This document shows positions 1 through 64,000 of a DNA stretch of 64,000 nucleotides, piece by piece; the stretch's first letter is position 1, and each line of letters starts with the position of its first letter. A program made the position numbers and the translations under genes. This stretch comes from Erythrobacter aurantius. GTDB lineage: Bacteria > Pseudomonadota > Alphaproteobacteria > Sphingomonadales > Sphingomonadaceae. The DNA is taken from assembly GCF_023823125.1 (NCBI RefSeq), contig NZ_CP090949.1, forward strand, positions 3,062,001 to 3,126,000. The letters run 5' to 3'. Under the pieces are notes generated by a model, which did not search any database, was not told where the DNA came from, and saw only the letters and a program-made list of their open reading frames with translations.

Positions 1-525
1 AAATCCGCGCGTGAGTTTCTGTCGCACAAGGGCCTGCTTTTCCTGTTCGGCAGCATCTACCTGGTTTCGCAGTTGATCATCGCGATCACGGTCGAGCCGC
101 TGGTGACCGAACGCATGCTTGGCTTGCAGGTCACAGGCTTCACGCCCGAGGTTTATCGCAAGACCTTCGCCGCATGGGAAGCGGAAGGGGTGATGGAATT
201 CTATCACGCTCACCTGATCTTCGATGACATCCATTGGGTCTGGTACACCATATTCCTCAGCGTGGCGCTCGCGCTCAGCCTCGATGCGGCGCGACTGTCC
301 GACCGGTGGAATATCGTGCTGACATTCCCGCTTGTCGCCGGGCTTTGCGACTGGTTCGAAAACGGCCTGCAACACCAGTTCCTCAGCGGGGACGGCTATC
401 AGATGGTGATCGCCCCGCTGACCGCGATCAGCACCACCGCCTCGATCATCAAGTGGATATTTGCCTTCGGCGCGATCTTCCTGATCGTCGGCATCCAGCT
501 ATCGCGCCTCCGCTCCAAGGGCTGA
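1..525 (+). CDS. Partial four-helix integral membrane protein, function unknown
   Basis: The reading frame is open from base 1, so the true start lies before the window. About 174 residues are visible. Four hydrophobic segments can be seen: around residues 10-32, 75-97, 102-120 and 140-160. There is no signal peptide in view and I do not recognise a family. The stop is 6 bases before the start of the next gene, an alpha/beta hydrolase, so the three genes at the left edge are probably one operon. A role in the inner membrane is all that can be inferred. Confidence 0.75.
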   Translation, partial: KSAREFLSHKGLLFLFGSIYLVSQLIIAITVEPLVTERMLGLQVTGFTPEVYRKTFAAWEAEGVMEFYHAHLIFDDIHWVWYTIFLSVALALSLDAARLSDRWNIVLTFPLVAGLCDWFENGLQHQFLSGDGYQMVIAPLTAISTTASIIKWIFAFGAIFLIVGIQLSRLRSKG

Positions 526-530
526 GCGCC

Positions 531-1424
531 ATGCGAAAGGACATCTCCTTCGCATCCGGCGGCGATCGCTGCGCGGCATGGCTTTATGCCGACACCTCCG
601 GGCAAAGCGGCACCTGCATCGTCATGGCGCACGGGTTTGGCGGAACGCGGCACTACGGCCTTGATGCCTATGCAGAGGCGTTCCGGGCGGCGGGATATGA
701 CGTGTTGCTGTTCGACTATCGCCACTTTGGCGAAAGCGAGGGCCAACCACGCGGCCTGCTAAAGGTCAGATTGCAGCACGAAGACTGGAACGCCGCCATC
801 GCGCATGCCCGCTCGCTTGGTTACAGCCGGATTGTCCTGTGGGGTTCCTCCTTCGCCGGAGGGCATGTGCTCGCCATCGCGGCGGAGCGTGACGACCTCT
901 CCGGCGTGATTGCGCAAGTGCCACATATCAGCGGGCTTGCCACCGCTTTGGCGTTGCCGATTGCCAAGCTCCCGCGAATGGCATTTGCGATCATCGCCGA
1001 CGCTGTCCTCAGCCTGTTCGGCAGACATCACATGATAAAGACCTTTGCCCCCGTGGGCGAATTCGGCGCCATGTCCACCCCCGGTGCCCATGACGCGCTG
1101 GTCGCAATGCTGCCCTCTCCCGAATGGCGCAGCTATTTCGATGATCACAATCGCGTTACCGCGCTGAGTCTGGTCGAGGCGATGCGCTATTCACCCGGCA
1201 AGCGCGCCTCGCGGATCGGATGCCCCGTGCTTATTCAAGCCGGGAAACGCGATCAAACCACGCCTTTCGAACCCGCGCGAAAGGCCGCCGGACAAATCCC
1301 CGACTGCGAATTCCGTGCCCATGATTGCGATCATTTCGACGTCTATCTCGGCCCGTGCTTCGACGCGGTGATCGCCGAGCAGGTCGATTTCCTCCAGCGC
1401 CGCATTCCGGAGAACCGCCCATGA
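531..1424 (+). CDS. Alpha/beta hydrolase
   Basis: The protein has 297 residues. The oxyanion region HGFGG lies near residue 32, the nucleophile elbow is G-S-S-F-A-G near residue 105, the acid is in AGKRDQTTPF near residue 240, and the catalytic histidine is in DCDHFD near residue 270. This order is typical of serine hydrolases of the dienelactone hydrolase/lipase-like kind. The ATG at 531 is used because it follows the preceding stop closely and gives a normal N-terminus; a longer in-frame extension overlaps the upstream gene. The end overlaps the next start as ATGA. The substrate is not evident. Confidence 0.85.
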   Translation: MRKDISFASGGDRCAAWLYADTSGQSGTCIVMAHGFGGTRHYGLDAYAEAFRAAGYDVLLFDYRHFGESEGQPRGLLKVRLQHEDWNAAIAHARSLGYSRIVLWGSSFAGGHVLAIAAERDDLSGVIAQVPHISGLATALALPIAKLPRMAFAIIADAVLSLFGRHHMIKTFAPVGEFGAMSTPGAHDALVAMLPSPEWRSYFDDHNRVTALSLVEAMRYSPGKRASRIGCPVLIQAGKRDQTTPFEPARKAAGQIPDCEFRAHDCDHFDVYLGPCFDAVIAEQVDFLQRRIPENRP

Positions 1425-1909
1425 GCCATACCATCCGCACGCAGATCGAGATCGACGCCCCGGTCGAACGCATCTGGGATATCCTCGTCGAGCTTGACCG
1501 CTATCATGAGTGGAATCCGTTCATCACCGATGCGCGGGGCCGGATTGCGCCGGGCGCGACATTCGAGGTGCGCCCGCGCACCGATAGCGGCAAGCGGTAT
1601 GTCTTCGTGCCGCAGGTGACGGACTACCGCGAGCATCGCGAGTTCACCTGGACCGGCGCCTTCTATTTCCGCTGGATCGCGCTTGGCGACCATACCTTCC
1701 GCCTGACCGAACTCGATAACGGCCGCGTCCGGGTCGACCATGACGAGCGGATTTACGGCCTCGCCGCGCCCCTGCTGTATCTCCTTACCAAGGAGCAGAT
1801 CAGGACTGGGTTCGAAGCGATGAACGCGGCGCTGAAGACGCGGGCCGAAACGATCGACGGATCAGCGCCGCAATGGAGGTCAGGGACAGGATCCCGGCGC
1901 AAGGGGTAG
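1421..1909 (+). CDS. SRPBCC (START-like) domain protein
   Basis: This 162-residue protein begins with the pattern of SRPBCC lipid/ligand-binding proteins: I-E-I-D-A-P-V-E-R-I-W-D-I-L, then D-Y-H-E-W-N-P-F. It starts inside the stop codon of the hydrolase (ATGA overlap), so the two are translationally coupled. The last twenty or so residues look unstructured and basic, and its TAG stop is the first three bases of a direct repeat that recurs at 27903. The C-terminus may therefore have been altered by insertion of the neighbouring island. Ligand and role are unknown. Confidence 0.8.
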   Translation: MSHTIRTQIEIDAPVERIWDILVELDRYHEWNPFITDARGRIAPGATFEVRPRTDSGKRYVFVPQVTDYREHREFTWTGAFYFRWIALGDHTFRLTELDNGRVRVDHDERIYGLAAPLLYLLTKEQIRTGFEAMNAALKTRAETIDGSAPQWRSGTGSRRKG

Positions 1910-1948
1910 GTGGCGGTGCTGCTAGTCTAACGCTAACCAGTCTCCACC
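1907..1948 (+). repeat. Left copy of a 42-bp imperfect direct repeat (candidate island boundary)
   Basis: The first 15 bases, TAGGTGGCGGTGCTG, are identical to 27903-27917. The remaining 27 bases keep the blocks AGTCTA, AACC and GTCTCCAC in register. Sequence before and after the two copies is unrelated. It may be an attachment-site duplication of the recombinase-bearing element, or a remnant of the end of the IS6-family element found beside the second copy. Confidence 0.55.
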
Positions 1949-1981
1949 GTCTGAAGCAGCCTCCAGCGCTTGAACATTCAT

Positions 1982-2728
1982 TTAGAGATCAATCTGCCAG
2001 TAACTAATTGCGCGTTCAACGGCCTCGCGTGGATAGTGTGGGCCGGCCGATAAGAGATCCTTTCGGATGGATTCCCTGCGCCTGTCGGCATCTCTCTTAA
2101 TCTTGGCCGTAATCGGCACGGTACCGAGAGGCATAGATGGTTTGTCTGGGGTCGGCCAAGTTTCTGGGTAATGCTCCCAATTTTGCCAAGCGGACACCTG
2201 CGCAACCGCGTCTGAGACTACCTCGTGATCGCAGGCCCAACCATAGAGATGAAGGGAACACACGCGAAGCATCGTCTTCACCTCTTCCATCACGTCAGTG
2301 AAGGCCTTCAATGGAGTGGGGAGCAGCACCATGTTGGCGACACATGAATAGAAACGGTGATCCTGCACAACTTCGTTACTCGTTTGGTACGCTGCGTCAT
2401 CAACTCCCCAAATATGGCAGCATGACCAATTCGGTCTGTCTTGAGCACGCAGTCCAAGTGCCATGGTGAGAGCCTTGTTAGCGTAGATATTGCCTTCAAA
2501 TTTATGGATGGAGACACCTGTCTGGCGGTTCTTATTCATTTGAGGCTCAGTCCAGTTTGCTTTGTAAAACAAAGCTCGCCGAGCATGCTCTGGATACCAG
2601 ACTGGCAAATACTCAAAAGTTTTCGGATCAACCCATCGCGCTGTCCGCTCGATTAGCCCCATCACATCAGACAAGCTAAGTTCTCGTCGTAGTGCCTCGA
2701 GACCATCGGGTAGAGCTGTGTCGGTCAT
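1982..2728 (-). CDS. Uncharacterised protein with a degenerate HNH-like core, partner of the proteasome-like gene
   Basis: The 248-residue protein is soluble, with no signal peptide or membrane segment. Its centre carries N-W-S-C-C-H-I-W-G followed about 35 residues later by A-N-M-V-L-L-P. This spacing recalls His-Me finger (HNH) nucleases, but the expected final histidine is replaced by lysine, so activity is doubtful. The start overlaps the stop of the upstream gene as ATGA, so both are made together. The pair is visibly more AT-rich than the catabolic genes, which fits acquisition by transfer. I cannot assign a function; the HNH resemblance is weak. Confidence 0.6.
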   Translation of the reverse strand: MTDTALPDGLEALRRELSLSDVMGLIERTARWVDPKTFEYLPVWYPEHARRALFYKANWTEPQMNKNRQTGVSIHKFEGNIYANKALTMALGLRAQDRPNWSCCHIWGVDDAAYQTSNEVVQDHRFYSCVANMVLLPTPLKAFTDVMEEVKTMLRVCSLHLYGWACDHEVVSDAVAQVSAWQNWEHYPETWPTPDKPSMPLGTVPITAKIKRDADRRRESIRKDLLSAGPHYPREAVERAISYWQIDL

Positions 2729-3546
2729 GATTTACGGGGGCGTTTCACATTACGTTGAGCGCCGGAAGCTCGCTTTAAAGTTCGCCAATCCAAATAAGTG
2801 AATGTCTCGTCTCTCCATTCAATTTCTTGGAATGCTTCAGTTCGCTCAACCTTGAAACCGCCAACGTAGGAGTCATCGCCCGATTTAAATCCGATAAACT
2901 TGCCAGGAGATTCTTGGTCTATCGAAACAATTTGAGGCGCGCCGCCACTCAGCGGGTCGACCTGTTCCTCCAACAAGTCACAGAATGCTTCAAAGAATAC
3001 GCTTGCCTTGCCTCCCTGATATTGATCCTTTCTAGCCAAAATCTCATTCTTCAACTTCGCTCCACCGCTGCCCAAGGTCGCGATCAGTTTTGAGTGCCCA
3101 CCACAAGTAAGATCCAATTCGCAGCACTGAATGCTGTCTGGTTCTGCCTTTCGGAATTTGATTTTCCATCCCTTGAACTCACAATCAGGTCCATCTCCAT
3201 CTCGCGCGAATTGAAGAATCCAAAAATCGTCATGTTGGTCGGCGTGTGATAGGCTAAGCGAAGACCTTAAACAGCCAACGAAGATAGCATTCTTCTCTTC
3301 CGCAGACGTATCTTCGGTCCAGAGAATATCTAAGTTCGCCAGGTCACAAAGCTGGCCTATGATTTGAGAAGGAAAGAAGGCTTCACCGCAATAACCGAAG
3401 ATATCACCATGCCGGGTAGCAAAGACTTTCCTGCCGCCATCCCAACGATTCTCGGCACTCCCCCAGGTTATGCGACTGTCGGTTACGATGTAGATCGCGC
3501 TTGGTTGGTCACCCTTCACCGACATCCAAGAGAGTAATGTAGTCAT
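2725..3546 (-). CDS. Proteasome-like Ntn-hydrolase family protein (putative)
   Basis: The protein has 273 residues. After the initiator Met it begins T-T-L-L-S-W, then I-Y-I-V-T-D-S-R-I-T-W-G, then G-R-K-V-F and I-F-G-Y-C-G. This order matches 20S proteasome beta subunits and HslV: an N-terminal catalytic Thr, the D-S-R loop, the catalytic-region Lys and a glycine turn. Removal of Met would expose Thr2 as nucleophile. It is longer than classical subunits (about 200-230), with an extra C-terminal segment. No ATPase unfoldase of the HslU/Mpa kind is next to it; its only partner is the following gene. The family call rests on motif pattern only. Confidence 0.6.
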   Translation of the reverse strand: MTTLLSWMSVKGDQPSAIYIVTDSRITWGSAENRWDGGRKVFATRHGDIFGYCGEAFFPSQIIGQLCDLANLDILWTEDTSAEEKNAIFVGCLRSSLSLSHADQHDDFWILQFARDGDGPDCEFKGWKIKFRKAEPDSIQCCELDLTCGGHSKLIATLGSGGAKLKNEILARKDQYQGGKASVFFEAFCDLLEEQVDPLSGGAPQIVSIDQESPGKFIGFKSGDDSYVGGFKVERTEAFQEIEWRDETFTYLDWRTLKRASGAQRNVKRPRKS

Positions 3547-3766
3547 TGGTAGGCTTTCCGGATTCTATGTAACGCTCAACAAGTCACTAAGCATAGCCGT
3601 TTCGATACCGGATCTCTCGGCTCCGTGGCCACACTTACTACTGCTCATAGCCGGTTTCTTCAGGTATCCACGAGGTAACACATCACTGGGTGCTAGAAAT
3701 AAACAGCTAAGTCGTCTTCGCATTATGCTGGGATCGCTATTGGGCGAACCACCGTTGCTGACTATC

Positions 3767-4957
3767 TCAGAATTCCCGTAATCTCGGTCCCGGCCTGAAC
3801 CTCGGATCCGTCTCTAGGACTAGCACCTTCTTACCCTGTCCCTGGTGCCATCGGAGGTCATAGCGGCTCTCCTCTTCCCAGCCTTGCTGCCTCCTATCTG
3901 TCATGATGATGACTGCTTGGGTCCTCGGACCACAATCTAGAAGGTGACGGCGAAGAAGGCGCATAACTCGCCGAATTCCGAGGTCCGTATAAACGTATCT
4001 CAAGCCCGTCCTTCCAACGGCCAGAACTATTTCATGGCAGGCTTGCCCACCATCACCCGGAATAACATTTACTCTGCCAGAGCCCACGCTTGATAAAGGT
4101 CCCAACTGGCCTCCATTTGCTGTGAGCTCTTCTGCGAGTTGTTCGAAGCCGAAGTGCTCGAGAGCATCAAAAATTCGATGGAGCACCCTCTCGACTTCGC
4201 TTCGTACCTCTGGCGACATATCGCCAAGCACACCTTGGACATCTTCAAACCAACGTGCGGAAGCTAGATGATCGCCTTCTTCGCTAATGCACTCAAAGAG
4301 AGGAGCATAGCGCTCACCAAACGTCTTCTCATCTTTGCCTCGCACCCACGGAACAATGCCCTCGTTGCGAACGAAACTTCGCAACCCTCTTGCCACGCTT
4401 GAACGCTTATCGCCTAACTTCGCGAAGCTTTCAGTCACTATTTTGCTCTCAAGCTCAAGTTCCGGCCGGAAATTTGGGAAGTCATTCTCAAGTGCGAAGA
4501 GTCGTGCCTGCACGTCTCGATGACTGAAAATTATTCCTTCGAAGTGCTCCTCTTGCTGTTCTTCTTCCGGGTCAATCGTCCGTGCAATGACTTCCGGCCA
4601 ATCGTCCAAAGCGAGCCGTTCACTATTCTCTTTGTTCTCCAATAAGGTGACCGCGCGGCCAAGCACGCGATCGAGCGGCCATTGCGCACGCTGTTCTTCG
4701 CACCAACTCGCCTGTTGGGGCCATTTTGCCTCGTAGGCATCAATCAATTCGAGCAAGCGCCCCCGAATATCCAAGACAAAGGATATGGCGTACTTTGTCG
4801 GGATAAACTCTGGAACTAAGCCAAGGCCCTCACCTTCTCCAATTGGAGAAGTTAGACCAAGAACCTGTTGGCCGGATTCGCCGAAGTCCTTGAACGCCTC
4901 AGCCCACCCCTCAAGCTGTTCATTAAGAACAGAAATTTGTGCTTCATATTTATGCAT
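3767..4957 (-). CDS. Uncharacterised 396-residue protein, last gene of the helicase/nuclease operon
   Basis: This protein is rich in Glu and Arg, with a helical N-terminal half (possible coiled coil in the first 40 residues). The C-terminal domain carries the alternating pattern Q-A-V-I-I-M-T-D-R-R and K-K-V-L-V-L-E-T-D, which looks like a Rossmann-type or nuclease-like alpha/beta fold. No diagnostic catalytic motif is evident. It overlaps the preceding gene by 8 bases and is the distal member of the operon that begins at 10805. The 220 bases between it and the proteasome-like gene (3547-3766) hold no gene and no terminator that I can support. Confidence 0.6.
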   Translation of the reverse strand: MHKYEAQISVLNEQLEGWAEAFKDFGESGQQVLGLTSPIGEGEGLGLVPEFIPTKYAISFVLDIRGRLLELIDAYEAKWPQQASWCEEQRAQWPLDRVLGRAVTLLENKENSERLALDDWPEVIARTIDPEEEQQEEHFEGIIFSHRDVQARLFALENDFPNFRPELELESKIVTESFAKLGDKRSSVARGLRSFVRNEGIVPWVRGKDEKTFGERYAPLFECISEEGDHLASARWFEDVQGVLGDMSPEVRSEVERVLHRIFDALEHFGFEQLAEELTANGGQLGPLSSVGSGRVNVIPGDGGQACHEIVLAVGRTGLRYVYTDLGIRRVMRLLRRHLLDCGPRTQAVIIMTDRRQQGWEEESRYDLRWHQGQGKKVLVLETDPRFRPGPRLREF

Positions 4958-5468
4958 GCTTCGCAGTCATGGCTTTAAGTTCATCCTGGATTTGCTTCGG
5001 AGGGGTCCGCGACGGGTTCCCAAGTTCGAAGTCTTCGAAATCCCCCTTGGAGAGGCGTTGGCTGAGACGTCTTAGATGGCGAAGTCTCCGCTCATTCACA
5101 TTGGGGTCCGATGCTTGGCAGGAACCGCCAGAATGACTGTGATCGTGGTAGCAGGTTGCAATCTTGCCGTCTGAAAGTTTCGGAGGCGCTGACTCCAAAT
5201 CAGTGATTGTTTTGACCAGATCATCGTTCACATGGTGGCGGCTGCGTGGCTGGAACTGTGGGTTTACCTGAGTGGCAGCAAAAATGAGCCAACATGTGCG
5301 AGGCACGTTAATCGAATAACGCTCATATTCCTCTTTTGACGTTTCCCCCGACAGACTCAACGAGTCCCAAAAGGAACAGTCGCCATGCTTTCCTTTTGGA
5401 TGCTTCAGCCAATGCGCGTGAAGGCTACTCGGGACCCAATAAGGATCTGTGGCTGGTCTAATCGTCAT
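4950..5468 (-). CDS. Uncharacterised 172-residue protein
   Basis: A small soluble protein with several His and Cys residues (for example C-Y-H-D-H-S-H-S-G-G-S-C around residues 105-116), which could bind a metal ion. No known family was recognised. Its ATG overlaps the stop of the RecB-like nuclease as ATGA, and its 3' end overlaps the next gene by 8 bases. Tight coupling on both sides argues that it is a working component of the same system and not a stray reading frame. Confidence 0.6.
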   Translation of the reverse strand: MTIRPATDPYWVPSSLHAHWLKHPKGKHGDCSFWDSLSLSGETSKEEYERYSINVPRTCWLIFAATQVNPQFQPRSRHHVNDDLVKTITDLESAPPKLSDGKIATCYHDHSHSGGSCQASDPNVNERRLRHLRRLSQRLSKGDFEDFELGNPSRTPPKQIQDELKAMTAKHA

Positions 5469-6955
5469 TTCACGATGAGCTCCTTAATACCATCTAGCAG
5501 TACTCGCGTCGCAATACAGTCATCCTCATTGTAATCGAGAATACGCTGCTTGATCTCATCGTCGCCGGTCGTAATCCAGCGATCAAACCATTCGATCGAG
5601 GCAGCTCCTGACGGATGGGTATCACGCCAATTGAAGCCAAGGTATTTGGCCAAGGTCTTGATGGAGTGGTCTCGGGTGGGCCACTCGGTCGACTTCCTCA
5701 CAACGTCGAAATAGAGATCGACCGACTGGGCTGGATCGAAAAGCTCTTCAATCTCCTCCGCCGAACAGACTGACGGATACTTCTCTTGAAGCTGTCGCCA
5801 GATCGTCCGCTCGTACTTCGAATAGTAATAGATCGCGCATGGTTGCCGCTCTTGGATGAAATGCCATGCCTCACGAAACGCCCGCTCCTCTTCCGCCGAA
5901 CTGATATCCTCAGTTATGAAGGCAAAGTAGCGTTCGCTCGCTTCATCCCCATCCCGTCGTTCAACGAAACCATGCAGGTAGCAGTGGTCACGCATCGGAT
6001 CGACTTCGATATCGAAGAAGAGTTCAATCTCTGCAGTCGGGAATGCGACAGGCTTGGTCAGGTAAGGATCTCCTGACTCCGACGACACGAGCTCCGCACG
6101 GGCGCGAAACTTGCGCAGGGTGTCAGGCCCAATACCTGAAAAGACAGTCTTCTTGCCCCGCACGAATGCTTCGACGTCAGCTCCGGCGAGATGCTCGATG
6201 GTTTCAAACTCCTCGATCAGCACATCGCGCTTCGCTCGCCCAAGCTCTGGAAGCAAGGTCAAGTCTTTCGCGGTATCAAGCTCTTTCAAGCATGCCGAAT
6301 GCCAGTGGCAAAGCTTGCACGGCGCGCCGTAGGCAGCCTTGGTTTGTTGTGATTGCGCGATAATCCCACGCGCCTCCGCGAGGGTGCGCTGGTAGAGCTC
6401 CCAAACGGTCCACGGGTTCCGTATTCCCTGCGGCTCATTCAGGTCATAGGTGATCTCGTCACCATGAACGTCCCACACAAACGGGCGCCTGGAGGCGGAC
6501 AATCCTTTGCGCTCTAGGATATCGGTGTAGAGCGCGAGCTGCACACCATAGTGCTTCTTGAGCGAGGCCGAGTCCTCGGGGCCCTCTTCGCCGCCACCTG
6601 ACTTGATATCGCCTGCGATGTATTTGTCGCCCTCCAGCCGCAGGAGATCAGGATCACCCAACAAGTCATCTGCGCAGATCCGACCAGCATAGATAAGCGG
6701 GACCTTTTGCTCCATGGCCTCTGCCGTCAGGCGCTCTCGCTGGACTCCGGGCTTTCCAGACAGATCCATAAGGGGCAGGCCGACGCAAGCCACCACTTCG
6801 GCCTCATAAGCATTACCCTTTTCCCAAAGGAGCTGTATGAACGGGTTGATTTCGTCGCGCTCTGCTGGGTCCCCAAAAAGGTCCATCGTTGGGCGATGCG
6901 GACATTGCACCAGGTCGTAGAGCATGGCCGCGGTTACTGGCGTGTCGTTAGCCAT
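5465..6955 (-). CDS. TM0106-family RecB-like nuclease fused to an RNase H-like domain
   Basis: The protein has 496 residues. The first half is a RecB/Cas4-type PD-(D/E)XK nuclease: a Cys near 18, G-D-P-D near 100-103, G-D-I-K-S at 115-119, Q139 and Y143 of motif IV, and a C-x2-C plus further Cys near 206-216 that may complete an iron-sulphur cluster with Cys18. The second half has F-F-D-I-E-V near 312 and Y-N-E-D-D-C-I-A-T near 475, the signature of the YprB/RNase H-like exonuclease domain. The ATG at 6955 is preferred to a TTG 15 bases upstream because it forms a TGATG overlap with the previous stop. It lies between an exonuclease and an unknown gene. Confidence 0.85.
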   Translation of the reverse strand: MANDTPVTAAMLYDLVQCPHRPTMDLFGDPAERDEINPFIQLLWEKGNAYEAEVVACVGLPLMDLSGKPGVQRERLTAEAMEQKVPLIYAGRICADDLLGDPDLLRLEGDKYIAGDIKSGGGEEGPEDSASLKKHYGVQLALYTDILERKGLSASRRPFVWDVHGDEITYDLNEPQGIRNPWTVWELYQRTLAEARGIIAQSQQTKAAYGAPCKLCHWHSACLKELDTAKDLTLLPELGRAKRDVLIEEFETIEHLAGADVEAFVRGKKTVFSGIGPDTLRKFRARAELVSSESGDPYLTKPVAFPTAEIELFFDIEVDPMRDHCYLHGFVERRDGDEASERYFAFITEDISSAEEERAFREAWHFIQERQPCAIYYYSKYERTIWRQLQEKYPSVCSAEEIEELFDPAQSVDLYFDVVRKSTEWPTRDHSIKTLAKYLGFNWRDTHPSGAASIEWFDRWITTGDDEIKQRILDYNEDDCIATRVLLDGIKELIVK

Positions 6956-7881
6956 CAGCTCAGCTCCCAAATACGGTTAGAAAAGCGCATCGTTGCAGGC
7001 ACAGGCGATGCCTTAATGGCTCGTTTGTCACCGTAGATTTCGTCCTGAAGCCAAGCCGACTCTCCAGGCAGATCGTCGGTGATGGTCCACCAGAATTTGC
7101 CGAACTGAGTGTCCTGCGCGCGCCACTGATAGCGGCGGCGCTTCAACTGCTCCTTTTTCTCAAAGTCAGCTCCTACTGCCCTGACCAGATGTTCCTGGCG
7201 TTGTGCATTCTTGCGCAGCACATTCATGACCAGCTGCCCAGATTTCGGAAGCGTACGCGTCAGAAGCGCGAGACAGGCTTCGCAATCAGCGAGAGCATCA
7301 TGACCGTCATAGAACCAGCCGAACTGCATTCCGAGGTAGTCGAGTTTTCCGGCAGCGAAGCCCTCGGCTAGCCAATCGACATCTGCGAGTGTGCAAGCCC
7401 AGGGTTTGGCTTCAAAACACTTCCACAGCTTCTCAACCATCGGCCGATCGAATGCAGCATTATGGGCGATGATGAGATCTGCACCTTCCACGAGGCGAGT
7501 GACCTGGGTCTCATCGATCTGTTTGCCGGCGAGGTCATCGTTCTTGATCCCAGTAATCAAACTTGCTTCGGCCGACATAGGGACTGCCGGCTCCCTCAAA
7601 CCCACAAAGGCCTTATCCTTATGGACTGTCAGGATCTTGCCTGTCGCGGCATCATAGGAAAACGGCAGCAGCCCAAGCTGGACGACATCATCGTCTTCCA
7701 GCGACAGACCCGTGGATTCGACATCAACAACCAAGCCGGTCTTGATGACGGCGCCTTCGAGCCGATGGATTTGATCGGGGATCGCCAGGCGCCGCAGCAC
7801 CTTAAAATCCTCAACGTACTTTTCCGCCTCGTCCCTCAAGATCTCCGAGAGGGAGAAGCTGTGCAGATCATCCATGGTCAT
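6955..7881 (-). CDS. DEDDh 3'-5' exonuclease (DnaQ-like)
   Basis: The protein has 308 residues with the four acidic residues and the histidine of the DEDDh family: D53 and E55 in V-V-D-V-E-S-T-G-L, D145 in A-H-N-A-A-F-D, and H194 with D199 in G-H-D-A-L-A-D. The domain spans about residues 45-215 and is followed by a C-terminal extension of unknown function rich in aromatic and basic residues. The ATG at 7881 is chosen because it overlaps the preceding stop as ATGA; a TTG at 7887 is the other option. The gene is translationally coupled to the RecB-like nuclease. It probably degrades single-stranded DNA or RNA ends as part of the system. Confidence 0.88.
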   Translation of the reverse strand: MTMDDLHSFSLSEILRDEAEKYVEDFKVLRRLAIPDQIHRLEGAVIKTGLVVDVESTGLSLEDDDVVQLGLLPFSYDAATGKILTVHKDKAFVGLREPAVPMSAEASLITGIKNDDLAGKQIDETQVTRLVEGADLIIAHNAAFDRPMVEKLWKCFEAKPWACTLADVDWLAEGFAAGKLDYLGMQFGWFYDGHDALADCEACLALLTRTLPKSGQLVMNVLRKNAQRQEHLVRAVGADFEKKEQLKRRRYQWRAQDTQFGKFWWTITDDLPGESAWLQDEIYGDKRAIKASPVPATMRFSNRIWELS

Positions 7882-8039
7882 ACCCAATTCTCCTCTCTCA
7901 GATCCGCCGATTGAACATGCTTCGGTTTGCGCCGGTAAGCAGTCTTCACATTGACACGCTTTGGTCGATACGGCCCTGTGCTCAGCAATGCGGCGAACGC
8001 GTTCCGGCGTTTCGAATGCTCTTGTGACTTCTTTGGCAT
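7878..8039 (-). CDS. Small basic protein (53 residues) between helicase and exonuclease
   Basis: The frame from the ATG at 8039 encodes 53 residues, strongly basic (many Lys and Arg) in the first 40. A GAGGAG Shine-Dalgarno sequence sits 8 bases upstream, within the end of the helicase gene. Its stop overlaps the exonuclease start as ATGA. These signals support it as a real gene even though it is short. No family was recognised. It may be a nucleic-acid-binding accessory factor; that is inference from charge only. Confidence 0.6.
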   Translation of the reverse strand: MPKKSQEHSKRRNAFAALLSTGPYRPKRVNVKTAYRRKPKHVQSADLREENWV

Positions 8040-8049
8040 GGCGTGCTCC

Positions 8050-9927
8050 TCAAGCCTCACCCCTCGCGTGCTCAGCGATCTTCAAGAACCGCGCGAGGCT
8101 TTCGTCAGGAAGCTGCCGATAAAGGCGAATGAGCGTGCTATCGCCTGACTTGAGCACGTCGCGGCGGACGGGGCCGGCCATAGTCTCACCGGCTGCGACC
8201 TCGGCTTCGTCCAGCTCCATGCCGCGGACAATGGCACCAGTTCGCAGTGCGTCATCCAGGCTGAGCGAGAAAGAGGTGCCGAAGGATGTACCGCATGCGT
8301 GGCAATTAGTCGCCGCGACCGGATTCAAGGCACCGCAATCACTGCATGCCTTAAACTTAGGTCCGCCATGGGTTGGAAACACATGGCCGCAACAATCACA
8401 TTCAGCCGCCGTGATGTCGCATTCGCTGTGACAAGCTGGGCATTTCTTCGTTTTCGGCGTGCCTGGGTCTTTGCGCTTGCCTGGCGACATTTCCTGCTCG
8501 ATGCGACGTGCGTAAGCCTCGAAGGTTTCGGTGCAAGGCATGACCACATAAGCGCGGGTATCGTCATCGTGACCTTGCGTGCGCACAACGCGTCCGATTG
8601 CCTGGCGGAAAGCCAACTCAGTGAGCGCATTTGGCAAGTGGACTAGAACCCGAAGGCGCTTGATATCGACGCCTTCCGAAATCATCGCCACCGAGACAAT
8701 CCAGCGCTTATCGGTGTTGCGAAACGCTTTGATCCGCGCGTCCGGATTGTTCATCTGGCTGTGAACAATCATGGGCGCTTCGCCCTCGATCGCTTCGATG
8801 AGCTTGGCCATATACTCAGCCATCTCAATGTTGGGCGCGATCACCAGACCACCGGCATCGGGCATGCGCAGGCGAAGGTCGTCCAGCTTGCGGCTGCCCC
8901 ACTCCAGCATGGTTGCCTGGTAGCCAGTCATCAAGGGCGTCACCCCATCTGCCTCGTACTGAGGGGTGCAAGCGAGGCGGTAAAAATCCAACGCGCTTTG
9001 CAGACCAGGGATACGCTTAAGCTCCTTGGTCAGCTCAGCGGGTTTATGGCTGGCGACTTCGACACTCTCACCTCCGTCCAGGTCGACCGTGAAATGCCCC
9101 TCATGCTTGTGAAAGGTGACAGGACGGCAGTATTCAAGGTCAACTGCCTCACCATATGTGAGCGTGTAAGTGCCGCCCTCAGGATGATCGATCGCCCCGG
9201 CATCATCGTATGCGAGCCAGATAGAGCGCTCGCCATCGGAACGGATCGGTGTGCCGGTCAATACCAGAACATGCTTTGCTTTAGCAAAGGCGCTGTCTGC
9301 GCTGCTTCCCCAAGCAGCCTCAACCGCAGCGTGATGGTGCTCGTCGCAGATGACAAGCGTGCGAGCAGAGTTGCAGATAGCTTGGAAGCCATCTTGCAGC
9401 CCCTGCACAGCTGCCCAAGTCGAGCAGACATCAATGCCAAGGGCATCGATATCACCGTCGGATCCCGTGACCTTGCTCATGAAGCGCCCGGTCACTCGCT
9501 GAAAATCAGCCGACCACTGGTTCACCACTTCAGCGCGCGGTGCGATGACCACAACCCGGTCGATCTCGCCGCGGGTGATCAGCTCCTGTGCGATAGTGCA
9601 GGCTGCAATGGTTTTGCCGGCACCAGGCGCGGCATTGATGATGAAGTGGCGGTCACCTTCGCTCGAGAGCAACCAGGTGAGAGCCTTGTTGAGGGCTTCG
9701 GCCTGCCAATGGCGGAGTTTCATAGTCATCGACTTATTGCCCTTCTTGAGATTGCAGGTCGGGCACAAAGCTTGCCCGTTCTTGGTGATGGTCTTGCCCC
9801 CCTTCGAGAAGGGGAAAATGTGGTCGGCGTGAAAGTCGCGACGCAGCTTGCAGCCGCAGGCATCGCACTGACCGCCAGAAATGAGCGCGAGGATTTTTCG
9901 CTGTCGTTTGCTGAAACATCGTCTCAC
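8050..9927 (-). CDS. HNH nuclease - SF2 helicase - zinc ribbon fusion protein
   Basis: The protein has 625 residues. Residues 21-64 form a complete HNH domain with C21-x2-C24, D35-H36, N50 and C55-x2-C58-N59. A superfamily 2 helicase core follows: A-P-G-A-G-K-T at 100-106, D-E-H-H at 195-198, L-T-G-T-P near 223-227 and Q-A-I-G-R-V-V-R near 460. The C-terminal part has two Cys4 zinc ribbons (four C-x2-C pairs between about 510 and 565). HNH fused directly to a DEAD/H-type motor is unusual; both halves keep their key residues. It starts by overlapping the preceding winged-helix gene (ATGA). It is probably the DNA-translocating and cutting core of the operon. Confidence 0.9.
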   Translation of the reverse strand: MRRCFSKRQRKILALISGGQCDACGCKLRRDFHADHIFPFSKGGKTITKNGQALCPTCNLKKGNKSMTMKLRHWQAEALNKALTWLLSSEGDRHFIINAAPGAGKTIAACTIAQELITRGEIDRVVVIAPRAEVVNQWSADFQRVTGRFMSKVTGSDGDIDALGIDVCSTWAAVQGLQDGFQAICNSARTLVICDEHHHAAVEAAWGSSADSAFAKAKHVLVLTGTPIRSDGERSIWLAYDDAGAIDHPEGGTYTLTYGEAVDLEYCRPVTFHKHEGHFTVDLDGGESVEVASHKPAELTKELKRIPGLQSALDFYRLACTPQYEADGVTPLMTGYQATMLEWGSRKLDDLRLRMPDAGGLVIAPNIEMAEYMAKLIEAIEGEAPMIVHSQMNNPDARIKAFRNTDKRWIVSVAMISEGVDIKRLRVLVHLPNALTELAFRQAIGRVVRTQGHDDDTRAYVVMPCTETFEAYARRIEQEMSPGKRKDPGTPKTKKCPACHSECDITAAECDCCGHVFPTHGGPKFKACSDCGALNPVAATNCHACGTSFGTSFSLSLDDALRTGAIVRGMELDEAEVAAGETMAGPVRRDVLKSGDSTLIRLYRQLPDESLARFLKIAEHARGEA

Positions 9928-10196
9928 TTACTCATCCAGTATTCGGTCAGCTGGATCTCACGCACCGGCAGGTTCTTGGGTGGTTCGAGGACCGCGTATT
10001 CATTCACGCGCTTCACGGCGGCAGCGAACGGGACAGGCCTCGATTCAATGGTCCATCCTTCTTTGCGCATCTCGCTGATGACATCGGTGAGGTTCGAAAC
10101 ACCGAAAAGGACAAGCGCTTCTAGGCGTGTAATCGGGTTCCCACCGTGAAGGTGCTCCTTCACGGCCATCGCTATTCCGTATCGTTGGTTCTTCAT
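9924..10196 (-). CDS. Small winged helix-turn-helix protein (HTH_55-like)
   Basis: The 90-residue protein shows G-N-P-I-T-R-L-E-A-L-V-L-F-G-V followed by a helix with M-R-K-E-G-W-T-I-E-S-R and an N-E-Y-A-V-L wing. This is the pattern of small phage-type winged-helix proteins. It overlaps its neighbours on both sides by four bases (ATGA type). It could bind DNA as a specificity or regulatory subunit; the start of the operon is two genes upstream, so autoregulation is possible but not shown. Confidence 0.7.
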   Translation of the reverse strand: MKNQRYGIAMAVKEHLHGGNPITRLEALVLFGVSNLTDVISEMRKEGWTIESRPVPFAAAVKRVNEYAVLEPPKNLPVREIQLTEYWMSK

Positions 10197-10516
10197 GCTG
10201 CTAGCTCCATCTCGATTGCTTGGTATGGCGGCTTGCGCCGATATGATGGCTCATCGCCACCGAAGAGGGAGCGGACGATGTCACTCTCCCCGTAAAACAC
10301 TTGCCATCCGTCGCCGGAGGCCATGGCCTGGTCGACTGGCAACTCCTCGAAAGTCGCCGGCTGGTCGCGGAATGAACCGAGGGGCATGACGTCCCGGCCG
10401 TCGGCAACATCAACAAGATGCGCCGCCAGTTGCAGAGCTTCCTTTGAGGAGATCTCAGAGCCCAAAGACTCGCGGATCTCGTGATAGAGCTGCTTAATTC
10501 GGCTGGGACGGTTCAT
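10193..10516 (-). CDS. Uncharacterised 107-residue protein
   Basis: The ATG at 10516 has an AGGAG ribosome-binding site 8 bases upstream. A longer frame to 10600 would overlap the upstream gene and add only an Arg-rich stretch, so the shorter form is preferred. The first 45 residues are predicted helical; the rest contains G-D-G-W-Q-V-F-Y-G-E. No family was recognised. It ends in an ATGA overlap with the winged-helix gene and lies 10 bases after the first gene of the operon. Confidence 0.6.
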   Translation of the reverse strand: MNRPSRIKQLYHEIRESLGSEISSKEALQLAAHLVDVADGRDVMPLGSFRDQPATFEELPVDQAMASGDGWQVFYGESDIVRSLFGGDEPSYRRKPPYQAIEMELAA

Positions 10517-10526
10517 GCGCGTTCTC

Positions 10527-10805
10527 CTAGTGTACCGTCGCCGCGGTCGGCGCCGTGTCGGGTTGCTGTTCTTGGGTTGATTGGTCTTCGTCGGCGGCAA
10601 GCTTGCTCGCGCATCCGGACTTCACCCCATCCATCACCACGACCATCGCGAGCTCAGGATTGGGCGCAGCGTCCAGACCCAGGACCATTGCTTCCTGAGA
10701 GAGGGTGAAGCTGATTTCAGCGGCGTTGTAGTCGGCAGCCAGCAGTTGCTTTACAAAGCTGACAATGACGTCGCTGAGCGGTTCGGATGAAGTTTTTTGC
10801 GTCAT
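10527..10805 (-). CDS. First gene of the minus operon: 92-residue protein, unknown function
   Basis: A small acidic protein with a Gln/Glu/Thr-rich tail. No family was recognised. Its ATG has no normal Shine-Dalgarno sequence (only a G run directly before it), yet a near-consensus sigma-54 promoter ends so close that the expected transcript start is about one base before the ATG. A leaderless message is therefore likely if this ATG is used. A downstream start is the alternative, but no convincing in-frame one with a binding site was seen. Confidence 0.55.
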   Translation of the reverse strand: MTQKTSSEPLSDVIVSFVKQLLAADYNAAEISFTLSQEAMVLGLDAAPNPELAMVVVMDGVKSGCASKLAADEDQSTQEQQPDTAPTAATVH

Positions 10806-10816
10806 GCCCCCAACTC

Positions 10817-10833
10817 TGCAGGGAGCGTGCCAA
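10817..10833 (-). promoter_or_regulatory. Sigma-54 (-24/-12) promoter for the nine-gene minus operon
   Basis: Read on the minus strand, TTGGCACG (10833-10826), four spacer bases CTCC, then CTGCA (10821-10817). The conserved GG and GC dinucleotides are spaced exactly as in sigma-54 promoters; only the first T of TTGCA differs. The predicted start is near 10806, against the ATG at 10805. A bEBP gene with an intact GAFTGA loop is transcribed divergently next to it. Confidence 0.72.
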
Positions 10834-10881
10834 ACTTGAGAAGAAGCCTGATCTCCAAAGGCGAATTTCTATAACTGATTG

Positions 10882-10962
10882 CTTTTACATGTTTAAAAGT
10901 CTTGTCGCTCAATGCAGCGCAAATAAGGCCGCAAATTTTCCAACAACCAAATCGTAAAATTT
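10882..10962. promoter_or_regulatory. Intergenic dyads, candidate activator or operator sites
   Basis: Two inverted repeats lie between the divergent genes: CTTTTA-N6-TAAAAG at 10882-10899 and AAATTTT-N16-AAAATTT with arms at 10933-10939 and 10956-10962. They are placed where an enhancer-binding protein could serve the minus operon and control its own gene. AT-rich sequence makes short dyads likely by chance, so confidence is low. Confidence 0.3.
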
Positions 10963-10997
10963 CTTGTGGTTTAGGAGAAAAATGTTACGCAGTCAGC

Positions 10998-12500
10998 ATG
11001 CGCACTCTCTTGGCCTGGATCGGAAACGCAGACCTCAACTCCTCGCGGAACGACGAGGGGCTTGCAGGGCCAATCGGCGGGGCCCTTGCTGTTGGCGACT
11101 ATGAGCAGGTCATCTTGCTTGCCAACTACAAGGACGAAGACGTCAAAGCCTATTCGGAATGGCTTGTCCGCAATGGCGTGCCTCAGCCAAAGATTGAGAA
11201 GGCAAAACTCTCGAGCCCGACGAATTTCCGCGAGATCTACCAGTTAGCAAAGCGCGTGCTGGACGACTTCGCCGCCCAATACGGCAGCACCGACCAATTA
11301 ACGATCCATCTCAGCCCTGGTACGCCGGCCATGGCAGCAGTCTGGATCATCTTGGCAAGGACCAGGACCACAGCACGCCTGATCCAGTCATCGCCAGAAG
11401 AGGGCGTCAAAGAACCTGATATTCCGTTCGACATAGCCGCGGAGTTCATTCCCGATCTTTTCTCTGCGCATGACAAGCGCAGGCTGGAAGAGAGTGGAGA
11501 GAAGCCGCCTGAGGCTGCGAGTTTCTATGACATCAACTATCGAAGCGCGGAGATGGAGCGCAGAGTTCGCGATGCTAAGAAGGCGGCATTGCGGAACTTG
11601 CCGGTATTGATTGAAGGGGAGACGGGGACAGGTAAAGAGCTCTTCGCACGAGCGATTCATAATAGCAGTCCGCGACGCTCTGCGACCTTCCATGTGGTCA
11701 ATTGCGGCGCCATCCCTTCAGAACTGGTCGAGTCCGAATTCTTCGGTCACACTAAGGGGGCATTCACTGGGGCGCTTAAGGAGCGCAAAGGCGCATTTGA
11801 AGCCGCAAATGGCGGAACGCTCTTTCTCGACGAAATCGGTGAGCTACCCCTTGCGGCGCAGGTCAAGCTCCTGCGAGCATTGCAAGAAGGCGAGATAACG
11901 CCTGTTGGCGGGGATAAATCGCGGAAGGTCGATGTGCGCATTATTGCAGCGACCAATCGCAATCTTATGTCGGAAGTTGTCGAAGGGAACTTCCGCGAAG
12001 ACCTCTATTACAGACTGGCCATTGCGACACTGGACCTTCCGCCCCTCAGAGAGCGCGAGGGAGATATCTGGCTCTTGGCGGAGCGCCTGCTTGAACAAGT
12101 CAATCGATCAGCCAGGGAAGAGCCTGGATACAGGCAGAAGAAATTTTCTGCTTCCGCAAAAAAACTTGTCCTAGAGCATTCGTGGCCCGGGAATGTCCGA
12201 GAGCTTCTCAATACAATCAAACGGGCGACACTGTTCGCAGATGGCGATGAGATCAGCGGAGATGACATGCGTCGAGCAATTCGGAACGTGCCCAGCAGCG
12301 CCAGCCCTTCCGACATCGTTCTGAATCAGGAGCTTTATGAAGGGTTTAAGCTCGACGATAAGATCGACCAAGTGAGGCGCCATTACCTGGAGCGAGCGCT
12401 TGAGAAGGCTGGCGAGAATAAGGCCAAGGCTGCCAAGCTGCTCGGCCTTAAGAACGCGCAAAATGTGACGTATTGGCTCGAAAAGCTCAACATTGCATGA
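10998..12500 (+). CDS. Sigma-54-dependent activator with CARF/RtcR-like N-terminal domain
   Basis: The protein has 500 residues from the ATG at 10998; an AGGAG lies 21 bases upstream, so the binding site is not ideal. Residues 1-155 look like a Rossmann-type sensor: M-R-T-L-L-A-W-I-G at the start and [12 protein letters not shown] at 101-112, reminiscent of CARF/RtcR domains that bind nucleotide ligands. The AAA+ domain is complete: G-E-T-G-T-G-K-E at 207-214, GAFTGA at 254-259, L-F-L-D-E-I near 275-280 and R-E-D-L-Y-Y-R-L. The C-terminus has a Fis-like helix-turn-helix. Sigma-54 promoters lie in front of both flanking operons. The CARF assignment is inference; the bEBP call is firm. Confidence 0.88.
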
Positions 12501-12502
12501 CT

Positions 12503-12519
12503 TTGGCACGGCGTTTGCT
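12503..12519 (+). promoter_or_regulatory. Consensus sigma-54 (-24/-12) promoter for the hsdR operon
   Basis: TTGGCACG (12503-12510), spacer GCGT, TTGCT (12515-12519) matches the sigma-54 consensus at every conserved position, with correct GG to GC spacing. It begins 3 bases after the stop of the activator gene. The predicted transcript start is near 12530, which excludes the TTG at 12522 as the hsdR start and supports the GTG at 12546. Confidence 0.85.
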
Positions 12520-12545
12520 TATTGGTCCGGCAAGGAATTCTTGAC

Positions 12546-15500
12546 GTGAAATCTGCGAACTTCGAATTTTTGCGCCCAGACTGGAAGGAGCTGGCAGACC
12601 TCGGTGGTTTCGCTGAGGCCTATGCCTATGCTGATCCAGCGAGCGCGCTAGTGAAGCTCAGGCTTTTTGCGGAGAATCTCACCAAGGACCTCTATCGAGA
12701 TCTGAAACTCCCACGGCCCGAGCAAGCCAACTTCATCGACCTACTGGAGGGCGAGCCATTTGCCAGCATCGTGCCCCGGAGCGTGGTTACTAAGCTTCAT
12801 GCGCTGCGTATGTATGGAAACAAAGCCGCGCACGGCGCGCAGTCCAACACCAGAGATGCGGTCTGGCTTATCAGAGAAGCATTTGAACTCGGCAGCTGGG
12901 CTTACATTCAAGCGAACAAGGGTCAACCGGCCGATCTTCCGCAGTTCTCCGAGGTTCCTCAGACGCCTGGCGGCGAGACCAAAGGTCGGCTCAAACGCGA
13001 AAAGCGTGAGCTACTCGAAAGGCTGGCCAGCCAAGAAGCGCAGATGGAGAAACTTCTTCAGGAGCTGGAGGATGCCAGGAAGGCAACCGTTGCTGCCGAA
13101 GAGTTGAGCGCGCTCAAGAGTTCTTCTGCGGAATTCGAGGAGCCGGAAGAAGATTTGATGGCCTCCTATGCACCGGCAATGGAGCCACTGCAGCCGGCAG
13201 CCTTTAACAAATTTGAAGAAATGGCATGGGTCGCCGAGAAGAGTGCGAACCTCCTCGGGTTCGACGAGGCAACCACTCGCCAGCGCATCATCGACAGCCT
13301 GATCGCAGCGGCGGGCTGGGATGTCGCTAACGGCGATGCCAGTACGAGTGAAGTGGGCAAAGAGATCGAAGTCCCTTCTCAGCCCACTACAAGCGGCCTT
13401 GGATATGCCGACTATGTCCTGTGGGATGACGACGGCACTCCCCTTGCGGTTATCGAAGCGAAGAAAACTGCAGTTGATCCTGAGCTGGGGCGACAGCAGG
13501 CCAAACTCTACGCTGACGGGCTTGAGGAGGCGCATGGCCAACGGCCGATCATTTTTTACACCAATGGCTATGATATCTGGATGTGGGACGATGCTGGCGG
13601 GTACCCGCCGCGCAAGGTCTACGGATATTATTCGAAGGACAGCCTGCAATATCTGGTCAAGTTCCAACGCGAGAGTCGCAAGGCTCTCAACACCCTTGAG
13701 CCGCGCGAAGATGTCGTAAACCGCCTATACCAGATTGAGGCAATCAAGCGCGTCTCAGAACGTTTCACCAACAAGCATCGCAAGGCGCTTGTGGTCCAGG
13801 CGACTGGCACCGGCAAAACACGCGTTGCCATTGCCTTGACCGATCTTCTCATTCGCGCCGGGTGGGTCAAACGCGTCCTGTTCCTGTGCGATCGCCGTGA
13901 GCTCCGGAAACAGGCGAAGAATGCCTTTGGCGACTTTCTAGGTTCAGAACCCATCAAGATTGTAAGCGGGCGCGTCGATAGCTCGGCCAAAGAGCGCATC
14001 TTCTTGGCCACCTATCCTGCGATGAAGAAGGTATTCCAATCCTTCGACGTAGGTTTCTTCGACCTCATCATCGCTGATGAGTCTCATCGAAGCATCTACA
14101 ATGTCTATGGTGACATCTTCACCTATTTCGACAGCCTCCAGATTGGCCTGACGGCAACGCCTGTCGATTTCGTGACGCGCAGCACCTTCGATCTCTTCCA
14201 GTGCGAAGGGCAGCTCCCGACTGCCAATTACGATCTTGAAGAAGCGGTCAACGAGGGATGGCTAACGCCATTCGAAGTCTTTGAGCATACCACGCAATTT
14301 ATGCGCGAGGGAATTTCGCTCGACACCCTGACGGCAGAGCAAATCAAGGAGCTCGAAGAACAGGGAGAAGACCCTTCACAATATGATTTTGCCGCCGAGC
14401 AGATCGACAGCGTCATCTACAACAAGGATACGAACCGCGAGATCCTCCGTAACTTGATGGAAAACGGGCTCCGCGATGCGACCGGACAAACGCCGGGTAA
14501 GAGCATTATCTTTGCGCGCAATCACCAGCATGCAGTCCTACTCCGGCAGCTCTTTGACGAAATGTACCCGCAGTATGGTGGCCGGTTCTGTCAGGTCATC
14601 GACAACTATGATCCGCGCGCCGAGCAGCTGATCGATGACTTCAAGGGTAATGACGACGGCAAGAACGATGAGCTTACCATCGCGATCTCTGTCGATATGC
14701 TCGATACCGGCATCGACATCCCTGAAATCTTGAACCTGGTTTTCGCAAAGCCGGTCAAATCACCTGTGAAATTTTGGCAGATGATCGGCCGCGGCACGCG
14801 CCTGTGTGAAGACCTGTTTGGACCAGGCCAACACAAGACCGTATTCCGGATCTTTGACCACTGGGGCAATTTCGAACGGTTTGAGACCGGATACAAGCCG
14901 GCCGAACCCACTCAGTCGAAGTCGCTCATGCAGCTTGTCTTTGAGGAACGGATCAATCTCGCTGAGCTCGCGCTGCGCAAGAGTGAGCCCGCCATTTTCG
15001 AGACTGTCATTGAACTGATCGGTCAAGACATCAACGATCTGCCTGAGGAGTCGATCGCTGTTCGCGAGAAATGGCGCGAGAAGCGATCGCTAGCAGCTCC
15101 CGAGACACTCAACTCCTTCGCGCCAGCGACCGTGGCAGCCCTGCGCAATACGATTGCGCCGCTCATGCAATGGCGAAACATACGGGGTCATGGCGACGCG
15201 AGTGCCTTTGACCTGTTGATGACGCGTATGCAGAGCGCGCTTCTACGCAATGCAAGCAGCATCGGCGACCTGAAGATCGAAATGCTCGACCGGCTCGGCT
15301 CACTCCAGATGCACCTGAACCCGGTTAGGGAAAAGGCCGAGATCATCAAGACTGTCAAATCGGATGACTTCTGGGAAGATCTGACGGTCGAGAAGCTTGA
15401 AGCGGTCCGCGTGCCGCTGCGCGAGATCATGCGCTACCGCGAGCGTTCAACTGGTACGCCGGTGCCACCAAAGATCATTGATGTGACCGAAGAGACCACT

Positions 15501-16058
15501 GGCGTACAAACCGGACGCCGAAAGGTCGCTCTTAATGCCGTCAATATGAAGGCTTACCGTCAGGTCGTCGAAGGCGAACTTCGCAAGCACTTCGATGAGA
15601 ACCCGACGCTGAAGAAGATCCGCCGCGGAGAGCCGGTCTCTGATGCTGATATCGAGAAACTCGTGTCGCTAGTGCTCGTCCAGTCGCCAGGAGCCAATCG
15701 CGAAATCCTCGAAGAATTCTTCGCTGCGACGGCAGCACCGCTCGATTTCACAATCCGGTCGATCATCGGTCTCGACCCGGAAGCGGTCGAAGGAAAATTC
15801 GCCGAGTTTGCGCGCAAGCATCCCAGCTTGAAGGCCAAGCAAACGAAGTTCCTAGGCCTTCTGAAGAACCATATCTCTCGGTATGGATCGATCACCCGCG
15901 AGAAGCTCTACGAAGCCCCCTTCACGGTCGTCGATGTCGACGGACCAGACGGGGTTTTTGAAAACTCCCAAGACATCGATGAACTCATGGAGATCATCGA
16001 TCAGTTCGCACCGCCCGGCACCTCCGACGGTAGCGAGCAGGCAAGGACGCAAGCATAA
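12546..16058 (+). CDS. hsdR: Type I restriction enzyme R subunit (HsdR)
   Basis: The protein has about 1170 residues. An N-terminal DUF4145-like helical domain precedes the nuclease domain, where D near 287 and E-A-K-K near 302 give the PD-(D/E)XK site. The motor has A-T-G-T-G-K-T near 418-424, D-E-S-H near 509-512 and L-T-A-T-P. The GTG at 12546 follows AAGGA by 9 bases and lies after the predicted sigma-54 transcript start. The gene ends in a one-base overlap (TAATG) with hsdM. The subunit would translocate and cut DNA that lacks the cognate methylation, in complex with HsdM and HsdS. Confidence 0.93.
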
Positions 16059-17581
16059 TGATTACTGGTGAACTCAAGCGCGAAATTGACGCCCTTTGGC
16101 AGGAGTTCTGGCAGGGTGGGATTACCAATCCCTTGACGGTGATCGAACAGATCACCTTCCTGATGTTTGCACGCCTGCTCGACATCAATGAGACGCGTGA
16201 TGAAAATCGCATGCGCCGGACACAAAAACCCTTCAATCGGCGCTTTGATGACAATGAGCAGAGGCTGCGTTGGTCACAGTTTCGGCACCTTGGCGCTGAC
16301 GAGATGCTGCCGCTCGTTCGCGATGAAGTCTTCCCACACTTCCGCAAGTCCTCCACGAGCGGCACGGCCTTCGCCGAGTTCATGAAAGACGCGCAGTTAA
16401 TGATCCAGAAGCCGAGCCTTCTGGTGAAAGCGGTCAACATGATCGACAAACTGCCGCTGACCGAAGGGGACACGAAAGGTGACCTCTACGAGTATCTGCT
16501 GAGCAAGCTCACCACGGCGGGCATAAACGGGCAGTTCCGCACTCCACGCCATATCATTCGACTGATGGTCGAGATCCTCGATCCGAAGCCAACCGAGACG
16601 GTGTGCGACCCCTCTGCCGGTACGGGTGGCTTCCTCGTCGAGACCATGCAGTATCTTTTGAAGGAAAACACCTCCCCTGAAGGGATCATTGAGGAGACGG
16701 ATCCAGAAACTGGAGCGGTCGAGAAGATCTACACCGGCGATCTTCTCGAAGATCATCGCAAGCATATCCGCGAAGAGATGTTTCACGGCTTCGATTTCGA
16801 CGCCACCATGCTGCGCATCGCGGCCATGAATATGATGCTGCACGGCGTGGATGACCCTGACATTCACTATCAGGATACTCTCAGCGGCAGCTTCAGCGAC
16901 CGATATCCAAAATCGGCGAGCAATGGGTTCGATGTAGTACTCGCCAATCCGCCGTTTAAGGGAAGCCTTGATTTTGAGGACGTCGATCCCGGCCTTCTCC
17001 GGAAGGTGAAGACCAAGAAGACCGAACTCCTTTTCCTCGTGCTCATTCTGCGCATGCTGAAGACCGGCGGCCGGTCAGCGACGATTGTGCCCGATGGCGT
17101 GCTCTTTGGCTCGTCGACCGCGCACGTCGCGCTACGCCGGCAGCTGCTCGATGAGAACCAGCTCGAAGCGGTGATCTCCCTGCCAAGTGGGGTCTTCAAG
17201 CCATACGCTGGTGTCTCAACTGGCATCCTGGTATTCACCAAGGGCGGCCGGACCGACAATGTCTTCTTCTATGATGTGGAGGCCGACGGCTTCTCGCTAG
17301 ACGACAAGCGCGATCCTGTTGAAGCGAATGATCTGCCAGGCTGTCTTGAAGCTTGGAAGAACCGTGATCCGCTCAAAGATACAGATCGGACCCAGAAGGC
17401 ATTCTTCGTGCCGGCGGAGGACATTCGCGAGGCGAATTATGACCTATCGCTTAGCCGATACAAGGAACTCATCTATGAGGAGGAAACGTATGACCCTCCT
17501 GCAGAAATCCTCAAACGCATGAAGGACCTCAACGACGAGATCAGCGAAGATCTCGTTGAACTTGAGAGGCTACTTGGATGA
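16058..17581 (+). CDS. hsdM: Type I modification methyltransferase subunit (HsdM)
   Basis: The protein has 507 residues. An N-terminal helical HsdM_N domain is followed by D-P-S-A-G-T-G-G-F near 184-192 (SAM binding) and N-P-P-F near 296-299 (N6-adenine methyltransferase catalytic motif). Length and order are those of standard HsdM proteins. It overlaps hsdR by one base and hsdS by four, so the three subunits are made together. It methylates adenine in the sequence chosen by HsdS. Both motifs are intact, so activity is expected. Confidence 0.95.
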
Positions 17582-18669
17582 CTGCGACAATCCCTTTGGG
17601 CGACCTTGTCGAAATTAAGGGCGGCGGAACGCCCAGCCGTGCTCAAAGTACTTTTTGGGATGGCCCTATCCCGTGGGCGACTGTGAAGGATTTCAAGACC
17701 ACGACACTAGATCGCACAATCGAAACGATCACCGAAGCAGGTCTAAACAATTCGTCCGCGAACCTAATTCCTGCGGGCTCGATTATCGTGCCAACGCGCA
17801 TGGCGGTGGGAAAAGCCGCCATCAACAACATTGATATCGCCATCAATCAGGATCTCAAAGCGCTCTTGCCGAATGCAGCAATAGACAGACGCTTCCTACT
17901 ACATTTCCTCGTTTCAAAAAGTGAGTTCCTCAATTCCCGGGCCCAAGGCGCGACAGTCAAAGGGATCAAGTTGGATGTTCTAAGAGAGCTTCCGGTTCCT
18001 GATCTTCCAACCAGCGAACAGCAACGCATTGCTGCGATCCTCGACAAGGCAGACGCCATTCGCCGCAGGCGTGAGGAAGCTCTCAGCTTGGCGGATGCGT
18101 TTCTGCGGTCAGTATTCCTGGATATGTTTGGAGATCCTGTCACGAACCAGAGAGGTTATCGGCAAATTCCTTTGGGAGAGATCATAAAGGTTTCGAGTGG
18201 CAATGGCCTCACAGCAAGGATGATGGATCCAGAGGGAAAATACCCTGTTTACGGTGGCAACGGCATCAATGGCTGTCACGCCGAATATATGTTCGAGGAA
18301 CCGCAGATAGTCATCGGTAGAGTGGGAGTTTATTGCGGCGCTGTTCACGTCAGCAAGCCAAAATCTTGGATTACAGATAATGCCCTGTACGTTAAGGAAT
18401 TTAGGATTCCAATCAACCGAACCTACCTCGAATGGGCTCTACGATTTGCAGATCTTAATCAGTACGCCGGGCGAGCGGCTCAGCCGCTAATTTCTGGAAG
18501 CAGAATTTACCCTGTAGAGATTGTCGTCCCCGACGATAACGAACAAGCAAAGTTTGAGTGTGTCGTTCATCAGCATGAAGAGCTCGTAGCCTCTCTCCGA
18601 TCCGCTTCGGCAAAAGCGAACGACTTGTTTGGCTCGCTTGCGCAGCGCGCGTTTCACGGCGAGCTGTAG
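17578..18669 (+). CDS. hsdS: Type I specificity subunit (HsdS)
   Basis: The protein has 363 residues with the two-repeat architecture of specificity subunits. The first target-recognition domain starts [15 protein letters not shown] and ends in the central conserved helix with [15 protein letters not shown]. The second starts I-P-L-G-E-I-I-K-V near 197 and ends in another helix near 330-360. It is a bit shorter than typical 400-residue forms but shows no truncation. The target sequence cannot be read. It begins in an ATGA overlap with hsdM. Confidence 0.92.
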
Positions 18670-18678
18670 GAACAGAAA

Positions 18679-20547
18679 ATGCGTCTCAGTCATATCGAAA
18701 TCGAGAACTTCAAAGGCATAGGAGCGAAGCAAAGCATCGACCTTGCACCAATCACGCTGCTTTTTGGCCCAAACAGTGCCGGCAAGAGCACGATACTTCA
18801 GGCTCTGCATTACCTTCGTGAGATTCTTGAAAGAAACAATCCTGACCCGGATCAAACTATCGCTGGTGGTCTGACGGACCTCGGTGGCTTTGCTACGCTC
18901 GTACATAATCATGATCTGAGCCAGCCGATCCGTATTAAGGCTCGCCTCGACCTTTCCGAAGATCAGGGCAGCGATCTGCTCCCTTTGAATTCGGGTGTGC
19001 GCTGGAAGGATGATGAGTTTTCGCAGCTGGGTATTCGCTATCTAATAGGAGAGAACACCGAGCTCCGCGACTATGCCGTCGTCCAAGAGATTGGTCTTGA
19101 AATCGAGGTCAGGTGGAGTGATCTCGCTGGCGGTCCATATGTGCCATCCATCTCAGTCGAGATAGATGGCGAGCACCTAGCCGAAATCGTCTCACCAGCG
19201 CAGCCAGGACGCGCACGTTTGTGTAACATCGCGTTTGATCATCCTATTCTTAGACCAATCCTCGATCCACTTGAGGATGAACAGCTTGACCTAGATGACA
19301 AAGAGAGTCCGCTAAAAGAACAGTTTTTAGACCTCTCAAGACTGATGTCTATGGTCCCAGGCTTGCAAGGAAAGCCGCTCGAACTTGGCTCCGGCGTAAG
19401 CGGTGCACTAAGAAATCAACTAAGAGAACGACTGAGCGCAACCAACTCTCGGGATTCCAAGTTCGAACCCATTTATGACGCTGAAGAAGTCGAAAAGTCA
19501 TCCTATGCTGTTGCAGTCGCGACCGAATTCGGTGCTCTGCCGAATATCGATCGTCCAATGGAGGTCGATCTCAGGGACATTGATCCAGATGACATTGCAG
19601 AAGCTGAAGCAAGTTTACCAGACTTCTTCCAAAGGCCTGGAACAGGGAAGACTCAGAGAGCTATCGATATTGAGATGAAACGCCGGCGAGGGTTGTCCGA
19701 GCTTCTCGACGAGTTGGTGCTCGGACCTGTGAGAGTTGTTCGCGATTACCTGTCAACGATGACATACATCGGCCCCCTCAGGGAAATCCCAAACCGCGCC
19801 TACAAGCCACGACTTTCACCTGATGAATCGCGTTGGGCTCAGGGACTCGCTGCCTGGGATATACTTTACACCCAACCAACCGACGATCTCTTAGACGTTG
19901 TAAATGGGTGGATGTCATCAAGCGAGCGGCTGCAAACAGGGTATCGCCTTAGCAAAATCCAATCGAAACAGATTCCAACCTCAAGCGGCTTTCATCAACT
20001 GTTCCAGCGTGGGATCGAGGAAGACGATCTGGGCGACTTGCAAGAGCTCTACATGTCGATGCCAACGTCGACAGAAATTGCTCTGGTAGACGTTAACCGG
20101 GGCACCATGGTTTCGCCTAGCGACGTAGGGGTAGGCATTTCTCAGATGGTGCCTGTAGTGGTTGCCTGCCTCATGGAGCCAAAAGGCCTCGTGGCGATCG
20201 AGCAACCTGAATTGCATATCCATCCCGCAATTCAGGTGGGCTTAGGAGACCTATTCATTGAGGCAACTCAAGGGCCTCAACCCGCTATTGGCGCGGAACG
20301 AACAGTGCTGATTGAGACCCACAGTGAACACCTTATGCTCCGGCTTCTTCGGCGTGTTCGAGAGAAGACCGACAACGAACTTTCTCCTGGATTCAAAGGT
20401 CTTACATCAAGGGACCTGTCAGTCATCTACGTCGACAACGACACCCAAGGGACCCAATTCAAGAAACTGCGAGTCAGTGAGGATGGTGACTTCCTTGATC
20501 GTTGGCCTCGTGGCTTTTTCGATGAACGGGCGGAGGAGCTTTTCTAA
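18679..20547 (+). CDS. AAA/SMC-like ATPase (DUF3696/OLD-like) downstream of hsdS
   Basis: The protein has 622 residues. The N-terminus I-E-I-E-N-F-K-G-I-G and G-P-N-S-A-G-K-S-T at 30-38 give an ABC-type Walker A. Near 503 the sequence V-A-I-E-Q-P-E-L-H-I-H-P is the Walker B with D-loop-like histidines, and I-E-T-H-S-E-H near 545 is the switch. No TOPRIM domain follows, so it is not a full OLD nuclease. It starts 9 bases after hsdS and overlaps the next gene as TAATG, so it belongs to the sigma-54 operon. Such ATPases serve as sensors or motors in several antiphage systems; here the partner is the PLD-like gene. Confidence 0.82.
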   Translation: MRLSHIEIENFKGIGAKQSIDLAPITLLFGPNSAGKSTILQALHYLREILERNNPDPDQTIAGGLTDLGGFATLVHNHDLSQPIRIKARLDLSEDQGSDLLPLNSGVRWKDDEFSQLGIRYLIGENTELRDYAVVQEIGLEIEVRWSDLAGGPYVPSISVEIDGEHLAEIVSPAQPGRARLCNIAFDHPILRPILDPLEDEQLDLDDKESPLKEQFLDLSRLMSMVPGLQGKPLELGSGVSGALRNQLRERLSATNSRDSKFEPIYDAEEVEKSSYAVAVATEFGALPNIDRPMEVDLRDIDPDDIAEAEASLPDFFQRPGTGKTQRAIDIEMKRRRGLSELLDELVLGPVRVVRDYLSTMTYIGPLREIPNRAYKPRLSPDESRWAQGLAAWDILYTQPTDDLLDVVNGWMSSSERLQTGYRLSKIQSKQIPTSSGFHQLFQRGIEEDDLGDLQELYMSMPTSTEIALVDVNRGTMVSPSDVGVGISQMVPVVVACLMEPKGLVAIEQPELHIHPAIQVGLGDLFIEATQGPQPAIGAERTVLIETHSEHLMLRLLRRVREKTDNELSPGFKGLTSRDLSVIYVDNDTQGTQFKKLRVSEDGDFLDRWPRGFFDERAEELF

Positions 20548-21482
20548 TGCACTCCGAATACGCCGTAGAGCCCACTGCTATTGGATCTGATTGGCCAACC
20601 TTTAAATATCTCATTGAAAAGTTTAGTTTCGATAAGGGGCGCCTGATTTCTCGCTTGCCTTCGAAATGGGAAAAGAAGGTTATCGCCGCGGCCAAGGACG
20701 CAAACCTTTCAGACGTCCAGATCTCAAGCATCATCGAAAGGCTGAAAAGTACCAAGAAAGCGCGTGTCTTCGATCTGGGGCGCAAAATTGAGAATGGTGA
20801 AGATTGGATCGATAGCGTGTTGAGGGAGCATGCAAGCCGGCCATTCCGAGGGATCATTTGCAAGGAAAAGCCAACTGGTTGCGCCGAGGCACTCACGGCA
20901 GATGATTGCGACGACGACCACCCGCTCTTCAAGGTGTCGAGAAGTCGAGATGTGAACCGCGTGGCCGATGAGATTTCTGACGCGCTCTTCTTTCTCTTAG
21001 CCCCTGCAACGGAGATAGATGTAGTCGATCCATTCTTTGACCTCCGGCCGAGCAAAGGGGATTTTTTGGGTCCTATCGCTGCATTGCTTGCCAAACTGGC
21101 GGCAGCAGGGTTCTCCGACAAGACGCTTCGGATTCACTATCGAACTCATGATTCGAGGCCTCCCGATCATATGGTTGCCAAGGACGCGCCAGGCTTAACG
21201 GCCGGCCTTATTCCGCCAGGCTTCAAGCTACAGCTCTTTGAATGGGCGGAGATCGAGGGCGGGAAAGACCTTCACGATCGGTTCTTTCTTACGAATTTTG
21301 GCGGCATCCAAATTGGAATTGGTCCCGCAGCGGCAGCTGAAGGCAAAGACACCACGTTCACACTCCTTGATGATGACCATGCCCAAGATTGGCGATCACG
21401 CTTTGAGCTAAATGCGACAATCTACAATCGAATTGGGCGCATCGTGGAGATAGACTCTCAAGGCAATGTGGCGCTCATCTGA
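20547..21482 (+). CDS. Putative PLD-like effector protein coupled to the ATPase
   Basis: The protein has 311 residues. The segment K-D-L-H-D-R-F-F-L-T-N-F-G-G-I-Q-I-G-I-G near 240-259, preceded by I-D-V-V-D-P-F-F-D near 155, resembles the half-site of phospholipase-D-type nucleases, but the second Lys of HxK is replaced by Arg (H-D-R). It starts inside the ATPase stop codon. Its role as effector is inferred from the pairing. The 186 bases that follow, up to the DUF3489 gene, hold no gene. Confidence 0.6.
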   Translation: MHSEYAVEPTAIGSDWPTFKYLIEKFSFDKGRLISRLPSKWEKKVIAAAKDANLSDVQISSIIERLKSTKKARVFDLGRKIENGEDWIDSVLREHASRPFRGIICKEKPTGCAEALTADDCDDDHPLFKVSRSRDVNRVADEISDALFFLLAPATEIDVVDPFFDLRPSKGDFLGPIAALLAKLAAAGFSDKTLRIHYRTHDSRPPDHMVAKDAPGLTAGLIPPGFKLQLFEWAEIEGGKDLHDRFFLTNFGGIQIGIGPAAAAEGKDTTFTLLDDDHAQDWRSRFELNATIYNRIGRIVEIDSQGNVALI

Positions 21483-21668
21483 TCGACTCATAACTTTCGA
21501 TTTCTAGCTGAAATCACTCGACTTCCCTTCCATTCCAAGCATTGCTGTTCGTGAGGTTACGAGCGCCAATCGAGCACGTCACGACCTGACCCGGCCACCA
21601 GATCAGCGATGCCCGGGCTCTGAGTGGTGGGAGCGGCAATGCGCTGCTCCGATCATAGGAGACCACCC

Positions 21669-21899
21669 ATGGCTACGAAGAAGAACCCGCAAGCAACACC
21701 GAAGACCAGCAAGATCGCCGACGTCATTGCACTGCTGCAACGAAGCGAAGGCGCAACGCTCGACGAGATAGTCAGGACGACAGGCTGGCAACCCCATTCA
21801 GCACGCGCTGCACTGACCGGCCTCAAGAAGAAGGGCCACTTCATCGAGAAAACGAAGCATAGCGACGTGACCTTCTACCGTATCAACGGGGCCTCGTGA
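21669..21899 (+). CDS. DUF3489 family protein
   Basis: This 76-residue protein has a short basic tail and a winged-helix core: I-A-D-V-I-A-L-L-Q-R, T-L-D-E-I-V-R-T-T-G-W-Q-P-H-S-A-R-A-A-L-T-G-L-K-K-K-G. It is typical of DUF3489 proteins found beside serine recombinases in alphaproteobacteria. AGGAG lies 7 bases before the ATG at 21669. It overlaps the next gene as TGATG. It probably binds DNA and assists or regulates recombination. Confidence 0.85.
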   Translation: MATKKNPQATPKTSKIADVIALLQRSEGATLDEIVRTTGWQPHSARAALTGLKKKGHFIEKTKHSDVTFYRINGAS

Positions 21900-22318
21900 T
21901 GCAGCGCGCCGATCTCGATACCGAACTGGCTGCGCTGGCGACACTGTCGCTGGCGCAGCTGCGCGAGAAGTGGAAGCAGGTTACTGACAAACCGGCCCCA
22001 CGTGTCAGTGCGGCAATGCTGCGCCTGGCCCTTGCCTGGGAATTGCAGGTCAGCGTCTATGGCGGGCTGTCACGCCGAACACAGCAGACATTGGATCAGC
22101 TTGCACGCGGCAACACTCAGACCCGCGCTACCCAGCCCGGCATGCGGCTCATGCGCGAGTGGAACGGCACGCTGCACGTGGTCACTGTCGATGATGACGG
22201 AACCATTCGCTGGAACGACCAGCAATGGAAGTCGCTGAGCGCAGTTGCGCGTGCCATCACTGGAACGCGCTGGTCAGGGCCCGCTTTCTTCGGATTGAAG
22301 CCGAGGAGAGCAGCATGA
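21899..22318 (+). CDS. DUF2924 family protein
   Basis: The 139-residue protein has the DUF2924 pattern: an L-R-E-K-W helix region, L-A-W-E-L-Q, then P-G-M-R-L-M-R-E-W-N-G and T-H/L-V-V-T-V-D-D-D-G with a final S-A-V-A-R-A-I-T-G-T-R-W-S-G-P-A-F-F-G-L. It sits between DUF3489 and the recombinase with overlaps on both sides, the usual conserved trio. Function is unproven; it is thought to be an accessory factor of the recombinase. Confidence 0.88.
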   Translation: MQRADLDTELAALATLSLAQLREKWKQVTDKPAPRVSAAMLRLALAWELQVSVYGGLSRRTQQTLDQLARGNTQTRATQPGMRLMREWNGTLHVVTVDDDGTIRWNDQQWKSLSAVARAITGTRWSGPAFFGLKPRRAA

Positions 22319-23997
22319 AGAGTATTCGCTGCGCCATCTACACCCGCAAGTCGAGCGATGAGGGGCTGGAGCAGGATTTCAATTCGCTTGATGCACAGCG
22401 CGAAGCCTGTGCTGCCTATGTGCTGAGCCAGGCCAGCGAGGGCTGGAAACTTGTGCCTGACCACTATGATGATGGCGGATTGTCGGGAGGAACGTTGGAG
22501 CGCCCTTCCCTCCAGCGGCTGCTGGGTGATGTGAAGCAGGGCCTTGTCGATATCATCGTCGTCTACAAGGTCGATCGCCTGACTCGTTCGCTGCTCGATT
22601 TCTCGAAACTGGTCGAAACCTTCGATGAAGCCAAGGTCAGCTTTGTCTCGGTGACCCAGTCATTCAATACGACCACCAGTATGGGCAGACTGACGCTCAA
22701 CATGCTCTTGTCCTTCGCCCAGTTTGAACGCGAAGTCACCGCCGAACGTATTCGCGATAAGATTGCTGCATCGAAAGCAAAGGGCATGTGGATGGGCGGG
22801 GTCCCGCCGCTGGGATACAAGCCCGATGGTCGCAGCCTTGCCATTTTCGAAGAGCATGCGGCGATCGTGCGCGACATCTTCCACCGCTATCGCAATGTAG
22901 GCAAAGTCAGGCAGGTTGCAGAAGAGCTGGCACGCGAGGGCATCCATGCACCTTTGCGCCTGACAGCAAATGGCAAGAGTTATGGCGGACGTCCCTTCTC
23001 CCGCGGCAACCTCTATCACCTCCTCAAGAACCCGATCTATTCCGGAGACATTGCCCATAAGGACAAGACTTATTCAGGGATGCATGAAGCCATCATTCCC
23101 AAGGAAGAATGGGAAGCGGTCCAGCAGCAACTGACCGAGAATACGCAAGGGACACGAAAGGCGAGACAACAAAACCGCAGCCTACTCGCCGGCATCCTGT
23201 TTGACGAGCATGGAAGGCCTCTGCAGGCCGTGCACACCTGCAAGGGTAACAAGCGCTATCGCTATTATGTCAGCCGTACGGACGATCTGACAGGTGTCGA
23301 CGACACAAGACCCGTCCTGCGCATGCCCGCCAAGGAGATCGAACAGGTTGTTCGCGGTGAGTTGAGAAAGCTTCTGATAGATCCGCTCACTCTTGCTGGA
23401 CAAGCCGGATTGCACATTACGCCTGCAGTGCTGGGACAGATCCAGGCCATTGCAGATGAGAGCTACGCTATGCTGATCCGTGGAGGCTCAACGCTCCTGC
23501 GCGATCTTATCTCCAAAGCAGTGGTTTACCCCAACAGGCTCACATTTGAGCTCTCCTGCCAGGGGATCGCGGAGTTGTTCGAGCTTTCGCAGTCCGATCA
23601 TGGGCCAGGGACAATCACACATGAAACTGCGGTTAGACTCACAAGGTCAGGCTTGGCCATGCGGCTTGTACATGACGGTGGAGTCCCGGCAGCCCCGCGC
23701 GAGCCAGACCCGGCACTGCTTCGCCTTCTGCTCCAGGCACGAGCCTGGTGGGCCGAGCTGGCAAAGGGCGAGACGGACATCGCCAAGCTCTCGCGCAAGG
23801 AGGGCATGACCGCCTCCTGGATGACGCGCGTGGTCAGGCTGGTGTTCCTCGCTCCCGAAGTCGTCGAGGCCGTTCTCGCGGGGCGGGTAGGAGCCGGATT
23901 AGACGCAAAAAGCCTCCTAGCTTCTGGCGGAGTTGACGCCAACTGGTCGAAGCAAAGAGCGCATTTCCTGCCTCTGTCCAAAAACGGACTTGCATAG
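22315..23997 (+). CDS. Large serine recombinase
   Basis: The protein has 560 residues. The resolvase-type catalytic domain begins C-A-I-Y-T-R-K-S-S with the nucleophilic Ser at 13 or 14, and has V-Y-K-V-D-R-L-T-R-S and the F-E-R-E-V-T-A-E-R-I-R-D-K helix. The recombinase domain follows (G-N-L-Y-H-L-L-K-N-P-I-Y-S-G), then a C-terminal extension. The ATG at 22315 overlaps the DUF2924 stop. A longer upstream frame overlaps that gene and is not used. It probably integrates or excises the element. Confidence 0.93.
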   Translation: MKSIRCAIYTRKSSDEGLEQDFNSLDAQREACAAYVLSQASEGWKLVPDHYDDGGLSGGTLERPSLQRLLGDVKQGLVDIIVVYKVDRLTRSLLDFSKLVETFDEAKVSFVSVTQSFNTTTSMGRLTLNMLLSFAQFEREVTAERIRDKIAASKAKGMWMGGVPPLGYKPDGRSLAIFEEHAAIVRDIFHRYRNVGKVRQVAEELAREGIHAPLRLTANGKSYGGRPFSRGNLYHLLKNPIYSGDIAHKDKTYSGMHEAIIPKEEWEAVQQQLTENTQGTRKARQQNRSLLAGILFDEHGRPLQAVHTCKGNKRYRYYVSRTDDLTGVDDTRPVLRMPAKEIEQVVRGELRKLLIDPLTLAGQAGLHITPAVLGQIQAIADESYAMLIRGGSTLLRDLISKAVVYPNRLTFELSCQGIAELFELSQSDHGPGTITHETAVRLTRSGLAMRLVHDGGVPAAPREPDPALLRLLLQARAWWAELAKGETDIAKLSRKEGMTASWMTRVVRLVFLAPEVVEAVLAGRVGAGLDAKSLLASGGVDANWSKQRAHFLPLSKNGLA

Positions 23998-24083
23998 TGC
24001 TCCCTGTTATGGCCCATTAGCAAGCCAACGACCTGGCACGGCAAGTGCGGGTGAGCCCAAAGTTCATTCCGCACTTGGATGTA

Positions 24084-24133
24084 GGCCCCTAGTTCATGGG
24101 GCCAGGTCCTGAACTCCGATTGGAGACAGGACC
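24084..24133 (+). promoter_or_regulatory. Two adjacent stem-loops in the 186-bp recombinase-methyltransferase gap
   Basis: GGCCCC-N8-GGGGCC occupies 24084-24103. Directly after it, GGTCCTG (24105-24111) pairs with CAGGACC (24127-24133), with an inner CTCC/GGAG pair. There is no T run, so a simple terminator is unlikely for either. They lie 50-100 bases before the methyltransferase start and could act in the leader RNA or as recombinase or partition sites. The rest of the gap shows nothing else I can support. Confidence 0.45.
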
Positions 24134-24183
24134 GACTGCACGCCCAGCGCCTCCTCCATCGGAACCAACCGAAGGAGGACATA

Positions 24184-25689
24184 ATGAAACTCAAAGACCA
24201 TCCCAAGAAGACGCCTCATGGCAGTCATCAGCCTGCCAACAAGAGCAAACTGCTTGCCAACAAACTGAAGGCGCAGCTGCAGAAGAAGTCGCGCGCCCGC
24301 CGCGATCGCCATGCAGCCGCATCCAGCGTCGCAAGTGCGGCAACGTTCCACGGCCGCAACGATTTGCAGCCCGATCTGCAGCTCGTAGAAAAACCGATCG
24401 AGGCCCTGCGACCGTCACCCGACCGGGCACGCATCACCACACCCCAGCAGCTCGAAGGGGTTATCAAGTCGATCAAGCGGCTGGGCCTGGTGCTTCCCGT
24501 GCTCATCGATGGATCAGATACGATTGTCTCCGGCCATGTGATCTGGGAAGCAGCAAGTAAGCTTGGCTTCGAGACCATCAGCTGCATTGTCATCGAGCAT
24601 CTCGACGAAACGGAGCTCAAGGCACTTTCGCTCGCTCTCAACCGCATGGCAGAAACGGGAGGCTGGGATCTCGAACTGCTCCGCGAGCAGATGATCGCCA
24701 TCGAGTCTGCCGGAATCGAACTCACCACAACCGGCTTTACCCTGCCCGAGATCGATCAGATCCTCATTGTCAGTGAACCCTTCGAAGAAGAGGAAGAACC
24801 TGAAGAAGGCGAAACAGCCGAGGGGGACATCAACACCGTCTCTCGCGAGGCTGATCTCTTTCAGTTGGGTGACCACCGTTTACTGTGCGGCGATGCTCTG
24901 ATTGCAGCATCCTACGAGCTACTCCTTGAAGGGTTTCTCGCACACTGCGTCTTCAGTGATCCGCCCTATAACTGCCCGATCGATGGTTTCGTCAGCGGCC
25001 TGGGCCAGCACAAACACGAAAATTTCGCCATGGCAGTCGGCGAGATGGACCAGGAAGCGTTCCGCGACTTCCTCAAGACGTACCTCGCACACTGCAAGTC
25101 CTATACCTCCGAAGGCGCTATCACCTTCGCCTGCATGGACTGGCGGCAGATAGAGCAGCTCCTTCTCGCCGCAGACGATGCCGGCCTCAAGCGGACCAAC
25201 GTTGCCGTCTGGAATAAGGGCTCTGGCGGCATGGGAGGCATCTACCGCTCGGCACATGAGTTCATCGCTGTGCTGTGCAATGGCAAGACGCCTGCAACGA
25301 ATAATGTCGAACTCGGCCGCCACGGGCGCGATCGCACCAATGTGTGGTCCTATCCAGGCGCCAACCGCCGCGGTTCCTCCTCCTGCAAGGCCTTGGCTGA
25401 CCACCCTACTCCCAAGCCGATCGAGCTGGTCGAGGATGCCCTGCTGGACGTGAGCAACAGGGGTGAGATCGTGCTCGATCCCTTCCTCGGTTCGGGCACG
25501 ACCATGATCGCCGCCGAGCGTGTCGGGCGCATCTGCTGCGGCATCGAACTCGATCCCAAATATGTCGATCGCGCCATCCGTCGCTGGGAAGCTTTCACGG
25601 GGGAGCACGCCATCCACGTCGCAACCGGAATGACGTTCGAGGAACTCGGCCATGCCCGCGCCTCGGCACAGGAGGACAGCCATGACTGA
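24184..25689 (+). CDS. ParB-domain DNA methyltransferase
   Basis: The protein has 501 residues. A Lys-rich N-terminal tail precedes a ParB/Srx-like nuclease-fold domain (I-E-A-L-R-P-S-P, I-V-S-G-H-V-I-W-E-A-A near 115-125). The second half is a DNA methylase: D-P-P-Y-N at 259-263 and L-D-P-F-L-G-S-G-T-T near 431-440. The order of motifs fits the N4/N6 beta class. Such fusions are typical of prophages and mobile elements and probably protect the element from restriction. A GGAGG binding site lies 6 bases before the ATG. It overlaps the DUF5681 gene. Confidence 0.92.
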   Translation: MKLKDHPKKTPHGSHQPANKSKLLANKLKAQLQKKSRARRDRHAAASSVASAATFHGRNDLQPDLQLVEKPIEALRPSPDRARITTPQQLEGVIKSIKRLGLVLPVLIDGSDTIVSGHVIWEAASKLGFETISCIVIEHLDETELKALSLALNRMAETGGWDLELLREQMIAIESAGIELTTTGFTLPEIDQILIVSEPFEEEEEPEEGETAEGDINTVSREADLFQLGDHRLLCGDALIAASYELLLEGFLAHCVFSDPPYNCPIDGFVSGLGQHKHENFAMAVGEMDQEAFRDFLKTYLAHCKSYTSEGAITFACMDWRQIEQLLLAADDAGLKRTNVAVWNKGSGGMGGIYRSAHEFIAVLCNGKTPATNNVELGRHGRDRTNVWSYPGANRRGSSSCKALADHPTPKPIELVEDALLDVSNRGEIVLDPFLGSGTTMIAAERVGRICCGIELDPKYVDRAIRRWEAFTGEHAIHVATGMTFEELGHARASAQEDSHD

Positions 25690-26104
25690 TAAACCCAAGA
25701 AGAAGCCCTCGAAGTGGGGCTATGGCAAGACCGATCCCGACACTCACTGGAAGAAGGGGTGTAAGTCTCCCAACCCGAAGGGTCGACCTAAGGGATCGAA
25801 GAACCAGAAGACCCTATGGAAGGAGGCGGTGGAGAAGAAGATCACCGTCACTTTCGACGGCGAGACCCAGAAGATGACCAAGCAGCAGCTATACTACCAT
25901 CAGCTAGCGCAGAAGGCTGCAGCCGGAGATCTGAAGGCAACCGCAATGCTGCTTAGCCTCGACGAGAAATTCGATCCGGGCGAGACCATCCCGCCTACAA
26001 AGGAGGAGTCAGCAGCTGACTTCGACACGCTCGAAGAATGGCTCAAGCTGAAGGAGACGTTCAAGGTTTTCAAGAAACCGGATGAGGAGAAAGACGATGG
26101 CTGA
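25682..26104 (+). CDS. DUF5681 family protein (terminase-associated)
   Basis: The 140-residue protein begins with a basic stretch and the motif N-P-K-G-R-P-K-G-S-K-N, diagnostic of DUF5681. These proteins sit directly before terminase large subunits, and here the gene overlaps the terminase start by 8 bases. A small-terminase-like DNA-binding role is possible. The ATG at 25682 lies within the end of the methyltransferase gene. Confidence 0.85.
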   Translation: MTDKPKKKPSKWGYGKTDPDTHWKKGCKSPNPKGRPKGSKNQKTLWKEAVEKKITVTFDGETQKMTKQQLYYHQLAQKAAAGDLKATAMLLSLDEKFDPGETIPPTKEESAADFDTLEEWLKLKETFKVFKKPDEEKDDG

Positions 26105-27512
26105 TCCATTTGAACTCCGCGCGGCCGTGGACGAGTTATGCCGCAGGGACTTTTTTGCCTTCGCCATCCGCGCCTTCCCGGTTCTAGAGCCTGGCAAGCT
26201 TTTGATGGCACCGCATATCGCGATCATCTGCTTCCTGCTGATGAAGGTTTTCAAAGGCGATGTCAGGCGTGCGCTGGTCTGCATCCCGCCGCGCTATCTC
26301 AAGACCTATCTGATCTCGATCGCCTATCCCGCATGGCTGCTGGGGAAAGACCCGAAGACCCGCATCATCTGCGCTTCCTACGGTACCGATCTCGCCGAGA
26401 AGTTCAGTGCTGACTGCCTAAAACTGATGAAGTCCCCTTTTTACAAGCGCATCTTTCCCTACACCCATCTCGACCCAAAGCAGCAGAACAAGACCGAGGT
26501 CGGAACCACCGTTGGCGGCTACCGCTTTGCCACCTCTACGGGCGCAACGCTCACAGGGCGTGGTGCCGATATCATCATCATCGACGACCCGCTCAAGGCA
26601 AGCGAAGGCCACTCACCAACAGCACGCGCCAAATGCACCGAGTGGTTCCAGTCGACTATCCACACGCGTTTCAATGATCCCAAGAAGGGCAAGCTGATAG
26701 TGGTGGCCCAACGTCTGCATCAGGACGATCTTCCCGGTCACATCATGCAGACTGGCGGTTGGGAGGAACTCATCCTGCCGGCCATCCAGCCGGTGACCAA
26801 GGTCTTCGATATTGTCGAGGGTGGTCTGAAAGTCCGCTTCAAGGCCGGCCGTGTCCTTCAGCCCGAGCGCCATGATCTCAAGGACCTTGCCGAGCTCAAG
26901 AAGGAAATGGGGGAGTTCGATTTCGAAGCCCAGTTCAACCAGAGCCCACTGCCTCCAGGCGGGGCTATCTTCCGCGAGGAATGGATCAAGCGCGAGGAAA
27001 AGCCGCCCAAGCCTTCACAAATCCAAGCGATCATCCAGAGCTGGGATACCGCCTATGAGTCCGATGAGGACAGCGCCTGGAGCGTCTGCACTACCTGGGC
27101 CAAATGTCCCGATGGCTTTCACCTACTCGACGTCTGGCGTGGCAGGCCCTCCTTTCCTGACCTGCGCAAACAGGTTTACGCTCTCAAGAAGGCCTGGAAG
27201 GCGAATTTGGTAGTCGTCGAGAAGAAGGCGAGCGGGATCAGCCTGATCCAGGAAATCGAGTTGCTCGATGGACAGAAATGGCTCATCAACATCTCCCCGC
27301 AAAAGGGCAAGGTCGAGCGCGCCGAGCAGCAGGCCGTCAAGTTTGAGCAAGGCAAGGTCTGGCTTCCGACAGAAGCACCTTGGCTCGCCGCCTACGAGGC
27401 CGAGCTCTTCAGCTTCCCTCACTGCAACTTCAATGATCAGGTGGACTCCACCGTTCAGCTGCTCGCTGCTTCGGATTACACCGGATTCAAGCACAGACTG
27501 AAGTACCTGTAA
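26097..27512 (+). CDS. Phage terminase large subunit-like protein
   Basis: The protein has 471 residues. The packaging ATPase motif I-P-P-R-Y-L-K-T lies near 62-69 and I-I-I-I-D-D-P near 158-164. The C-terminal RNase H-like nuclease has Q-S-W-D-T-A-Y near 313-319 and a late N-D-Q-V-D-S-T motif. The ATG at 26097 overlaps the DUF5681 gene. Portal, capsid and tail genes are absent from the window; a strong terminator follows. It is therefore either a decayed prophage remnant or a component of a satellite-like element. Confidence 0.88.
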   Translation: MADPFELRAAVDELCRRDFFAFAIRAFPVLEPGKLLMAPHIAIICFLLMKVFKGDVRRALVCIPPRYLKTYLISIAYPAWLLGKDPKTRIICASYGTDLAEKFSADCLKLMKSPFYKRIFPYTHLDPKQQNKTEVGTTVGGYRFATSTGATLTGRGADIIIIDDPLKASEGHSPTARAKCTEWFQSTIHTRFNDPKKGKLIVVAQRLHQDDLPGHIMQTGGWEELILPAIQPVTKVFDIVEGGLKVRFKAGRVLQPERHDLKDLAELKKEMGEFDFEAQFNQSPLPPGGAIFREEWIKREEKPPKPSQIQAIIQSWDTAYESDEDSAWSVCTTWAKCPDGFHLLDVWRGRPSFPDLRKQVYALKKAWKANLVVVEKKASGISLIQEIELLDGQKWLINISPQKGKVERAEQQAVKFEQGKVWLPTEAPWLAAYEAELFSFPHCNFNDQVDSTVQLLAASDYTGFKHRLKYL

Positions 27513-27533
27513 GTCTCAGCTCCGTTCTTGCTA

Positions 27534-27565
27534 GGGCGCGATCTCACCAGAAGATCGCGCCCTTT
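27534..27565 (+). terminator. Rho-independent terminator after the terminase gene
   Basis: A perfect 11-bp stem, GGGCGCGATCT / AGATCGCGCCC, with a 7-base loop is followed by TTT. It lies 21 bases after the terminase stop and should end the recombinase-terminase transcript. Confidence 0.88.
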
Positions 27566-27616
27566 GCTGTGCGTGTAAGCGCAGTCATTGTCGCGCGTGC
27601 AATCCGCGCGGTCTTC

Positions 27617-27824
27617 CGTGTTTTCGAGGTCCAGCGCTCCGGCCAACCTACTGTTTCTATAGGGCTCTCTGTCTGCTCAGAGTGCATTTTCCGTGTTTTT
27701 CGCGCGAAATTCCGTGTTTTTTGGCCGATAACACGGAAAAATCCCGATCCCGTACCTACGAAAATAGCCACAGAGAAAACCGGGCAATGTGCGGCGAATT
27801 CTCTCCCCACGCTGTTCTCTGTGG
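27617..27824. repeat. Repeat-rich non-coding segment at the right end of the mobile module
   Basis: The motif TTCCGTGTTTT occurs three times in direct orientation (near 27617, 27688 and 27709), and AACACGGAAAAA gives it in inverted form near 27730. Further on, CCACAGAGAA (27768-27777) and TTCTCTGTGG (27815-27824) form a perfect 10-bp inverted repeat. A 133-residue reading frame crosses this block but includes terminator and repeat sequence and is not believed. The block may be an att or accessory site of the recombinase. Confidence 0.6.
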
Positions 27825-27902
27825 TACGGTTTGAACGCCTGAAGGCCGCAGAACTGCGCGGTTCTGCCGAGCCAATTCTCGGTTATCAGGAAAGCCCCAG
27901 AC

Positions 27903-27944
27903 TAGGTGGCGGTGCTGTCAGTCTACTCCGAACCCGTCTCCACT
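27903..27944 (+). repeat. Right copy of the 42-bp imperfect direct repeat
   Basis: It matches 1907-1948 in 33 of 42 positions by hand alignment, including the first 15 bases. It coincides with the left end of the IS6-family element (GGTGCTGTCAG at 27911-27921), so its origin as island boundary or IS end is not settled. Confidence 0.55.
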
Positions 27945-28752
27945 TGGCAGAGTTCGCCCTACCCTCATGATCGACTAGGCCATGAGGTTTTGCCACTCAG
28001 CCAAAGCAGCTGAGCGGCGGGTCTTGTAGGTCTGGCGGTCGATCAGGTGGTGTTCGAGGTTGAAGTGGTTGTGGACGCTGGCATGGACCGAGGCGAACTT
28101 CTGCAAGCTTTTCATCTGTCGGAACTTGAGCATTGCCCGCTCTCGACGTCGGAACGGCAGTCGGCTGTTTTCCACCCGGTTGTTGGCCCAGCGCCCCACC
28201 TCCTGCTTGTCGCTATTTCCGAGCTCGCTCATTGCCGCCTTTTAGGAACGCAGACAGTCGGTAGTGACTGTCTCCGGTGAACCGTGGCGCCTCAGCGCCT
28301 TCTTCATGAGCCTGAGCGCTGCCTTCTTGTCGCGGGCCTTGGTGACGTAGCTCTCGAGCACCTCGTCTTCCTGGTCGACCGCTCGCCACAGATAGTGCAT
28401 CTCGCCATTGATCTTCACGTAGACCTCATCAAGGTGCCACTTCCGCTGCCGAAATCCCTTCATCCGGCTCACGCGCTGGCATCTCACATCTACAGCGAAA
28501 ATCGGACCGAAGCGGTTCCACCAATGCCTTACCGTCTTATGGCAAATGTCGATCCCGCGCTCGGCCAGCAAATCCTCGACGTTCCGCTAGCTCAGCGGAA
28601 AGCGGACGTACATCATCACCACAATGCGGAGCACCTCGGGAGATGAGTTGAAATACCGAAACGGACTTTCGGGCGTTCTGGGTCTGGGCATCTGTGCGCC
28701 CTGACCCGCAAGCCTCATCCGTCAAAGAGGTGCGTTTGCTCTGACAGAGCCC
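27911..28752 (-). mobile_element. Degenerate IS6-family insertion sequence
   Basis: A transposase pseudogene is flanked by short imperfect inverted ends: GGTGCTGTCAG at 27911-27921 and, read inward on minus, GGCTCTGTCAG from 28751. The total of about 840 bp fits the IS6 family. No matching 8-bp target duplication is visible, consistent with age or recombination. Confidence 0.7.
27975..28691 (-). pseudogene. IS6-family transposase with two in-frame stop codons
   Basis: One frame of 239 codons from the ATG at 28691 reads like a complete IS6-type DDE transposase: R-Y-F-N-S-S-P-E-V-L-R, K-W-H-L-D-E-V-Y-V-K, A-V-D-Q-E-D-E-V-L, then the C-terminal R-A-M-L-K-F-R-Q-M-K-S-L-Q-K-F. A TAG at 28589-28587 stands where Tyr is expected (F-P-L-S-Y-R-N-V), and a TAA at 28244-28242 where Tyr is expected in R-S-Y. 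There is no frameshift. The protein cannot be made intact, so the element is dead unless helped in trans. Confidence 0.9.
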
Positions 28753-28825
28753 GACAAGTCCGTCAGGCGGCCGTCTATCCGACAAAACCCAACTCAATCT
28801 CAGGCAGTGAACCTAGCAGTCGCGG

Positions 28826-29320
28826 TCAGAGATAGCCGCCATTCTGATAAATCAAGGGAGCAATATCACCACCCAAACGGACGTCGGATACTTCTCCGAC
28901 TACGATGGAGTGCGTTCCGTATGGGAAGGTCCGAGAGACGACACAGACGATATTGGCCTGCGCATCTGCCAATACAGGTAGCTTGCTTGATGGATCGACT
29001 GACCAGCAATCACCTACAAACCGCTCGTTTCGACGTGCTGGACTTCCGAATGCATCGCAGATGTCTCTTTGATCTCGCGACAACAAGTTGATGCAGAAAG
29101 ATCGACCCTCGTTCATGCACGAATGGAACGTGGCTGATCGATTTACGCAGACAAGAAGCGAAGGAGGTTCAATCGTGAGCGAAGTGATCGATGAAGCTGC
29201 CATGCCAAGCGGACCGACCGGCCCATTGGCGGTGAGCACACCCACAGCAGACGCCAGTCTGCGCATAGCGGCTCGAAAGTCTTCATTCAGCTCCGGGCTG
29301 GGGCTACGGGCGTGATCCAA
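28826..29320 (-). CDS. Flavin reductase-like protein
   Basis: The core begins F-R-A-A-M-R-R-L-A-S-A-V-G-V-L-T-A, followed by G-M-A-A-S-S-I-T-S-L-T and P-P-S-L-L-V-C-V-N-R, the FMN-binding pattern of the NAD(P)H:flavin reductase family that feeds two-component monooxygenases. The TTG at 29320 is preceded by AGAGGGA and gives a normal 164-residue length; an ATG at 29383 would add 21 untypical residues. No flavin monooxygenase partner is next to it. About 134 bases of IS end sequence separate it from the transposase. Confidence 0.82.
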   Translation of the reverse strand: MDHARSPSPELNEDFRAAMRRLASAVGVLTANGPVGPLGMAASSITSLTIEPPSLLVCVNRSATFHSCMNEGRSFCINLLSRDQRDICDAFGSPARRNERFVGDCWSVDPSSKLPVLADAQANIVCVVSRTFPYGTHSIVVGEVSDVRLGGDIAPLIYQNGGYL

Positions 29321-29569
29321 TCTTCCCTCTCTGTCAGCTGCATCGCACGGCCACGCCCCTTTGAGAAACACAAGCGCTCCCATGGGGCGGCTGGATCGGG
29401 CTGCGACTATTGAAAAGAAGGGTAAGGCCGAGGCGATTTAAACGCGACTCGCGACGCGCTCGTTTCGGCTCAGAGTGAGCCACACAAGGGGCTAATCCAG
29501 GCCTCGGCCTTGCCGCACGCTCGCAAGATCGAGCGAACCCAGAACCGATGGATTTCCGGTAAAGATCGA

Positions 29570-29977
29570 CTATTTTACATCACGTCGCACAATCCGCCAG
29601 CCGTGCTCCCGATGCGCCCACTCATCTAAATAATCGCCGCAAGTGTCGAATATCGCTCCACCCAAATCGTTGCGGCACTGGTGTCGGGCCTGCACATAGG
29701 CTTGGCTCGTCGCGTGATCACCGCTCACCTCGATGGCATAGCTTCCAATCAAGTGCTGCGTGGGGCCGCAGCTGCCGAGAAATTGCTGCAACATATTGCG
29801 CATGCTTTTGATCCCCGCCTGCTCCCCTCCGATCCCATAGTTGAAGGTCACATCAGCTGCGAAGACCTGGTCAATTGCGTCATACTGCTTGCCGTCGAGG
29901 ACGCGGGCGAAGCGAGCAAGCCGGTTGGCAACCTCGCGCTCGCCGATGAGCTGCTGCAAGTCAGGTTCGTTCACCAT
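29570..29977 (-). CDS. SnoaL-like (NTF2 fold) protein
   Basis: The 135-residue protein shows the alpha+beta cone pattern: R-E-V-A-N-R-L-A-R-F-A-R-V-L-D, V-F-A-A-D-V-T-F, H-L-I-G-S-Y and a final G-W-R-I-V-R-R. It belongs to the SnoaL-like proteins that act as small isomerases, hydratases or dehydratases in catabolism of cyclic compounds. It lies 38 bases downstream of the gene that ends at 30016. The 249 bases between it and the flavin reductase start (29321-29569) contain nothing I can assign. Confidence 0.8.
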   Translation of the reverse strand: MVNEPDLQQLIGEREVANRLARFARVLDGKQYDAIDQVFAADVTFNYGIGGEQAGIKSMRNMLQQFLGSCGPTQHLIGSYAIEVSGDHATSQAYVQARHQCRNDLGGAIFDTCGDYLDEWAHREHGWRIVRRDVK

Positions 29978-30015
29978 GATGTCCCCTCGCCTTCAAGCGG
30001 AATTTTTTTAGCGTG

Positions 30016-30564
30016 TTATTGAGAAATTTCACCGATCGTTTGGATCGTGCAGACCCTGTCGAGGCCAAGCACATGCGCGACCCGACCGGTTGCAACAAAT
30101 GAGGCGACAGCGTGCGTTAGTTCGACGATCTCGTCATCCGAGAATGACCCGTGCGCACGCGCCCAAAAATCGTCGTCGACCGAGAGCGCCTGTGGCTCCT
30201 CGCAAAACCGCTCGGCCAGTTCGATCGCGACCCGCTCGCGCGCGTTGAAGCCTTCGTAGGTCTTCCAGGCGGAGACGTTTTGGTAAAAGTCCTCATCAGG
30301 GGCATCGCCATTGTCGACCACACTCCCGACCTTCGATCCGTCGTAGGACGCCATGTCACGCTTGGCACGGAAGGCACGGCAGACGAGACAGCCATTTATC
30401 TCAGCCGTGCGCGCACGAGCGGCTTCGAATACGCGCAGGGGCAGCGTGGTGCGGCGATAGACCGTCTGCGAGAATTGTGAGACCGATCCGACGATCTCCC
30501 CAGCATAGTGCAAACCGAGGTTTGAGTAGGGATCAGCGACGTCCTCCGGCATGGCGATACGCAT
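30016..30564 (-). CDS. Carboxymuconolactone decarboxylase/AhpD-like protein
   Basis: The 182-residue all-helical protein contains E-I-N-G-C-L-V-C-R-A-F, the CxxC of AhpD-like enzymes, and R-E-R-V-A-I-E-L-A-E, typical of the carboxymuconolactone decarboxylase family. GGGAGAATTG precedes the ATG. It follows the TetR gene by 3 bases on the same strand and is probably under its control. Either a peroxidase-type or a lactone-related activity is possible. Confidence 0.8.
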   Translation of the reverse strand: MRIAMPEDVADPYSNLGLHYAGEIVGSVSQFSQTVYRRTTLPLRVFEAARARTAEINGCLVCRAFRAKRDMASYDGSKVGSVVDNGDAPDEDFYQNVSAWKTYEGFNARERVAIELAERFCEEPQALSVDDDFWARAHGSFSDDEIVELTHAVASFVATGRVAHVLGLDRVCTIQTIGEISQ

Positions 30565-30567
30565 TTT

Positions 30568-31194
30568 TCAATTCTCCCTGCTTGTTATGGCTTGAACGGC
30601 TTGGGTGGGCACGGCAGCCAGTGCCGCTTGCAATGCGGCGAGCAGTCCGGGCGTGGTGCGTCCAAATCGCGCGCCTAGGCTCATCCCCTGGCTGGTCGCG
30701 ATCAGCAATTGCGCGATTTGATCAGAGTCGAGGTCCGTTCGGACGCTGCCATCGCCTTGCCCTCGCCCGATAGCGTCGGCGAGGGCACGATGGATCCTGT
30801 CGTAATAGTGGTCGATGATTGCGTTGACCGCGTCATCTGACCGCCCCATTTCGATAACGGTGTTGGCGATGAAACAACCGTTGCTGACGTTCGCTCTTTC
30901 GCCGTCGACTGCCAAGCGTGTTGATGCTTCGCCGAAATATCTCATGATGGCATCCAGCCCGGTCCCCGAAGCGAGACCCTCCAAGAACTCTGCAGCGATT
31001 GTGTCGGCATAGCTTTCAAGTGCAATGTGAAAGATCCCGCGCTTCCCGCCGAATGCACCATAGAGGCTGTGGCGATTGAGGCGGGTTCGACGCGTGAGTG
31101 CATCGACATCGACACCGCAAAATCCTCTCGCCCAAAAGCTGCTGAGCGCTTCGGAAATCACCGCGTCACGATCGTAGGCAGGCTGTCTCGCCAC
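30568..31194 (-). CDS. TetR-family transcriptional regulator
   Basis: The 208-residue protein has an N-terminal helix-turn-helix (A-L-S-S-F-W-A-R-G-F, V-D-A-L-T-R-R-T, N-R-H-S-L-Y-G-A-F-G-G-K) and a ligand-binding C-terminus. The GTG start at 31194 is preceded by GGAGG at 5 bases. It heads a minus operon with the CMD-like and SnoaL-like genes and faces the DUF3237 gene across about 130 bases, so it may control both directions. Confidence 0.88.
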   Translation of the reverse strand: MARQPAYDRDAVISEALSSFWARGFCGVDVDALTRRTRLNRHSLYGAFGGKRGIFHIALESYADTIAAEFLEGLASGTGLDAIMRYFGEASTRLAVDGERANVSNGCFIANTVIEMGRSDDAVNAIIDHYYDRIHRALADAIGRGQGDGSVRTDLDSDQIAQLLIATSQGMSLGARFGRTTPGLLAALQAALAAVPTQAVQAITSREN

Positions 31195-31327
31195 AAATCC
31201 TCCAAATGCAGAATATTTATTCTGTTATCGGTGATGATGTGTCGGGCTGCAAGTGCGTCTATGCGAATGCGAGTTGAACCAGAACCTCGTGCAATTTCAC
31301 GTTGGCGATGAGATTGAGAGGAATGCC

Positions 31328-31759
31328 ATGTCATTGAAACTCTGCCCGTTTGGCACCTTGCGGGTCTTCCCGGAGGGCTCGTTCAGCCATCCTGGCCCGA
31401 TCACAACGCGCGCCGCTGCCCCACTCCTTTCGGTTGAGTGGAAGACCGAGGTTCTCGGCGAAGTCAGCTTGCGAGTGGGTATGGGTAGCTATTTGCAGGG
31501 CGCTTACGCTGCACATGTTACCGTGCGCATGGCGCTCGAGACTGAAGATGGCGTGCCGTTTTTCTTCGAATACAAGTCTGTCGGAGACATGGAGAGCCAT
31601 GTTCGCGGCGAAACGCCGGTCTTCCTCGCAGGCCTGATTGAGATTGACCCGTCAATCGAGCGCTACGCTTGGCTGAACCGGGTACAATTCGTGGGTCGAG
31701 GCATGCTCTCCATGGACCCAATCTGTCAGACCTACGACATGGACTATACCGCGCCGTGA
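31328..31759 (+). CDS. DUF3237 family protein
   Basis: The 143-residue protein carries the DUF3237 beta-barrel pattern: G-R/E-V-S-L-R-V-G-M-G-S-Y, E-Y-K-S-V-G and a late W-L-N-R-V-Q-F-V-G-R-G. Such proteins often accompany catabolic or terpenoid genes but have no proven reaction. The ATG at 31328 is chosen since the longer frame lacks a binding site. It is divergent from the TetR gene. Confidence 0.8.
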   Translation: MSLKLCPFGTLRVFPEGSFSHPGPITTRAAAPLLSVEWKTEVLGEVSLRVGMGSYLQGAYAAHVTVRMALETEDGVPFFFEYKSVGDMESHVRGETPVFLAGLIEIDPSIERYAWLNRVQFVGRGMLSMDPICQTYDMDYTAP

Positions 31760-31769
31760 TCTGGGAAGG

Positions 31770-32141
31770 TCAGCCAAGGCAATAGACGCAGATCTTATTT
31801 CCTTCCGGATCACGGAAATAGCCAAGATGAGAACCCGGCGCGCGTTCTCCGGGATCACCTTCGTTGCTGGCGCCGAGTTCCATAGCCTTGGCATGGAAAT
31901 CATTCATGGCTTCGACGGTCTCAAATTTGATCCCGAACATCGTCCCATTGCCCGGCACGGCGGCCTTACCATCATAGGGCGTCAGCACGCCAAACATCGA
32001 TACCCCATCACCATAGATGCGGCCGCGCTCGTCGAAGTTCATGATGACCCCCCAACCTATCGAGCTCAGCAGCGGATCATAGAACCGCGCCGCGCGGTCG
32101 AAATCGAGAACGGAAACATTGCAATAGCTCAGGCTTGGCAT
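31770..32141 (-). CDS. VOC-family (glyoxalase/bleomycin resistance-like) protein
   Basis: The 123-residue single-domain protein begins S-Y-C-N-V-S-V-L-D-F-D-R-A-A-R-F-Y and ends F-R-D-P-E-G-N-K-I-C-V-Y, the betaalphabetabetabeta pattern of the VOC superfamily. GAGGTGACC precedes the ATG at 32141. It follows the FAD dehydrogenase gene by 20 bases on the same strand. A role in handling a reactive intermediate is possible; the substrate is not known. Confidence 0.8.
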   Translation of the reverse strand: MPSLSYCNVSVLDFDRAARFYDPLLSSIGWGVIMNFDERGRIYGDGVSMFGVLTPYDGKAAVPGNGTMFGIKFETVEAMNDFHAKAMELGASNEGDPGERAPGSHLGYFRDPEGNKICVYCLG

Positions 32142-32161
32142 GGTCACCTCGGTACTTGGGT

Positions 32162-33844
32162 TTAGACGTTGATCATACGGACAGCGGATCGACCGGCAAT
32201 CCTTCCGGAATAGACGCAATCAGCCAGCGAAATCCCGCTCACATAGCGATGCGACGAGATGCCGACGGCGTTCTTGCCAGCGGCGAAGAGTTTGGCGATC
32301 GGTTGCCCGTCAGCGTCGAGTGCCTGTCCAGAGCGGGTATCGACCGTGATCCCGCCAAGCGAGATCGAAGGGCATAGATAACGTTTGTTCGCGATCGAGA
32401 TGTCGATCGCGTGGAATGGCGCCCCGACAATCTGGCCGGTGAAGTCGGCGTGCTTGGGGAAACGAGCTGTTTCATCGCCTGCGGATGCGCGATTGTAATG
32501 GCCGACAGCGTCAATAAGCGTAGCCGGATCCATCCCGCATTTTTCTGCAAGCTCGGACAGTGTTCGCCCCTTTTTTGAGCCGAGCAGCATTCCCATCAAG
32601 GTCGGCGCGCCCTGCAGGCGGAACAGTTTGCCCTTCCCTGGCAAGGCTTGCCGCAGCGCAGACTTCCAGAGGAGGTGATCGACGATGATATAGGCCCTGC
32701 CATCAGCCTCCTGCGCAATCGCATGACCGATTGTGCCGCCGTAGCAATCTTCGGCTACGAAGCGCTTACCCTGCGCATCGACGACAATTCCCGTGGCCAA
32801 AGCTCGGGGCGGCTGAAACTGGCGCCAAGCAGAGATATTGTCGAGCCTATCAACCGCAGCTCCGGCGCTCTGACCGAGACGAATACCCGAGCCATCACAT
32901 CCGATGCTTCCAAGCGCAATTGCTCCCGAATAGGCTGGAGCGTGGTGCGCGACCATCTCGCGGTTATGGACAAACCCCCCGGCGGTAAGGATCACTGCCC
33001 GATTGGCTCGAATTGATCTTGCGACTGCGTTCTCGCGGCTGATCCGATCAGCGCGGCTTTTCAGTTTTGCGGCAACCGAAGGGAAAAGTAGCGCACGCGA
33101 ACTGCCGAATCTCTCATTGAGTTTTTCAAGCTCGCGAGCAGCCTTGCTGGCCGGATCGACAGTTTTGGTTTCAATTCCCTCGATCGTCCCGTTTGACGAC
33201 AGCAAGATCCGCTGCGCATCGCTGAACCGGTAGACCCGCAGGCCCTTTGCCAAGGCCGAACGCAACAGTGCGTCGTAGAAACGATGACCAGTTAGCCCCT
33301 TACCGAAAGTCCGGTGCCCGCGCTGCGCAGGTGTTGCCTGTTTGGCATAAGTGACTTGCGCTTCATTGCCCGAAAAATAGAGATAGTATCCGTCAGGCGG
33401 ATAGGAAGTCTTGATCGGGCAGACGGTGCTCGCAAACTCCACCCCATTGCGCTGGAGCCATTCGGATTGCTCGACGCTCGTCTGGCAGAAATCCATCAGC
33501 GTCTCTGCCGGAACCGCATCGCCGACCTCCTGCTGGAGATAGGCGAACATGTTTTCGGGGTCGTCGTCGACATTTGCTTCGCGCTGCTGCTGCGTGCCAC
33601 CACCTGCATAGAAAACACCGCCCGACATGCGTGTCGCTCCGCCCCCGGCAAAGCGATCGACAGCGATCACCGAGGCCCCCGCGTCGAGCGCCTCGATCGC
33701 CGCGCAAACGCCTGCCCCGCCCAGCCCGACGATGACGATATCAGCGGCATCGTCCCATGCGATCTCGACGTCTTCTCCGAGGCAGGCTGGTGCCCCTACA
33801 CGCGAATGCCAGTGCGGATCGCCAGGTTTCAAACGCTTACCCAA
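32162..33844 (-). CDS. KstD-like FAD-dependent dehydrogenase (fumarate reductase/ketosteroid dehydrogenase family)
   Basis: The protein has about 560 residues. The dinucleotide-binding motif D-I-V-I-V-G-L-G-G-A-G lies near 35-45, then D-R-F-A-G-G-G-A-T-R-M-S-G-G, and the C-terminal FAD motif L-F-A-A-G-K-N-A-V-G-I near 520. This is the FAD_binding_2 family that holds 3-ketosteroid-1-dehydrogenases and flavocytochrome-type reductases. The only start codon is a TTG at 33844 with no clear binding site, so the N-terminus is uncertain. It probably desaturates a cyclic ketone next to the carbonyl. Confidence 0.82.
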   Translation of the reverse strand: MGKRLKPGDPHWHSRVGAPACLGEDVEIAWDDAADIVIVGLGGAGVCAAIEALDAGASVIAVDRFAGGGATRMSGGVFYAGGGTQQQREANVDDDPENMFAYLQQEVGDAVPAETLMDFCQTSVEQSEWLQRNGVEFASTVCPIKTSYPPDGYYLYFSGNEAQVTYAKQATPAQRGHRTFGKGLTGHRFYDALLRSALAKGLRVYRFSDAQRILLSSNGTIEGIETKTVDPASKAARELEKLNERFGSSRALLFPSVAAKLKSRADRISRENAVARSIRANRAVILTAGGFVHNREMVAHHAPAYSGAIALGSIGCDGSGIRLGQSAGAAVDRLDNISAWRQFQPPRALATGIVVDAQGKRFVAEDCYGGTIGHAIAQEADGRAYIIVDHLLWKSALRQALPGKGKLFRLQGAPTLMGMLLGSKKGRTLSELAEKCGMDPATLIDAVGHYNRASAGDETARFPKHADFTGQIVGAPFHAIDISIANKRYLCPSISLGGITVDTRSGQALDADGQPIAKLFAAGKNAVGISSHRYVSGISLADCVYSGRIAGRSAVRMINV

Positions 33845-33917
33845 TCACGGCTACAGAAATTTGCCGACGGAAGCAGGAGAGAGAGTCGCTCCCGCCGGAA
33901 GGGTTCTTCTGCCCCAA

Positions 33918-36302
33918 TTACTTGAACTTGAAATTCGCCTGGATCGCGAGCGTGCGGCCGCGCTGCACCTGCTGGGTGTAAGAGCCGGCCGACGCGACCA
34001 CGTCGTTGGCTGATCCGACCACCAGCGTGTTGCCGAGGTTACGCCCCACAAAGGCCACGCCCCAGCGATCATCATAGTCGCCGATCCCAACGCGCAGGTC
34101 GAACTTCTCCCAAGCTGACTGGAAGGTGTTCGGATCGCGGTCGGCAATGACGTGATAACCGCCTGAGAAGTTCATGGCCCCGTCAACCGTGAGCTTGAGC
34201 GAGTCTCCGATCGGAGTTTCGTAGCCCAGCCGGATATTGCCCGAATAGGACGGCGCGAACGGAGGCGCTTCGCCGGTCAGGTTCTGCGAGCAGCCGACCT
34301 GCCCCGCGTTCTGCGCTTGTAAGGCCTGCAGCGCGGTGCACCCGGCGTTGGCATAGTCTTGATAAGCCGCATCGAGATAGGCGACGTCAGCACCGAACTG
34401 AAGATTGTCGGTGATCTGCCACACGAGACCGGTCTCGATCCCCTGCGTGCGTAACCCGCCAACATTGGCAATCGTGATGAAAGCCGAAGTCGCTGTAAAC
34501 TGCGCAACGCTCTGCTGAAGATCCGAATAGTCGCTGCGGAACGCCGCGATATTGAAGGACAAGTTGCGGTCGAAGAGGAAAGCCTTGAGACCGATTTCGT
34601 AGCTGTCGACCGTTTCGGGCTCGAAAGTCAGACGATCAGCAATGCCTGTCAATTCGACAGCGTCCAGACCACCCGCTTTAAAGCCTTCGGAAAATTTGGC
34701 GTAGAGCGTCAGGTCATCGGTCGGCTCGAACTGCACAGAGACCGACGGCAAAAAGGCATCGTCTTCAACAATCCCGAGCGTGGTGTGGGTGTTGAAACCG
34801 GTCAGGAATGCCGCGACCGGCTGGAGCGCTGCGGGCAATGGAGTGACCGTGAGGCCGAACGGGTCGTTCGCGGTCGCATTGGTGGCCGACTGAAGACCCT
34901 GCTTGCGCGAATGGGTGTAGCGTAGCCCGCCCGTGACCGAGAATGTCTCGCCAAGCGGCACCGTCACCGATCCGAACAACGACATTGCCTCTTCCTGCTG
35001 GTCGAGCGAAATGTCACCTGCGAGCGGCGCGAACGGCGCAAGCGGGGCGAGCGGGCCTGCCAGCAGCACGGTTGCGAACGGGAAGTTCAGCGTCGTGTTG
35101 ATAGTTGTGCCGGTGTCCAGATAGTAGCCGCCGAAGATAACCTCGACCGGGAAGTCCCGCGGAGAGGTAAACCGCGTTTCGAGCGTCTTCTGGTTCACGC
35201 TCTCGAAGGTATTGAAGCTGAAGAAATCGGCCGCTACGCCATCGGTATCGGCTGCCAGAAAGAAGTCGTACTTCGAAATGGCGGCCTGGAACACGATTCC
35301 GGGGCCATTGAGGTTGTCCTTCTCGAGCGTGAAGACATATTCCTGCGCCTCGATATCGCCAAACTCGCCCGGGTTGGCCGAACGGTTGTAGTCGAGCTCA
35401 GTTTCCTGACCCGTTGCCAGCGCAAATCCGCAAGAGAAGGTCGCCGCCGCGTTGAACGGCGGCTCAGGCGGACAATTGGTGAGCTGGACAGCAAGCGGCG
35501 CGATCGAGTCCTGCTTGCCATATTCGGCTTTGAACGTGGCCTGCCAAGCATCGCCGAATTCCGCTACCATAGTGCCGCGAATGAACTTGTCTTCGACGTT
35601 CGGATTGTCCTGTCCGATGACGCCGTTGGTGATGAAGCCGTCGAGGTCCGAATAACGCCCCGCGACCCGAATCCCGAGCTTGTCCTCGATCAACGGTCCG
35701 CCCACTCCGGCTTCGACCGCCGGCTCATTGCCCTCGAATTCGTAGGACGCCTGGATACTGCCTTCCCAGTTGCTCAGACTTGGCGTGCGGGTAACGACAC
35801 TGAATGCACCGCCGATGGCGTTGTTGCCGAAATAGATCGACTGCGGCCCGCGCAGGACCTCGACCCGTTCGACATCGACAAAGGCCGACTGGGTGTAGCG
35901 CGAACGGCCATGATAGACCCCGTCGACGAAGGTCGCGACCGCCTGCTCAAAGCCCGCGTTCGACCCCGACCCGACACCGCGAATGTAGACGTTGCTCGAC
36001 ACGGTGTCCTTGGTCACGAACACGTTCGGGAGCGATCCGGCGAGATCCTCGACACCCGCTATCTGCATGTTCTGGAGGCTTTCGCCGGTGACGACCTGCA
36101 GTGAAATCGGCACGTCCTGCACCGATTGCTCACGCTTTTGCGCGGTCACCACGATAGTCGGAATTCCGCCGGAGCGTTCGTCGCCATCAGTCTGCTCGGC
36201 ATCGACAGCAGGATCATCAGCCACCTGTGCCAAGGACGGAGCAGCAACGCTCGCGGCACCGAAAATCGCAGTCGTGTAAAGAAGCGTTGCACGCAAACGC
36301 AT
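33918..36302 (-). CDS. TonB-dependent outer-membrane receptor
   Basis: The protein has 794 residues. A signal peptide covers about residues 1-25 (M-R-L-R-A-T-L-L-Y-T-T-A and an A-x-A-type cleavage near S-L-A-Q). The plug domain follows with I-V-V-T-A-Q-K-R-E-Q-S-V-Q-D-V-P, and the end R-T-L-A-I-Q-A-N-F-K-F-K matches the terminal beta-strand with a final aromatic-rich residue pattern. The ATG at 36302 has GGGAG upstream; an extension to 36338 would precede the signal peptide. It likely imports the substrate of the catabolic genes. The 196 bases upstream hold no gene. Confidence 0.92.
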   Translation of the reverse strand: MRLRATLLYTTAIFGAASVAAPSLAQVADDPAVDAEQTDGDERSGGIPTIVVTAQKREQSVQDVPISLQVVTGESLQNMQIAGVEDLAGSLPNVFVTKDTVSSNVYIRGVGSGSNAGFEQAVATFVDGVYHGRSRYTQSAFVDVERVEVLRGPQSIYFGNNAIGGAFSVVTRTPSLSNWEGSIQASYEFEGNEPAVEAGVGGPLIEDKLGIRVAGRYSDLDGFITNGVIGQDNPNVEDKFIRGTMVAEFGDAWQATFKAEYGKQDSIAPLAVQLTNCPPEPPFNAAATFSCGFALATGQETELDYNRSANPGEFGDIEAQEYVFTLEKDNLNGPGIVFQAAISKYDFFLAADTDGVAADFFSFNTFESVNQKTLETRFTSPRDFPVEVIFGGYYLDTGTTINTTLNFPFATVLLAGPLAPLAPFAPLAGDISLDQQEEAMSLFGSVTVPLGETFSVTGGLRYTHSRKQGLQSATNATANDPFGLTVTPLPAALQPVAAFLTGFNTHTTLGIVEDDAFLPSVSVQFEPTDDLTLYAKFSEGFKAGGLDAVELTGIADRLTFEPETVDSYEIGLKAFLFDRNLSFNIAAFRSDYSDLQQSVAQFTATSAFITIANVGGLRTQGIETGLVWQITDNLQFGADVAYLDAAYQDYANAGCTALQALQAQNAGQVGCSQNLTGEAPPFAPSYSGNIRLGYETPIGDSLKLTVDGAMNFSGGYHVIADRDPNTFQSAWEKFDLRVGIGDYDDRWGVAFVGRNLGNTLVVGSANDVVASAGSYTQQVQRGRTLAIQANFKFK

Positions 36303-36498
36303 GGTAATTTTCTCCCTCGCAGCGGGCGGATTATTCATTCCGCCTCGTCTAAAATCCCAAGATTGTCACTAAAACTGAGGCCTCAAAAAATCTGCTCGTA
36401 ATGCGCTCGCTTTGAGATTTCTGAGGTTTCTCGGCAACATTTCTGCCTAGCACGGAACACGATGATTCCTTGATTTTGCCCAATGCCTTCGAATGGGT

Positions 36499-37296
36499 TC
36501 AACGGACCTTATCAACCATCGTCCGAACCGCTTCAGCGTGCTCCAAAGTCGTGTGACATATGCTTTGCAGGCTGGCGCAATAGTCAAGGAAGTCTGGAAG
36601 GTTCATGCGCTGTCCCGAACGCATGATCCGTTTGGCTATTCGCAAGGCTTCGCGAGGTTTTTTGGCAAACCCTTCTGCCATCTGCAGGGCTGACGGAAGC
36701 AGCTCGTCTGCCGAGTACACTCCGAGCAGCAATCCTATTGCTTGCGCTTCGTCTGCCTCTACGATCCGACCGGAGAATGTGAGCTCAGCCGCGCGCTGTG
36801 CACCGACTACTCGGGGCAAAAACCACGCACCGCCGTCGCCTGGAATGATGCCAAGATTGACGAAAGTTTCACCCATCTTCGCGTGGACCGAACCCAGTCG
36901 AATATCGCACATACACGCAAGATCGAACCCCGCGCCGATTGCCGCACCATTCACCGCTGCAATGACTGGCACTTCGAGTGAGTTCATGGCTATGGCCATG
37001 CGCTGAATGCCCCGCCTGTAGTCGTTTTGAATCTCGCTGGGTGTACCTCCAAACATGCCCTTGCGCTGGTGCATGTCATGAATGTTCCCCCCTGCGGAGA
37101 ATGCGGTCCCATTCCCGGTGAGGACGAGCACGCCCACCTGAGAATTCCGGTTCGCCCATTCGCATACAGCGACAATCTCCCGAGCAATTGCGGTGCCGGT
37201 CAGCTCGTTTCGCACGTCGTGTCGGTTGAACTTCAACAGCGCGATCCCTTCATGCAGGGACAATTGGGAATCGACCAAACCCGGTAAATCGCTCAT
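36499..37296 (-). CDS. Enoyl-CoA hydratase/isomerase (crotonase)
   Basis: The 265-residue protein has the crotonase oxyanion regions: A-F-S-A-G-G-N-I-H-D near 65 and N-G-A-A-I-G-A-G-F-D-L-A near 115, and N-L-G-I-I-P-G-D-G-G near 145 where the catalytic Glu region lies. The start at 37296 overlaps the stop of the upstream gene as ATGA; longer frames overlap that gene. It is the last gene of a five-gene operon (41683 to 36499) for CoA-ester degradation. The step catalysed may be hydration or isomerisation. Confidence 0.88.
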   Translation of the reverse strand: MSDLPGLVDSQLSLHEGIALLKFNRHDVRNELTGTAIAREIVAVCEWANRNSQVGVLVLTGNGTAFSAGGNIHDMHQRKGMFGGTPSEIQNDYRRGIQRMAIAMNSLEVPVIAAVNGAAIGAGFDLACMCDIRLGSVHAKMGETFVNLGIIPGDGGAWFLPRVVGAQRAAELTFSGRIVEADEAQAIGLLLGVYSADELLPSALQMAEGFAKKPREALRIAKRIMRSGQRMNLPDFLDYCASLQSICHTTLEHAEAVRTMVDKVR

Positions 37297-38096
37297 GTCA
37301 TTCGCCCATCTGTGAGTAGCTGCCATGGCGTTTCTCGCTCGCAATGGAGCACGCGCGCGCCCAACCATTGGGCCCAATGGCGGTCATTTCCAAAGTCACC
37401 GCGCCATCTCCACAGCTTGTCAGTGAAACGGTGGAGGCCCAATTCCTCTGTTATGCCGATTGCACCGTGAATCTGGTGCGCGATGAGTACTGCTTCGCCG
37501 ACGGCTTGGTTAGCTCGCAATTTTGCACAAGCGACCTCAAACTGACCGTCAGAGCGATCGAGCGCTGCGGCCGCAGATGCCGAGGCCGCAGCCGCTGCTG
37601 CTGCTTCTTCAGCCAAGATCGCGATCTGATGCTGGATCGCCTGAAACTTGCGCAGTTCGCGCCCGAATTGCGAACGCTCCTGCGCGTATCGCACGCACAT
37701 TTCGAGACAGGCAGAAAGCGCGCCTGCGAGCTGGGCAGTGCGCAGGAAGGCGAGGCAAGTGAATGCCCTTTCCTGATCAAGGCGATCATCCTGCCACCAA
37801 TTCGGTTCGGCCGGACAGCCGTCATCTTTAGCACCTCCGGCTTGGGCTAGCAGCAGGCGGGCTATCATTGTCTCGCCCACAGGGCAGGCAAGCGCATGAT
37901 AGCCTGCAAGCCGAAAGACGATTTCCGCATCACGCCAGCTCCCCGCCATGCCACCATCGGTCTCGGCCAGAAACAGCGACGGAATGCCCAACTCCTCGAT
38001 ACTCTGCCAGGCACGGCTATCGTGTGCATCAGCGTGCGCCAGTTCACCGAACAGCCCACCGACGCTCTGTTTGAGCATATCTGCATAGTCGCTCAT
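37293..38096 (-). CDS. Short acyl-CoA dehydrogenase-like subunit
   Basis: The 267-residue protein has the N-terminal alpha region, then S-F/R-S-Q-F-G-R-E-L-R-K-F-Q-A-I-Q-H near 150, the C-terminal alpha domain of acyl-CoA dehydrogenases. The central beta domain is largely missing, as in half-size partners of heteromeric steroid-type dehydrogenases. It is coupled by four-base overlaps to a full-length acyl-CoA dehydrogenase upstream and to a crotonase downstream, so the two dehydrogenase chains probably form a mixed complex. Confidence 0.8.
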   Translation of the reverse strand: MSDYADMLKQSVGGLFGELAHADAHDSRAWQSIEELGIPSLFLAETDGGMAGSWRDAEIVFRLAGYHALACPVGETMIARLLLAQAGGAKDDGCPAEPNWWQDDRLDQERAFTCLAFLRTAQLAGALSACLEMCVRYAQERSQFGRELRKFQAIQHQIAILAEEAAAAAAASASAAAALDRSDGQFEVACAKLRANQAVGEAVLIAHQIHGAIGITEELGLHRFTDKLWRWRGDFGNDRHWAQWLGARVLHCERETPWQLLTDGRMT

Positions 38097-39235
38097 CGCA
38101 GTCCAATCTCTCTGGCGATAATGCCGCGCAGAATTTCTCTGGTCCCTCCCCTCAACGAAAAGATCGGCGAGAAGCGCAGCAGGTATTCGATGGTTGCGAT
38201 GAGCGAAGCTGGTTGCGAGACGCGTCCGCCGATTGTCGCCTGCGCCAACAGTGGGATGTCTTGCTCGAGCTTTGCCCCCAGATCCTTGACGATCGCGGCC
38301 TCGGCCACCGGATTGTGTCCGCGCGCAACACCATCAGCGACCGCAAGTGACATTTGTCGCAAAGTCCAAAAGCGGGCCGTCAGTTCCCCTACAAGTGGCT
38401 CGATCTGGCTGTCGCCGGTATCGCGATAGGCCGCGACCAGCTCCTCAAACACGCGATAGCTGCTGAGGTAGCGCTCCGGGCCGCTGCGTTCAAGCGCGAG
38501 TTCAGCATTGACCTGTGCCCAGCCATTGCCAGCCTCACCGACAAGCATCGAATCCGGGACAAACACATTGTCAAAATGCACCTCGCCGAAATGGCTTTCG
38601 CCCTGATGGTCGACGATGGGACGCCGGGTAAGACCGTTTGCGTTGAGGTCGATGATAAGCTGCGACATCCCCGCGTGCCGGACTTCGGCCTTCTGATCGG
38701 TCCGCACAAGCGCGATCATCTGATGCGCGTGCATTACCCCGGTTGTCCAAAGCTTCGACCCGTTGACCCGCCAGCCGCCGTCACAGCGCGTTGCGCGGGT
38801 CGTGATTGCAGCAAGATCTGATCCTGCATTGGGCTCGCTCATCCCGATGCAGAAAAAAAGCTCGCCTTTCGCGATACCGGGAAGGAAGGCTTGTTTTGCC
38901 TCCTCGCTTCCATAGGTGAGGATCAGGGGCCCGCTCTGCCGGTCTGCGATCCAATGCGCGCCGACCGGAGCGCCGGCAGCCAGCATTTCCTCGATCACGA
39001 CATAGCGGTCGCTGTCGGGTCGTTCGTGCCCACCCCATTGGGCCGGCCAGGTCATCCCGATCCACCCGCGCTCACCCAACTTGCGGCTGAATGCAGGATC
39101 AAAGCCAAACCACGTGCGGGCGCGCTCGACCACAGTGTAGGATCGCATTTCTTGATCCAGAAAGTCACGAACCTCGGCGCGCAGGGTCTCGCTTTCGGGT
39201 GGCAGCTCTATCGGTGCCAGATTGAATTCACGCAT
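38093..39235 (-). CDS. Acyl-CoA dehydrogenase
   Basis: The 380-residue protein has the full family pattern: G-W-I-G-M-T-W-P-A-Q-W-G-G near 52, C-I-G-M-S-E-P-N-A-G-S-D-L-A-A near 125 and the C-terminal I-F-S-L-R-G-G-T-R-E-I-L-R-G-I-I-A. The ATG at 39235 is used because upstream codons overlap the preceding gene. It follows that gene by 7 bases and overlaps the short partner. It introduces a double bond next to the thioester, passing electrons to ETF. Confidence 0.9.
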   Translation of the reverse strand: MREFNLAPIELPPESETLRAEVRDFLDQEMRSYTVVERARTWFGFDPAFSRKLGERGWIGMTWPAQWGGHERPDSDRYVVIEEMLAAGAPVGAHWIADRQSGPLILTYGSEEAKQAFLPGIAKGELFFCIGMSEPNAGSDLAAITTRATRCDGGWRVNGSKLWTTGVMHAHQMIALVRTDQKAEVRHAGMSQLIIDLNANGLTRRPIVDHQGESHFGEVHFDNVFVPDSMLVGEAGNGWAQVNAELALERSGPERYLSSYRVFEELVAAYRDTGDSQIEPLVGELTARFWTLRQMSLAVADGVARGHNPVAEAAIVKDLGAKLEQDIPLLAQATIGGRVSQPASLIATIEYLLRFSPIFSLRGGTREILRGIIAREIGLR

Positions 39236-39242
39236 CGAAGTC

Positions 39243-40037
39243 TCAGCGCCCCGTGAACTTTGGCTTTTCCTTGCGTTGGAAGGCCTCAAGCGCAATGCGG
39301 TGGTCGTCGAGCAGCTGGGTGACATTCTCGAACGCCGCAGCCTGATCGATGATCGCATCGGCGGTCACACGCAGCCCGGCGTTGATCGCGGCCTTGGTCC
39401 ACTTGATCGAATGGGTCGCACCCGCAGCCAGGCGCGCTGCCATTTTGGCGACCTTCTCATCGAGTTCCTCTTCGGCAACGACCTCGGTGATGAGGCCAAT
39501 GCTCGCCGCCTCGATCGCACCAATCGCATCGCCGGTCAGAAGATATTTCCGCGCCCGCGCATAGCCGATTAGCTGCGGCCACATGACCGCGCCGCCGTCA
39601 CCGGCAACAAGGCCGATCGACACATGCGGATCGGCAAAGATCGAACGCTCGGTCGCATAGACAAAGTCGCAATAGAGCGCGAGCGAGCAGCCGAGGCCCA
39701 CCGCCGGCCCATCGACTTTGGCGATAATCGGCTTTTCAAGGTCGAGGATCGAGTGTTGGATCTTGCGATCACGTTTGATGCCGACCGCGGTGGCCGCGAC
39801 ATTGCCGTGCATGTCGAGCAACCATTTAAGGTCGCCGCCAGCACAGAATGCGCTGCCCGAACCTGACAAAACGACCACATCGACATCTTCATCGGCATCG
39901 ACATCGATGAAGATGCGTCCGAACTCCTTGTGCAGGCCCTCGTTGATGGCGTTGCGGACTTCAGGCCGGTTAATTGTGATCGTCAGGATGTTGTCATCCT
40001 TGGTGATCTTGAGGTTCTCATAGCTGTCGTATTTCAT
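39243..40037 (-). CDS. Enoyl-CoA hydratase/isomerase (crotonase)
   Basis: The 264-residue protein begins I-T-I-N-R-P-E-V-R-N-A-I-N and has A-F-C-A-G-G-D-L-K-W and A-V-G-L-G-C-S-L-A-L, the oxyanion hole of crotonases, and H/V-S-I-G-L-V-A-G-D-G-G near 140. It lies between the acyl-CoA synthetase (23 bases) and acyl-CoA dehydrogenase genes. Its position suggests the hydration step after that dehydrogenase. Confidence 0.9.
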   Translation of the reverse strand: MKYDSYENLKITKDDNILTITINRPEVRNAINEGLHKEFGRIFIDVDADEDVDVVVLSGSGSAFCAGGDLKWLLDMHGNVAATAVGIKRDRKIQHSILDLEKPIIAKVDGPAVGLGCSLALYCDFVYATERSIFADPHVSIGLVAGDGGAVMWPQLIGYARARKYLLTGDAIGAIEAASIGLITEVVAEEELDEKVAKMAARLAAGATHSIKWTKAAINAGLRVTADAIIDQAAAFENVTQLLDDHRIALEAFQRKEKPKFTGR

Positions 40038-40060
40038 GTGCCGGTATCTCCGATTGCGCC

Positions 40061-41683
40061 TTACTCGTCTGCGGCCAGTTGCAGCCGCTCGATCATGTCC
40101 TTTTGGAGGATGTATTTCTGAATCTTGCCTGATGGGGTCATTGGAAAGTCGTCCACGAATTCGACGTATTCGGGGACTTTCCAGCGCGAGATGCGTTCAG
40201 CGCACCACCCCCTGATTTCCTGTGCATCCGGACTTGCTCCGGGGCGCAAGCGGACCACTGCGCAGGCGACTTCGCCATATTTTGGATCCGGCACGCCAAT
40301 CACCGCAACATCGCCTATGGCGGGATGGGTTTTCATGTAGGTTTCGATCTCAAGCGGAGAGAGGTTCTCGCCTCCGCGGATGATCATTTCCTTCTTGCGC
40401 CCGTCGAGCGCGACGAAGCCGTCTGCGTCCATCCGGGCAAGGTCGCCCGATGCGATCCAGCCTTGGCCGACCGCAGGATCCCCTTCACCGCTGCCATAGC
40501 CGATCATGCCGCCAGGTCCGCGATAGTGGAGCTCGCCCAACGCGCCGTGCGGGACCGGGTGGCCCCCATCGTCGCGAATGGAAACACTCACACCGACCAC
40601 TGGCTGGCCGCTGGTGCTGGTTTTCTTTGCGTCGCTGTCGTCAAGCCGGGTGGTGGCCGTCACGCCGCTCGTTTCGGTCTGGCCGTAGCAGTTCATGACC
40701 TCGGCACCGAAACCCTCGTGGCAGCGCTGAAGCAGGTCGAGCGTTACCGGTGCGCCGCCGACGATGATCGCGGTGAGATGCGAGAGATCGCGCGACGCGA
40801 AGCTGGGATCGTCGAGCATTGCGATCAGCATGGTCGGCACGCCTATGAAGGTCGTGCAGCGCTCAGCCTCGAGAATGTCGAGCGTGATCGAAGGCTTGAA
40901 AATGTAGAGCGGAAAGGCTGTTGCGCCGGTCTGGCACGCGCCGGGTATCGAGTGTCCCGAGCCGCCGACGTGAAACAGCGGGAAGCCAAAGCACACGCGG
41001 CTTTGCTCGCCCAGTTCCCACAGGCGATAGGAATTGTAGCCTGTGGTCAACAGCGCACGGTGCGACAGCCGAACCGCCTTGGGGACGCCAGTGGTGCCCG
41101 AGGTATATTGGATCATGAAGGTCTGTTCGGGGTCGACTTCAACGCGGACGCATTCGCCAGCATCACCTGCCAGAAGCTCACTCCATATACTTGAGAAGCT
41201 GTGCGCGTAGGCAAGGTCAGGCAGGTCACCGCTGACCTCGGCAATTGTTGCGGCAAGCCCATGATCGCCAACCTGATCGGCGTGGAAGATGCCTTTCGCG
41301 CGCGAATCTGCAAGCGCAAAGGCCAGCTCGGCAGATCGATAGAGCGGGTTGAGCGCGACGATCACCATGCCCGCCTTGGCAATGGCATATTCGAGCAGCA
41401 CCCATTCGGGGTGATTGGGCCCCCACACCGCGATCCGGTCTCCGGTGCGATAGCCCACCGCCAGCAAGGCCGCCGCAAGTTGCCCCGACAATCGATCAAG
41501 TTCGGCAAAGGTCCAGGATACAGGCTCTACCGCTGGCTGCTGGCGGTAGACGATGGCCTCGCGGTCGCCCCAATGCCCCGCTGCTTCGGCAATGACATCG
41601 CCGAGCGTGGTCGCGCGGACGCAGCTTGCACGCTCGCCATCTGTAGCGATCCATTCCGATAGGGTGGGATTGGGCTGGTTCAC
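40061..41683 (-). CDS. AMP-forming acyl-CoA synthetase
   Basis: The protein has about 540 residues. The P-loop-like motif Y-T-S-G-T-T-G-V-P-K is near 190, N-C-Y-G-Q-T-E-T-S near 320, G-D-L-A-R-M-D near 415, and P-S-G-K-I-Q-K near 520 holds the catalytic Lys. The GTG at 41683 is chosen because it gives a normal length; a TTG at 41761 would add 26 residues. It heads the operon and activates the acid substrate as its CoA ester. It is divergent from the acyl-CoA dehydrogenase at 41875; the 191 bases between hold the control region. Confidence 0.92.
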   Translation of the reverse strand: MNQPNPTLSEWIATDGERASCVRATTLGDVIAEAAGHWGDREAIVYRQQPAVEPVSWTFAELDRLSGQLAAALLAVGYRTGDRIAVWGPNHPEWVLLEYAIAKAGMVIVALNPLYRSAELAFALADSRAKGIFHADQVGDHGLAATIAEVSGDLPDLAYAHSFSSIWSELLAGDAGECVRVEVDPEQTFMIQYTSGTTGVPKAVRLSHRALLTTGYNSYRLWELGEQSRVCFGFPLFHVGGSGHSIPGACQTGATAFPLYIFKPSITLDILEAERCTTFIGVPTMLIAMLDDPSFASRDLSHLTAIIVGGAPVTLDLLQRCHEGFGAEVMNCYGQTETSGVTATTRLDDSDAKKTSTSGQPVVGVSVSIRDDGGHPVPHGALGELHYRGPGGMIGYGSGEGDPAVGQGWIASGDLARMDADGFVALDGRKKEMIIRGGENLSPLEIETYMKTHPAIGDVAVIGVPDPKYGEVACAVVRLRPGASPDAQEIRGWCAERISRWKVPEYVEFVDDFPMTPSGKIQKYILQKDMIERLQLAADE

Positions 41684-41874
41684 GTTTGCTCGTCTTGCAC
41701 AGCGGCCGCCTCTCAATGCGTGTTCGCCTTGCGCATCTCCTCTGCCCAAAAACCTAGGCAAGGCGCTTGCTCACCTGAAACTCGTATTCATGTCGCGGGC
41801 AAAACCCGCGCCAGAAGCGAGTTCCAATTGAATAGGGCTTGCCGATAGTCCGGCTGCCGAGAGGTGCCCGTGCG

Positions 41875-43071
41875 ATGGCGCCGGACTATGGGAGCGACCA
41901 GCGCGTGAGCCTTTTGCAGGAACCCGAGCAAACACAGATTATTCGCGACACGCTTTCCCGCTTCATTGAGCGCGAGATGCCGCTTGAAGACGTGCGGCGC
42001 TGGGACCGCGACAATCACTTTCCGGCAGAAGTCCACGCCAAGCTGGCCGGGCTAGGCCTGATGGGGCTCACAGTGCCCGAAGAATATGGCGGTGCAGGAC
42101 GCGATATTCACGCGACCGTTGTAGCAATCGAAATGCTCTGCGCGCGGAGCATGGCGGTGGGCGGACCATATATCCAGTCCGCCTGCTATGCTGGGCTCAA
42201 CCTTGCCGAAGTCGCGAGCGAGCGACAAAAGCGCGAGCTGCTCCCTCGCGTTGTCGAGGACGGAATGATCTTCGCCTATGGCATCAGCGAGCCCGATGTC
42301 GGTGCCGATGTTTCAGCGGTGCGCTCGACCGGCAAGCTGGTCGGTGACAAGGTGATCATCAATGGCGCGAAGCGATTTTGCTCGGCCGCCAAGATCGCCG
42401 ATTATATCTACACTCTGGTGCGCACCGGCCCGGTCGAGGACCGGCACAAGAACCTCACCTTAGTCCTTGTGCCAACCGATGCAGAAGGCATCGTGTTCGA
42501 GGCGCAGGATGCGCTTGGCCTCAAGGGGACCGGAACCTACGACGTCAGCTTTTCAGATGTCGCAGTGCCGATGGAGAACATCGTCGGCGAGGAAGCAGGC
42601 TGGAACAATGCCTGGAAGATGTTGCTCGGCCCCGGTCTCGACATCGAAAAGCTGGAGGTCGCTGCCATGGCGCTTGGCATTGCTTCGGCCGCAGTCGATG
42701 AGGCCTGGACTTATGCCGAGGAGCGCGAGCAGTTCGGCCAGCCGATCTCGGCGTTTCAGTCGATCCGCCACATGCTCGCCGACGCCAAGACAAAGCTGCA
42801 TGCGTGCCGTGTGATGACCTATCAGGCTGCGCATCAACTCGACGCAGGTATCAACGCCTCGCTCGAAACCTCGATGGCCAAGCTGTTCGTCTGCGATACC
42901 GCCAAGGACATCGTGCTGAGCTGCCAGCAAATCCTCGGCGCCTATGGCTATATCAAGGAGTTCGACATGGAACGCCACGTGCGCGACATCCTCGTGATGC
43001 CGATCCTCGGTGGATCATCCGCGATCCAGAAGAACAATATCTGCAGCATGTTAAAGCTGCGCAAAGCTTAG
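41875..43071 (+). CDS. Acyl-CoA dehydrogenase
   Basis: The 398-residue protein has L-M-G-L-T-V-P-E-E-Y-G-G-A-G, F-A-Y-G-I-S-E-P-D-V-G-A-D, R-E-Q-F-G-Q-P-I-S-A-F-Q and a C-terminal M-P-I-L-G-G-S-S-A-I-Q-K-N. The last region holds the family's substrate and FAD contacts. The ATG at 41875 starts the usual N-terminus. It is transcribed away from the synthetase operon and ends 3 bases from the convergent DUF1330 gene. It is likely another desaturation step of the same pathway. Confidence 0.9.
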   Translation: MAPDYGSDQRVSLLQEPEQTQIIRDTLSRFIEREMPLEDVRRWDRDNHFPAEVHAKLAGLGLMGLTVPEEYGGAGRDIHATVVAIEMLCARSMAVGGPYIQSACYAGLNLAEVASERQKRELLPRVVEDGMIFAYGISEPDVGADVSAVRSTGKLVGDKVIINGAKRFCSAAKIADYIYTLVRTGPVEDRHKNLTLVLVPTDAEGIVFEAQDALGLKGTGTYDVSFSDVAVPMENIVGEEAGWNNAWKMLLGPGLDIEKLEVAAMALGIASAAVDEAWTYAEEREQFGQPISAFQSIRHMLADAKTKLHACRVMTYQAAHQLDAGINASLETSMAKLFVCDTAKDIVLSCQQILGAYGYIKEFDMERHVRDILVMPILGGSSAIQKNNICSMLKLRKA

Positions 43072-43074
43072 CGT

Positions 43075-43377
43075 TCAGGTCGTCAGAGGCACGCCGTCTA
43101 CCATCCACAAGGAGGTCGCAACGCCGCTGTCCTGCCGCAGAGCTCGGGCAGGCGCATAGCGCGGATCATCATACCATTTCTGAAGCGTCGCGCGATCGGG
43201 AAAGGAAACCACAACAACCGCATCGCAAGGCTGATCACCTTCCAGCGCCGCGGGATCTCCCCCCTTGGTCAGATAGGTGCCGCCATATTCGGCGATCAGC
43301 GGTTCGGTAATGGCACGGTATTCGCGATACCAATCCCAGTCTTTGACGGAGAGCGTGCCGATCATATATGTTGTCAT
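43075..43377 (-). CDS. DUF1330 family protein
   Basis: The 100-residue protein matches the small ferredoxin-like DUF1330 fold: W-D-W-Y-R-E-Y, Y-G-G-T-Y-L-T-K-G-G, V-V-V-S-F-P-D-R-A-T-L-Q-K-W-Y-D-D-P-R-Y. A reaction is not established for the family. It is convergent with the dehydrogenase and divergent from the TetR gene that starts 100 bases away. Confidence 0.82.
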   Translation of the reverse strand: MTTYMIGTLSVKDWDWYREYRAITEPLIAEYGGTYLTKGGDPAALEGDQPCDAVVVVSFPDRATLQKWYDDPRYAPARALRQDSGVATSLWMVDGVPLTT

Positions 43378-43476
43378 AGGCCCGACACTAGATTTGAGAC
43401 GGCTCACAATAAACTCGCCTGCCATCCAGTTTCAGGAAAAGGATGGGCGAACCGAGGGATGAGAGGCACAAGTCAC

Positions 43477-44106
43477 ATGGCAAGCCAATCGAAAGCCGTC
43501 GACGACGTTACGCGACGCAAGAGCCCCAAGCAGCAAAGGGCGCTCGCTACTGCGGAAGCGATTGTGCAGGCGACTCAGCAGATCATCGTCAAGGACGGCT
43601 ACAAGGCCGCCACCACCAATCGCATCGCCGAAACCGCTGGGGTGAGCGTGGGCTCGCTTTACCAATATTTCCCCAACAAGCAGGCGATTGTTCGCACATT
43701 GATCGAAGAGACGGTGACCAATGCCGCAGTGCGTGTGCGCGGCATGTTGAGGGACCTGATGGACGTCCCGCTTGAACCTGCCCTGCGACAGATCATGACT
43801 GTGCTGGTCGAGGTCTATAAGGAAAACGACTTCGTCTTGTTCCGCATCCTCGACGAGGTGCCAGAGCTGAAGGATTACACGCAGAATCTGGCGATCGAGA
43901 TCCACACGCATTCGACCAATCTGGCGTTCCTTGAACAGCATCAGCATGAACTGAAAGTGCAGGACCTCAAGACCTCGCTGCTGCTGATCGAGCGGGCGAC
44001 CATCCACAGCATCGAGTGCTATCTCGACAAGAACCCGACCAATATCACCGAGCAGCAGTTCATCGACGAACTGACCCGCATGGCGCTTAACTATTTGTCG
44101 AAGTGA
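43477..44106 (+). CDS. TetR-family transcriptional regulator
   Basis: The 209-residue protein has the helix-turn-helix T-T-N-R-I-A-E-T-A-G-V-S-V-G-S-L-Y-Q-Y-F near residue 40-60 and a variable ligand domain. The ATG at 43477 has GAGG upstream at a normal distance; a possible start at 43459 would add six residues. It lies between DUF1330 and crotonase genes that face each other away from it, and probably represses one of the nearby operons. Confidence 0.9.
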   Translation: MASQSKAVDDVTRRKSPKQQRALATAEAIVQATQQIIVKDGYKAATTNRIAETAGVSVGSLYQYFPNKQAIVRTLIEETVTNAAVRVRGMLRDLMDVPLEPALRQIMTVLVEVYKENDFVLFRILDEVPELKDYTQNLAIEIHTHSTNLAFLEQHQHELKVQDLKTSLLLIERATIHSIECYLDKNPTNITEQQFIDELTRMALNYLSK

Positions 44107-44889
44107 CTATTTCGCGCCGCTGCGCCGCGCGAGAAAGGCTTTGACATAATCGGTCTGTAGGAGATCGTGAAAGGCGTGAGCCTCAGCGTCGATGGCGCCT
44201 TTTGACCTGTGCGCATGCGGCTCTTTCATCAGCCGCTTTGTCTCGCGCACGGCTTCCGGCGAGCGGCTGGCAATCGTGCGACCCACGCCAAGAGCATGCC
44301 CGATCAAATCGTCAGGCAGATGAGTGGAATTTGCGATGCGCAGGTCAACAGCCTCCTGTGCCGAACACCCGCCATCAATCAGAACCAACTCCATCGCCGT
44401 GCTGTGACCAAACAGCTGCGGACCAAGGAATGTCGTTCCGAACTCGGGGATCAGACCCATTTCCATAAAGGGAAATTTGAGTTTCGCAGTGCTTGCAAGA
44501 TAGACGAAGTCGCAATGGAACAGCATCGTTGCGCCGATGCCGATCGCATCTCCATTTACCGCTCCAATCAGGGGCTTGGGGAAGGTCGACAGTAGCTGCA
44601 TGAAGCGAAACGATGGCTTTTCTTCGGGCTTCATCGAAAGCCCGCGTGCAAAACCGCTGACGTCGTGCCCCGCGGTAAAGATCGAGCCTTTGCCCGTAAG
44701 CACTACCGCGCGCACGGCCTCGTCATCGCGAGCCGTTTCGAGCATGCGGTTGATCGCTTCATACATCTCATATGTGATCGCATTGCGCTTATCCGGGCGA
44801 TCCAGCGCAATGATCAAAGTGCCCTCGTCTGCGTCCACAGCCAGGCCTTCGACCACCATTGTCACATAGTTATGATTTGAATTGCCCAT
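44107..44889 (-). CDS. Enoyl-CoA hydratase/isomerase (crotonase)
   Basis: The 260-residue protein has I-I-A-L-D-R-P-D-K-R-N-A-I-T, I-F-T-A-G-H-D-V-S-G-F and A-V-N-G-D-A-I-G-I-G-A-T-M. At the site of the usual catalytic glutamates it has M-G-L-I-P-E-F-G-T-T, which fits isomerase-type members. Its stop directly abuts the TetR stop (convergent). The 211 bases between it and the P450 gene hold the P450 promoter region. Confidence 0.88.
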   Translation of the reverse strand: MGNSNHNYVTMVVEGLAVDADEGTLIIALDRPDKRNAITYEMYEAINRMLETARDDEAVRAVVLTGKGSIFTAGHDVSGFARGLSMKPEEKPSFRFMQLLSTFPKPLIGAVNGDAIGIGATMLFHCDFVYLASTAKLKFPFMEMGLIPEFGTTFLGPQLFGHSTAMELVLIDGGCSAQEAVDLRIANSTHLPDDLIGHALGVGRTIASRSPEAVRETKRLMKEPHAHRSKGAIDAEAHAFHDLLQTDYVKAFLARRSGAK

Positions 44890-45100
44890 CGACGCCCTAC
44901 CTCTCCTGCCAGATGGAGAACTAGCCCAAACCGGTCCGTCAGAACGTAAGTTTTGGCTCGCTTTCACCGCCTGTGCGCGAATGCGAGTATCTCATGAGAA
45001 GAGGCTGACCTTATCGTTTCAAGCATCGAAGTAGAGGCGAAGACAGGCAGCACAGGCCTGCAAAATCGCCTGAGGATAGCCCCAAGGGAAGGTATCCAAG

Positions 45101-46285
45101 TTGCTGGATTACGATCCATTTTCAGACGAAGCCATGCGCGATCCGCGCGCGATCTACGAACAGCTCCGACTGCGCGATGGCCCCTATTTCGTCGAGAAAT
45201 ACAACGCATGGGCGCTCGTCCATTTCGAGGATATCTGGCAGGTCAGCACCAAGCACGAACAAGACATCACCTTTACCGCCGGACAGCCGCTCACCAATGT
45301 GCTGTTGGGCGAGCCGGTGCCGCATTGCTTTGTCAGCATGGACCTCAGCGAGCACCGCAAGTGGCGCAATGTCATCCATGCCGACTACAAGAAAAGCACG
45401 GTCGAGCAGGATCGCGAGCGCATCACTACGCTCGCTCGCGAGATCCTCGCCCCGCTCCAGGAACGCGGGAGTTTCGACTTTTATCGCGAGTATGTGAACC
45501 CGGTGCTCGCCATCAACGCGGGCCATAACCTTGGGCTTTCGCGCGAGAACTCAATCGAGTGGCGGCGGCTGATCGACGAGACCATGCACCGCGAACCGGG
45601 GCAGATCGGCACTTCGTCGCAGCGCAATCAAGCTGCGGGGATGGAACTGTTCGGCCAACTCCACGGCTATGTGCAATCCCTTCGCGCCGACACCGAGAAG
45701 GCAGGCGGGCATGTCGCCAAATACATGGCCGCCGAAGTCGACGGCAAACGCATGGAGGATCAGGACCTCGTCAACCTGATGGTCGTGTTCCTGACCGTCG
45801 GATCGGGGACTACGCCCAATACCTGCGCGGCTGCGGTCTATCACCTTGCCAAGCATCCCGAACAAAAGGCGCAAGTGCTGGCTGACCTCAGCCTTGTGCC
45901 CAAGCTGTTTTTCGAAGCAGCGCGGGTGGATCAGCCGACCAACATCCTTTGCCGCCGTGCGATCAACGATTTCGATCTGCGCGGCACACCGATCAAGGCC
46001 GGTCAGAACCTGATGATGGTCTATGCCTCGGCCAACCGCGACGAAGCTGAATTCGAGCACGCGGCAGAGTTCGATATTCACCGCAGCTACAAGCGCGACC
46101 TGACCTTTGGTGTCGGCGGCCACATGTGCCTCGGCATGCATCTTGCCACCATGACCGGCACCATTCTCCTCGAAGAATTCTTCAAAATCTCAGGAGATTA
46201 TCAGGTCGACTTCGCAAACTGCACCCGTGCCTACGGGGAGTTCCTGTCAGGCTTCGATCACCTGCCGCTGACAATCGCCAAATGA
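45101..46285 (+). CDS. Cytochrome P450
   Basis: The 394-residue protein has the E-A-A-R (ExxR) motif near 272 and the haem loop F-G-V-G-G-H-M-C-L-G near 335-344 with cysteine ligand at 342. In the I-helix near 233-238 it has V-G-S-G-T-T, so the usual acidic residue before the Thr is Gly. It begins with TTG, supported by AAGGGAAGG 8 bases upstream. It leads the operon to 50984 and probably hydroxylates the substrate; ferredoxin partners are not in the window. Confidence 0.9.
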   Translation: MLDYDPFSDEAMRDPRAIYEQLRLRDGPYFVEKYNAWALVHFEDIWQVSTKHEQDITFTAGQPLTNVLLGEPVPHCFVSMDLSEHRKWRNVIHADYKKSTVEQDRERITTLAREILAPLQERGSFDFYREYVNPVLAINAGHNLGLSRENSIEWRRLIDETMHREPGQIGTSSQRNQAAGMELFGQLHGYVQSLRADTEKAGGHVAKYMAAEVDGKRMEDQDLVNLMVVFLTVGSGTTPNTCAAAVYHLAKHPEQKAQVLADLSLVPKLFFEAARVDQPTNILCRRAINDFDLRGTPIKAGQNLMMVYASANRDEAEFEHAAEFDIHRSYKRDLTFGVGGHMCLGMHLATMTGTILLEEFFKISGDYQVDFANCTRAYGEFLSGFDHLPLTIAK

Positions 46286-46316
46286 CCACGCGCCTCTGCG
46301 CGAAGGAGACTATACC

Positions 46317-47294
46317 ATGGCCGTTCGTAGTTTAGGATATCTCGGTTTCGCCGCACCCGACCCGGCGGTCTGGCTGGAATATGCAACTGAAATCCTCGGC
46401 CTGATGCCCGCGCGCGCCTGCGCCGGGGAAGACTGGGGTATCCCGATGATCCCCGATTCCGGGCCAAAGAGCGCGGGCAGCGGCGTGGGCGAGGATGGCA
46501 GTGTCTATCTGAAGATGGACGACTGGCAGTGGCGCATCGCGGTCCATCCGCACGTAAGCAATCGCGGGCTGCTCTACATGGGGCTCGAAGTCGAGGACCA
46601 GATCGACCTCGAAGCGCAGGTCGAACGCCTCAATGCGGCGGGCCACAGCGCAACCATTGGCAGCGCCGAACAGGCCGCCGCGCGGTCGGTGACCGGGATC
46701 GCATATACGAGTGACCCCTGCGGCAACGCGATCGAGCTGTTCTATGGCCCGGTCATCGACCGCAAGTTTGTGTCCCCCAAGGACATGAAGTTTCTCGCTG
46801 GCTCGCTCGGCGCCGGGCATGTGAACCTGCTCACTGCGGGTAAACTCGAAGAAGCACAGGACTTCTACACCCGCGTGCTTGGGTTTGAACTGACCGACTA
46901 CATCCACTTCGGCGGCGGCAATGTCGCAAACTTCTACCGCTGCAATGCGCGCCATCATTCGGTTGGCCTGCTCAAGGTTGGTCAGGCAATCGGCATCCAT
47001 CATCTGATGCTCGAAGTGACCGATATCGACATGGTGCTGCAAGCGCATGAGCGGGTGAACGAGGCAGGCATCACGATTACCTCGACATTGGGCCGCCATG
47101 CCAATGACCAGATGCTGTCTTTCTATATGCGCAGCCCCTTCGGCTTCGAGGTCGAGGTTGGGTATGACGGCAGGCTGGTGGACGAGACGTGGTCGGCAAA
47201 CCAGTTCGTCGAGGGTGACCTTTGGGGCCATCGCGGACTTGATCCCGAAACGATCGCCAAGAAACTTGCTTCAATGCCGCAGGCTGCCGAATGA
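46317..47294 (+). CDS. Extradiol ring-cleavage dioxygenase (two-domain VOC type)
   Basis: The 325-residue protein has two VOC domains as in BphC/HsaC-type enzymes. The iron ligands are visible: His in A-G-H-V-N-L-L near 168, His in I-H-H-L-M-L near 228, and Glu in F-G-F-E-V-E-V near 278. The final G-Y-D-G-R-L-V is also typical. It cleaves a catechol next to its hydroxyl pair. It lies 31 bases after the P450 gene and overlaps the next gene by four bases. The exact catechol is unknown. Confidence 0.92.
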   Translation: MAVRSLGYLGFAAPDPAVWLEYATEILGLMPARACAGEDWGIPMIPDSGPKSAGSGVGEDGSVYLKMDDWQWRIAVHPHVSNRGLLYMGLEVEDQIDLEAQVERLNAAGHSATIGSAEQAAARSVTGIAYTSDPCGNAIELFYGPVIDRKFVSPKDMKFLAGSLGAGHVNLLTAGKLEEAQDFYTRVLGFELTDYIHFGGGNVANFYRCNARHHSVGLLKVGQAIGIHHLMLEVTDIDMVLQAHERVNEAGITITSTLGRHANDQMLSFYMRSPFGFEVEVGYDGRLVDETWSANQFVEGDLWGHRGLDPETIAKKLASMPQAAE

Positions 47295-47707
47295 GCGCGC
47301 AGTCCTGCCTCGCCGGTCCCGCGCTCGACGTGGGTCTAGTTACCAATGCGCTTGAGGCACAGCTCGGCTTTTATTGCGGCATTCTGGGCCTGCCCAAGAG
47401 CGGTGAAGTCTCAATTCCCGGGGTCGGCACGATCCATCGGCTCGCAGCAGGCGCGAGCGTGCTGCGACTGATGGTTCCCGAGCAGGCAGCACAAGAGGTG
47501 GACAACAGCGGCTTCTTCAGTGGTTCAACCGGCATCCGCTATATCGCCATCAAGGTAACCGGCCTTGCAGACGTTATCGCACAGATCGAGGAAAAGGGCT
47601 TTCGCACCATTGTCCCGACCCGCGAACTGCGCCCGGGCGTTCAAGTTGCCATAGTCGGCGATGCCGATGGCAATGCGGTTGAGCTGATGGAGGAGCAGGC
47701 GACATGA
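47291..47707 (+). CDS. VOC-family protein
   Basis: The 138-residue protein is a single VOC domain with V-T-N-A-L-E-A-Q-L-G-F-Y-C-G-I-L-G-L at the start and V-G-D-A-D-G-N-A-V-E-L at the end. It overlaps both neighbours as ATGA and lies between the extradiol dioxygenase and an acyl-CoA dehydrogenase. It may be an epimerase- or isomerase-like step or an accessory dioxygenase-related protein; this is not resolved. Confidence 0.82.
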   Translation: MSAQSCLAGPALDVGLVTNALEAQLGFYCGILGLPKSGEVSIPGVGTIHRLAAGASVLRLMVPEQAAQEVDNSGFFSGSTGIRYIAIKVTGLADVIAQIEEKGFRTIVPTRELRPGVQVAIVGDADGNAVELMEEQAT

Positions 47708-48894
47708 ACTTCGCATTCGCTCCTGAAGAAGAGGCGTTCCTCGAAGATTTTCGCGGCTTCCTTGCCAAGGAAAAGTGCCGACCCGACGCCGACATAATCT
47801 TCGCCCCATGGCGCGAAACCGATTCCTGGCTGGTCGACTCGCCTGAACGCCGCGCCTTCATGAAGCGGCTCGCCGAGGCAGGCTATATCGGCATGTCGTG
47901 GGACAAGGAGTTTGGCGGCCGCGAGATGCCCGGCGTCTATGACTACCTCCTCAACGAACAGCTTTCGAGCGATGGCGCGCCTATTATTGGCAAGGGCGTG
48001 GGCTGCATCGGCAAGACCCTCATCGCGCATGGCAATGAGGCATTGAAGCGCCGTTTCCTCCCGCAGATCCTCGCTGCCGACATCGAATTTGCGCTCGGCT
48101 ATTCGGAACCGTCGGCAGGCTCAGACCTTGCCTCGCTGCGGCTCAGGGCTGAACGCGATGGCGATGAGTGGGTGCTCAACGGGCAGAAGATGTGGACCAC
48201 TTCTGCCCATTTCGCCGACTGGTACTGGGTCGCCGCGCGGACCGATACCGAAGTGCCCAAGCACAAGGGTATCAGCGTGTTTATCGTGCCGATGGATCAT
48301 CCCGGTCTGACCGTGCGCGAGATCAAAACCATGGGCGATCACCGGACGAACGAAGTGTTCTTCGACAATGTCCGGGTGCCGGCCGAATTCCTCGTCGGAG
48401 AGGAAAACGCCGGCTGGCGTTATGTCTGCGAGGCGCTCGATTACGAGCGGTTCTCGCTCTACACCGTCGGCCCTCTGCTGTTGAAATTCGAGGCATTGGT
48501 AGAGCTCGCAAAGCTGGTCCACAGCAACGGCATCCCGCTTTCGAAGGACCCCGTAGTGCGCGATCAGATCGCTGGTTTCGCTATCGAGGTCGAGATGGCG
48601 ACAATGCTCCAGCGCCGCGTCATCGCCAAGGCCAGCAAGGGCGAAGTGCCCACCGTCGAAGCAGCGATGTACAAATTCTACAGCACTGCGCTTGGCCGCC
48701 GTATCGCGAACTTCGGAATGGACTGCCTGGGCCCGCTCGGTCTGTTGAGCCACGAGGCGCCTGGTGCACCGTTCGAGGGTCGATGGGAGCTGTCGGACCG
48801 CGCGACCGTGGTGGACACGATTGGAGGAGGATCGAGCGAAGTGCAAAAGAACATCGTGGCCCGACGCGGCCTCGGACTTGTGACGGACGCGTAG
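47704..48894 (+). CDS. Acyl-CoA dehydrogenase, first of a pair
   Basis: The 396-residue protein has I-G-M-S-W-D-K-E-F-G-G, F-A-L-G-Y-S-E-P-S-A-G-S-D-L-A and a C-terminal D-T-I-G-G-G-S-S-E-V-Q-K-N-I-V-A-R-R. It overlaps the VOC gene and is followed after 2 bases by a second acyl-CoA dehydrogenase gene. Such tandem pairs form heteromers that act on steroid-type side-chain or ring CoA esters. That is family knowledge; the substrate is inferred only from context. Confidence 0.92.
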   Translation: MNFAFAPEEEAFLEDFRGFLAKEKCRPDADIIFAPWRETDSWLVDSPERRAFMKRLAEAGYIGMSWDKEFGGREMPGVYDYLLNEQLSSDGAPIIGKGVGCIGKTLIAHGNEALKRRFLPQILAADIEFALGYSEPSAGSDLASLRLRAERDGDEWVLNGQKMWTTSAHFADWYWVAARTDTEVPKHKGISVFIVPMDHPGLTVREIKTMGDHRTNEVFFDNVRVPAEFLVGEENAGWRYVCEALDYERFSLYTVGPLLLKFEALVELAKLVHSNGIPLSKDPVVRDQIAGFAIEVEMATMLQRRVIAKASKGEVPTVEAAMYKFYSTALGRRIANFGMDCLGPLGLLSHEAPGAPFEGRWELSDRATVVDTIGGGSSEVQKNIVARRGLGLVTDA

Positions 48895-48896
48895 CA

Positions 48897-49991
48897 ATGG
48901 ATCTCGATTTCACCGAAGAACAGGACCTGCTGCGCGAGACCACTCGGCGCATTTGCGATGCCTCGTTCGATTCCTGCATGGTCCGCGCGCTCGAAAAGCA
49001 GGACAATGGCTTTAACCGCGCGTTCTGGCACGCGCTGGGTGAAGCGGGCCTGTGCGGTCTGCGTATCGACGAAAGCCATAGCGGTGCTGAACTGGGCTCT
49101 CTCGAACTGGCTATCCTGTTTGAGGAGTTTGGACGAAAACTCGCCTCGTCGCCGTTCATGGCGAGTTGCGTCCATGCGGCTGCAATCCTTGGATCCGCTG
49201 GCGGCGAAATGGCGCGCGAATGGCTCCCGGCCATTGCCCAGGGCGAGGCGATCGTGGTGCCTGCCTGGATCGAAAACGACCTCGGCCCTGCCGGAGCAGG
49301 CACCACCGCACGCTTCGCCAATGGCCGGCTGCATGCCACCAAATCGCTTGTCCCCTTTGCAGGGATCGCAGACGCCTTCCTCGTTCATGCAGAGTGCTCA
49401 GAGGGGCATTGCTGGGTTCTTGTTCCGAGAGCTGCAGAAGGCGTGCAGATTGCGCCTCAGGTCAATCATGCCTCGCAGCCCGTGTTTCAGGTTAGCTTCG
49501 ATGCGGTTCCTGTGTCCGACGCGCTTGTGATCGCGGCAACACAGTACCCGATGCAAGACAGCCGCTTCGAAGATGTCCTGATCGCCACCGCGGCTGAAGC
49601 CGTCGGCGCTGCCGACAGCGTGCTTGCGATCACCTGCAACTACGCGAACGAGCGCCAACAGTTCGGCCGTCTGATTTCTGCATTTCAGGCAATTTCGCAC
49701 CCGCTCGCCGAATGCGCGACAGAGCTCGAAGCCGCGCGTTATCTCACCTATCAGGCTGCTTGGGCCAAGGATGAGGGGCGTCCCTGCACAAGGCTCGCCC
49801 AGATGGCCAAGGTAGCTGCCACTAGGACATTCCGCCGCACCGCTACTGTAGCGGTGCAGGTTCATGGCGGCCTCGGCTATGCGACAGAAGGCGAGCCGCA
49901 GCTCTACTACCGGCGCTCCAAGCACCACGAGCTGAACCACGGCACTCCTGCGAGCCTGCGCGCCGAGATTGCCGCGGCGATACTGGATTGA
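48897..49991 (+). CDS. Acyl-CoA dehydrogenase, second of a pair
   Basis: The 364-residue protein shows the N-terminal F-T-E-E-Q-D-L-L-R-E-T-T-R and the C-terminal E-R-Q-Q-F-G-R-L-I-S-A-F-Q-A-I-S-H region, ending with V-Q-V-H-G-G-L-G-Y-A-T-E. The middle beta domain is less conserved than in its neighbour, which fits a structural partner. It begins 2 bases after the first dehydrogenase and is followed by a MaoC pair, the expected next step. Confidence 0.9.
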   Translation: MDLDFTEEQDLLRETTRRICDASFDSCMVRALEKQDNGFNRAFWHALGEAGLCGLRIDESHSGAELGSLELAILFEEFGRKLASSPFMASCVHAAAILGSAGGEMAREWLPAIAQGEAIVVPAWIENDLGPAGAGTTARFANGRLHATKSLVPFAGIADAFLVHAECSEGHCWVLVPRAAEGVQIAPQVNHASQPVFQVSFDAVPVSDALVIAATQYPMQDSRFEDVLIATAAEAVGAADSVLAITCNYANERQQFGRLISAFQAISHPLAECATELEAARYLTYQAAWAKDEGRPCTRLAQMAKVAATRTFRRTATVAVQVHGGLGYATEGEPQLYYRRSKHHELNHGTPASLRAEIAAAILD

Positions 49992-49992
49992 G

Positions 49993-50514
49993 ATGAGCGA
50001 CGACGCGCTGCCACCTGAGATTGCTGCGCTCATCGGAGTGCCGCAATACGAAGCCGCACCGCGTGTCACCGTCAATACCGGGAATGTCCGGGCGATGTGT
50101 GCAGCCGCGGGGAATGCCAATCCGGCTTGGTGGGACGCAGATCAATCGAAAGCTCTGCTCGGCGCAGCCTTTGCACCGCCGTCTATGCTCCCGGCTTGGG
50201 GACGGCCCGATTTGTGGGAACCGGGTCGCCCTGTCTCAGAGAAGGCTTTGCAGGCACATTTCGATCTCAAGGACCTGCTCGGCTATGAGGCCTCTGTGGC
50301 GGTATCCTACACCACCAGTTTTTACGCAGCAGCTGAATTTGGCGACCAGTTCCACACCCGCCAGATCATGCGCGAAGTCGGCCCGATAAAGACCACGCGC
50401 CTCGGCACAGGCCGGTTCTGGACGGTCGAGATGGAATATCTCGATACCCTTGGCGAAGTTGCGGGGGTCGAGAGCTATGTCTTTTTCGGTTTTGCGAAGG
50501 ATACCGCCGCATGA
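49993..50514 (+). CDS. MaoC-like dehydratase, first subunit (FAS1-like)
   Basis: The 173-residue protein has the hot-dog fold pattern A-A-G-N-A-N-P-A-W-W-D near 40 and A-F-A-P-P-S-M-L-P-A-W, related to the FAS1-like dehydratase half of MaoC hydratases. The catalytic Asp-His pair is not obvious, so it is likely the substrate-binding half. It overlaps the next MaoC gene as ATGA. The two would form a heteromeric enoyl-CoA hydratase. Confidence 0.78.
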   Translation: MSDDALPPEIAALIGVPQYEAAPRVTVNTGNVRAMCAAAGNANPAWWDADQSKALLGAAFAPPSMLPAWGRPDLWEPGRPVSEKALQAHFDLKDLLGYEASVAVSYTTSFYAAAEFGDQFHTRQIMREVGPIKTTRLGTGRFWTVEMEYLDTLGEVAGVESYVFFGFAKDTAA

Positions 50515-50984
50515 GCGTGATCTTCGCCGATCTCGCAGTAGGCGACACATTGCCCGAATTGCGCCTCACCATCTCGGCAACGCAGATCGTTGCTGGCGCG
50601 CTCGCGAGCCGCGACTATTCGCCGCTCCACCATGACCATAACTACGCTCGGGAAACAGCCAAACAGCGCGACATCTTTGCCAATACGCAGTTCCAGGCAG
50701 CTCTATTCGAGCGCTATCTGCAAGACTGGGCAGGCCCGATGTGTCGCACCGCGCGCATGAAGTTCCTGATGATCAACTCGATCTTTCCGGCTTCTGATCT
50801 CACCATCCGTGGCAAGATTGCCAAGCTAGGCAGCGAGGAATGCGGCCCTGCTGCGACCATTGAGATCGAGGCGCGGGTTGAGGACCTTGTGGCGACGGCC
50901 TGCACCGTCCTGCTCGCCCTTCCCGCCGATACAGGCGACAATCCGTGGTCCCGCACGGGCACAAACTGGCTCCGGCGCGGATAA
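50511..50984 (+). CDS. MaoC-like enoyl-CoA hydratase, second subunit
   Basis: The 157-residue protein carries the hydratase 2 motif A-S-R-D-Y-S-P-L-H-H-D near 33-43, which supplies the catalytic Asp and His. It is the last gene of the P450 operon; its stop lies 6 bases from the convergent SDR gene. With the partner above it would hydrate an enoyl-CoA with a bulky acyl group. Confidence 0.87.
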   Translation: MSVIFADLAVGDTLPELRLTISATQIVAGALASRDYSPLHHDHNYARETAKQRDIFANTQFQAALFERYLQDWAGPMCRTARMKFLMINSIFPASDLTIRGKIAKLGSEECGPAATIEIEARVEDLVATACTVLLALPADTGDNPWSRTGTNWLRRG

Positions 50985-50990
50985 GCGATT

Positions 50991-51764
50991 TCAGGCTGTG
51001 ATATGAAACCCGCCATCAATGGCGAGATGCTGCCCGGTGATGTAGGACGCGGCATCCGAGAGCAGGAAGCAGGTCGCAGGCGCGACGTCTTCGGGGGTCG
51101 AGAAGCGATTGAGCGGGATGCTCTCAAGATAGCGTCCGCGAAACTTCTCTTGCCGGATCGTTTCAGTCATCGCCGTTTCGACGAGGCCATAGCACACGCT
51201 GTTCACATTGATGTTGAACCGCCCCCACTCGCGCGCAGCGCTCATGGTGAGGCCCAGCACCCCTGCTTTGGCCGCGCCGTAGTTGATCTGGCCGAAAGTC
51301 CCGCGCCGTCCGGCGTCGGAGGAGACATTGACGATCGAACCGGGGTTCGTATCGCCCGCCTTGGCTTTTTGCACCAGATGGCGCCCGACCGCCTGCAAAC
51401 ATTTGAATGCGCCGGTGAGATTAACGTCGATCACCGACTGCCACTGCGCAGAGGTCATATCAGTAATCATCGCCGCGCGCACGATGCCAGCATTGTTGAG
51501 GAGCCCGTGCAGCCCTCCAAGCTCTCGGTCGGTCTGCTCGACGACATGGGCGACAAAATCATCGTCGGTTACATCGCCCGCGAAGGTCCGAACCCGGTCA
51601 CTCGGCGCGTCGGCAAAGCTTTGCTTCAATGTGTCAGCCATCAGATCGACCGCGGCAATCGACGCCCCCATCGCAAGCGCGTGGTCGGACAAGGCTTTGC
51701 CAATACCCTGCGCCGCGCCGGTGACGATGATGACCTTGCCTGAAAGTGATGCGGGATTTTGCAC
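50991..51764 (-). CDS. Short-chain dehydrogenase/reductase
   Basis: The 257-residue protein has T-G-A-A-Q-G-I-G near 16-23, N-N-A-G near 90, and the active site S-S plus Y-G-A-A-K near 160. All SDR residues are present. The GTG start at 51764 has AAAGG upstream. It is the third gene of an operon with a HMGS-like/DUF35 protein and a thiolase, so it probably oxidises the 3-hydroxyacyl-CoA before the cleavage step. Confidence 0.9.
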   Translation of the reverse strand: MQNPASLSGKVIIVTGAAQGIGKALSDHALAMGASIAAVDLMADTLKQSFADAPSDRVRTFAGDVTDDDFVAHVVEQTDRELGGLHGLLNNAGIVRAAMITDMTSAQWQSVIDVNLTGAFKCLQAVGRHLVQKAKAGDTNPGSIVNVSSDAGRRGTFGQINYGAAKAGVLGLTMSAAREWGRFNINVNSVCYGLVETAMTETIRQEKFRGRYLESIPLNRFSTPEDVAPATCFLLSDAASYITGQHLAIDGGFHITA

Positions 51765-51810
51765 TGGAGAGCCTTTCTGAGATCGCGGGGGAAGAGCGCG
51801 CGGGCACGGA

Positions 51811-53016
51811 TCAGCTGCCGAGCTGACCCAGCACGGTCACCGCGCAGACATTGAAATTGGGAAAGCCGCCGAGATTGTGCGCGAGCGCCTTCTTGGGCCG
51901 TGTCAACTGGCGATCACCCGCAGTGCCGCGCAGCTGTTGATAGCATTCATAGACCATGCGCAGACCCGAAGCCCCGATCGGGTGACCGAAACACTTCAAG
52001 CCACCATCGATATTGCAAGCGACCTCACCATCGGCGTCGAACTTTCCGGCGAGCACATCGCGATAGCCCTCGCCCGGTTTGGACAGGCCAAGGTCCTCCA
52101 TCGTGACAAGTTCCGTGATCGAGAAGCAGTCATGGACCTCGACCATGGCGAGTTCCTTCACCGGGTCGGTGATCCCCGCCTCGTGATAGGCGCGCGCGAC
52201 CGCAACACGGGTGGTGTGAGCAAAGCTGCCGTCCCATGAACCGTGGGTCATCTCCATGCCGTTGCTGACCGAAACCTGAGAGGCCTTGATCGCGATAAGC
52301 TCGCCGGTCTTGCCCAGTTTCGCCGCCATTTCCGGCGTGGTGACAATCGCGCAGGCGGAGCCGTCGCTGACCCCGCAGCAATCGAACAGTCCGAGCGGAT
52401 AGGCGACCATCGGCGCCTTGAGCACTGCGTCTTTGCTGATCTGCCGCCGCAAATGCGCCTTGGGATTCTTCGATCCGTTCTCATGGCTCTTCCACGAGAT
52501 ATGCGCCATCGCTTCCTTGAGCGTGTCCATCGCGACGCCATGCTGGGTCGAATAGGCACTGGCGAACTGCGCGAAGGAGCCGGGTGCAGTTGCGCTCGGC
52601 TGCCACAGATCGTTGAACGTGCCCTTGCTGCGTTCTGGGAGGCCGCCGTAACCGGTGTCCTTGAGCTTCTCGACGCCTATCGCCATAGCGACATCGACCG
52701 CCCCCGATGCCACCGCATAGACCGCACCGCGCAAAGTTTCGGAACCGGTCGCACACAGGTTCTCGACGCGCGTCACCGGGATATTGGGCAGGCGCAGGCT
52801 TTGCGAGGCGGAAAGGCCCGACTTGCCGAGGTTCTGCTCGTCCATAGACAGCCCGAACCACGCTGCCTCAATCTGGTCGCGGTCGATACCCGCGTCGGCA
52901 ATCGCCTCCTGAAACGACTCTGCCAGCAGATCCTCAGCGCTCGATTCCCACCGCTCGCCAAAGCGCGAGCATCCCATTCCGAGAATGACGACCTTGTCGC
53001 GAATACCTTGCGCCAT
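51811..53016 (-). CDS. Thiolase/SCP-x-type acetyl-CoA acyltransferase-like protein
   Basis: The 401-residue protein has N-L-C-A-T-G-S-E with Cys88, V-H-D-C-F near 290, and C-F-G-H-P-I-G-A-S-G near 350. The Cys and His of thiolases are present, in the lipid-transfer-protein-type subfamily that also contains aldolases. It begins in a TGATG overlap with the DUF35 fusion gene, the usual genetic pairing for Ltp-type enzymes, and would act on a CoA ester after hydration. Confidence 0.88.
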   Translation of the reverse strand: MAQGIRDKVVILGMGCSRFGERWESSAEDLLAESFQEAIADAGIDRDQIEAAWFGLSMDEQNLGKSGLSASQSLRLPNIPVTRVENLCATGSETLRGAVYAVASGAVDVAMAIGVEKLKDTGYGGLPERSKGTFNDLWQPSATAPGSFAQFASAYSTQHGVAMDTLKEAMAHISWKSHENGSKNPKAHLRRQISKDAVLKAPMVAYPLGLFDCCGVSDGSACAIVTTPEMAAKLGKTGELIAIKASQVSVSNGMEMTHGSWDGSFAHTTRVAVARAYHEAGITDPVKELAMVEVHDCFSITELVTMEDLGLSKPGEGYRDVLAGKFDADGEVACNIDGGLKCFGHPIGASGLRMVYECYQQLRGTAGDRQLTRPKKALAHNLGGFPNFNVCAVTVLGQLGS

Positions 53017-54491
53017 CAGTTTGCCTCGCTCGCTGCGACCGGGGCCGCTTTCCAGAAATACCGGCGAAAGCCCCGCTTGGGGTCCTTGTCCTTGATGCGG
53101 AACACGAAGCGGACGGGCATGCCGACAGTCAGTTCGCCCGGCTCGAAATCGGTGAATTCCATCATGATGACTCCGCCGTCATCGAAGCCGACATTGCCGT
53201 AGATCAGCGGCGGATTGGGCGAGATCGCGAGCCAGTCCTCGGTGAAGGAGCGGATGAGCCCGATCTTGTCGCGGAAGGGTTCGTCCTCAAGCGTTCCAAA
53301 GCTGCGGCACTCGGGGTTCACGCAGGCTGGCCCCTTGGGAAACTGGCGCGTCCCACAGGCCGAACATTTCCCGCCAACGAACCCGGTTACCGTCTTGCGA
53401 TGGCGGTTGAAGGCCGAGAGCGAGGTGCGATTGTCGCGCTCGGCGCGGATGCCCCAATCCATCTCCACCTGATCGTTGAACGACAGGAAGCGGAGATAAT
53501 TGCCATCCTCGCGGCCATTGGCGATCTGGTCGGAGATCGGATTGACACTGGCGAAGGCAGCAATCGCCTCGGTCGTTTCGAGCAAGAGGCACTGCGCACC
53601 TTGCGCAAAGTTCGCGACAAGGATCACTTCCCCGGGCGCAGCTTGCTCAAGCGTGTGAGCCAGCAACAGCAGCGGGTGCGCGGTGCCGGTGTTCCCGCAG
53701 ACGCTGTCGAGCGGATCGACCAGCCGCGTTTCATCGAGGCCGCATTGCTTGAGGACCTGCCGAGATGCAGCTGCACCGATGCCAGCAAATACGATCCGGT
53801 CGATGCTGGCGGCGTCCTTGCCGGCCTTTGCGATGACACCACCGATGGCTTGGGGAAGAACCTTGGACTGCCCCTCATCCCTGATCCAGCGCTCCTCCGC
53901 GGCGTAGTCAAACTCGGCTTCGGCCGAGCGGTAATGGTCAATGAAGTCTTCTGCAGAGGTCGCCGTAGCGAGGCATTGTGCGATCACATCCTCGCTTCCG
54001 GTCGCGACTGCGGCGGCCCCATGGCCGAGCTGCATTTCGGCTGCCGAACCGGGCCTGGTCGCGCGCCGGTCGGCGGCTACCGTAAGCGCAGGTTCGCCAT
54101 GCGAAAGCGCGTTAATCAGTCCTGCAAGCCCTGCTCCGAGCGATCCACCCAGATCGAGGCACCGCAGATCCGAGTCAAGACCGAGCGCCTCGCTTGCGAG
54201 CACCGAATTCGAACGGTCGGCAAAAGGCGCGGTGGTGCTCGCGAATTGCAGGAGTTCCGGCGCTCGATCGGGAGCAGCAGCGAGACACAGCCGTGCCGCT
54301 TCGACAGCCATGGTGATACTGTCTTCATCAGGCTTGCAGCTGGTGCGGTGCCCCTTGCCCATGCCTGCAAGTCCCGGAGCCGCCCATTTGACGGCCTCGG
54401 CAATTGCTTTGCGGGCCATCCGCGGCTGCGGCAGATATCCGGCTATCGAAGTAATGCCCGCTTGCGGCAATTGGGTCTCCATCCTCGTCAT
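53016..54491 (-). CDS. HMG-CoA-synthase-like domain fused to DUF35 OB-fold
   Basis: The protein has 491 residues. The first 330 look like a ketoacyl/HMG-CoA synthase fold (I-A-G-Y-L-P, D-S-V-C-G-N-T-G-T-A near 265). The last 140 are a DUF35 module with a Cys4 zinc ribbon (C-S-A-C-G and C-V-N-P-E-C near 375-395) followed by an OB-fold. DUF35 proteins usually stand beside thiolases as separate chains; here it is fused. It is the first gene of the operon, divergent from the SDR at 54595. ATG at 54491 is preferred to a GTG at 54494. Confidence 0.85.
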   Translation of the reverse strand: MTRMETQLPQAGITSIAGYLPQPRMARKAIAEAVKWAAPGLAGMGKGHRTSCKPDEDSITMAVEAARLCLAAAPDRAPELLQFASTTAPFADRSNSVLASEALGLDSDLRCLDLGGSLGAGLAGLINALSHGEPALTVAADRRATRPGSAAEMQLGHGAAAVATGSEDVIAQCLATATSAEDFIDHYRSAEAEFDYAAEERWIRDEGQSKVLPQAIGGVIAKAGKDAASIDRIVFAGIGAAASRQVLKQCGLDETRLVDPLDSVCGNTGTAHPLLLLAHTLEQAAPGEVILVANFAQGAQCLLLETTEAIAAFASVNPISDQIANGREDGNYLRFLSFNDQVEMDWGIRAERDNRTSLSAFNRHRKTVTGFVGGKCSACGTRQFPKGPACVNPECRSFGTLEDEPFRDKIGLIRSFTEDWLAISPNPPLIYGNVGFDDGGVIMMEFTDFEPGELTVGMPVRFVFRIKDKDPKRGFRRYFWKAAPVAASEAN

Positions 54492-54594
54492 CACGCGCCG
54501 CGTGGGCGCCTGTCGAGGGGTGCGATAAAAAGCAGGCTACTCAGATAAAACTCGTATCGCCCCCCGCCGAAGGTCGCATGTGCGGATCGCTCCA

Positions 54595-55452
54595 ATGCGA
54601 GCCTTTAGCGAACTGCGTGAGGCCAGCGCGCATGCTAGATTTCTCACTTCAAGGCGAACCTCCGCGCAAAGCCGGAGGACGGTTGGGAGAAGCGACATCA
54701 CACAGCAAAACGAAACGCTTTCGGGCAAGCGCGCGGTCGTCACCGGCGGCGCCAGCGGCATCGGCAAGGCCATCGTGGAGGCCTATGTCGCCGCCGGTGT
54801 AACGGTGCTTGCAGTCGATTTGCCGACCGCTTCATGGTCGAGCAGTGATGGTCTTGAGCGCAATGTCGCGCGGCTGGCGATCGACGTCACCAGCGATGAT
54901 GCCCCGACGGCGATTGCTGCGGCGGCAGTGGCTCAGCTGGGCGGGATTGATGTTCTGGTGAACAACGCCGGCGTCATGCGACCGGGCGGCGCCGATTCAA
55001 CGTCAGATGCAGACTGGCAGGTGATGCTTGCGGTCAATGTAACCGCTCCCTTCCGCATCACCCGCGAAGCCGTGCCGTATCTCAAGGTGAGCGGCAACGG
55101 GCGGATCATCAACACCGGCTCGATCATGTCGGAACTCGCAGGTCCCGCCAGCATCGCATATGTCACGACCAAGCACGCCATCGCCGGCATGACCAAGGCG
55201 ATGGCGATCGACCTCGGTCCGCTGGGCATCCGTGCGAACTTCCTGCAGCCCGGCGCGGTCGAGACACCGCTGTCCGCGCCGCATATGGCAGACCCTCAAT
55301 ATCTCGGCTTCTGGGAACGCAAGATCCCGCTCGGCCGCGTCGCCCAGCCTGAGGAGATTGCGCCGGTCGCGGTGTTCCTCGCCTCCGATGCCGCCGCCTA
55401 TATCTCAGGTGAAGGGCTGCGGATCGATGGCGGGGCGACTTACAACATCTAA
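54595..55452 (+). CDS. Short-chain dehydrogenase/reductase, N-terminus uncertain
   Basis: The core begins R-A-V-V-T-G-G-A-S-G-I-G, with N-N-A-G and Y-V-T-T-K (S-I near 12 before). The catalytic Tyr and Lys are present. From the ATG at 54595 the protein has 285 residues, about 40 more than usual before the Gly-rich loop; that part is Arg/Ser-rich and has no good start or binding site. An unrecognised internal start is possible. The stop TAA overlaps the convergent stop of the KstD-like gene by two bases. Confidence 0.8.
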   Translation: MRAFSELREASAHARFLTSRRTSAQSRRTVGRSDITQQNETLSGKRAVVTGGASGIGKAIVEAYVAAGVTVLAVDLPTASWSSSDGLERNVARLAIDVTSDDAPTAIAAAAVAQLGGIDVLVNNAGVMRPGGADSTSDADWQVMLAVNVTAPFRITREAVPYLKVSGNGRIINTGSIMSELAGPASIAYVTTKHAIAGMTKAMAIDLGPLGIRANFLQPGAVETPLSAPHMADPQYLGFWERKIPLGRVAQPEEIAPVAVFLASDAAAYISGEGLRIDGGATYNI

Positions 55453-57194
55453 CGCGCCTGCTGCGCGATGTGGTTCGCGGCGATGAAGGCAAACGTCATG
55501 GCGGGTCCGATTGTTCCGCCTGCACCGGGATAGCAATTGCCGAAAGGTGAACCCGAGCTGTTGCCGACCGCATAGAGATTGCCGATGGGCGCGCCGTCGG
55601 TCGCCAGCACCTGCGCCTGCGCGTTGGTCTTGAGGCCGCCCTTGGTGCCAAGGTCACCGAGGTCGATCCGCACGGCGTAGAATGGTCCCTGGTCAATCGC
55701 GCCAAAGCACGGGTTCGGTCCGCCGTGATCCTTGCCAAAGAAGCGGTCAAAGCCGTTCTCGCCGCGCCCGAAATCCTCATCCTTCCCGGTCTTCGCAAAG
55801 CCGTTCATCCGCTCAACCGTGGCGCTGAGCGCCTCGGGCGGCACGCGCATTTTCGCAGCAAGGGCATGAATATCATCCGCCTTGAAAATATAGCTGTCCC
55901 ACCACTCCTGTGGGATCTTGCGGTCGGGCATGATGAAGTCGGGAAGGATCGGCCCGCATGGATACTGGCGGCGGAACTTGGCGTCGAACACCAGCCAGCA
56001 CGGCAGGTTCGCCCCCGTCGCCTCGTAATCAGCGATCATCGCCTGCCCGAACTCGTCGTAGGAGCAGCTTTCGTTGACGAAGCGTTTGCCGAGCTGGTTG
56101 ACGCACAGGCTGAAGGGGTGACGGTGGTCGAAATACATCGGCACCGCGACGTCGAGATTGGGGATGGTGACCGAGGGCAGTTGCATGCTCGGTGCCCACC
56201 AGTTTGCAGACAGGCTTTCGGTCGCCGCACCCGCTTCCTCGCCGCAACGCAGCCCGTCGCCGACGTTCATGTTCGCCGGAGACAGGCTCCAGTTGCGGTC
56301 TGTCTTGACCGGCAAGAGTTGATCGCGCAGCGTCTGATTCTGCTCATGCCCGCCAGCCGCGACGATCACGCCGCGCTTCGCAGCAAAGCGCACCCGTTCG
56401 CCGCGCGTTTCAGCATCGACCGCGACGATCTTGCCCTCTTCGAGCACCAGCCCGGTCATGCCGCAGTCGTAGATCAGCGGTATCTTCCGCTCGAGCATGG
56501 CGCGGCGCAACCCGCCCACCAGCGCACGGCCCATCGTCAACCGGCGGTCCTGACTGGTCTTGCGCCGCCAGCCGATATCGAGCCAGTATTTCGCGAGCAT
56601 CTTGGCGGCGGTCCATTGCCAACCCTTCGCGCGTTCGGAAAGGCTGAAGGACTGTTCGAGATTGAGCGCATAGCGCCCGAACAGCTTGTAGCTCAGCGGC
56701 GACTCGCGCAGCCGGAAGAACTCCTCACCGAGCTTCGCGCCATCAAGCTCGAGCGGAAACAGCGACCGGCCGCTGCTCGCCCCCGGTGCGCCCGCGATGT
56801 AATCGGGAAAGCCGGGAACCGAAACCATCGGCACCCCAATCTTGCCGAGGTAGGCCACCATCTCAAACCCGTTGTCGACATAGGCCTCCAGCTTGTCGGG
56901 CCGGTAGTCGCCTTTGCTCACTGCGTTGAGATAGGTAAGGGCCTGGTCGCGGTCGTCAGGCTTCTGCGCCAGACCATTGAGCGGAATCCATATCCCTCCG
57001 CCCGAAGTCGCAGACGTGCCACCATGGCGCGACGATTTTTCGATGACGACAGGCTTTAGGCCTGCATCATGCAGGCGCACCGCGGCAAGAAGACCTCCTG
57101 CCCCCGAACCGCAGACGACGACATCGAACTCCTCGACCGTTTTGACCTCGCGAGCGTCTGCGGTAGCGGCGTCGGGTGTCTGAGATTGCGCCAT
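55449..57194 (-). CDS. KstD-like FAD-dependent dehydrogenase
   Basis: The 581-residue protein has D-V-V-V-C-G-S-G-A-G-G near 24-34, E-K-S-S-R-H-G-G-T-S-A-T-S-G-G-G-I-W near 52-69, and the C-terminal L-Y-A-V-G-N-S-S-G-S near 545. This is close to 3-ketosteroid-1-dehydrogenases and related enzymes. It starts 3 bases after the SDR on the same strand. It would introduce a double bond in a ring next to a carbonyl. It is the last gene of the operon from 63920. Confidence 0.88.
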   Translation of the reverse strand: MAQSQTPDAATADAREVKTVEEFDVVVCGSGAGGLLAAVRLHDAGLKPVVIEKSSRHGGTSATSGGGIWIPLNGLAQKPDDRDQALTYLNAVSKGDYRPDKLEAYVDNGFEMVAYLGKIGVPMVSVPGFPDYIAGAPGASSGRSLFPLELDGAKLGEEFFRLRESPLSYKLFGRYALNLEQSFSLSERAKGWQWTAAKMLAKYWLDIGWRRKTSQDRRLTMGRALVGGLRRAMLERKIPLIYDCGMTGLVLEEGKIVAVDAETRGERVRFAAKRGVIVAAGGHEQNQTLRDQLLPVKTDRNWSLSPANMNVGDGLRCGEEAGAATESLSANWWAPSMQLPSVTIPNLDVAVPMYFDHRHPFSLCVNQLGKRFVNESCSYDEFGQAMIADYEATGANLPCWLVFDAKFRRQYPCGPILPDFIMPDRKIPQEWWDSYIFKADDIHALAAKMRVPPEALSATVERMNGFAKTGKDEDFGRGENGFDRFFGKDHGGPNPCFGAIDQGPFYAVRIDLGDLGTKGGLKTNAQAQVLATDGAPIGNLYAVGNSSGSPFGNCYPGAGGTIGPAMTFAFIAANHIAQQAR

Positions 57195-57197
57195 GAT

Positions 57198-57973
57198 CTA
57201 CAGGCTGTAGCCTCCGTCGAGCGTAAGCGACTGGCCGGTAACAAAGCGGGCGCGGTGCGAGGCGAAGAACAGCACAGCCTCGGCCACCTCCTCAGCCGTC
57301 CCGAGCCGCTTCAGCGCTGAGTTGCGGATCGCGGCGTCGATATATCGCTGATCGTAAAACTCACCCTGCAACTTGCGGAACAGACCTGCGTCGATCAGCC
57401 CGAGCTGAACCGCGTTTGCGCGAATCCCGTTGCGCCCTTCCTCGCGCGCGATGCCGGTGATGAGCGCTTGATTGGCGGCCTTGGGGATGACCGATAGCCC
57501 ATCCTTGTTTGGCCAGCGGTTGAGGCCCGTCGTCCCGATGGTGACAAAGCTCCCGCCCTTCTCGCGCATATGCGGCAGGAGCGCGTGAACGACGTGGAAA
57601 AAGCCGTGCACATCAGCCTCCATCACGCGCGTGAACTCTTCGATATCAAGCTCACCGATGAACTTCATCGCGATGTGCGAACCGGCGGCATTCACGACCG
57701 TGTGGACACGCCCAAATCGCGCGATCACGGCATCGCGGGCCACCGCAACCGCGTTCGCATCGGTAACCGCGAGGGGCAGAGCCATAACAGCGCGTCCCGC
57801 CGCTTCGACATCCGCTACTACTGACTGCGCCGCCTCGCCATTGGTGCGATAGGTGAGCGCGACGTCGGTGCCCGCTTCAGCCAGTGCCTTGCAGATCGCC
57901 TGCCCGATCCCGCCGCTTCCGCCGATCACAAGCGCGCAACCATCCTGATCGGGAAAGTCGAAAGAGGGCGCCA

Positions 57974-57974
<1 letters not shown>
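57198..57974 (-). CDS. SDR-fold protein lacking the catalytic tyrosine
   Basis: The 258-residue protein has a normal Gly-rich loop (G-G-S-G-G-I-G at 18-24), N-A-A-G near 95 and a C-terminal L-D-G-G-Y. At the active site the YxxxK motif reads S161-V-I-P-K165: the Lys stays but the Tyr is Ser. The fold and NAD(P) binding are thus kept while the normal hydride-transfer chemistry may be lost or changed. It begins in a TGATG overlap with the acyl-CoA dehydrogenase gene. Confidence 0.85.
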
Positions 57975-59131
<1,157 letters not shown>

Positions 59132-59271
59132 TCGGTTCCCCCAAATGCCGGAATGTCGCCCCGTGAAAGGCACGAGAGTGATCGTGCGCGAACAGAAGCG
59201 CTTCCATTGCTGACAGTGCTAGCGGCGAGGTTGGCTCACTATGAACTCGTTTTAGGTCCGATCAGCGATCG

Positions 59272-60417
59272 CTAGCGCCTGAGCACCAGCGCGCCGTTGG
59301 GCGTGCTGTCGCAGGAGGTGACAAGGCAGGTTTCGCAATCGGCAATCTGGCTGAGCGCATCGCCGCGCAATTGCTTCACCGCTTCGGTGAAAAGGTTCAT
59401 GCCGTGGAGATAGACTTCGGAAAGGCTGCCTCCCGATGTGTTGATCGGCAACCGCCCTCCGGCGCGCAAATGGCCGTCCGCAGCGAAGTTTCCTGCTTCT
59501 CCTCTGCCGCAGAAACCATAGGCCTCCAGCGTGAACAATACGAGGGGCGCAAAGGCGTCATAGATTTGCGCGACGTCGATTTCGGAAGGGCCGATATCGG
59601 ATTGGCGCCACAGGTTGCTGGCGCAAGGCCACGATGAACTGCGCAGCGGATCGAGGCCGTGGAAGTCGGTCATCAGCTGATGCTGAGCGGCCATTCCTTG
59701 CGAGAAAGCGTGGATGAGGATTGGTGCATGGGGGCAATCCGCCGCCCGCTCCGCACGGGTGAGCACAAGTGCGATCGCGCCGTCGCTTTCAAGGCAATTG
59801 TCGAACAGGCAGAGCGGGTCGGAGATCATCCGCGCGCCGAGATATTGCTGCATGGTCAGCTCACGGCCGTGCATCAGCGCACGCGGGTTCGCATGGGCAA
59901 ATTCGCGCATCGAGAGCGCCACATGGGCGAGCTGCTCACGCGTGAGGCCATATTCGTGCATGTAGCGCCGGGTCAGCACCGCCACTTCGTCGACCGGACG
60001 GACGATGCCTTGCGGGCGGCTCCATTTCCAGTGGTCGGTGACCACCGGATTGACCCCCGCCCACAGTCGCTTCGAAGGGTCGCCGCGTTTGCGCGAGCGC
60101 CAGATCACGCCGACATTGGCCACGCCAGCGGCAATCGCCAGCGCCAGTTGCCCCACCGCGCCGCAGCCCGCCCCACCGCCGTGCGGTGACTGCGAGAGGA
60201 AGTGCACATCGCCCATCCCCACTGCGCGGGCGAATTCAAACTCGGGCGTCTCTTCGTAGGTATAGCAAGTGAGAGCATCGACTTCGCTTGGCGCTATGCC
60301 CGCATCATCGAGCGCCGCCTTGATCGCTCTGCAACCGAGCTGGAACTCGCTCTCCGGCAGGTTGCGGGCAAATTCGGTTTCCCCGATCCCTACGATGGCG
60401 GTCGCATCCTTGAACAT
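59272..60417 (-). CDS. Thiolase-like/Ltp2-type aldolase
   Basis: The 381-residue protein begins A-I-V-G-I-G-E-T-E-F-A-R and has H-G-G-G-A-G-C-G-A-V near 90. Near the end N-T-S-G-G-S-L-S-E-V-Y-L-H-G-M-N replaces the G-H-P motif, as in Ltp2-type aldolases that split side chains by retro-aldol cleavage. The upstream frame belongs to shadow sequence; the ATG at 60417 lies 8 bases after the oxidoreductase gene and is used. The aldolase reading is inference from the motif. Confidence 0.82.
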   Translation of the reverse strand: MFKDATAIVGIGETEFARNLPESEFQLGCRAIKAALDDAGIAPSEVDALTCYTYEETPEFEFARAVGMGDVHFLSQSPHGGGAGCGAVGQLALAIAAGVANVGVIWRSRKRGDPSKRLWAGVNPVVTDHWKWSRPQGIVRPVDEVAVLTRRYMHEYGLTREQLAHVALSMREFAHANPRALMHGRELTMQQYLGARMISDPLCLFDNCLESDGAIALVLTRAERAADCPHAPILIHAFSQGMAAQHQLMTDFHGLDPLRSSSWPCASNLWRQSDIGPSEIDVAQIYDAFAPLVLFTLEAYGFCGRGEAGNFAADGHLRAGGRLPINTSGGSLSEVYLHGMNLFTEAVKQLRGDALSQIADCETCLVTSCDSTPNGALVLRR

Positions 60418-60425
60418 GGCGGGCG

Positions 60426-63400
60426 CTATTCCGCCGCTTCGAGCATCTGCGGCTCTGGTCCGGGATCGAAATATTCTGCCATGAGCGCGTCGAGATGCGC
60501 GCGGGCCCTTTTTAGGTGCTCTTCCTTGACGACGCCATAGCCGCGAATGCCCTCGGGCCATGCCGCGATGGCGACTGCGGTGCCATAACGCGCCGCGTCG
60601 ATGTCGACAAAGACACGCCGCATGGTGGCAAAATATTCGTTGATAAGTTCTCGCTCGATGCGGCGATGAGGATCGTAGCCGAAGGGGTCGAGTGCGGTAC
60701 CGCGCAGGAACTTGAGGCGCGCGAACAGCGCATAGCCCCTCGTCATCCACCCGCCAAATCGGCGCTTGCGATAGCGGCCAGTGGCGGGGTCCTTGCGGCC
60801 GAAAATTGGCGGCGCCATGTGGAACTCGAGCTTGAGGTCGCCCTCAAACTCGGCTTCCAGCGCGCGTTTGAAGCTTCCGTCGACGTAGAGCCGCGCGACC
60901 TCGTACTCGTCCTTATAGGCCATCAGCTTGTGCAGATAGCGCGCGGTCGTAGCAGTTAGTTCCTTGCCCTTTTGGGCGAGCACCGCGTCGGCTTCCTGTG
61001 CGTGTTCAACAAGATCGCGGAACCGGTTGGCATAGGCCTGATCCTGATAGGCGACGAGATCGTCTTCAAGCCGAGAGACAAGCGCATCGACGCTTTCAGT
61101 TTTACCTGCAACGTCTTGCTTGTCGGCAAAGGCAACGCCCTCAACGAATTCGGGATGCGCCGCCGCAAGCCGCCCCCAAGCTAGTGCCGCGCGGTTCATC
61201 GCGAGGCCGACATCGTTGAGTTCGAGCGCGCGGTCGAGCGCTTCAAGCCTGATTGGCATCCAGCCCTTCTGCAAAGCATATCCGACCAGGAAAAGGTTTG
61301 CGCCGATCTCGTTCCCGAGCAGCGTAGTGGCGAGGGTTCCGGCATCGACGAAGGCGCTGTTGGCGCTGCCCGTCGCCTCTTCGATGGCGGCGATCATGCC
61401 CTTCGCGTCGAGGTCGAGATCGGGGTTGCTTGCGAAGGCCGAGGTCGGTGTCACCCGCGTGTTCACCACCGCGCGCGTGCGGCCCTGCCTAATCTTGCTC
61501 ATCGGCTCCATGCCCGATGTGACCACCACGTCGCAGCCGAGAATCAGGTCGGCCGCTACGATCCGCGTCGCGTGAAGCCGGTCGGGTGAGGCGGCTACGC
61601 GAACATGGCTGCTGACCGGGCCGTTGCGCTGGGCGAGACCTGCCACGTCGAGCACCGAACAGCCTTTGCCCTCTAGATGTGCCGCCATGCCGAGCAGTGC
61701 ACCCACCGTCACCACGCCTGCCCCGCCAATCCCGGTAACAAGCAGGCTGAAAGGCGCATCGACAGCCAGGGCCTCGGGCGCAGGCAGCTCATCGAGCAGG
61801 CGCAGGGCCTCATCCGAGAGCATTGCGCCCTTGCTCGCGCTGCGCTTGCGCGGAGTGCCATTGTGCACCGTCACGAAGCTGGGGCAGTAGCCCTTGGTGC
61901 AAGAAAAATCCTTGTTGCAGGCGGACTGGTTGATCCGTCGCTTGCGACCGAATTCGGTCTCTACTGGTTCGATGGCAATGCAGTTCGACTGCACCCCGCA
62001 ATCGCCGCAGCCTTCGCACACGCGCGGGTTGATGAAAATGCGCCGCGCCGGATCAACCGCGAGGCCGCGCTTGCGGCGGCGGCGAAGTTCGGTCGCACAG
62101 AACTGTTCATAGACAATAGCAGTGACGCCAGAGACTTCACGTATGTCGCGCTGCACCGCATCGAGATCGTCGCGGTGGTGGATCGTCACACCCGGCGCGA
62201 AGTCGTAGCCAGAGCGATATTTGTCGATATTGTCGCTGACGAGCGCGATGCGCCGCACGCCTTCTGCGTGGAGCTGGCGCGTCATCTCATCGACCTTGAC
62301 GCTGCCTTCTATCGCCTGCCCGCCGGTCATCGCAATCGCATCGTTGACGAGGATCTTGTAGGTGATGTTGACGTCTGCAGCGATCGCTGCGCGGATCGCC
62401 ATCATGCCCGAGTGGTAATAGGTCCCATCGCCAAGGTTCTGAAAAATGTGCCCCTTGCGGGTGAAGGGCGACAGCCCAATCCACGGCACACCCTCGCCGC
62501 CCATCTGGAACAGCGTCGGCGTGTTCCGCTGCGGAAGGAAGGTCGCCATGCCGTGACACCCGATCCCGCCGAATGCCATGCTGCCATCGGGGAGCTTGGT
62601 CGAGGTGTTGTGCGGACAGCCTGCGCAAAAGCTCGGCATCCGCATCAGCCCGCTGCCCGGAGCCCCGTTCGCCTTGGTTTGACCCGAAGGCGTGGTCCAT
62701 CCCTCGACCCCCAGCCGCGCCAGCAGTCCCCCTAGGAGCGGAACCAGAAGGTCAGCATTCAGTTCCGCCTCGGAGGGAATCAGCGGCGCACCGCCCTCGT
62801 CCTGCTTACCCAACAGAATCGGCGCTGAGGCGTCGTTGACCAGCAGTGCTGCCAGCTGTTGCTCGATGACCGACCGCTTCTCCTCGACCACGAGCACCCG
62901 CTCAAACCCCTGCACGAATTCACCGATGAGGTCGGGCTCGAGCGGCCAGGGCATCGCCACCTTGAACACCCCCACACCGCTCGCCTTGCAGGCCGCAGGA
63001 TCGAGCCCGAGTTCCTCGAGTGCCTGCATCACGTCGAGATGCGCCTTGCCGGTCGTCACAATCCCCAAGCGCTTGTGCTCAGGATCGATCACTGCCCGGT
63101 TCAAACGGTTGGCTTTTACATAGGCCTTCACTCGCGGGATACGCTGCGCGTAGTGGCGCTGCTCGGCGATGGCCGGATGGATGCCCCATTTGGCGTTGAG
63201 ATCTGCGCCCTCTCCCCCTTCGGGAAGTTCAATCGAAAGCGCATCCGGATCGACCGCAACCGAGGCCGAGCTTTCGATCGTGTCGGTAACGCATTTCATC
63301 CCGATCCAGCACCCCGACCAGCGCGAAAGCGCAAAGCCATGGAGGCCGAAATCGAGATAGTCCTGCACCGAGGCGGGATTGAAATAGGGCATACCGAAAT

Positions 63401-63920
63401 GGATCAGCGCATGGTCGCTCTGATGCGCCACGGTCGAGGACTTTGCCCCGTGATCGTCGCCGACGAGGACGATAACGCCACCGCTTTTAGAAGAGCCCGA
63501 ATAGCTCCCGTGCTTGAGCGCATCGCCCGCGCGATCTACCCCCGGCCCCTTGCCATACCACAGCGCAAACACCCCGTCATAGCGTTGCTCACCGACGAGG
63601 TCAGACTGCTGTGATCCCCACACCGCAGTAGCCCCCATCTCTTCATTCAGGCCGGGGCGAAAGACGATATGGTTCTGATCGAGGTAGCTTTGCGCGGCCT
63701 TCAATGTGGTGTCGTATCCGCCCAGCGGCGAGCCGGTATAGCCAGAGATGAAACCGGCAGTATTGAGCCCTGCGGCCAAGTCGCGTTGGCGCTGCATCAT
63801 CGGCAATCGGACGAGCGCCTGTGAGCCAGACAGATACACCCGCCCCGATGCCTTGGTGTAGCGATCTTCGAGCTTGTAGTCCGCCAGCGGAGAAAGCAGC
63901 GCGTCGGTTGGCGTAGTCAC
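60426..63920 (-). CDS. Indolepyruvate ferredoxin oxidoreductase-like fused enzyme
   Basis: The protein has 1164 residues. It combines the pyrimidine-binding part near the start (G-Y-T-G-S-P-L-G-G-Y), a thiamine diphosphate domain (F-C-A-G-C-P-H-N, G-I-G-C-H-G near 430-460), a Cys-rich cluster region (C-E-G-C-G-D-C near 650), and the gamma part (G-I-G-G-A-G-V-V-T-V near 735). The start is GTG at 63920. It would convert a 2-oxoacid to an acyl-CoA. It heads the operon to 55449. Confidence 0.92.
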   Translation of the reverse strand: MTTPTDALLSPLADYKLEDRYTKASGRVYLSGSQALVRLPMMQRQRDLAAGLNTAGFISGYTGSPLGGYDTTLKAAQSYLDQNHIVFRPGLNEEMGATAVWGSQQSDLVGEQRYDGVFALWYGKGPGVDRAGDALKHGSYSGSSKSGGVIVLVGDDHGAKSSTVAHQSDHALIHFGMPYFNPASVQDYLDFGLHGFALSRWSGCWIGMKCVTDTIESSASVAVDPDALSIELPEGGEGADLNAKWGIHPAIAEQRHYAQRIPRVKAYVKANRLNRAVIDPEHKRLGIVTTGKAHLDVMQALEELGLDPAACKASGVGVFKVAMPWPLEPDLIGEFVQGFERVLVVEEKRSVIEQQLAALLVNDASAPILLGKQDEGGAPLIPSEAELNADLLVPLLGGLLARLGVEGWTTPSGQTKANGAPGSGLMRMPSFCAGCPHNTSTKLPDGSMAFGGIGCHGMATFLPQRNTPTLFQMGGEGVPWIGLSPFTRKGHIFQNLGDGTYYHSGMMAIRAAIAADVNITYKILVNDAIAMTGGQAIEGSVKVDEMTRQLHAEGVRRIALVSDNIDKYRSGYDFAPGVTIHHRDDLDAVQRDIREVSGVTAIVYEQFCATELRRRRKRGLAVDPARRIFINPRVCEGCGDCGVQSNCIAIEPVETEFGRKRRINQSACNKDFSCTKGYCPSFVTVHNGTPRKRSASKGAMLSDEALRLLDELPAPEALAVDAPFSLLVTGIGGAGVVTVGALLGMAAHLEGKGCSVLDVAGLAQRNGPVSSHVRVAASPDRLHATRIVAADLILGCDVVVTSGMEPMSKIRQGRTRAVVNTRVTPTSAFASNPDLDLDAKGMIAAIEEATGSANSAFVDAGTLATTLLGNEIGANLFLVGYALQKGWMPIRLEALDRALELNDVGLAMNRAALAWGRLAAAHPEFVEGVAFADKQDVAGKTESVDALVSRLEDDLVAYQDQAYANRFRDLVEHAQEADAVLAQKGKELTATTARYLHKLMAYKDEYEVARLYVDGSFKRALEAEFEGDLKLEFHMAPPIFGRKDPATGRYRKRRFGGWMTRGYALFARLKFLRGTALDPFGYDPHRRIERELINEYFATMRRVFVDIDAARYGTAVAIAAWPEGIRGYGVVKEEHLKRARAHLDALMAEYFDPGPEPQMLEAAE

Positions 63921-63951
63921 AGGGAGAGCTCCATGGGTTCCTCACGACAGC

Positions 63952-64000
63952 TCACGGCGCGATCTGCCAGACCGGCAGGGCACTCTCGTCGGTTGCGCGG
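63952..64000 (-). CDS. Possible C-terminal end of a gene cut by the window edge
   Basis: On the minus strand, an open frame runs from the window end to a TGA at 63952-63954 with 15 residues ending L-P-V-W-Q-I-A-P. It is 31 bases upstream of the oxidoreductase gene, a normal operon spacing. Too little is visible to name a family. Confidence 0.3.
   Translation of the reverse strand, partial: RATDESALPVWQIAP

Follow-up and report, generated by a model that had tools for sequence, protein, structure and literature searches.

The window, by which we mean the whole stretch of 64,000 nucleotides of DNA analysed here, holds two divergently oriented runs of genes with the gene of a putative sigma-54 activator between them (Table 1). 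The activator frame is intact and carries the motifs GETGTGKE and GAFTGA, in agreement with the preliminary description, which had claimed a bEBP with an intact GAFTGA loop at this position. The protein falls into the RtcR_PspF2 type of PADLOC: the profile PDLC01995 matched over its full length (627 bits, residues 1-499 of 500), the AAA+ sigma-54 motor has Walker A and GAFTGA, and the predicted model of the N-terminal sensor has a CARF fold. Because the full-length fold search returned matches almost entirely to the AAA+ part, the CARF part was modelled alone, and the structure search with this model returned the CARF proteins Csm6, VC1899, Cdn1, Can2, Cad1 and Csa3 as top VIA matches, bearing out the resemblance to CARF/RtcR proposed for the sensor. 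A PDB sequence search with the CARF part yielded nothing useful, and the C-terminal HTH_8 scored 19.9 bits, below the Pfam cut-off of 22.

Table 1. Genes, predicted promoter motifs and predicted activator-binding sites (UAS) of the locus, in order of position in the window
Feature	Positions	Strand	Evidence or remark
Gene of 396 aa, last of contiguous run	3767..4957	-	no family match
Gene of 172 aa	4950..5468	-	no family match
TM0106-type RecB-like nuclease + RNase_H_2	5465..6970	-	TIGR03491 220 bits
DEDDh exonuclease gene, predicted ATG start 7881	6955..7881	-	RNase_T; DEDDh 79 bits
Small ORF, 53 codons, bridging helicase and exonuclease genes	7878..8039	-	
Fourth gene, HNH + DEAD/ResIII helicase, 625 aa	8050..9927	-	in L010, L011, L045
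Third gene, winged-helix HTH_39, 90 aa	9924..10196	-	in L010, L011, L045
Second gene, 107 aa, predicted ATG start	10193..10516	-	no match; conserved in L010, L011
First gene, 92 aa	10527..10805	-	no match; 88-90% identical in L010, L011
Sigma-54 promoter motif, divergent operon	10817..10833	-	TTGGCACG-CTCC-CTGCA; conserved in L010, L011, L045
Predicted UAS before activator gene	10950..10971	.	20.9 bits, de novo palindrome search; 128 bp from minus promoter
CARF-AAA+-HTH sigma-54 activator, RtcR_PspF2 type, 500 aa	10998..12500	+	PADLOC
Predicted UAS inside activator coding sequence	12132..12153	.	14.3 bits; 361 bp before plus motif
Second predicted coding-sequence UAS, 20 bp further on	12152..12173	.	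15.5 bits; 341 bp before plus motif
Sigma-54 promoter motif, hsdR	12503..12519	+	TTGGCACG-GCGT-TTGCT; position shared by most relatives
hsdR, type I restriction subunit, predicted GTG start	12546..16058	+	PADLOC REase_I 979 bits; HSDR_N, ResIII, EcoEI_R_C
hsdM	16058..17581	+	PADLOC MTase_I 605 bits
hsdS	17578..18669	+	Methylase_S; Specificity_I 209 bits
AAA_21 ATPase, recurrent R-M partner	18679..20547	+	NsnB 148 bits; BLAST cluster 36 members among neighbours
311-aa partner of ATPase	20547..21482	+	BLAST cluster 25 members among neighbours

In E. coli and Salmonella RtcR the CARF domain represses the AAA+ sigma-54 motor, the target being a sigma-54 promoter with a UAS, and the E. coli protein needs RtcA and RtcB (PMC9650030). 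The window activator differs from RtcR with its rtcBA targets: it misses the NCBIfam RtcR equivalog cut-off (357.7 against 650 bits), rtcA and rtcB had no matches in the host genome, and its putative targets are restriction genes. Since rtcA and rtcB are absent from the genome, a mechanism dependent on RtcAB as in E. coli was set aside. The one Cas10 model used, TIGR02578, also had no match in the genome. The AAA+ part of the activator model aligns to the solved structure of PspF, and PspF, the regulator of the psp operon, lies divergent from its target as the activator does here. The targets of PspF differ from those of the window activator, and PspF consists of AAA+ and HTH parts only, with no CARF domain (PMC4012209).

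On the plus strand, genes that overlap or sit 9 nt apart encode the R, M and S subunits of a type I R-M system, all of which could be identified as had been claimed for this side, followed by the AAA_21 ATPase and the 311-aa protein, the latter having no match in Pfam, PADLOC or NCBIfam. Full HsdR, HsdM and HsdS are present as in EcoKI-like systems, whose gene order is R-M-S; unlike in those systems, hsdR has a sigma-54 motif in front of it and the operon is extended by the AAA ATPase and its 311-aa partner. In many loci the same ATPase and 311-aa genes (18679-21482) are met again, either behind R-M genes or immediately behind the activator. Beside the operon, at 21624-27512, lie genes for DUF3489, DUF2924, a large serine recombinase, a ParB/methylase and a terminase-like protein, which are mobile-element or phage-like genes. 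None of the 19 window proteins scanned with Pfam formed an McrBC pair, the activator alone giving a weak AAA_5 match and no McrC-type match being found.

The minus run from 10805 to 3767 is joined by overlaps or gaps of about 10 nt and is followed by a gap of 220 nt before two more genes. The nine-gene operon described previously is recovered as eight listed ORFs plus the ORF of 53 codons at 8039-7878. A scan of positions 1900-12600 for sigma-70 promoters and terminators remained at the level of shuffled sequence (3 promoter-like matches against 5.1, and 11 terminator-like against 10.4). In relatives, the activator was accompanied only by the first part of this operon. L010 and L011 have genes 1-4, the contig of L011 ending inside gene 4, and L045 (Thiobacillus) has genes 3-4 by BLAST, with ORFs of comparable length at the positions of genes 1 and 2. 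The helicase has only general helicase/nuclease matches in PADLOC (up to 54 bits), and its phage and plasmid searches returned only places with <60% identity and <80% coverage. A second nuclease system had been suggested on this side; no strong defence-family match was obtained for the minus operon genes scanned, but judged by gene content and company, a role as a second defence system is plausible. In L010 the Zorya genes zorA, zorB and zorC lie about 240 nt past the helicase gene (L010:2740-6811), and that locus has no further sigma-54 motif of at least 13 bits.

Both sigma-54 motifs of the window show the GG-N10-GC spacing, exactly at the places where the preliminary description had put them, and RpoN is encoded in the host genome (one match). 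The TGG of the plus motif begins 3 nt past the activator stop codon. Zero-mismatch matches to TGGCACGN4YTGCW in the window are these two motifs only, and the longer TTGGCACGN4YTGCW has five exact copies on both strands of the 3.42-Mb genome, two of them at this locus and 1.7 kb apart; the reversed control pattern has no copy across the whole genome. Another exact sigma-54 motif (G000:C1:2841490-2841506) lies about 170 nt from an activator-type match at 2840652-2841323.

Here we compared the locus with its relatives, taking the best 80 of 266 loci from a CARF-domain search of genome contigs, which together with seven plasmid loci, two from the window's own family and the window made 90 loci. 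Those 80 with an intact activator 3' end, the window included, entered the counts; ten were dropped, L045 among them. Loci L090, L091, L092 and L102 were excluded because they duplicated loci of the set or were alternative cuts of them. The counts are taken over related loci with kinship ignored, control ORF ends are those of uncurated open frames of at least 200 aa, and neighbour classes by BLAST cover 71 of the 80 loci, the nine loci L093-L101 being without BLAST data. Another 18 loci were fetched after the models had been fixed, of which three duplicates were dropped, leaving 15, several of them closely related to each other. The activator gene is rare in the window's family (4 of 249 genomes, the window's included), and a search of viral contigs matched 49 stretches with none confirmed as relatives.

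Unsupervised expectation maximization on the region between -10 and +110 of the activator stop, with no motif supplied, recovered TGGCACGNNNNTTGCT, a result independent of the textbook sigma-54 weight matrix that was used for counting at a threshold of 12 bits. At this threshold a motif was found between -25 and +65 of the activator stop in 61 of 80 loci as opposed to 6 of 1120 control ORF ends, and 44 of the 61 lie 0-4 nt past the stop; the divergent upstream motif was present in 20 of 79 loci against 1 of 79 on the opposite strand. The preliminary description had proposed to judge its reading by the loss of both motifs in homologous loci, and the motifs were kept at these frequencies. When the plus search was extended to +265, both motifs were present in eleven loci and neither in six. 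The two-mismatch versions of the motif occur in the window at chance rate (32 matches at up to two mismatches against 25.6 expected), as they should if the motifs were due to chance or were ordinary sigma-54 promoters unlinked to defence, but this explanation has to face the genome count of exact versions and a position at the stop codon that is conserved over phyla, and we give it next to no credence. Chance origin was rejected on the exact-match genome count and the positional controls.

The gene most commonly found 3' of the activator is hsdR (40 of 80 loci by BLAST), and 38 of these 40 have a motif of at least 12 bits, the two others, L060 and L070, scoring 9.5 and 11.7. The AAA_21 ATPase takes this place in 10 of 80 loci, nine of them with the motif. 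For loci outside the BLAST data, the annotation shows R-M genes in L093 and, following the activator, helicase, methylase and S genes in L096-L098. Other genes behind such sigma-54 motifs are Druantia III DruH, after an ARPP-1 gene (L018), a CBASS effector and cyclase (L101), VWA-PP2C-kinase genes (L094) and a TPR protein (L015). Sigma-54 control of a restriction system had been called unusual in the preliminary description, a judgement that cannot be maintained with hsdR as the commonest neighbour and with an association already published in 2014 (PMC4012209).

A palindrome search in the 250 nt upstream of the activator gene (79 loci) yielded sites like ACACAAGA/TCTTGTGT, with a log-likelihood of 291 against 36 for shuffled bases. 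Half-split training with 60 seeds recovered the palindrome from both halves and found it in 24 of 39 and 30 of 40 held-out upstream regions; with 12 seeds, one of the two halves converged on an A-tract. At 11 bits, a predicted UAS precedes the gene in 58 of 80 loci (background 0.037 per kb), the window having a single one, and in 57 of 80 the coding sequence itself contains one, in most cases 326-380 nt upstream of the stop, although the matrix had been trained on upstream regions and never on coding DNA. The pair of coding-sequence sites spaced by 20 bp is complete in only 23 of 80 loci (11 bits). Coding-sequence site and near plus motif occur together in 49 loci, the motif alone in 12, the site alone in seven and neither in 12 (Fisher P 0.001, kinship ignored). 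Among nine divergent-only loci three have the site (L039, L060 and L070), two of these with weaker plus motifs. In the 15 fresh loci, at 12 bits, coding-sequence sites were found in seven of nine with the plus motif and in one of six without it, this single locus (L111) having a plus motif of 11.5 bits; upstream UAS were predicted in 12 of 15, some at unusual distances. On these grounds a palindrome near ACACAAGAATTCTTGTGT is likely to be the activator site.

The palindromes in the coding sequence could merely reflect conserved amino acids, with the upstream site serving both promoters through long-range looping. The stretch does encode conserved residues such as K381, 14% of the window's synonymous shuffles reach 11 bits, and three of the six loci that lack both promoter motifs at 12 bits keep the site (L014, L042 and L053). 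However, synonymous shuffles of the region 270-430 nt before the stop gave an expectation of 5.35 against 50 observed among the 65 loci with a plus motif, the score of the window's pair was reached by none of 100 shuffles, and in L071 and L073, whose plus motif is more distant from the stop, a 20-bp pair is intergenic, 60-150 bp before the motif. We regard this explanation as improbable, and protein conservation as the main cause of the coding-sequence sites was rejected by the synonymous shuffles.

A natural contrast is offered by L010 (Aurantiacibacter) and L011 (Croceicoccus), whose activators are 89-90% identical to that of the window. Both retain the divergent motif and the predicted upstream UAS; neither has hsdR in the available locus DNA, a plus motif (the sequence there being TGGTCCAGCGCTCGCC, degraded or never present) or either of the two predicted coding-sequence UAS. 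Cross-activation by other sigma-54 activators is possible in principle, and the host genome holds seven other matches to the activator's sigma-54 motor, so both motifs might be true sigma-54 promoters driven by one of these while the CARF protein controls something else. Set against this are the joint lack of plus motif and coding-sequence pair in L010 and L011 and the co-occurrence of palindromes, plus motif and activator type across phyla, and we think such an arrangement highly improbable.

Comparison among the loci establishes the predicted promoter motifs and palindromes, their positions and their coupling. We favour, with considerable confidence, a ligand-gated sigma-54 switch in which the activator would drive both operons through the palindromes and the sigma-54 promoters. 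By analogy with RtcR, the CARF domain is expected to keep the AAA+ motor switched off as long as it has bound no signal, the signal perhaps being made during phage attack or RNA damage, and the restriction locus would be silent before that. The activator oligomer would then bind the ACACAAGA-type palindromes. The upstream site would serve the divergent promoter and, because it lies just before the activator start codon, probably also controls the activator gene, while the pair at 12132-12173 would serve the hsdR promoter 340-360 bp downstream, a distance longer than is usual between UAS and promoter. Upon activation, RpoN polymerase would transcribe hsdRMS and the genes of the AAA ATPase and its 311-aa partner in one direction, and the helicase-nuclease genes in the opposite one.

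In another reading the locus is no off/on switch, the R-M genes being transcribed mainly from another, constitutive promoter and the sigma-54 promoter only boosting hsdR. A silent hsdM would leave the host chromosome unmethylated on induction, and a promoter would fit in 10 of 34 loci, where the distance from hsdR to the start of hsdM exceeds 50 nt. In the other 24 of 34, however, the two genes overlap or are separated by at most 50 nt (BLAST ends), and in the window they overlap, so that methylation may be induced together with restriction. We consider a constitutive promoter rather unlikely and retain the ligand-gated switch.

RtcR-like CARF-NtrC activators beside R-M systems were published in 2014 (Makarova, PMC4012209), with the prediction that they act through sigma-54 on downstream genes and sense products of infection. 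That class (RtcR_PspF2 in PADLOC) resembles the window in domain order and R-M neighbours; the word 'promoter' is absent from the main text of that paper, to which the window would add the promoter position, a divergent second promoter, activator sites and a coding-sequence enhancer. In the CoCoNuT superoperons an RtcR-like gene neighbours type I R-M, Druantia III and other systems, all oriented the same way (PMC11090510, 2024), 'promoter' appearing once in the main text, whereas the window has a divergent second operon together with predicted sigma-54 motifs and activator sites at the DNA level. A 2025 survey of sigma-54 regulons (PMC12316311) contains none of the terms 'restriction', 'RtcR', 'CARF' or 'hsdR' in a term search, and the literature searched, to which the 2020 CARF census does not belong, holds no description of these promoters or activator sites in the text available. 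Both the gene neighbourhood and the notion of control by sigma-54 were already known (2014, extended in 2024 for CoCoNuTs), and the present analysis adds the predicted promoters and activator sites.

More broadly, we see an even chance that the locus represents a portable sigma-54 immunity switch, in which a CARF activator with its own enhancer code, partly in coding sequence, controls type I R-M, Druantia III, CBASS, the AAA-ATPase pair and other systems across phyla, sometimes two of them through divergent promoters, upon induction by a signal. Restriction systems are usually regarded as always on, and sigma-54 promoters need an active activator to fire. If such a portable switch exists, type I R-M would be a silent second line of immunity, with restriction and methylation genes switched on together. 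The DNA evidence points to a whole family of restriction systems placed behind sigma-54 and a CARF sensor. Should hsdM be silent too, one has to ask how the cell avoids cutting its own unmethylated genome on induction, or whether self-cutting is intended. The promoter motifs and predicted sites provide exact, testable bases for the window as well as dozens of relatives, and they offer a reporter for screening the CARF signal.

Several observations at the relatives deserve mention. In L101 (11075-12894) a CBASS 2TM effector and cyclase lie directly behind the divergent motif (16.1 bits) of the CARF activator. A divergent family of genes of 559-626 aa adjoins the activator in six loci, namely L063 (8162-9841), L031, L047, L055, L060 and L077; the one member scanned, that of L063, has no Pfam or PADLOC match, and the family is a candidate new effector. 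With +1 placed 12 nt past the C of GC, the first ATG of the minus operon (10805) is the predicted +2, so the minus transcript would be nearly leaderless. Under the same convention the first ATG falls at +1 to +6 at 27 of 61 downstream and 9 of 20 divergent sites, raising the question of near-leaderless mRNAs or an unusual start at these loci, and a Shine-Dalgarno-like run is centred before +1 at 12 of 61 downstream and 3 of 20 divergent sites.
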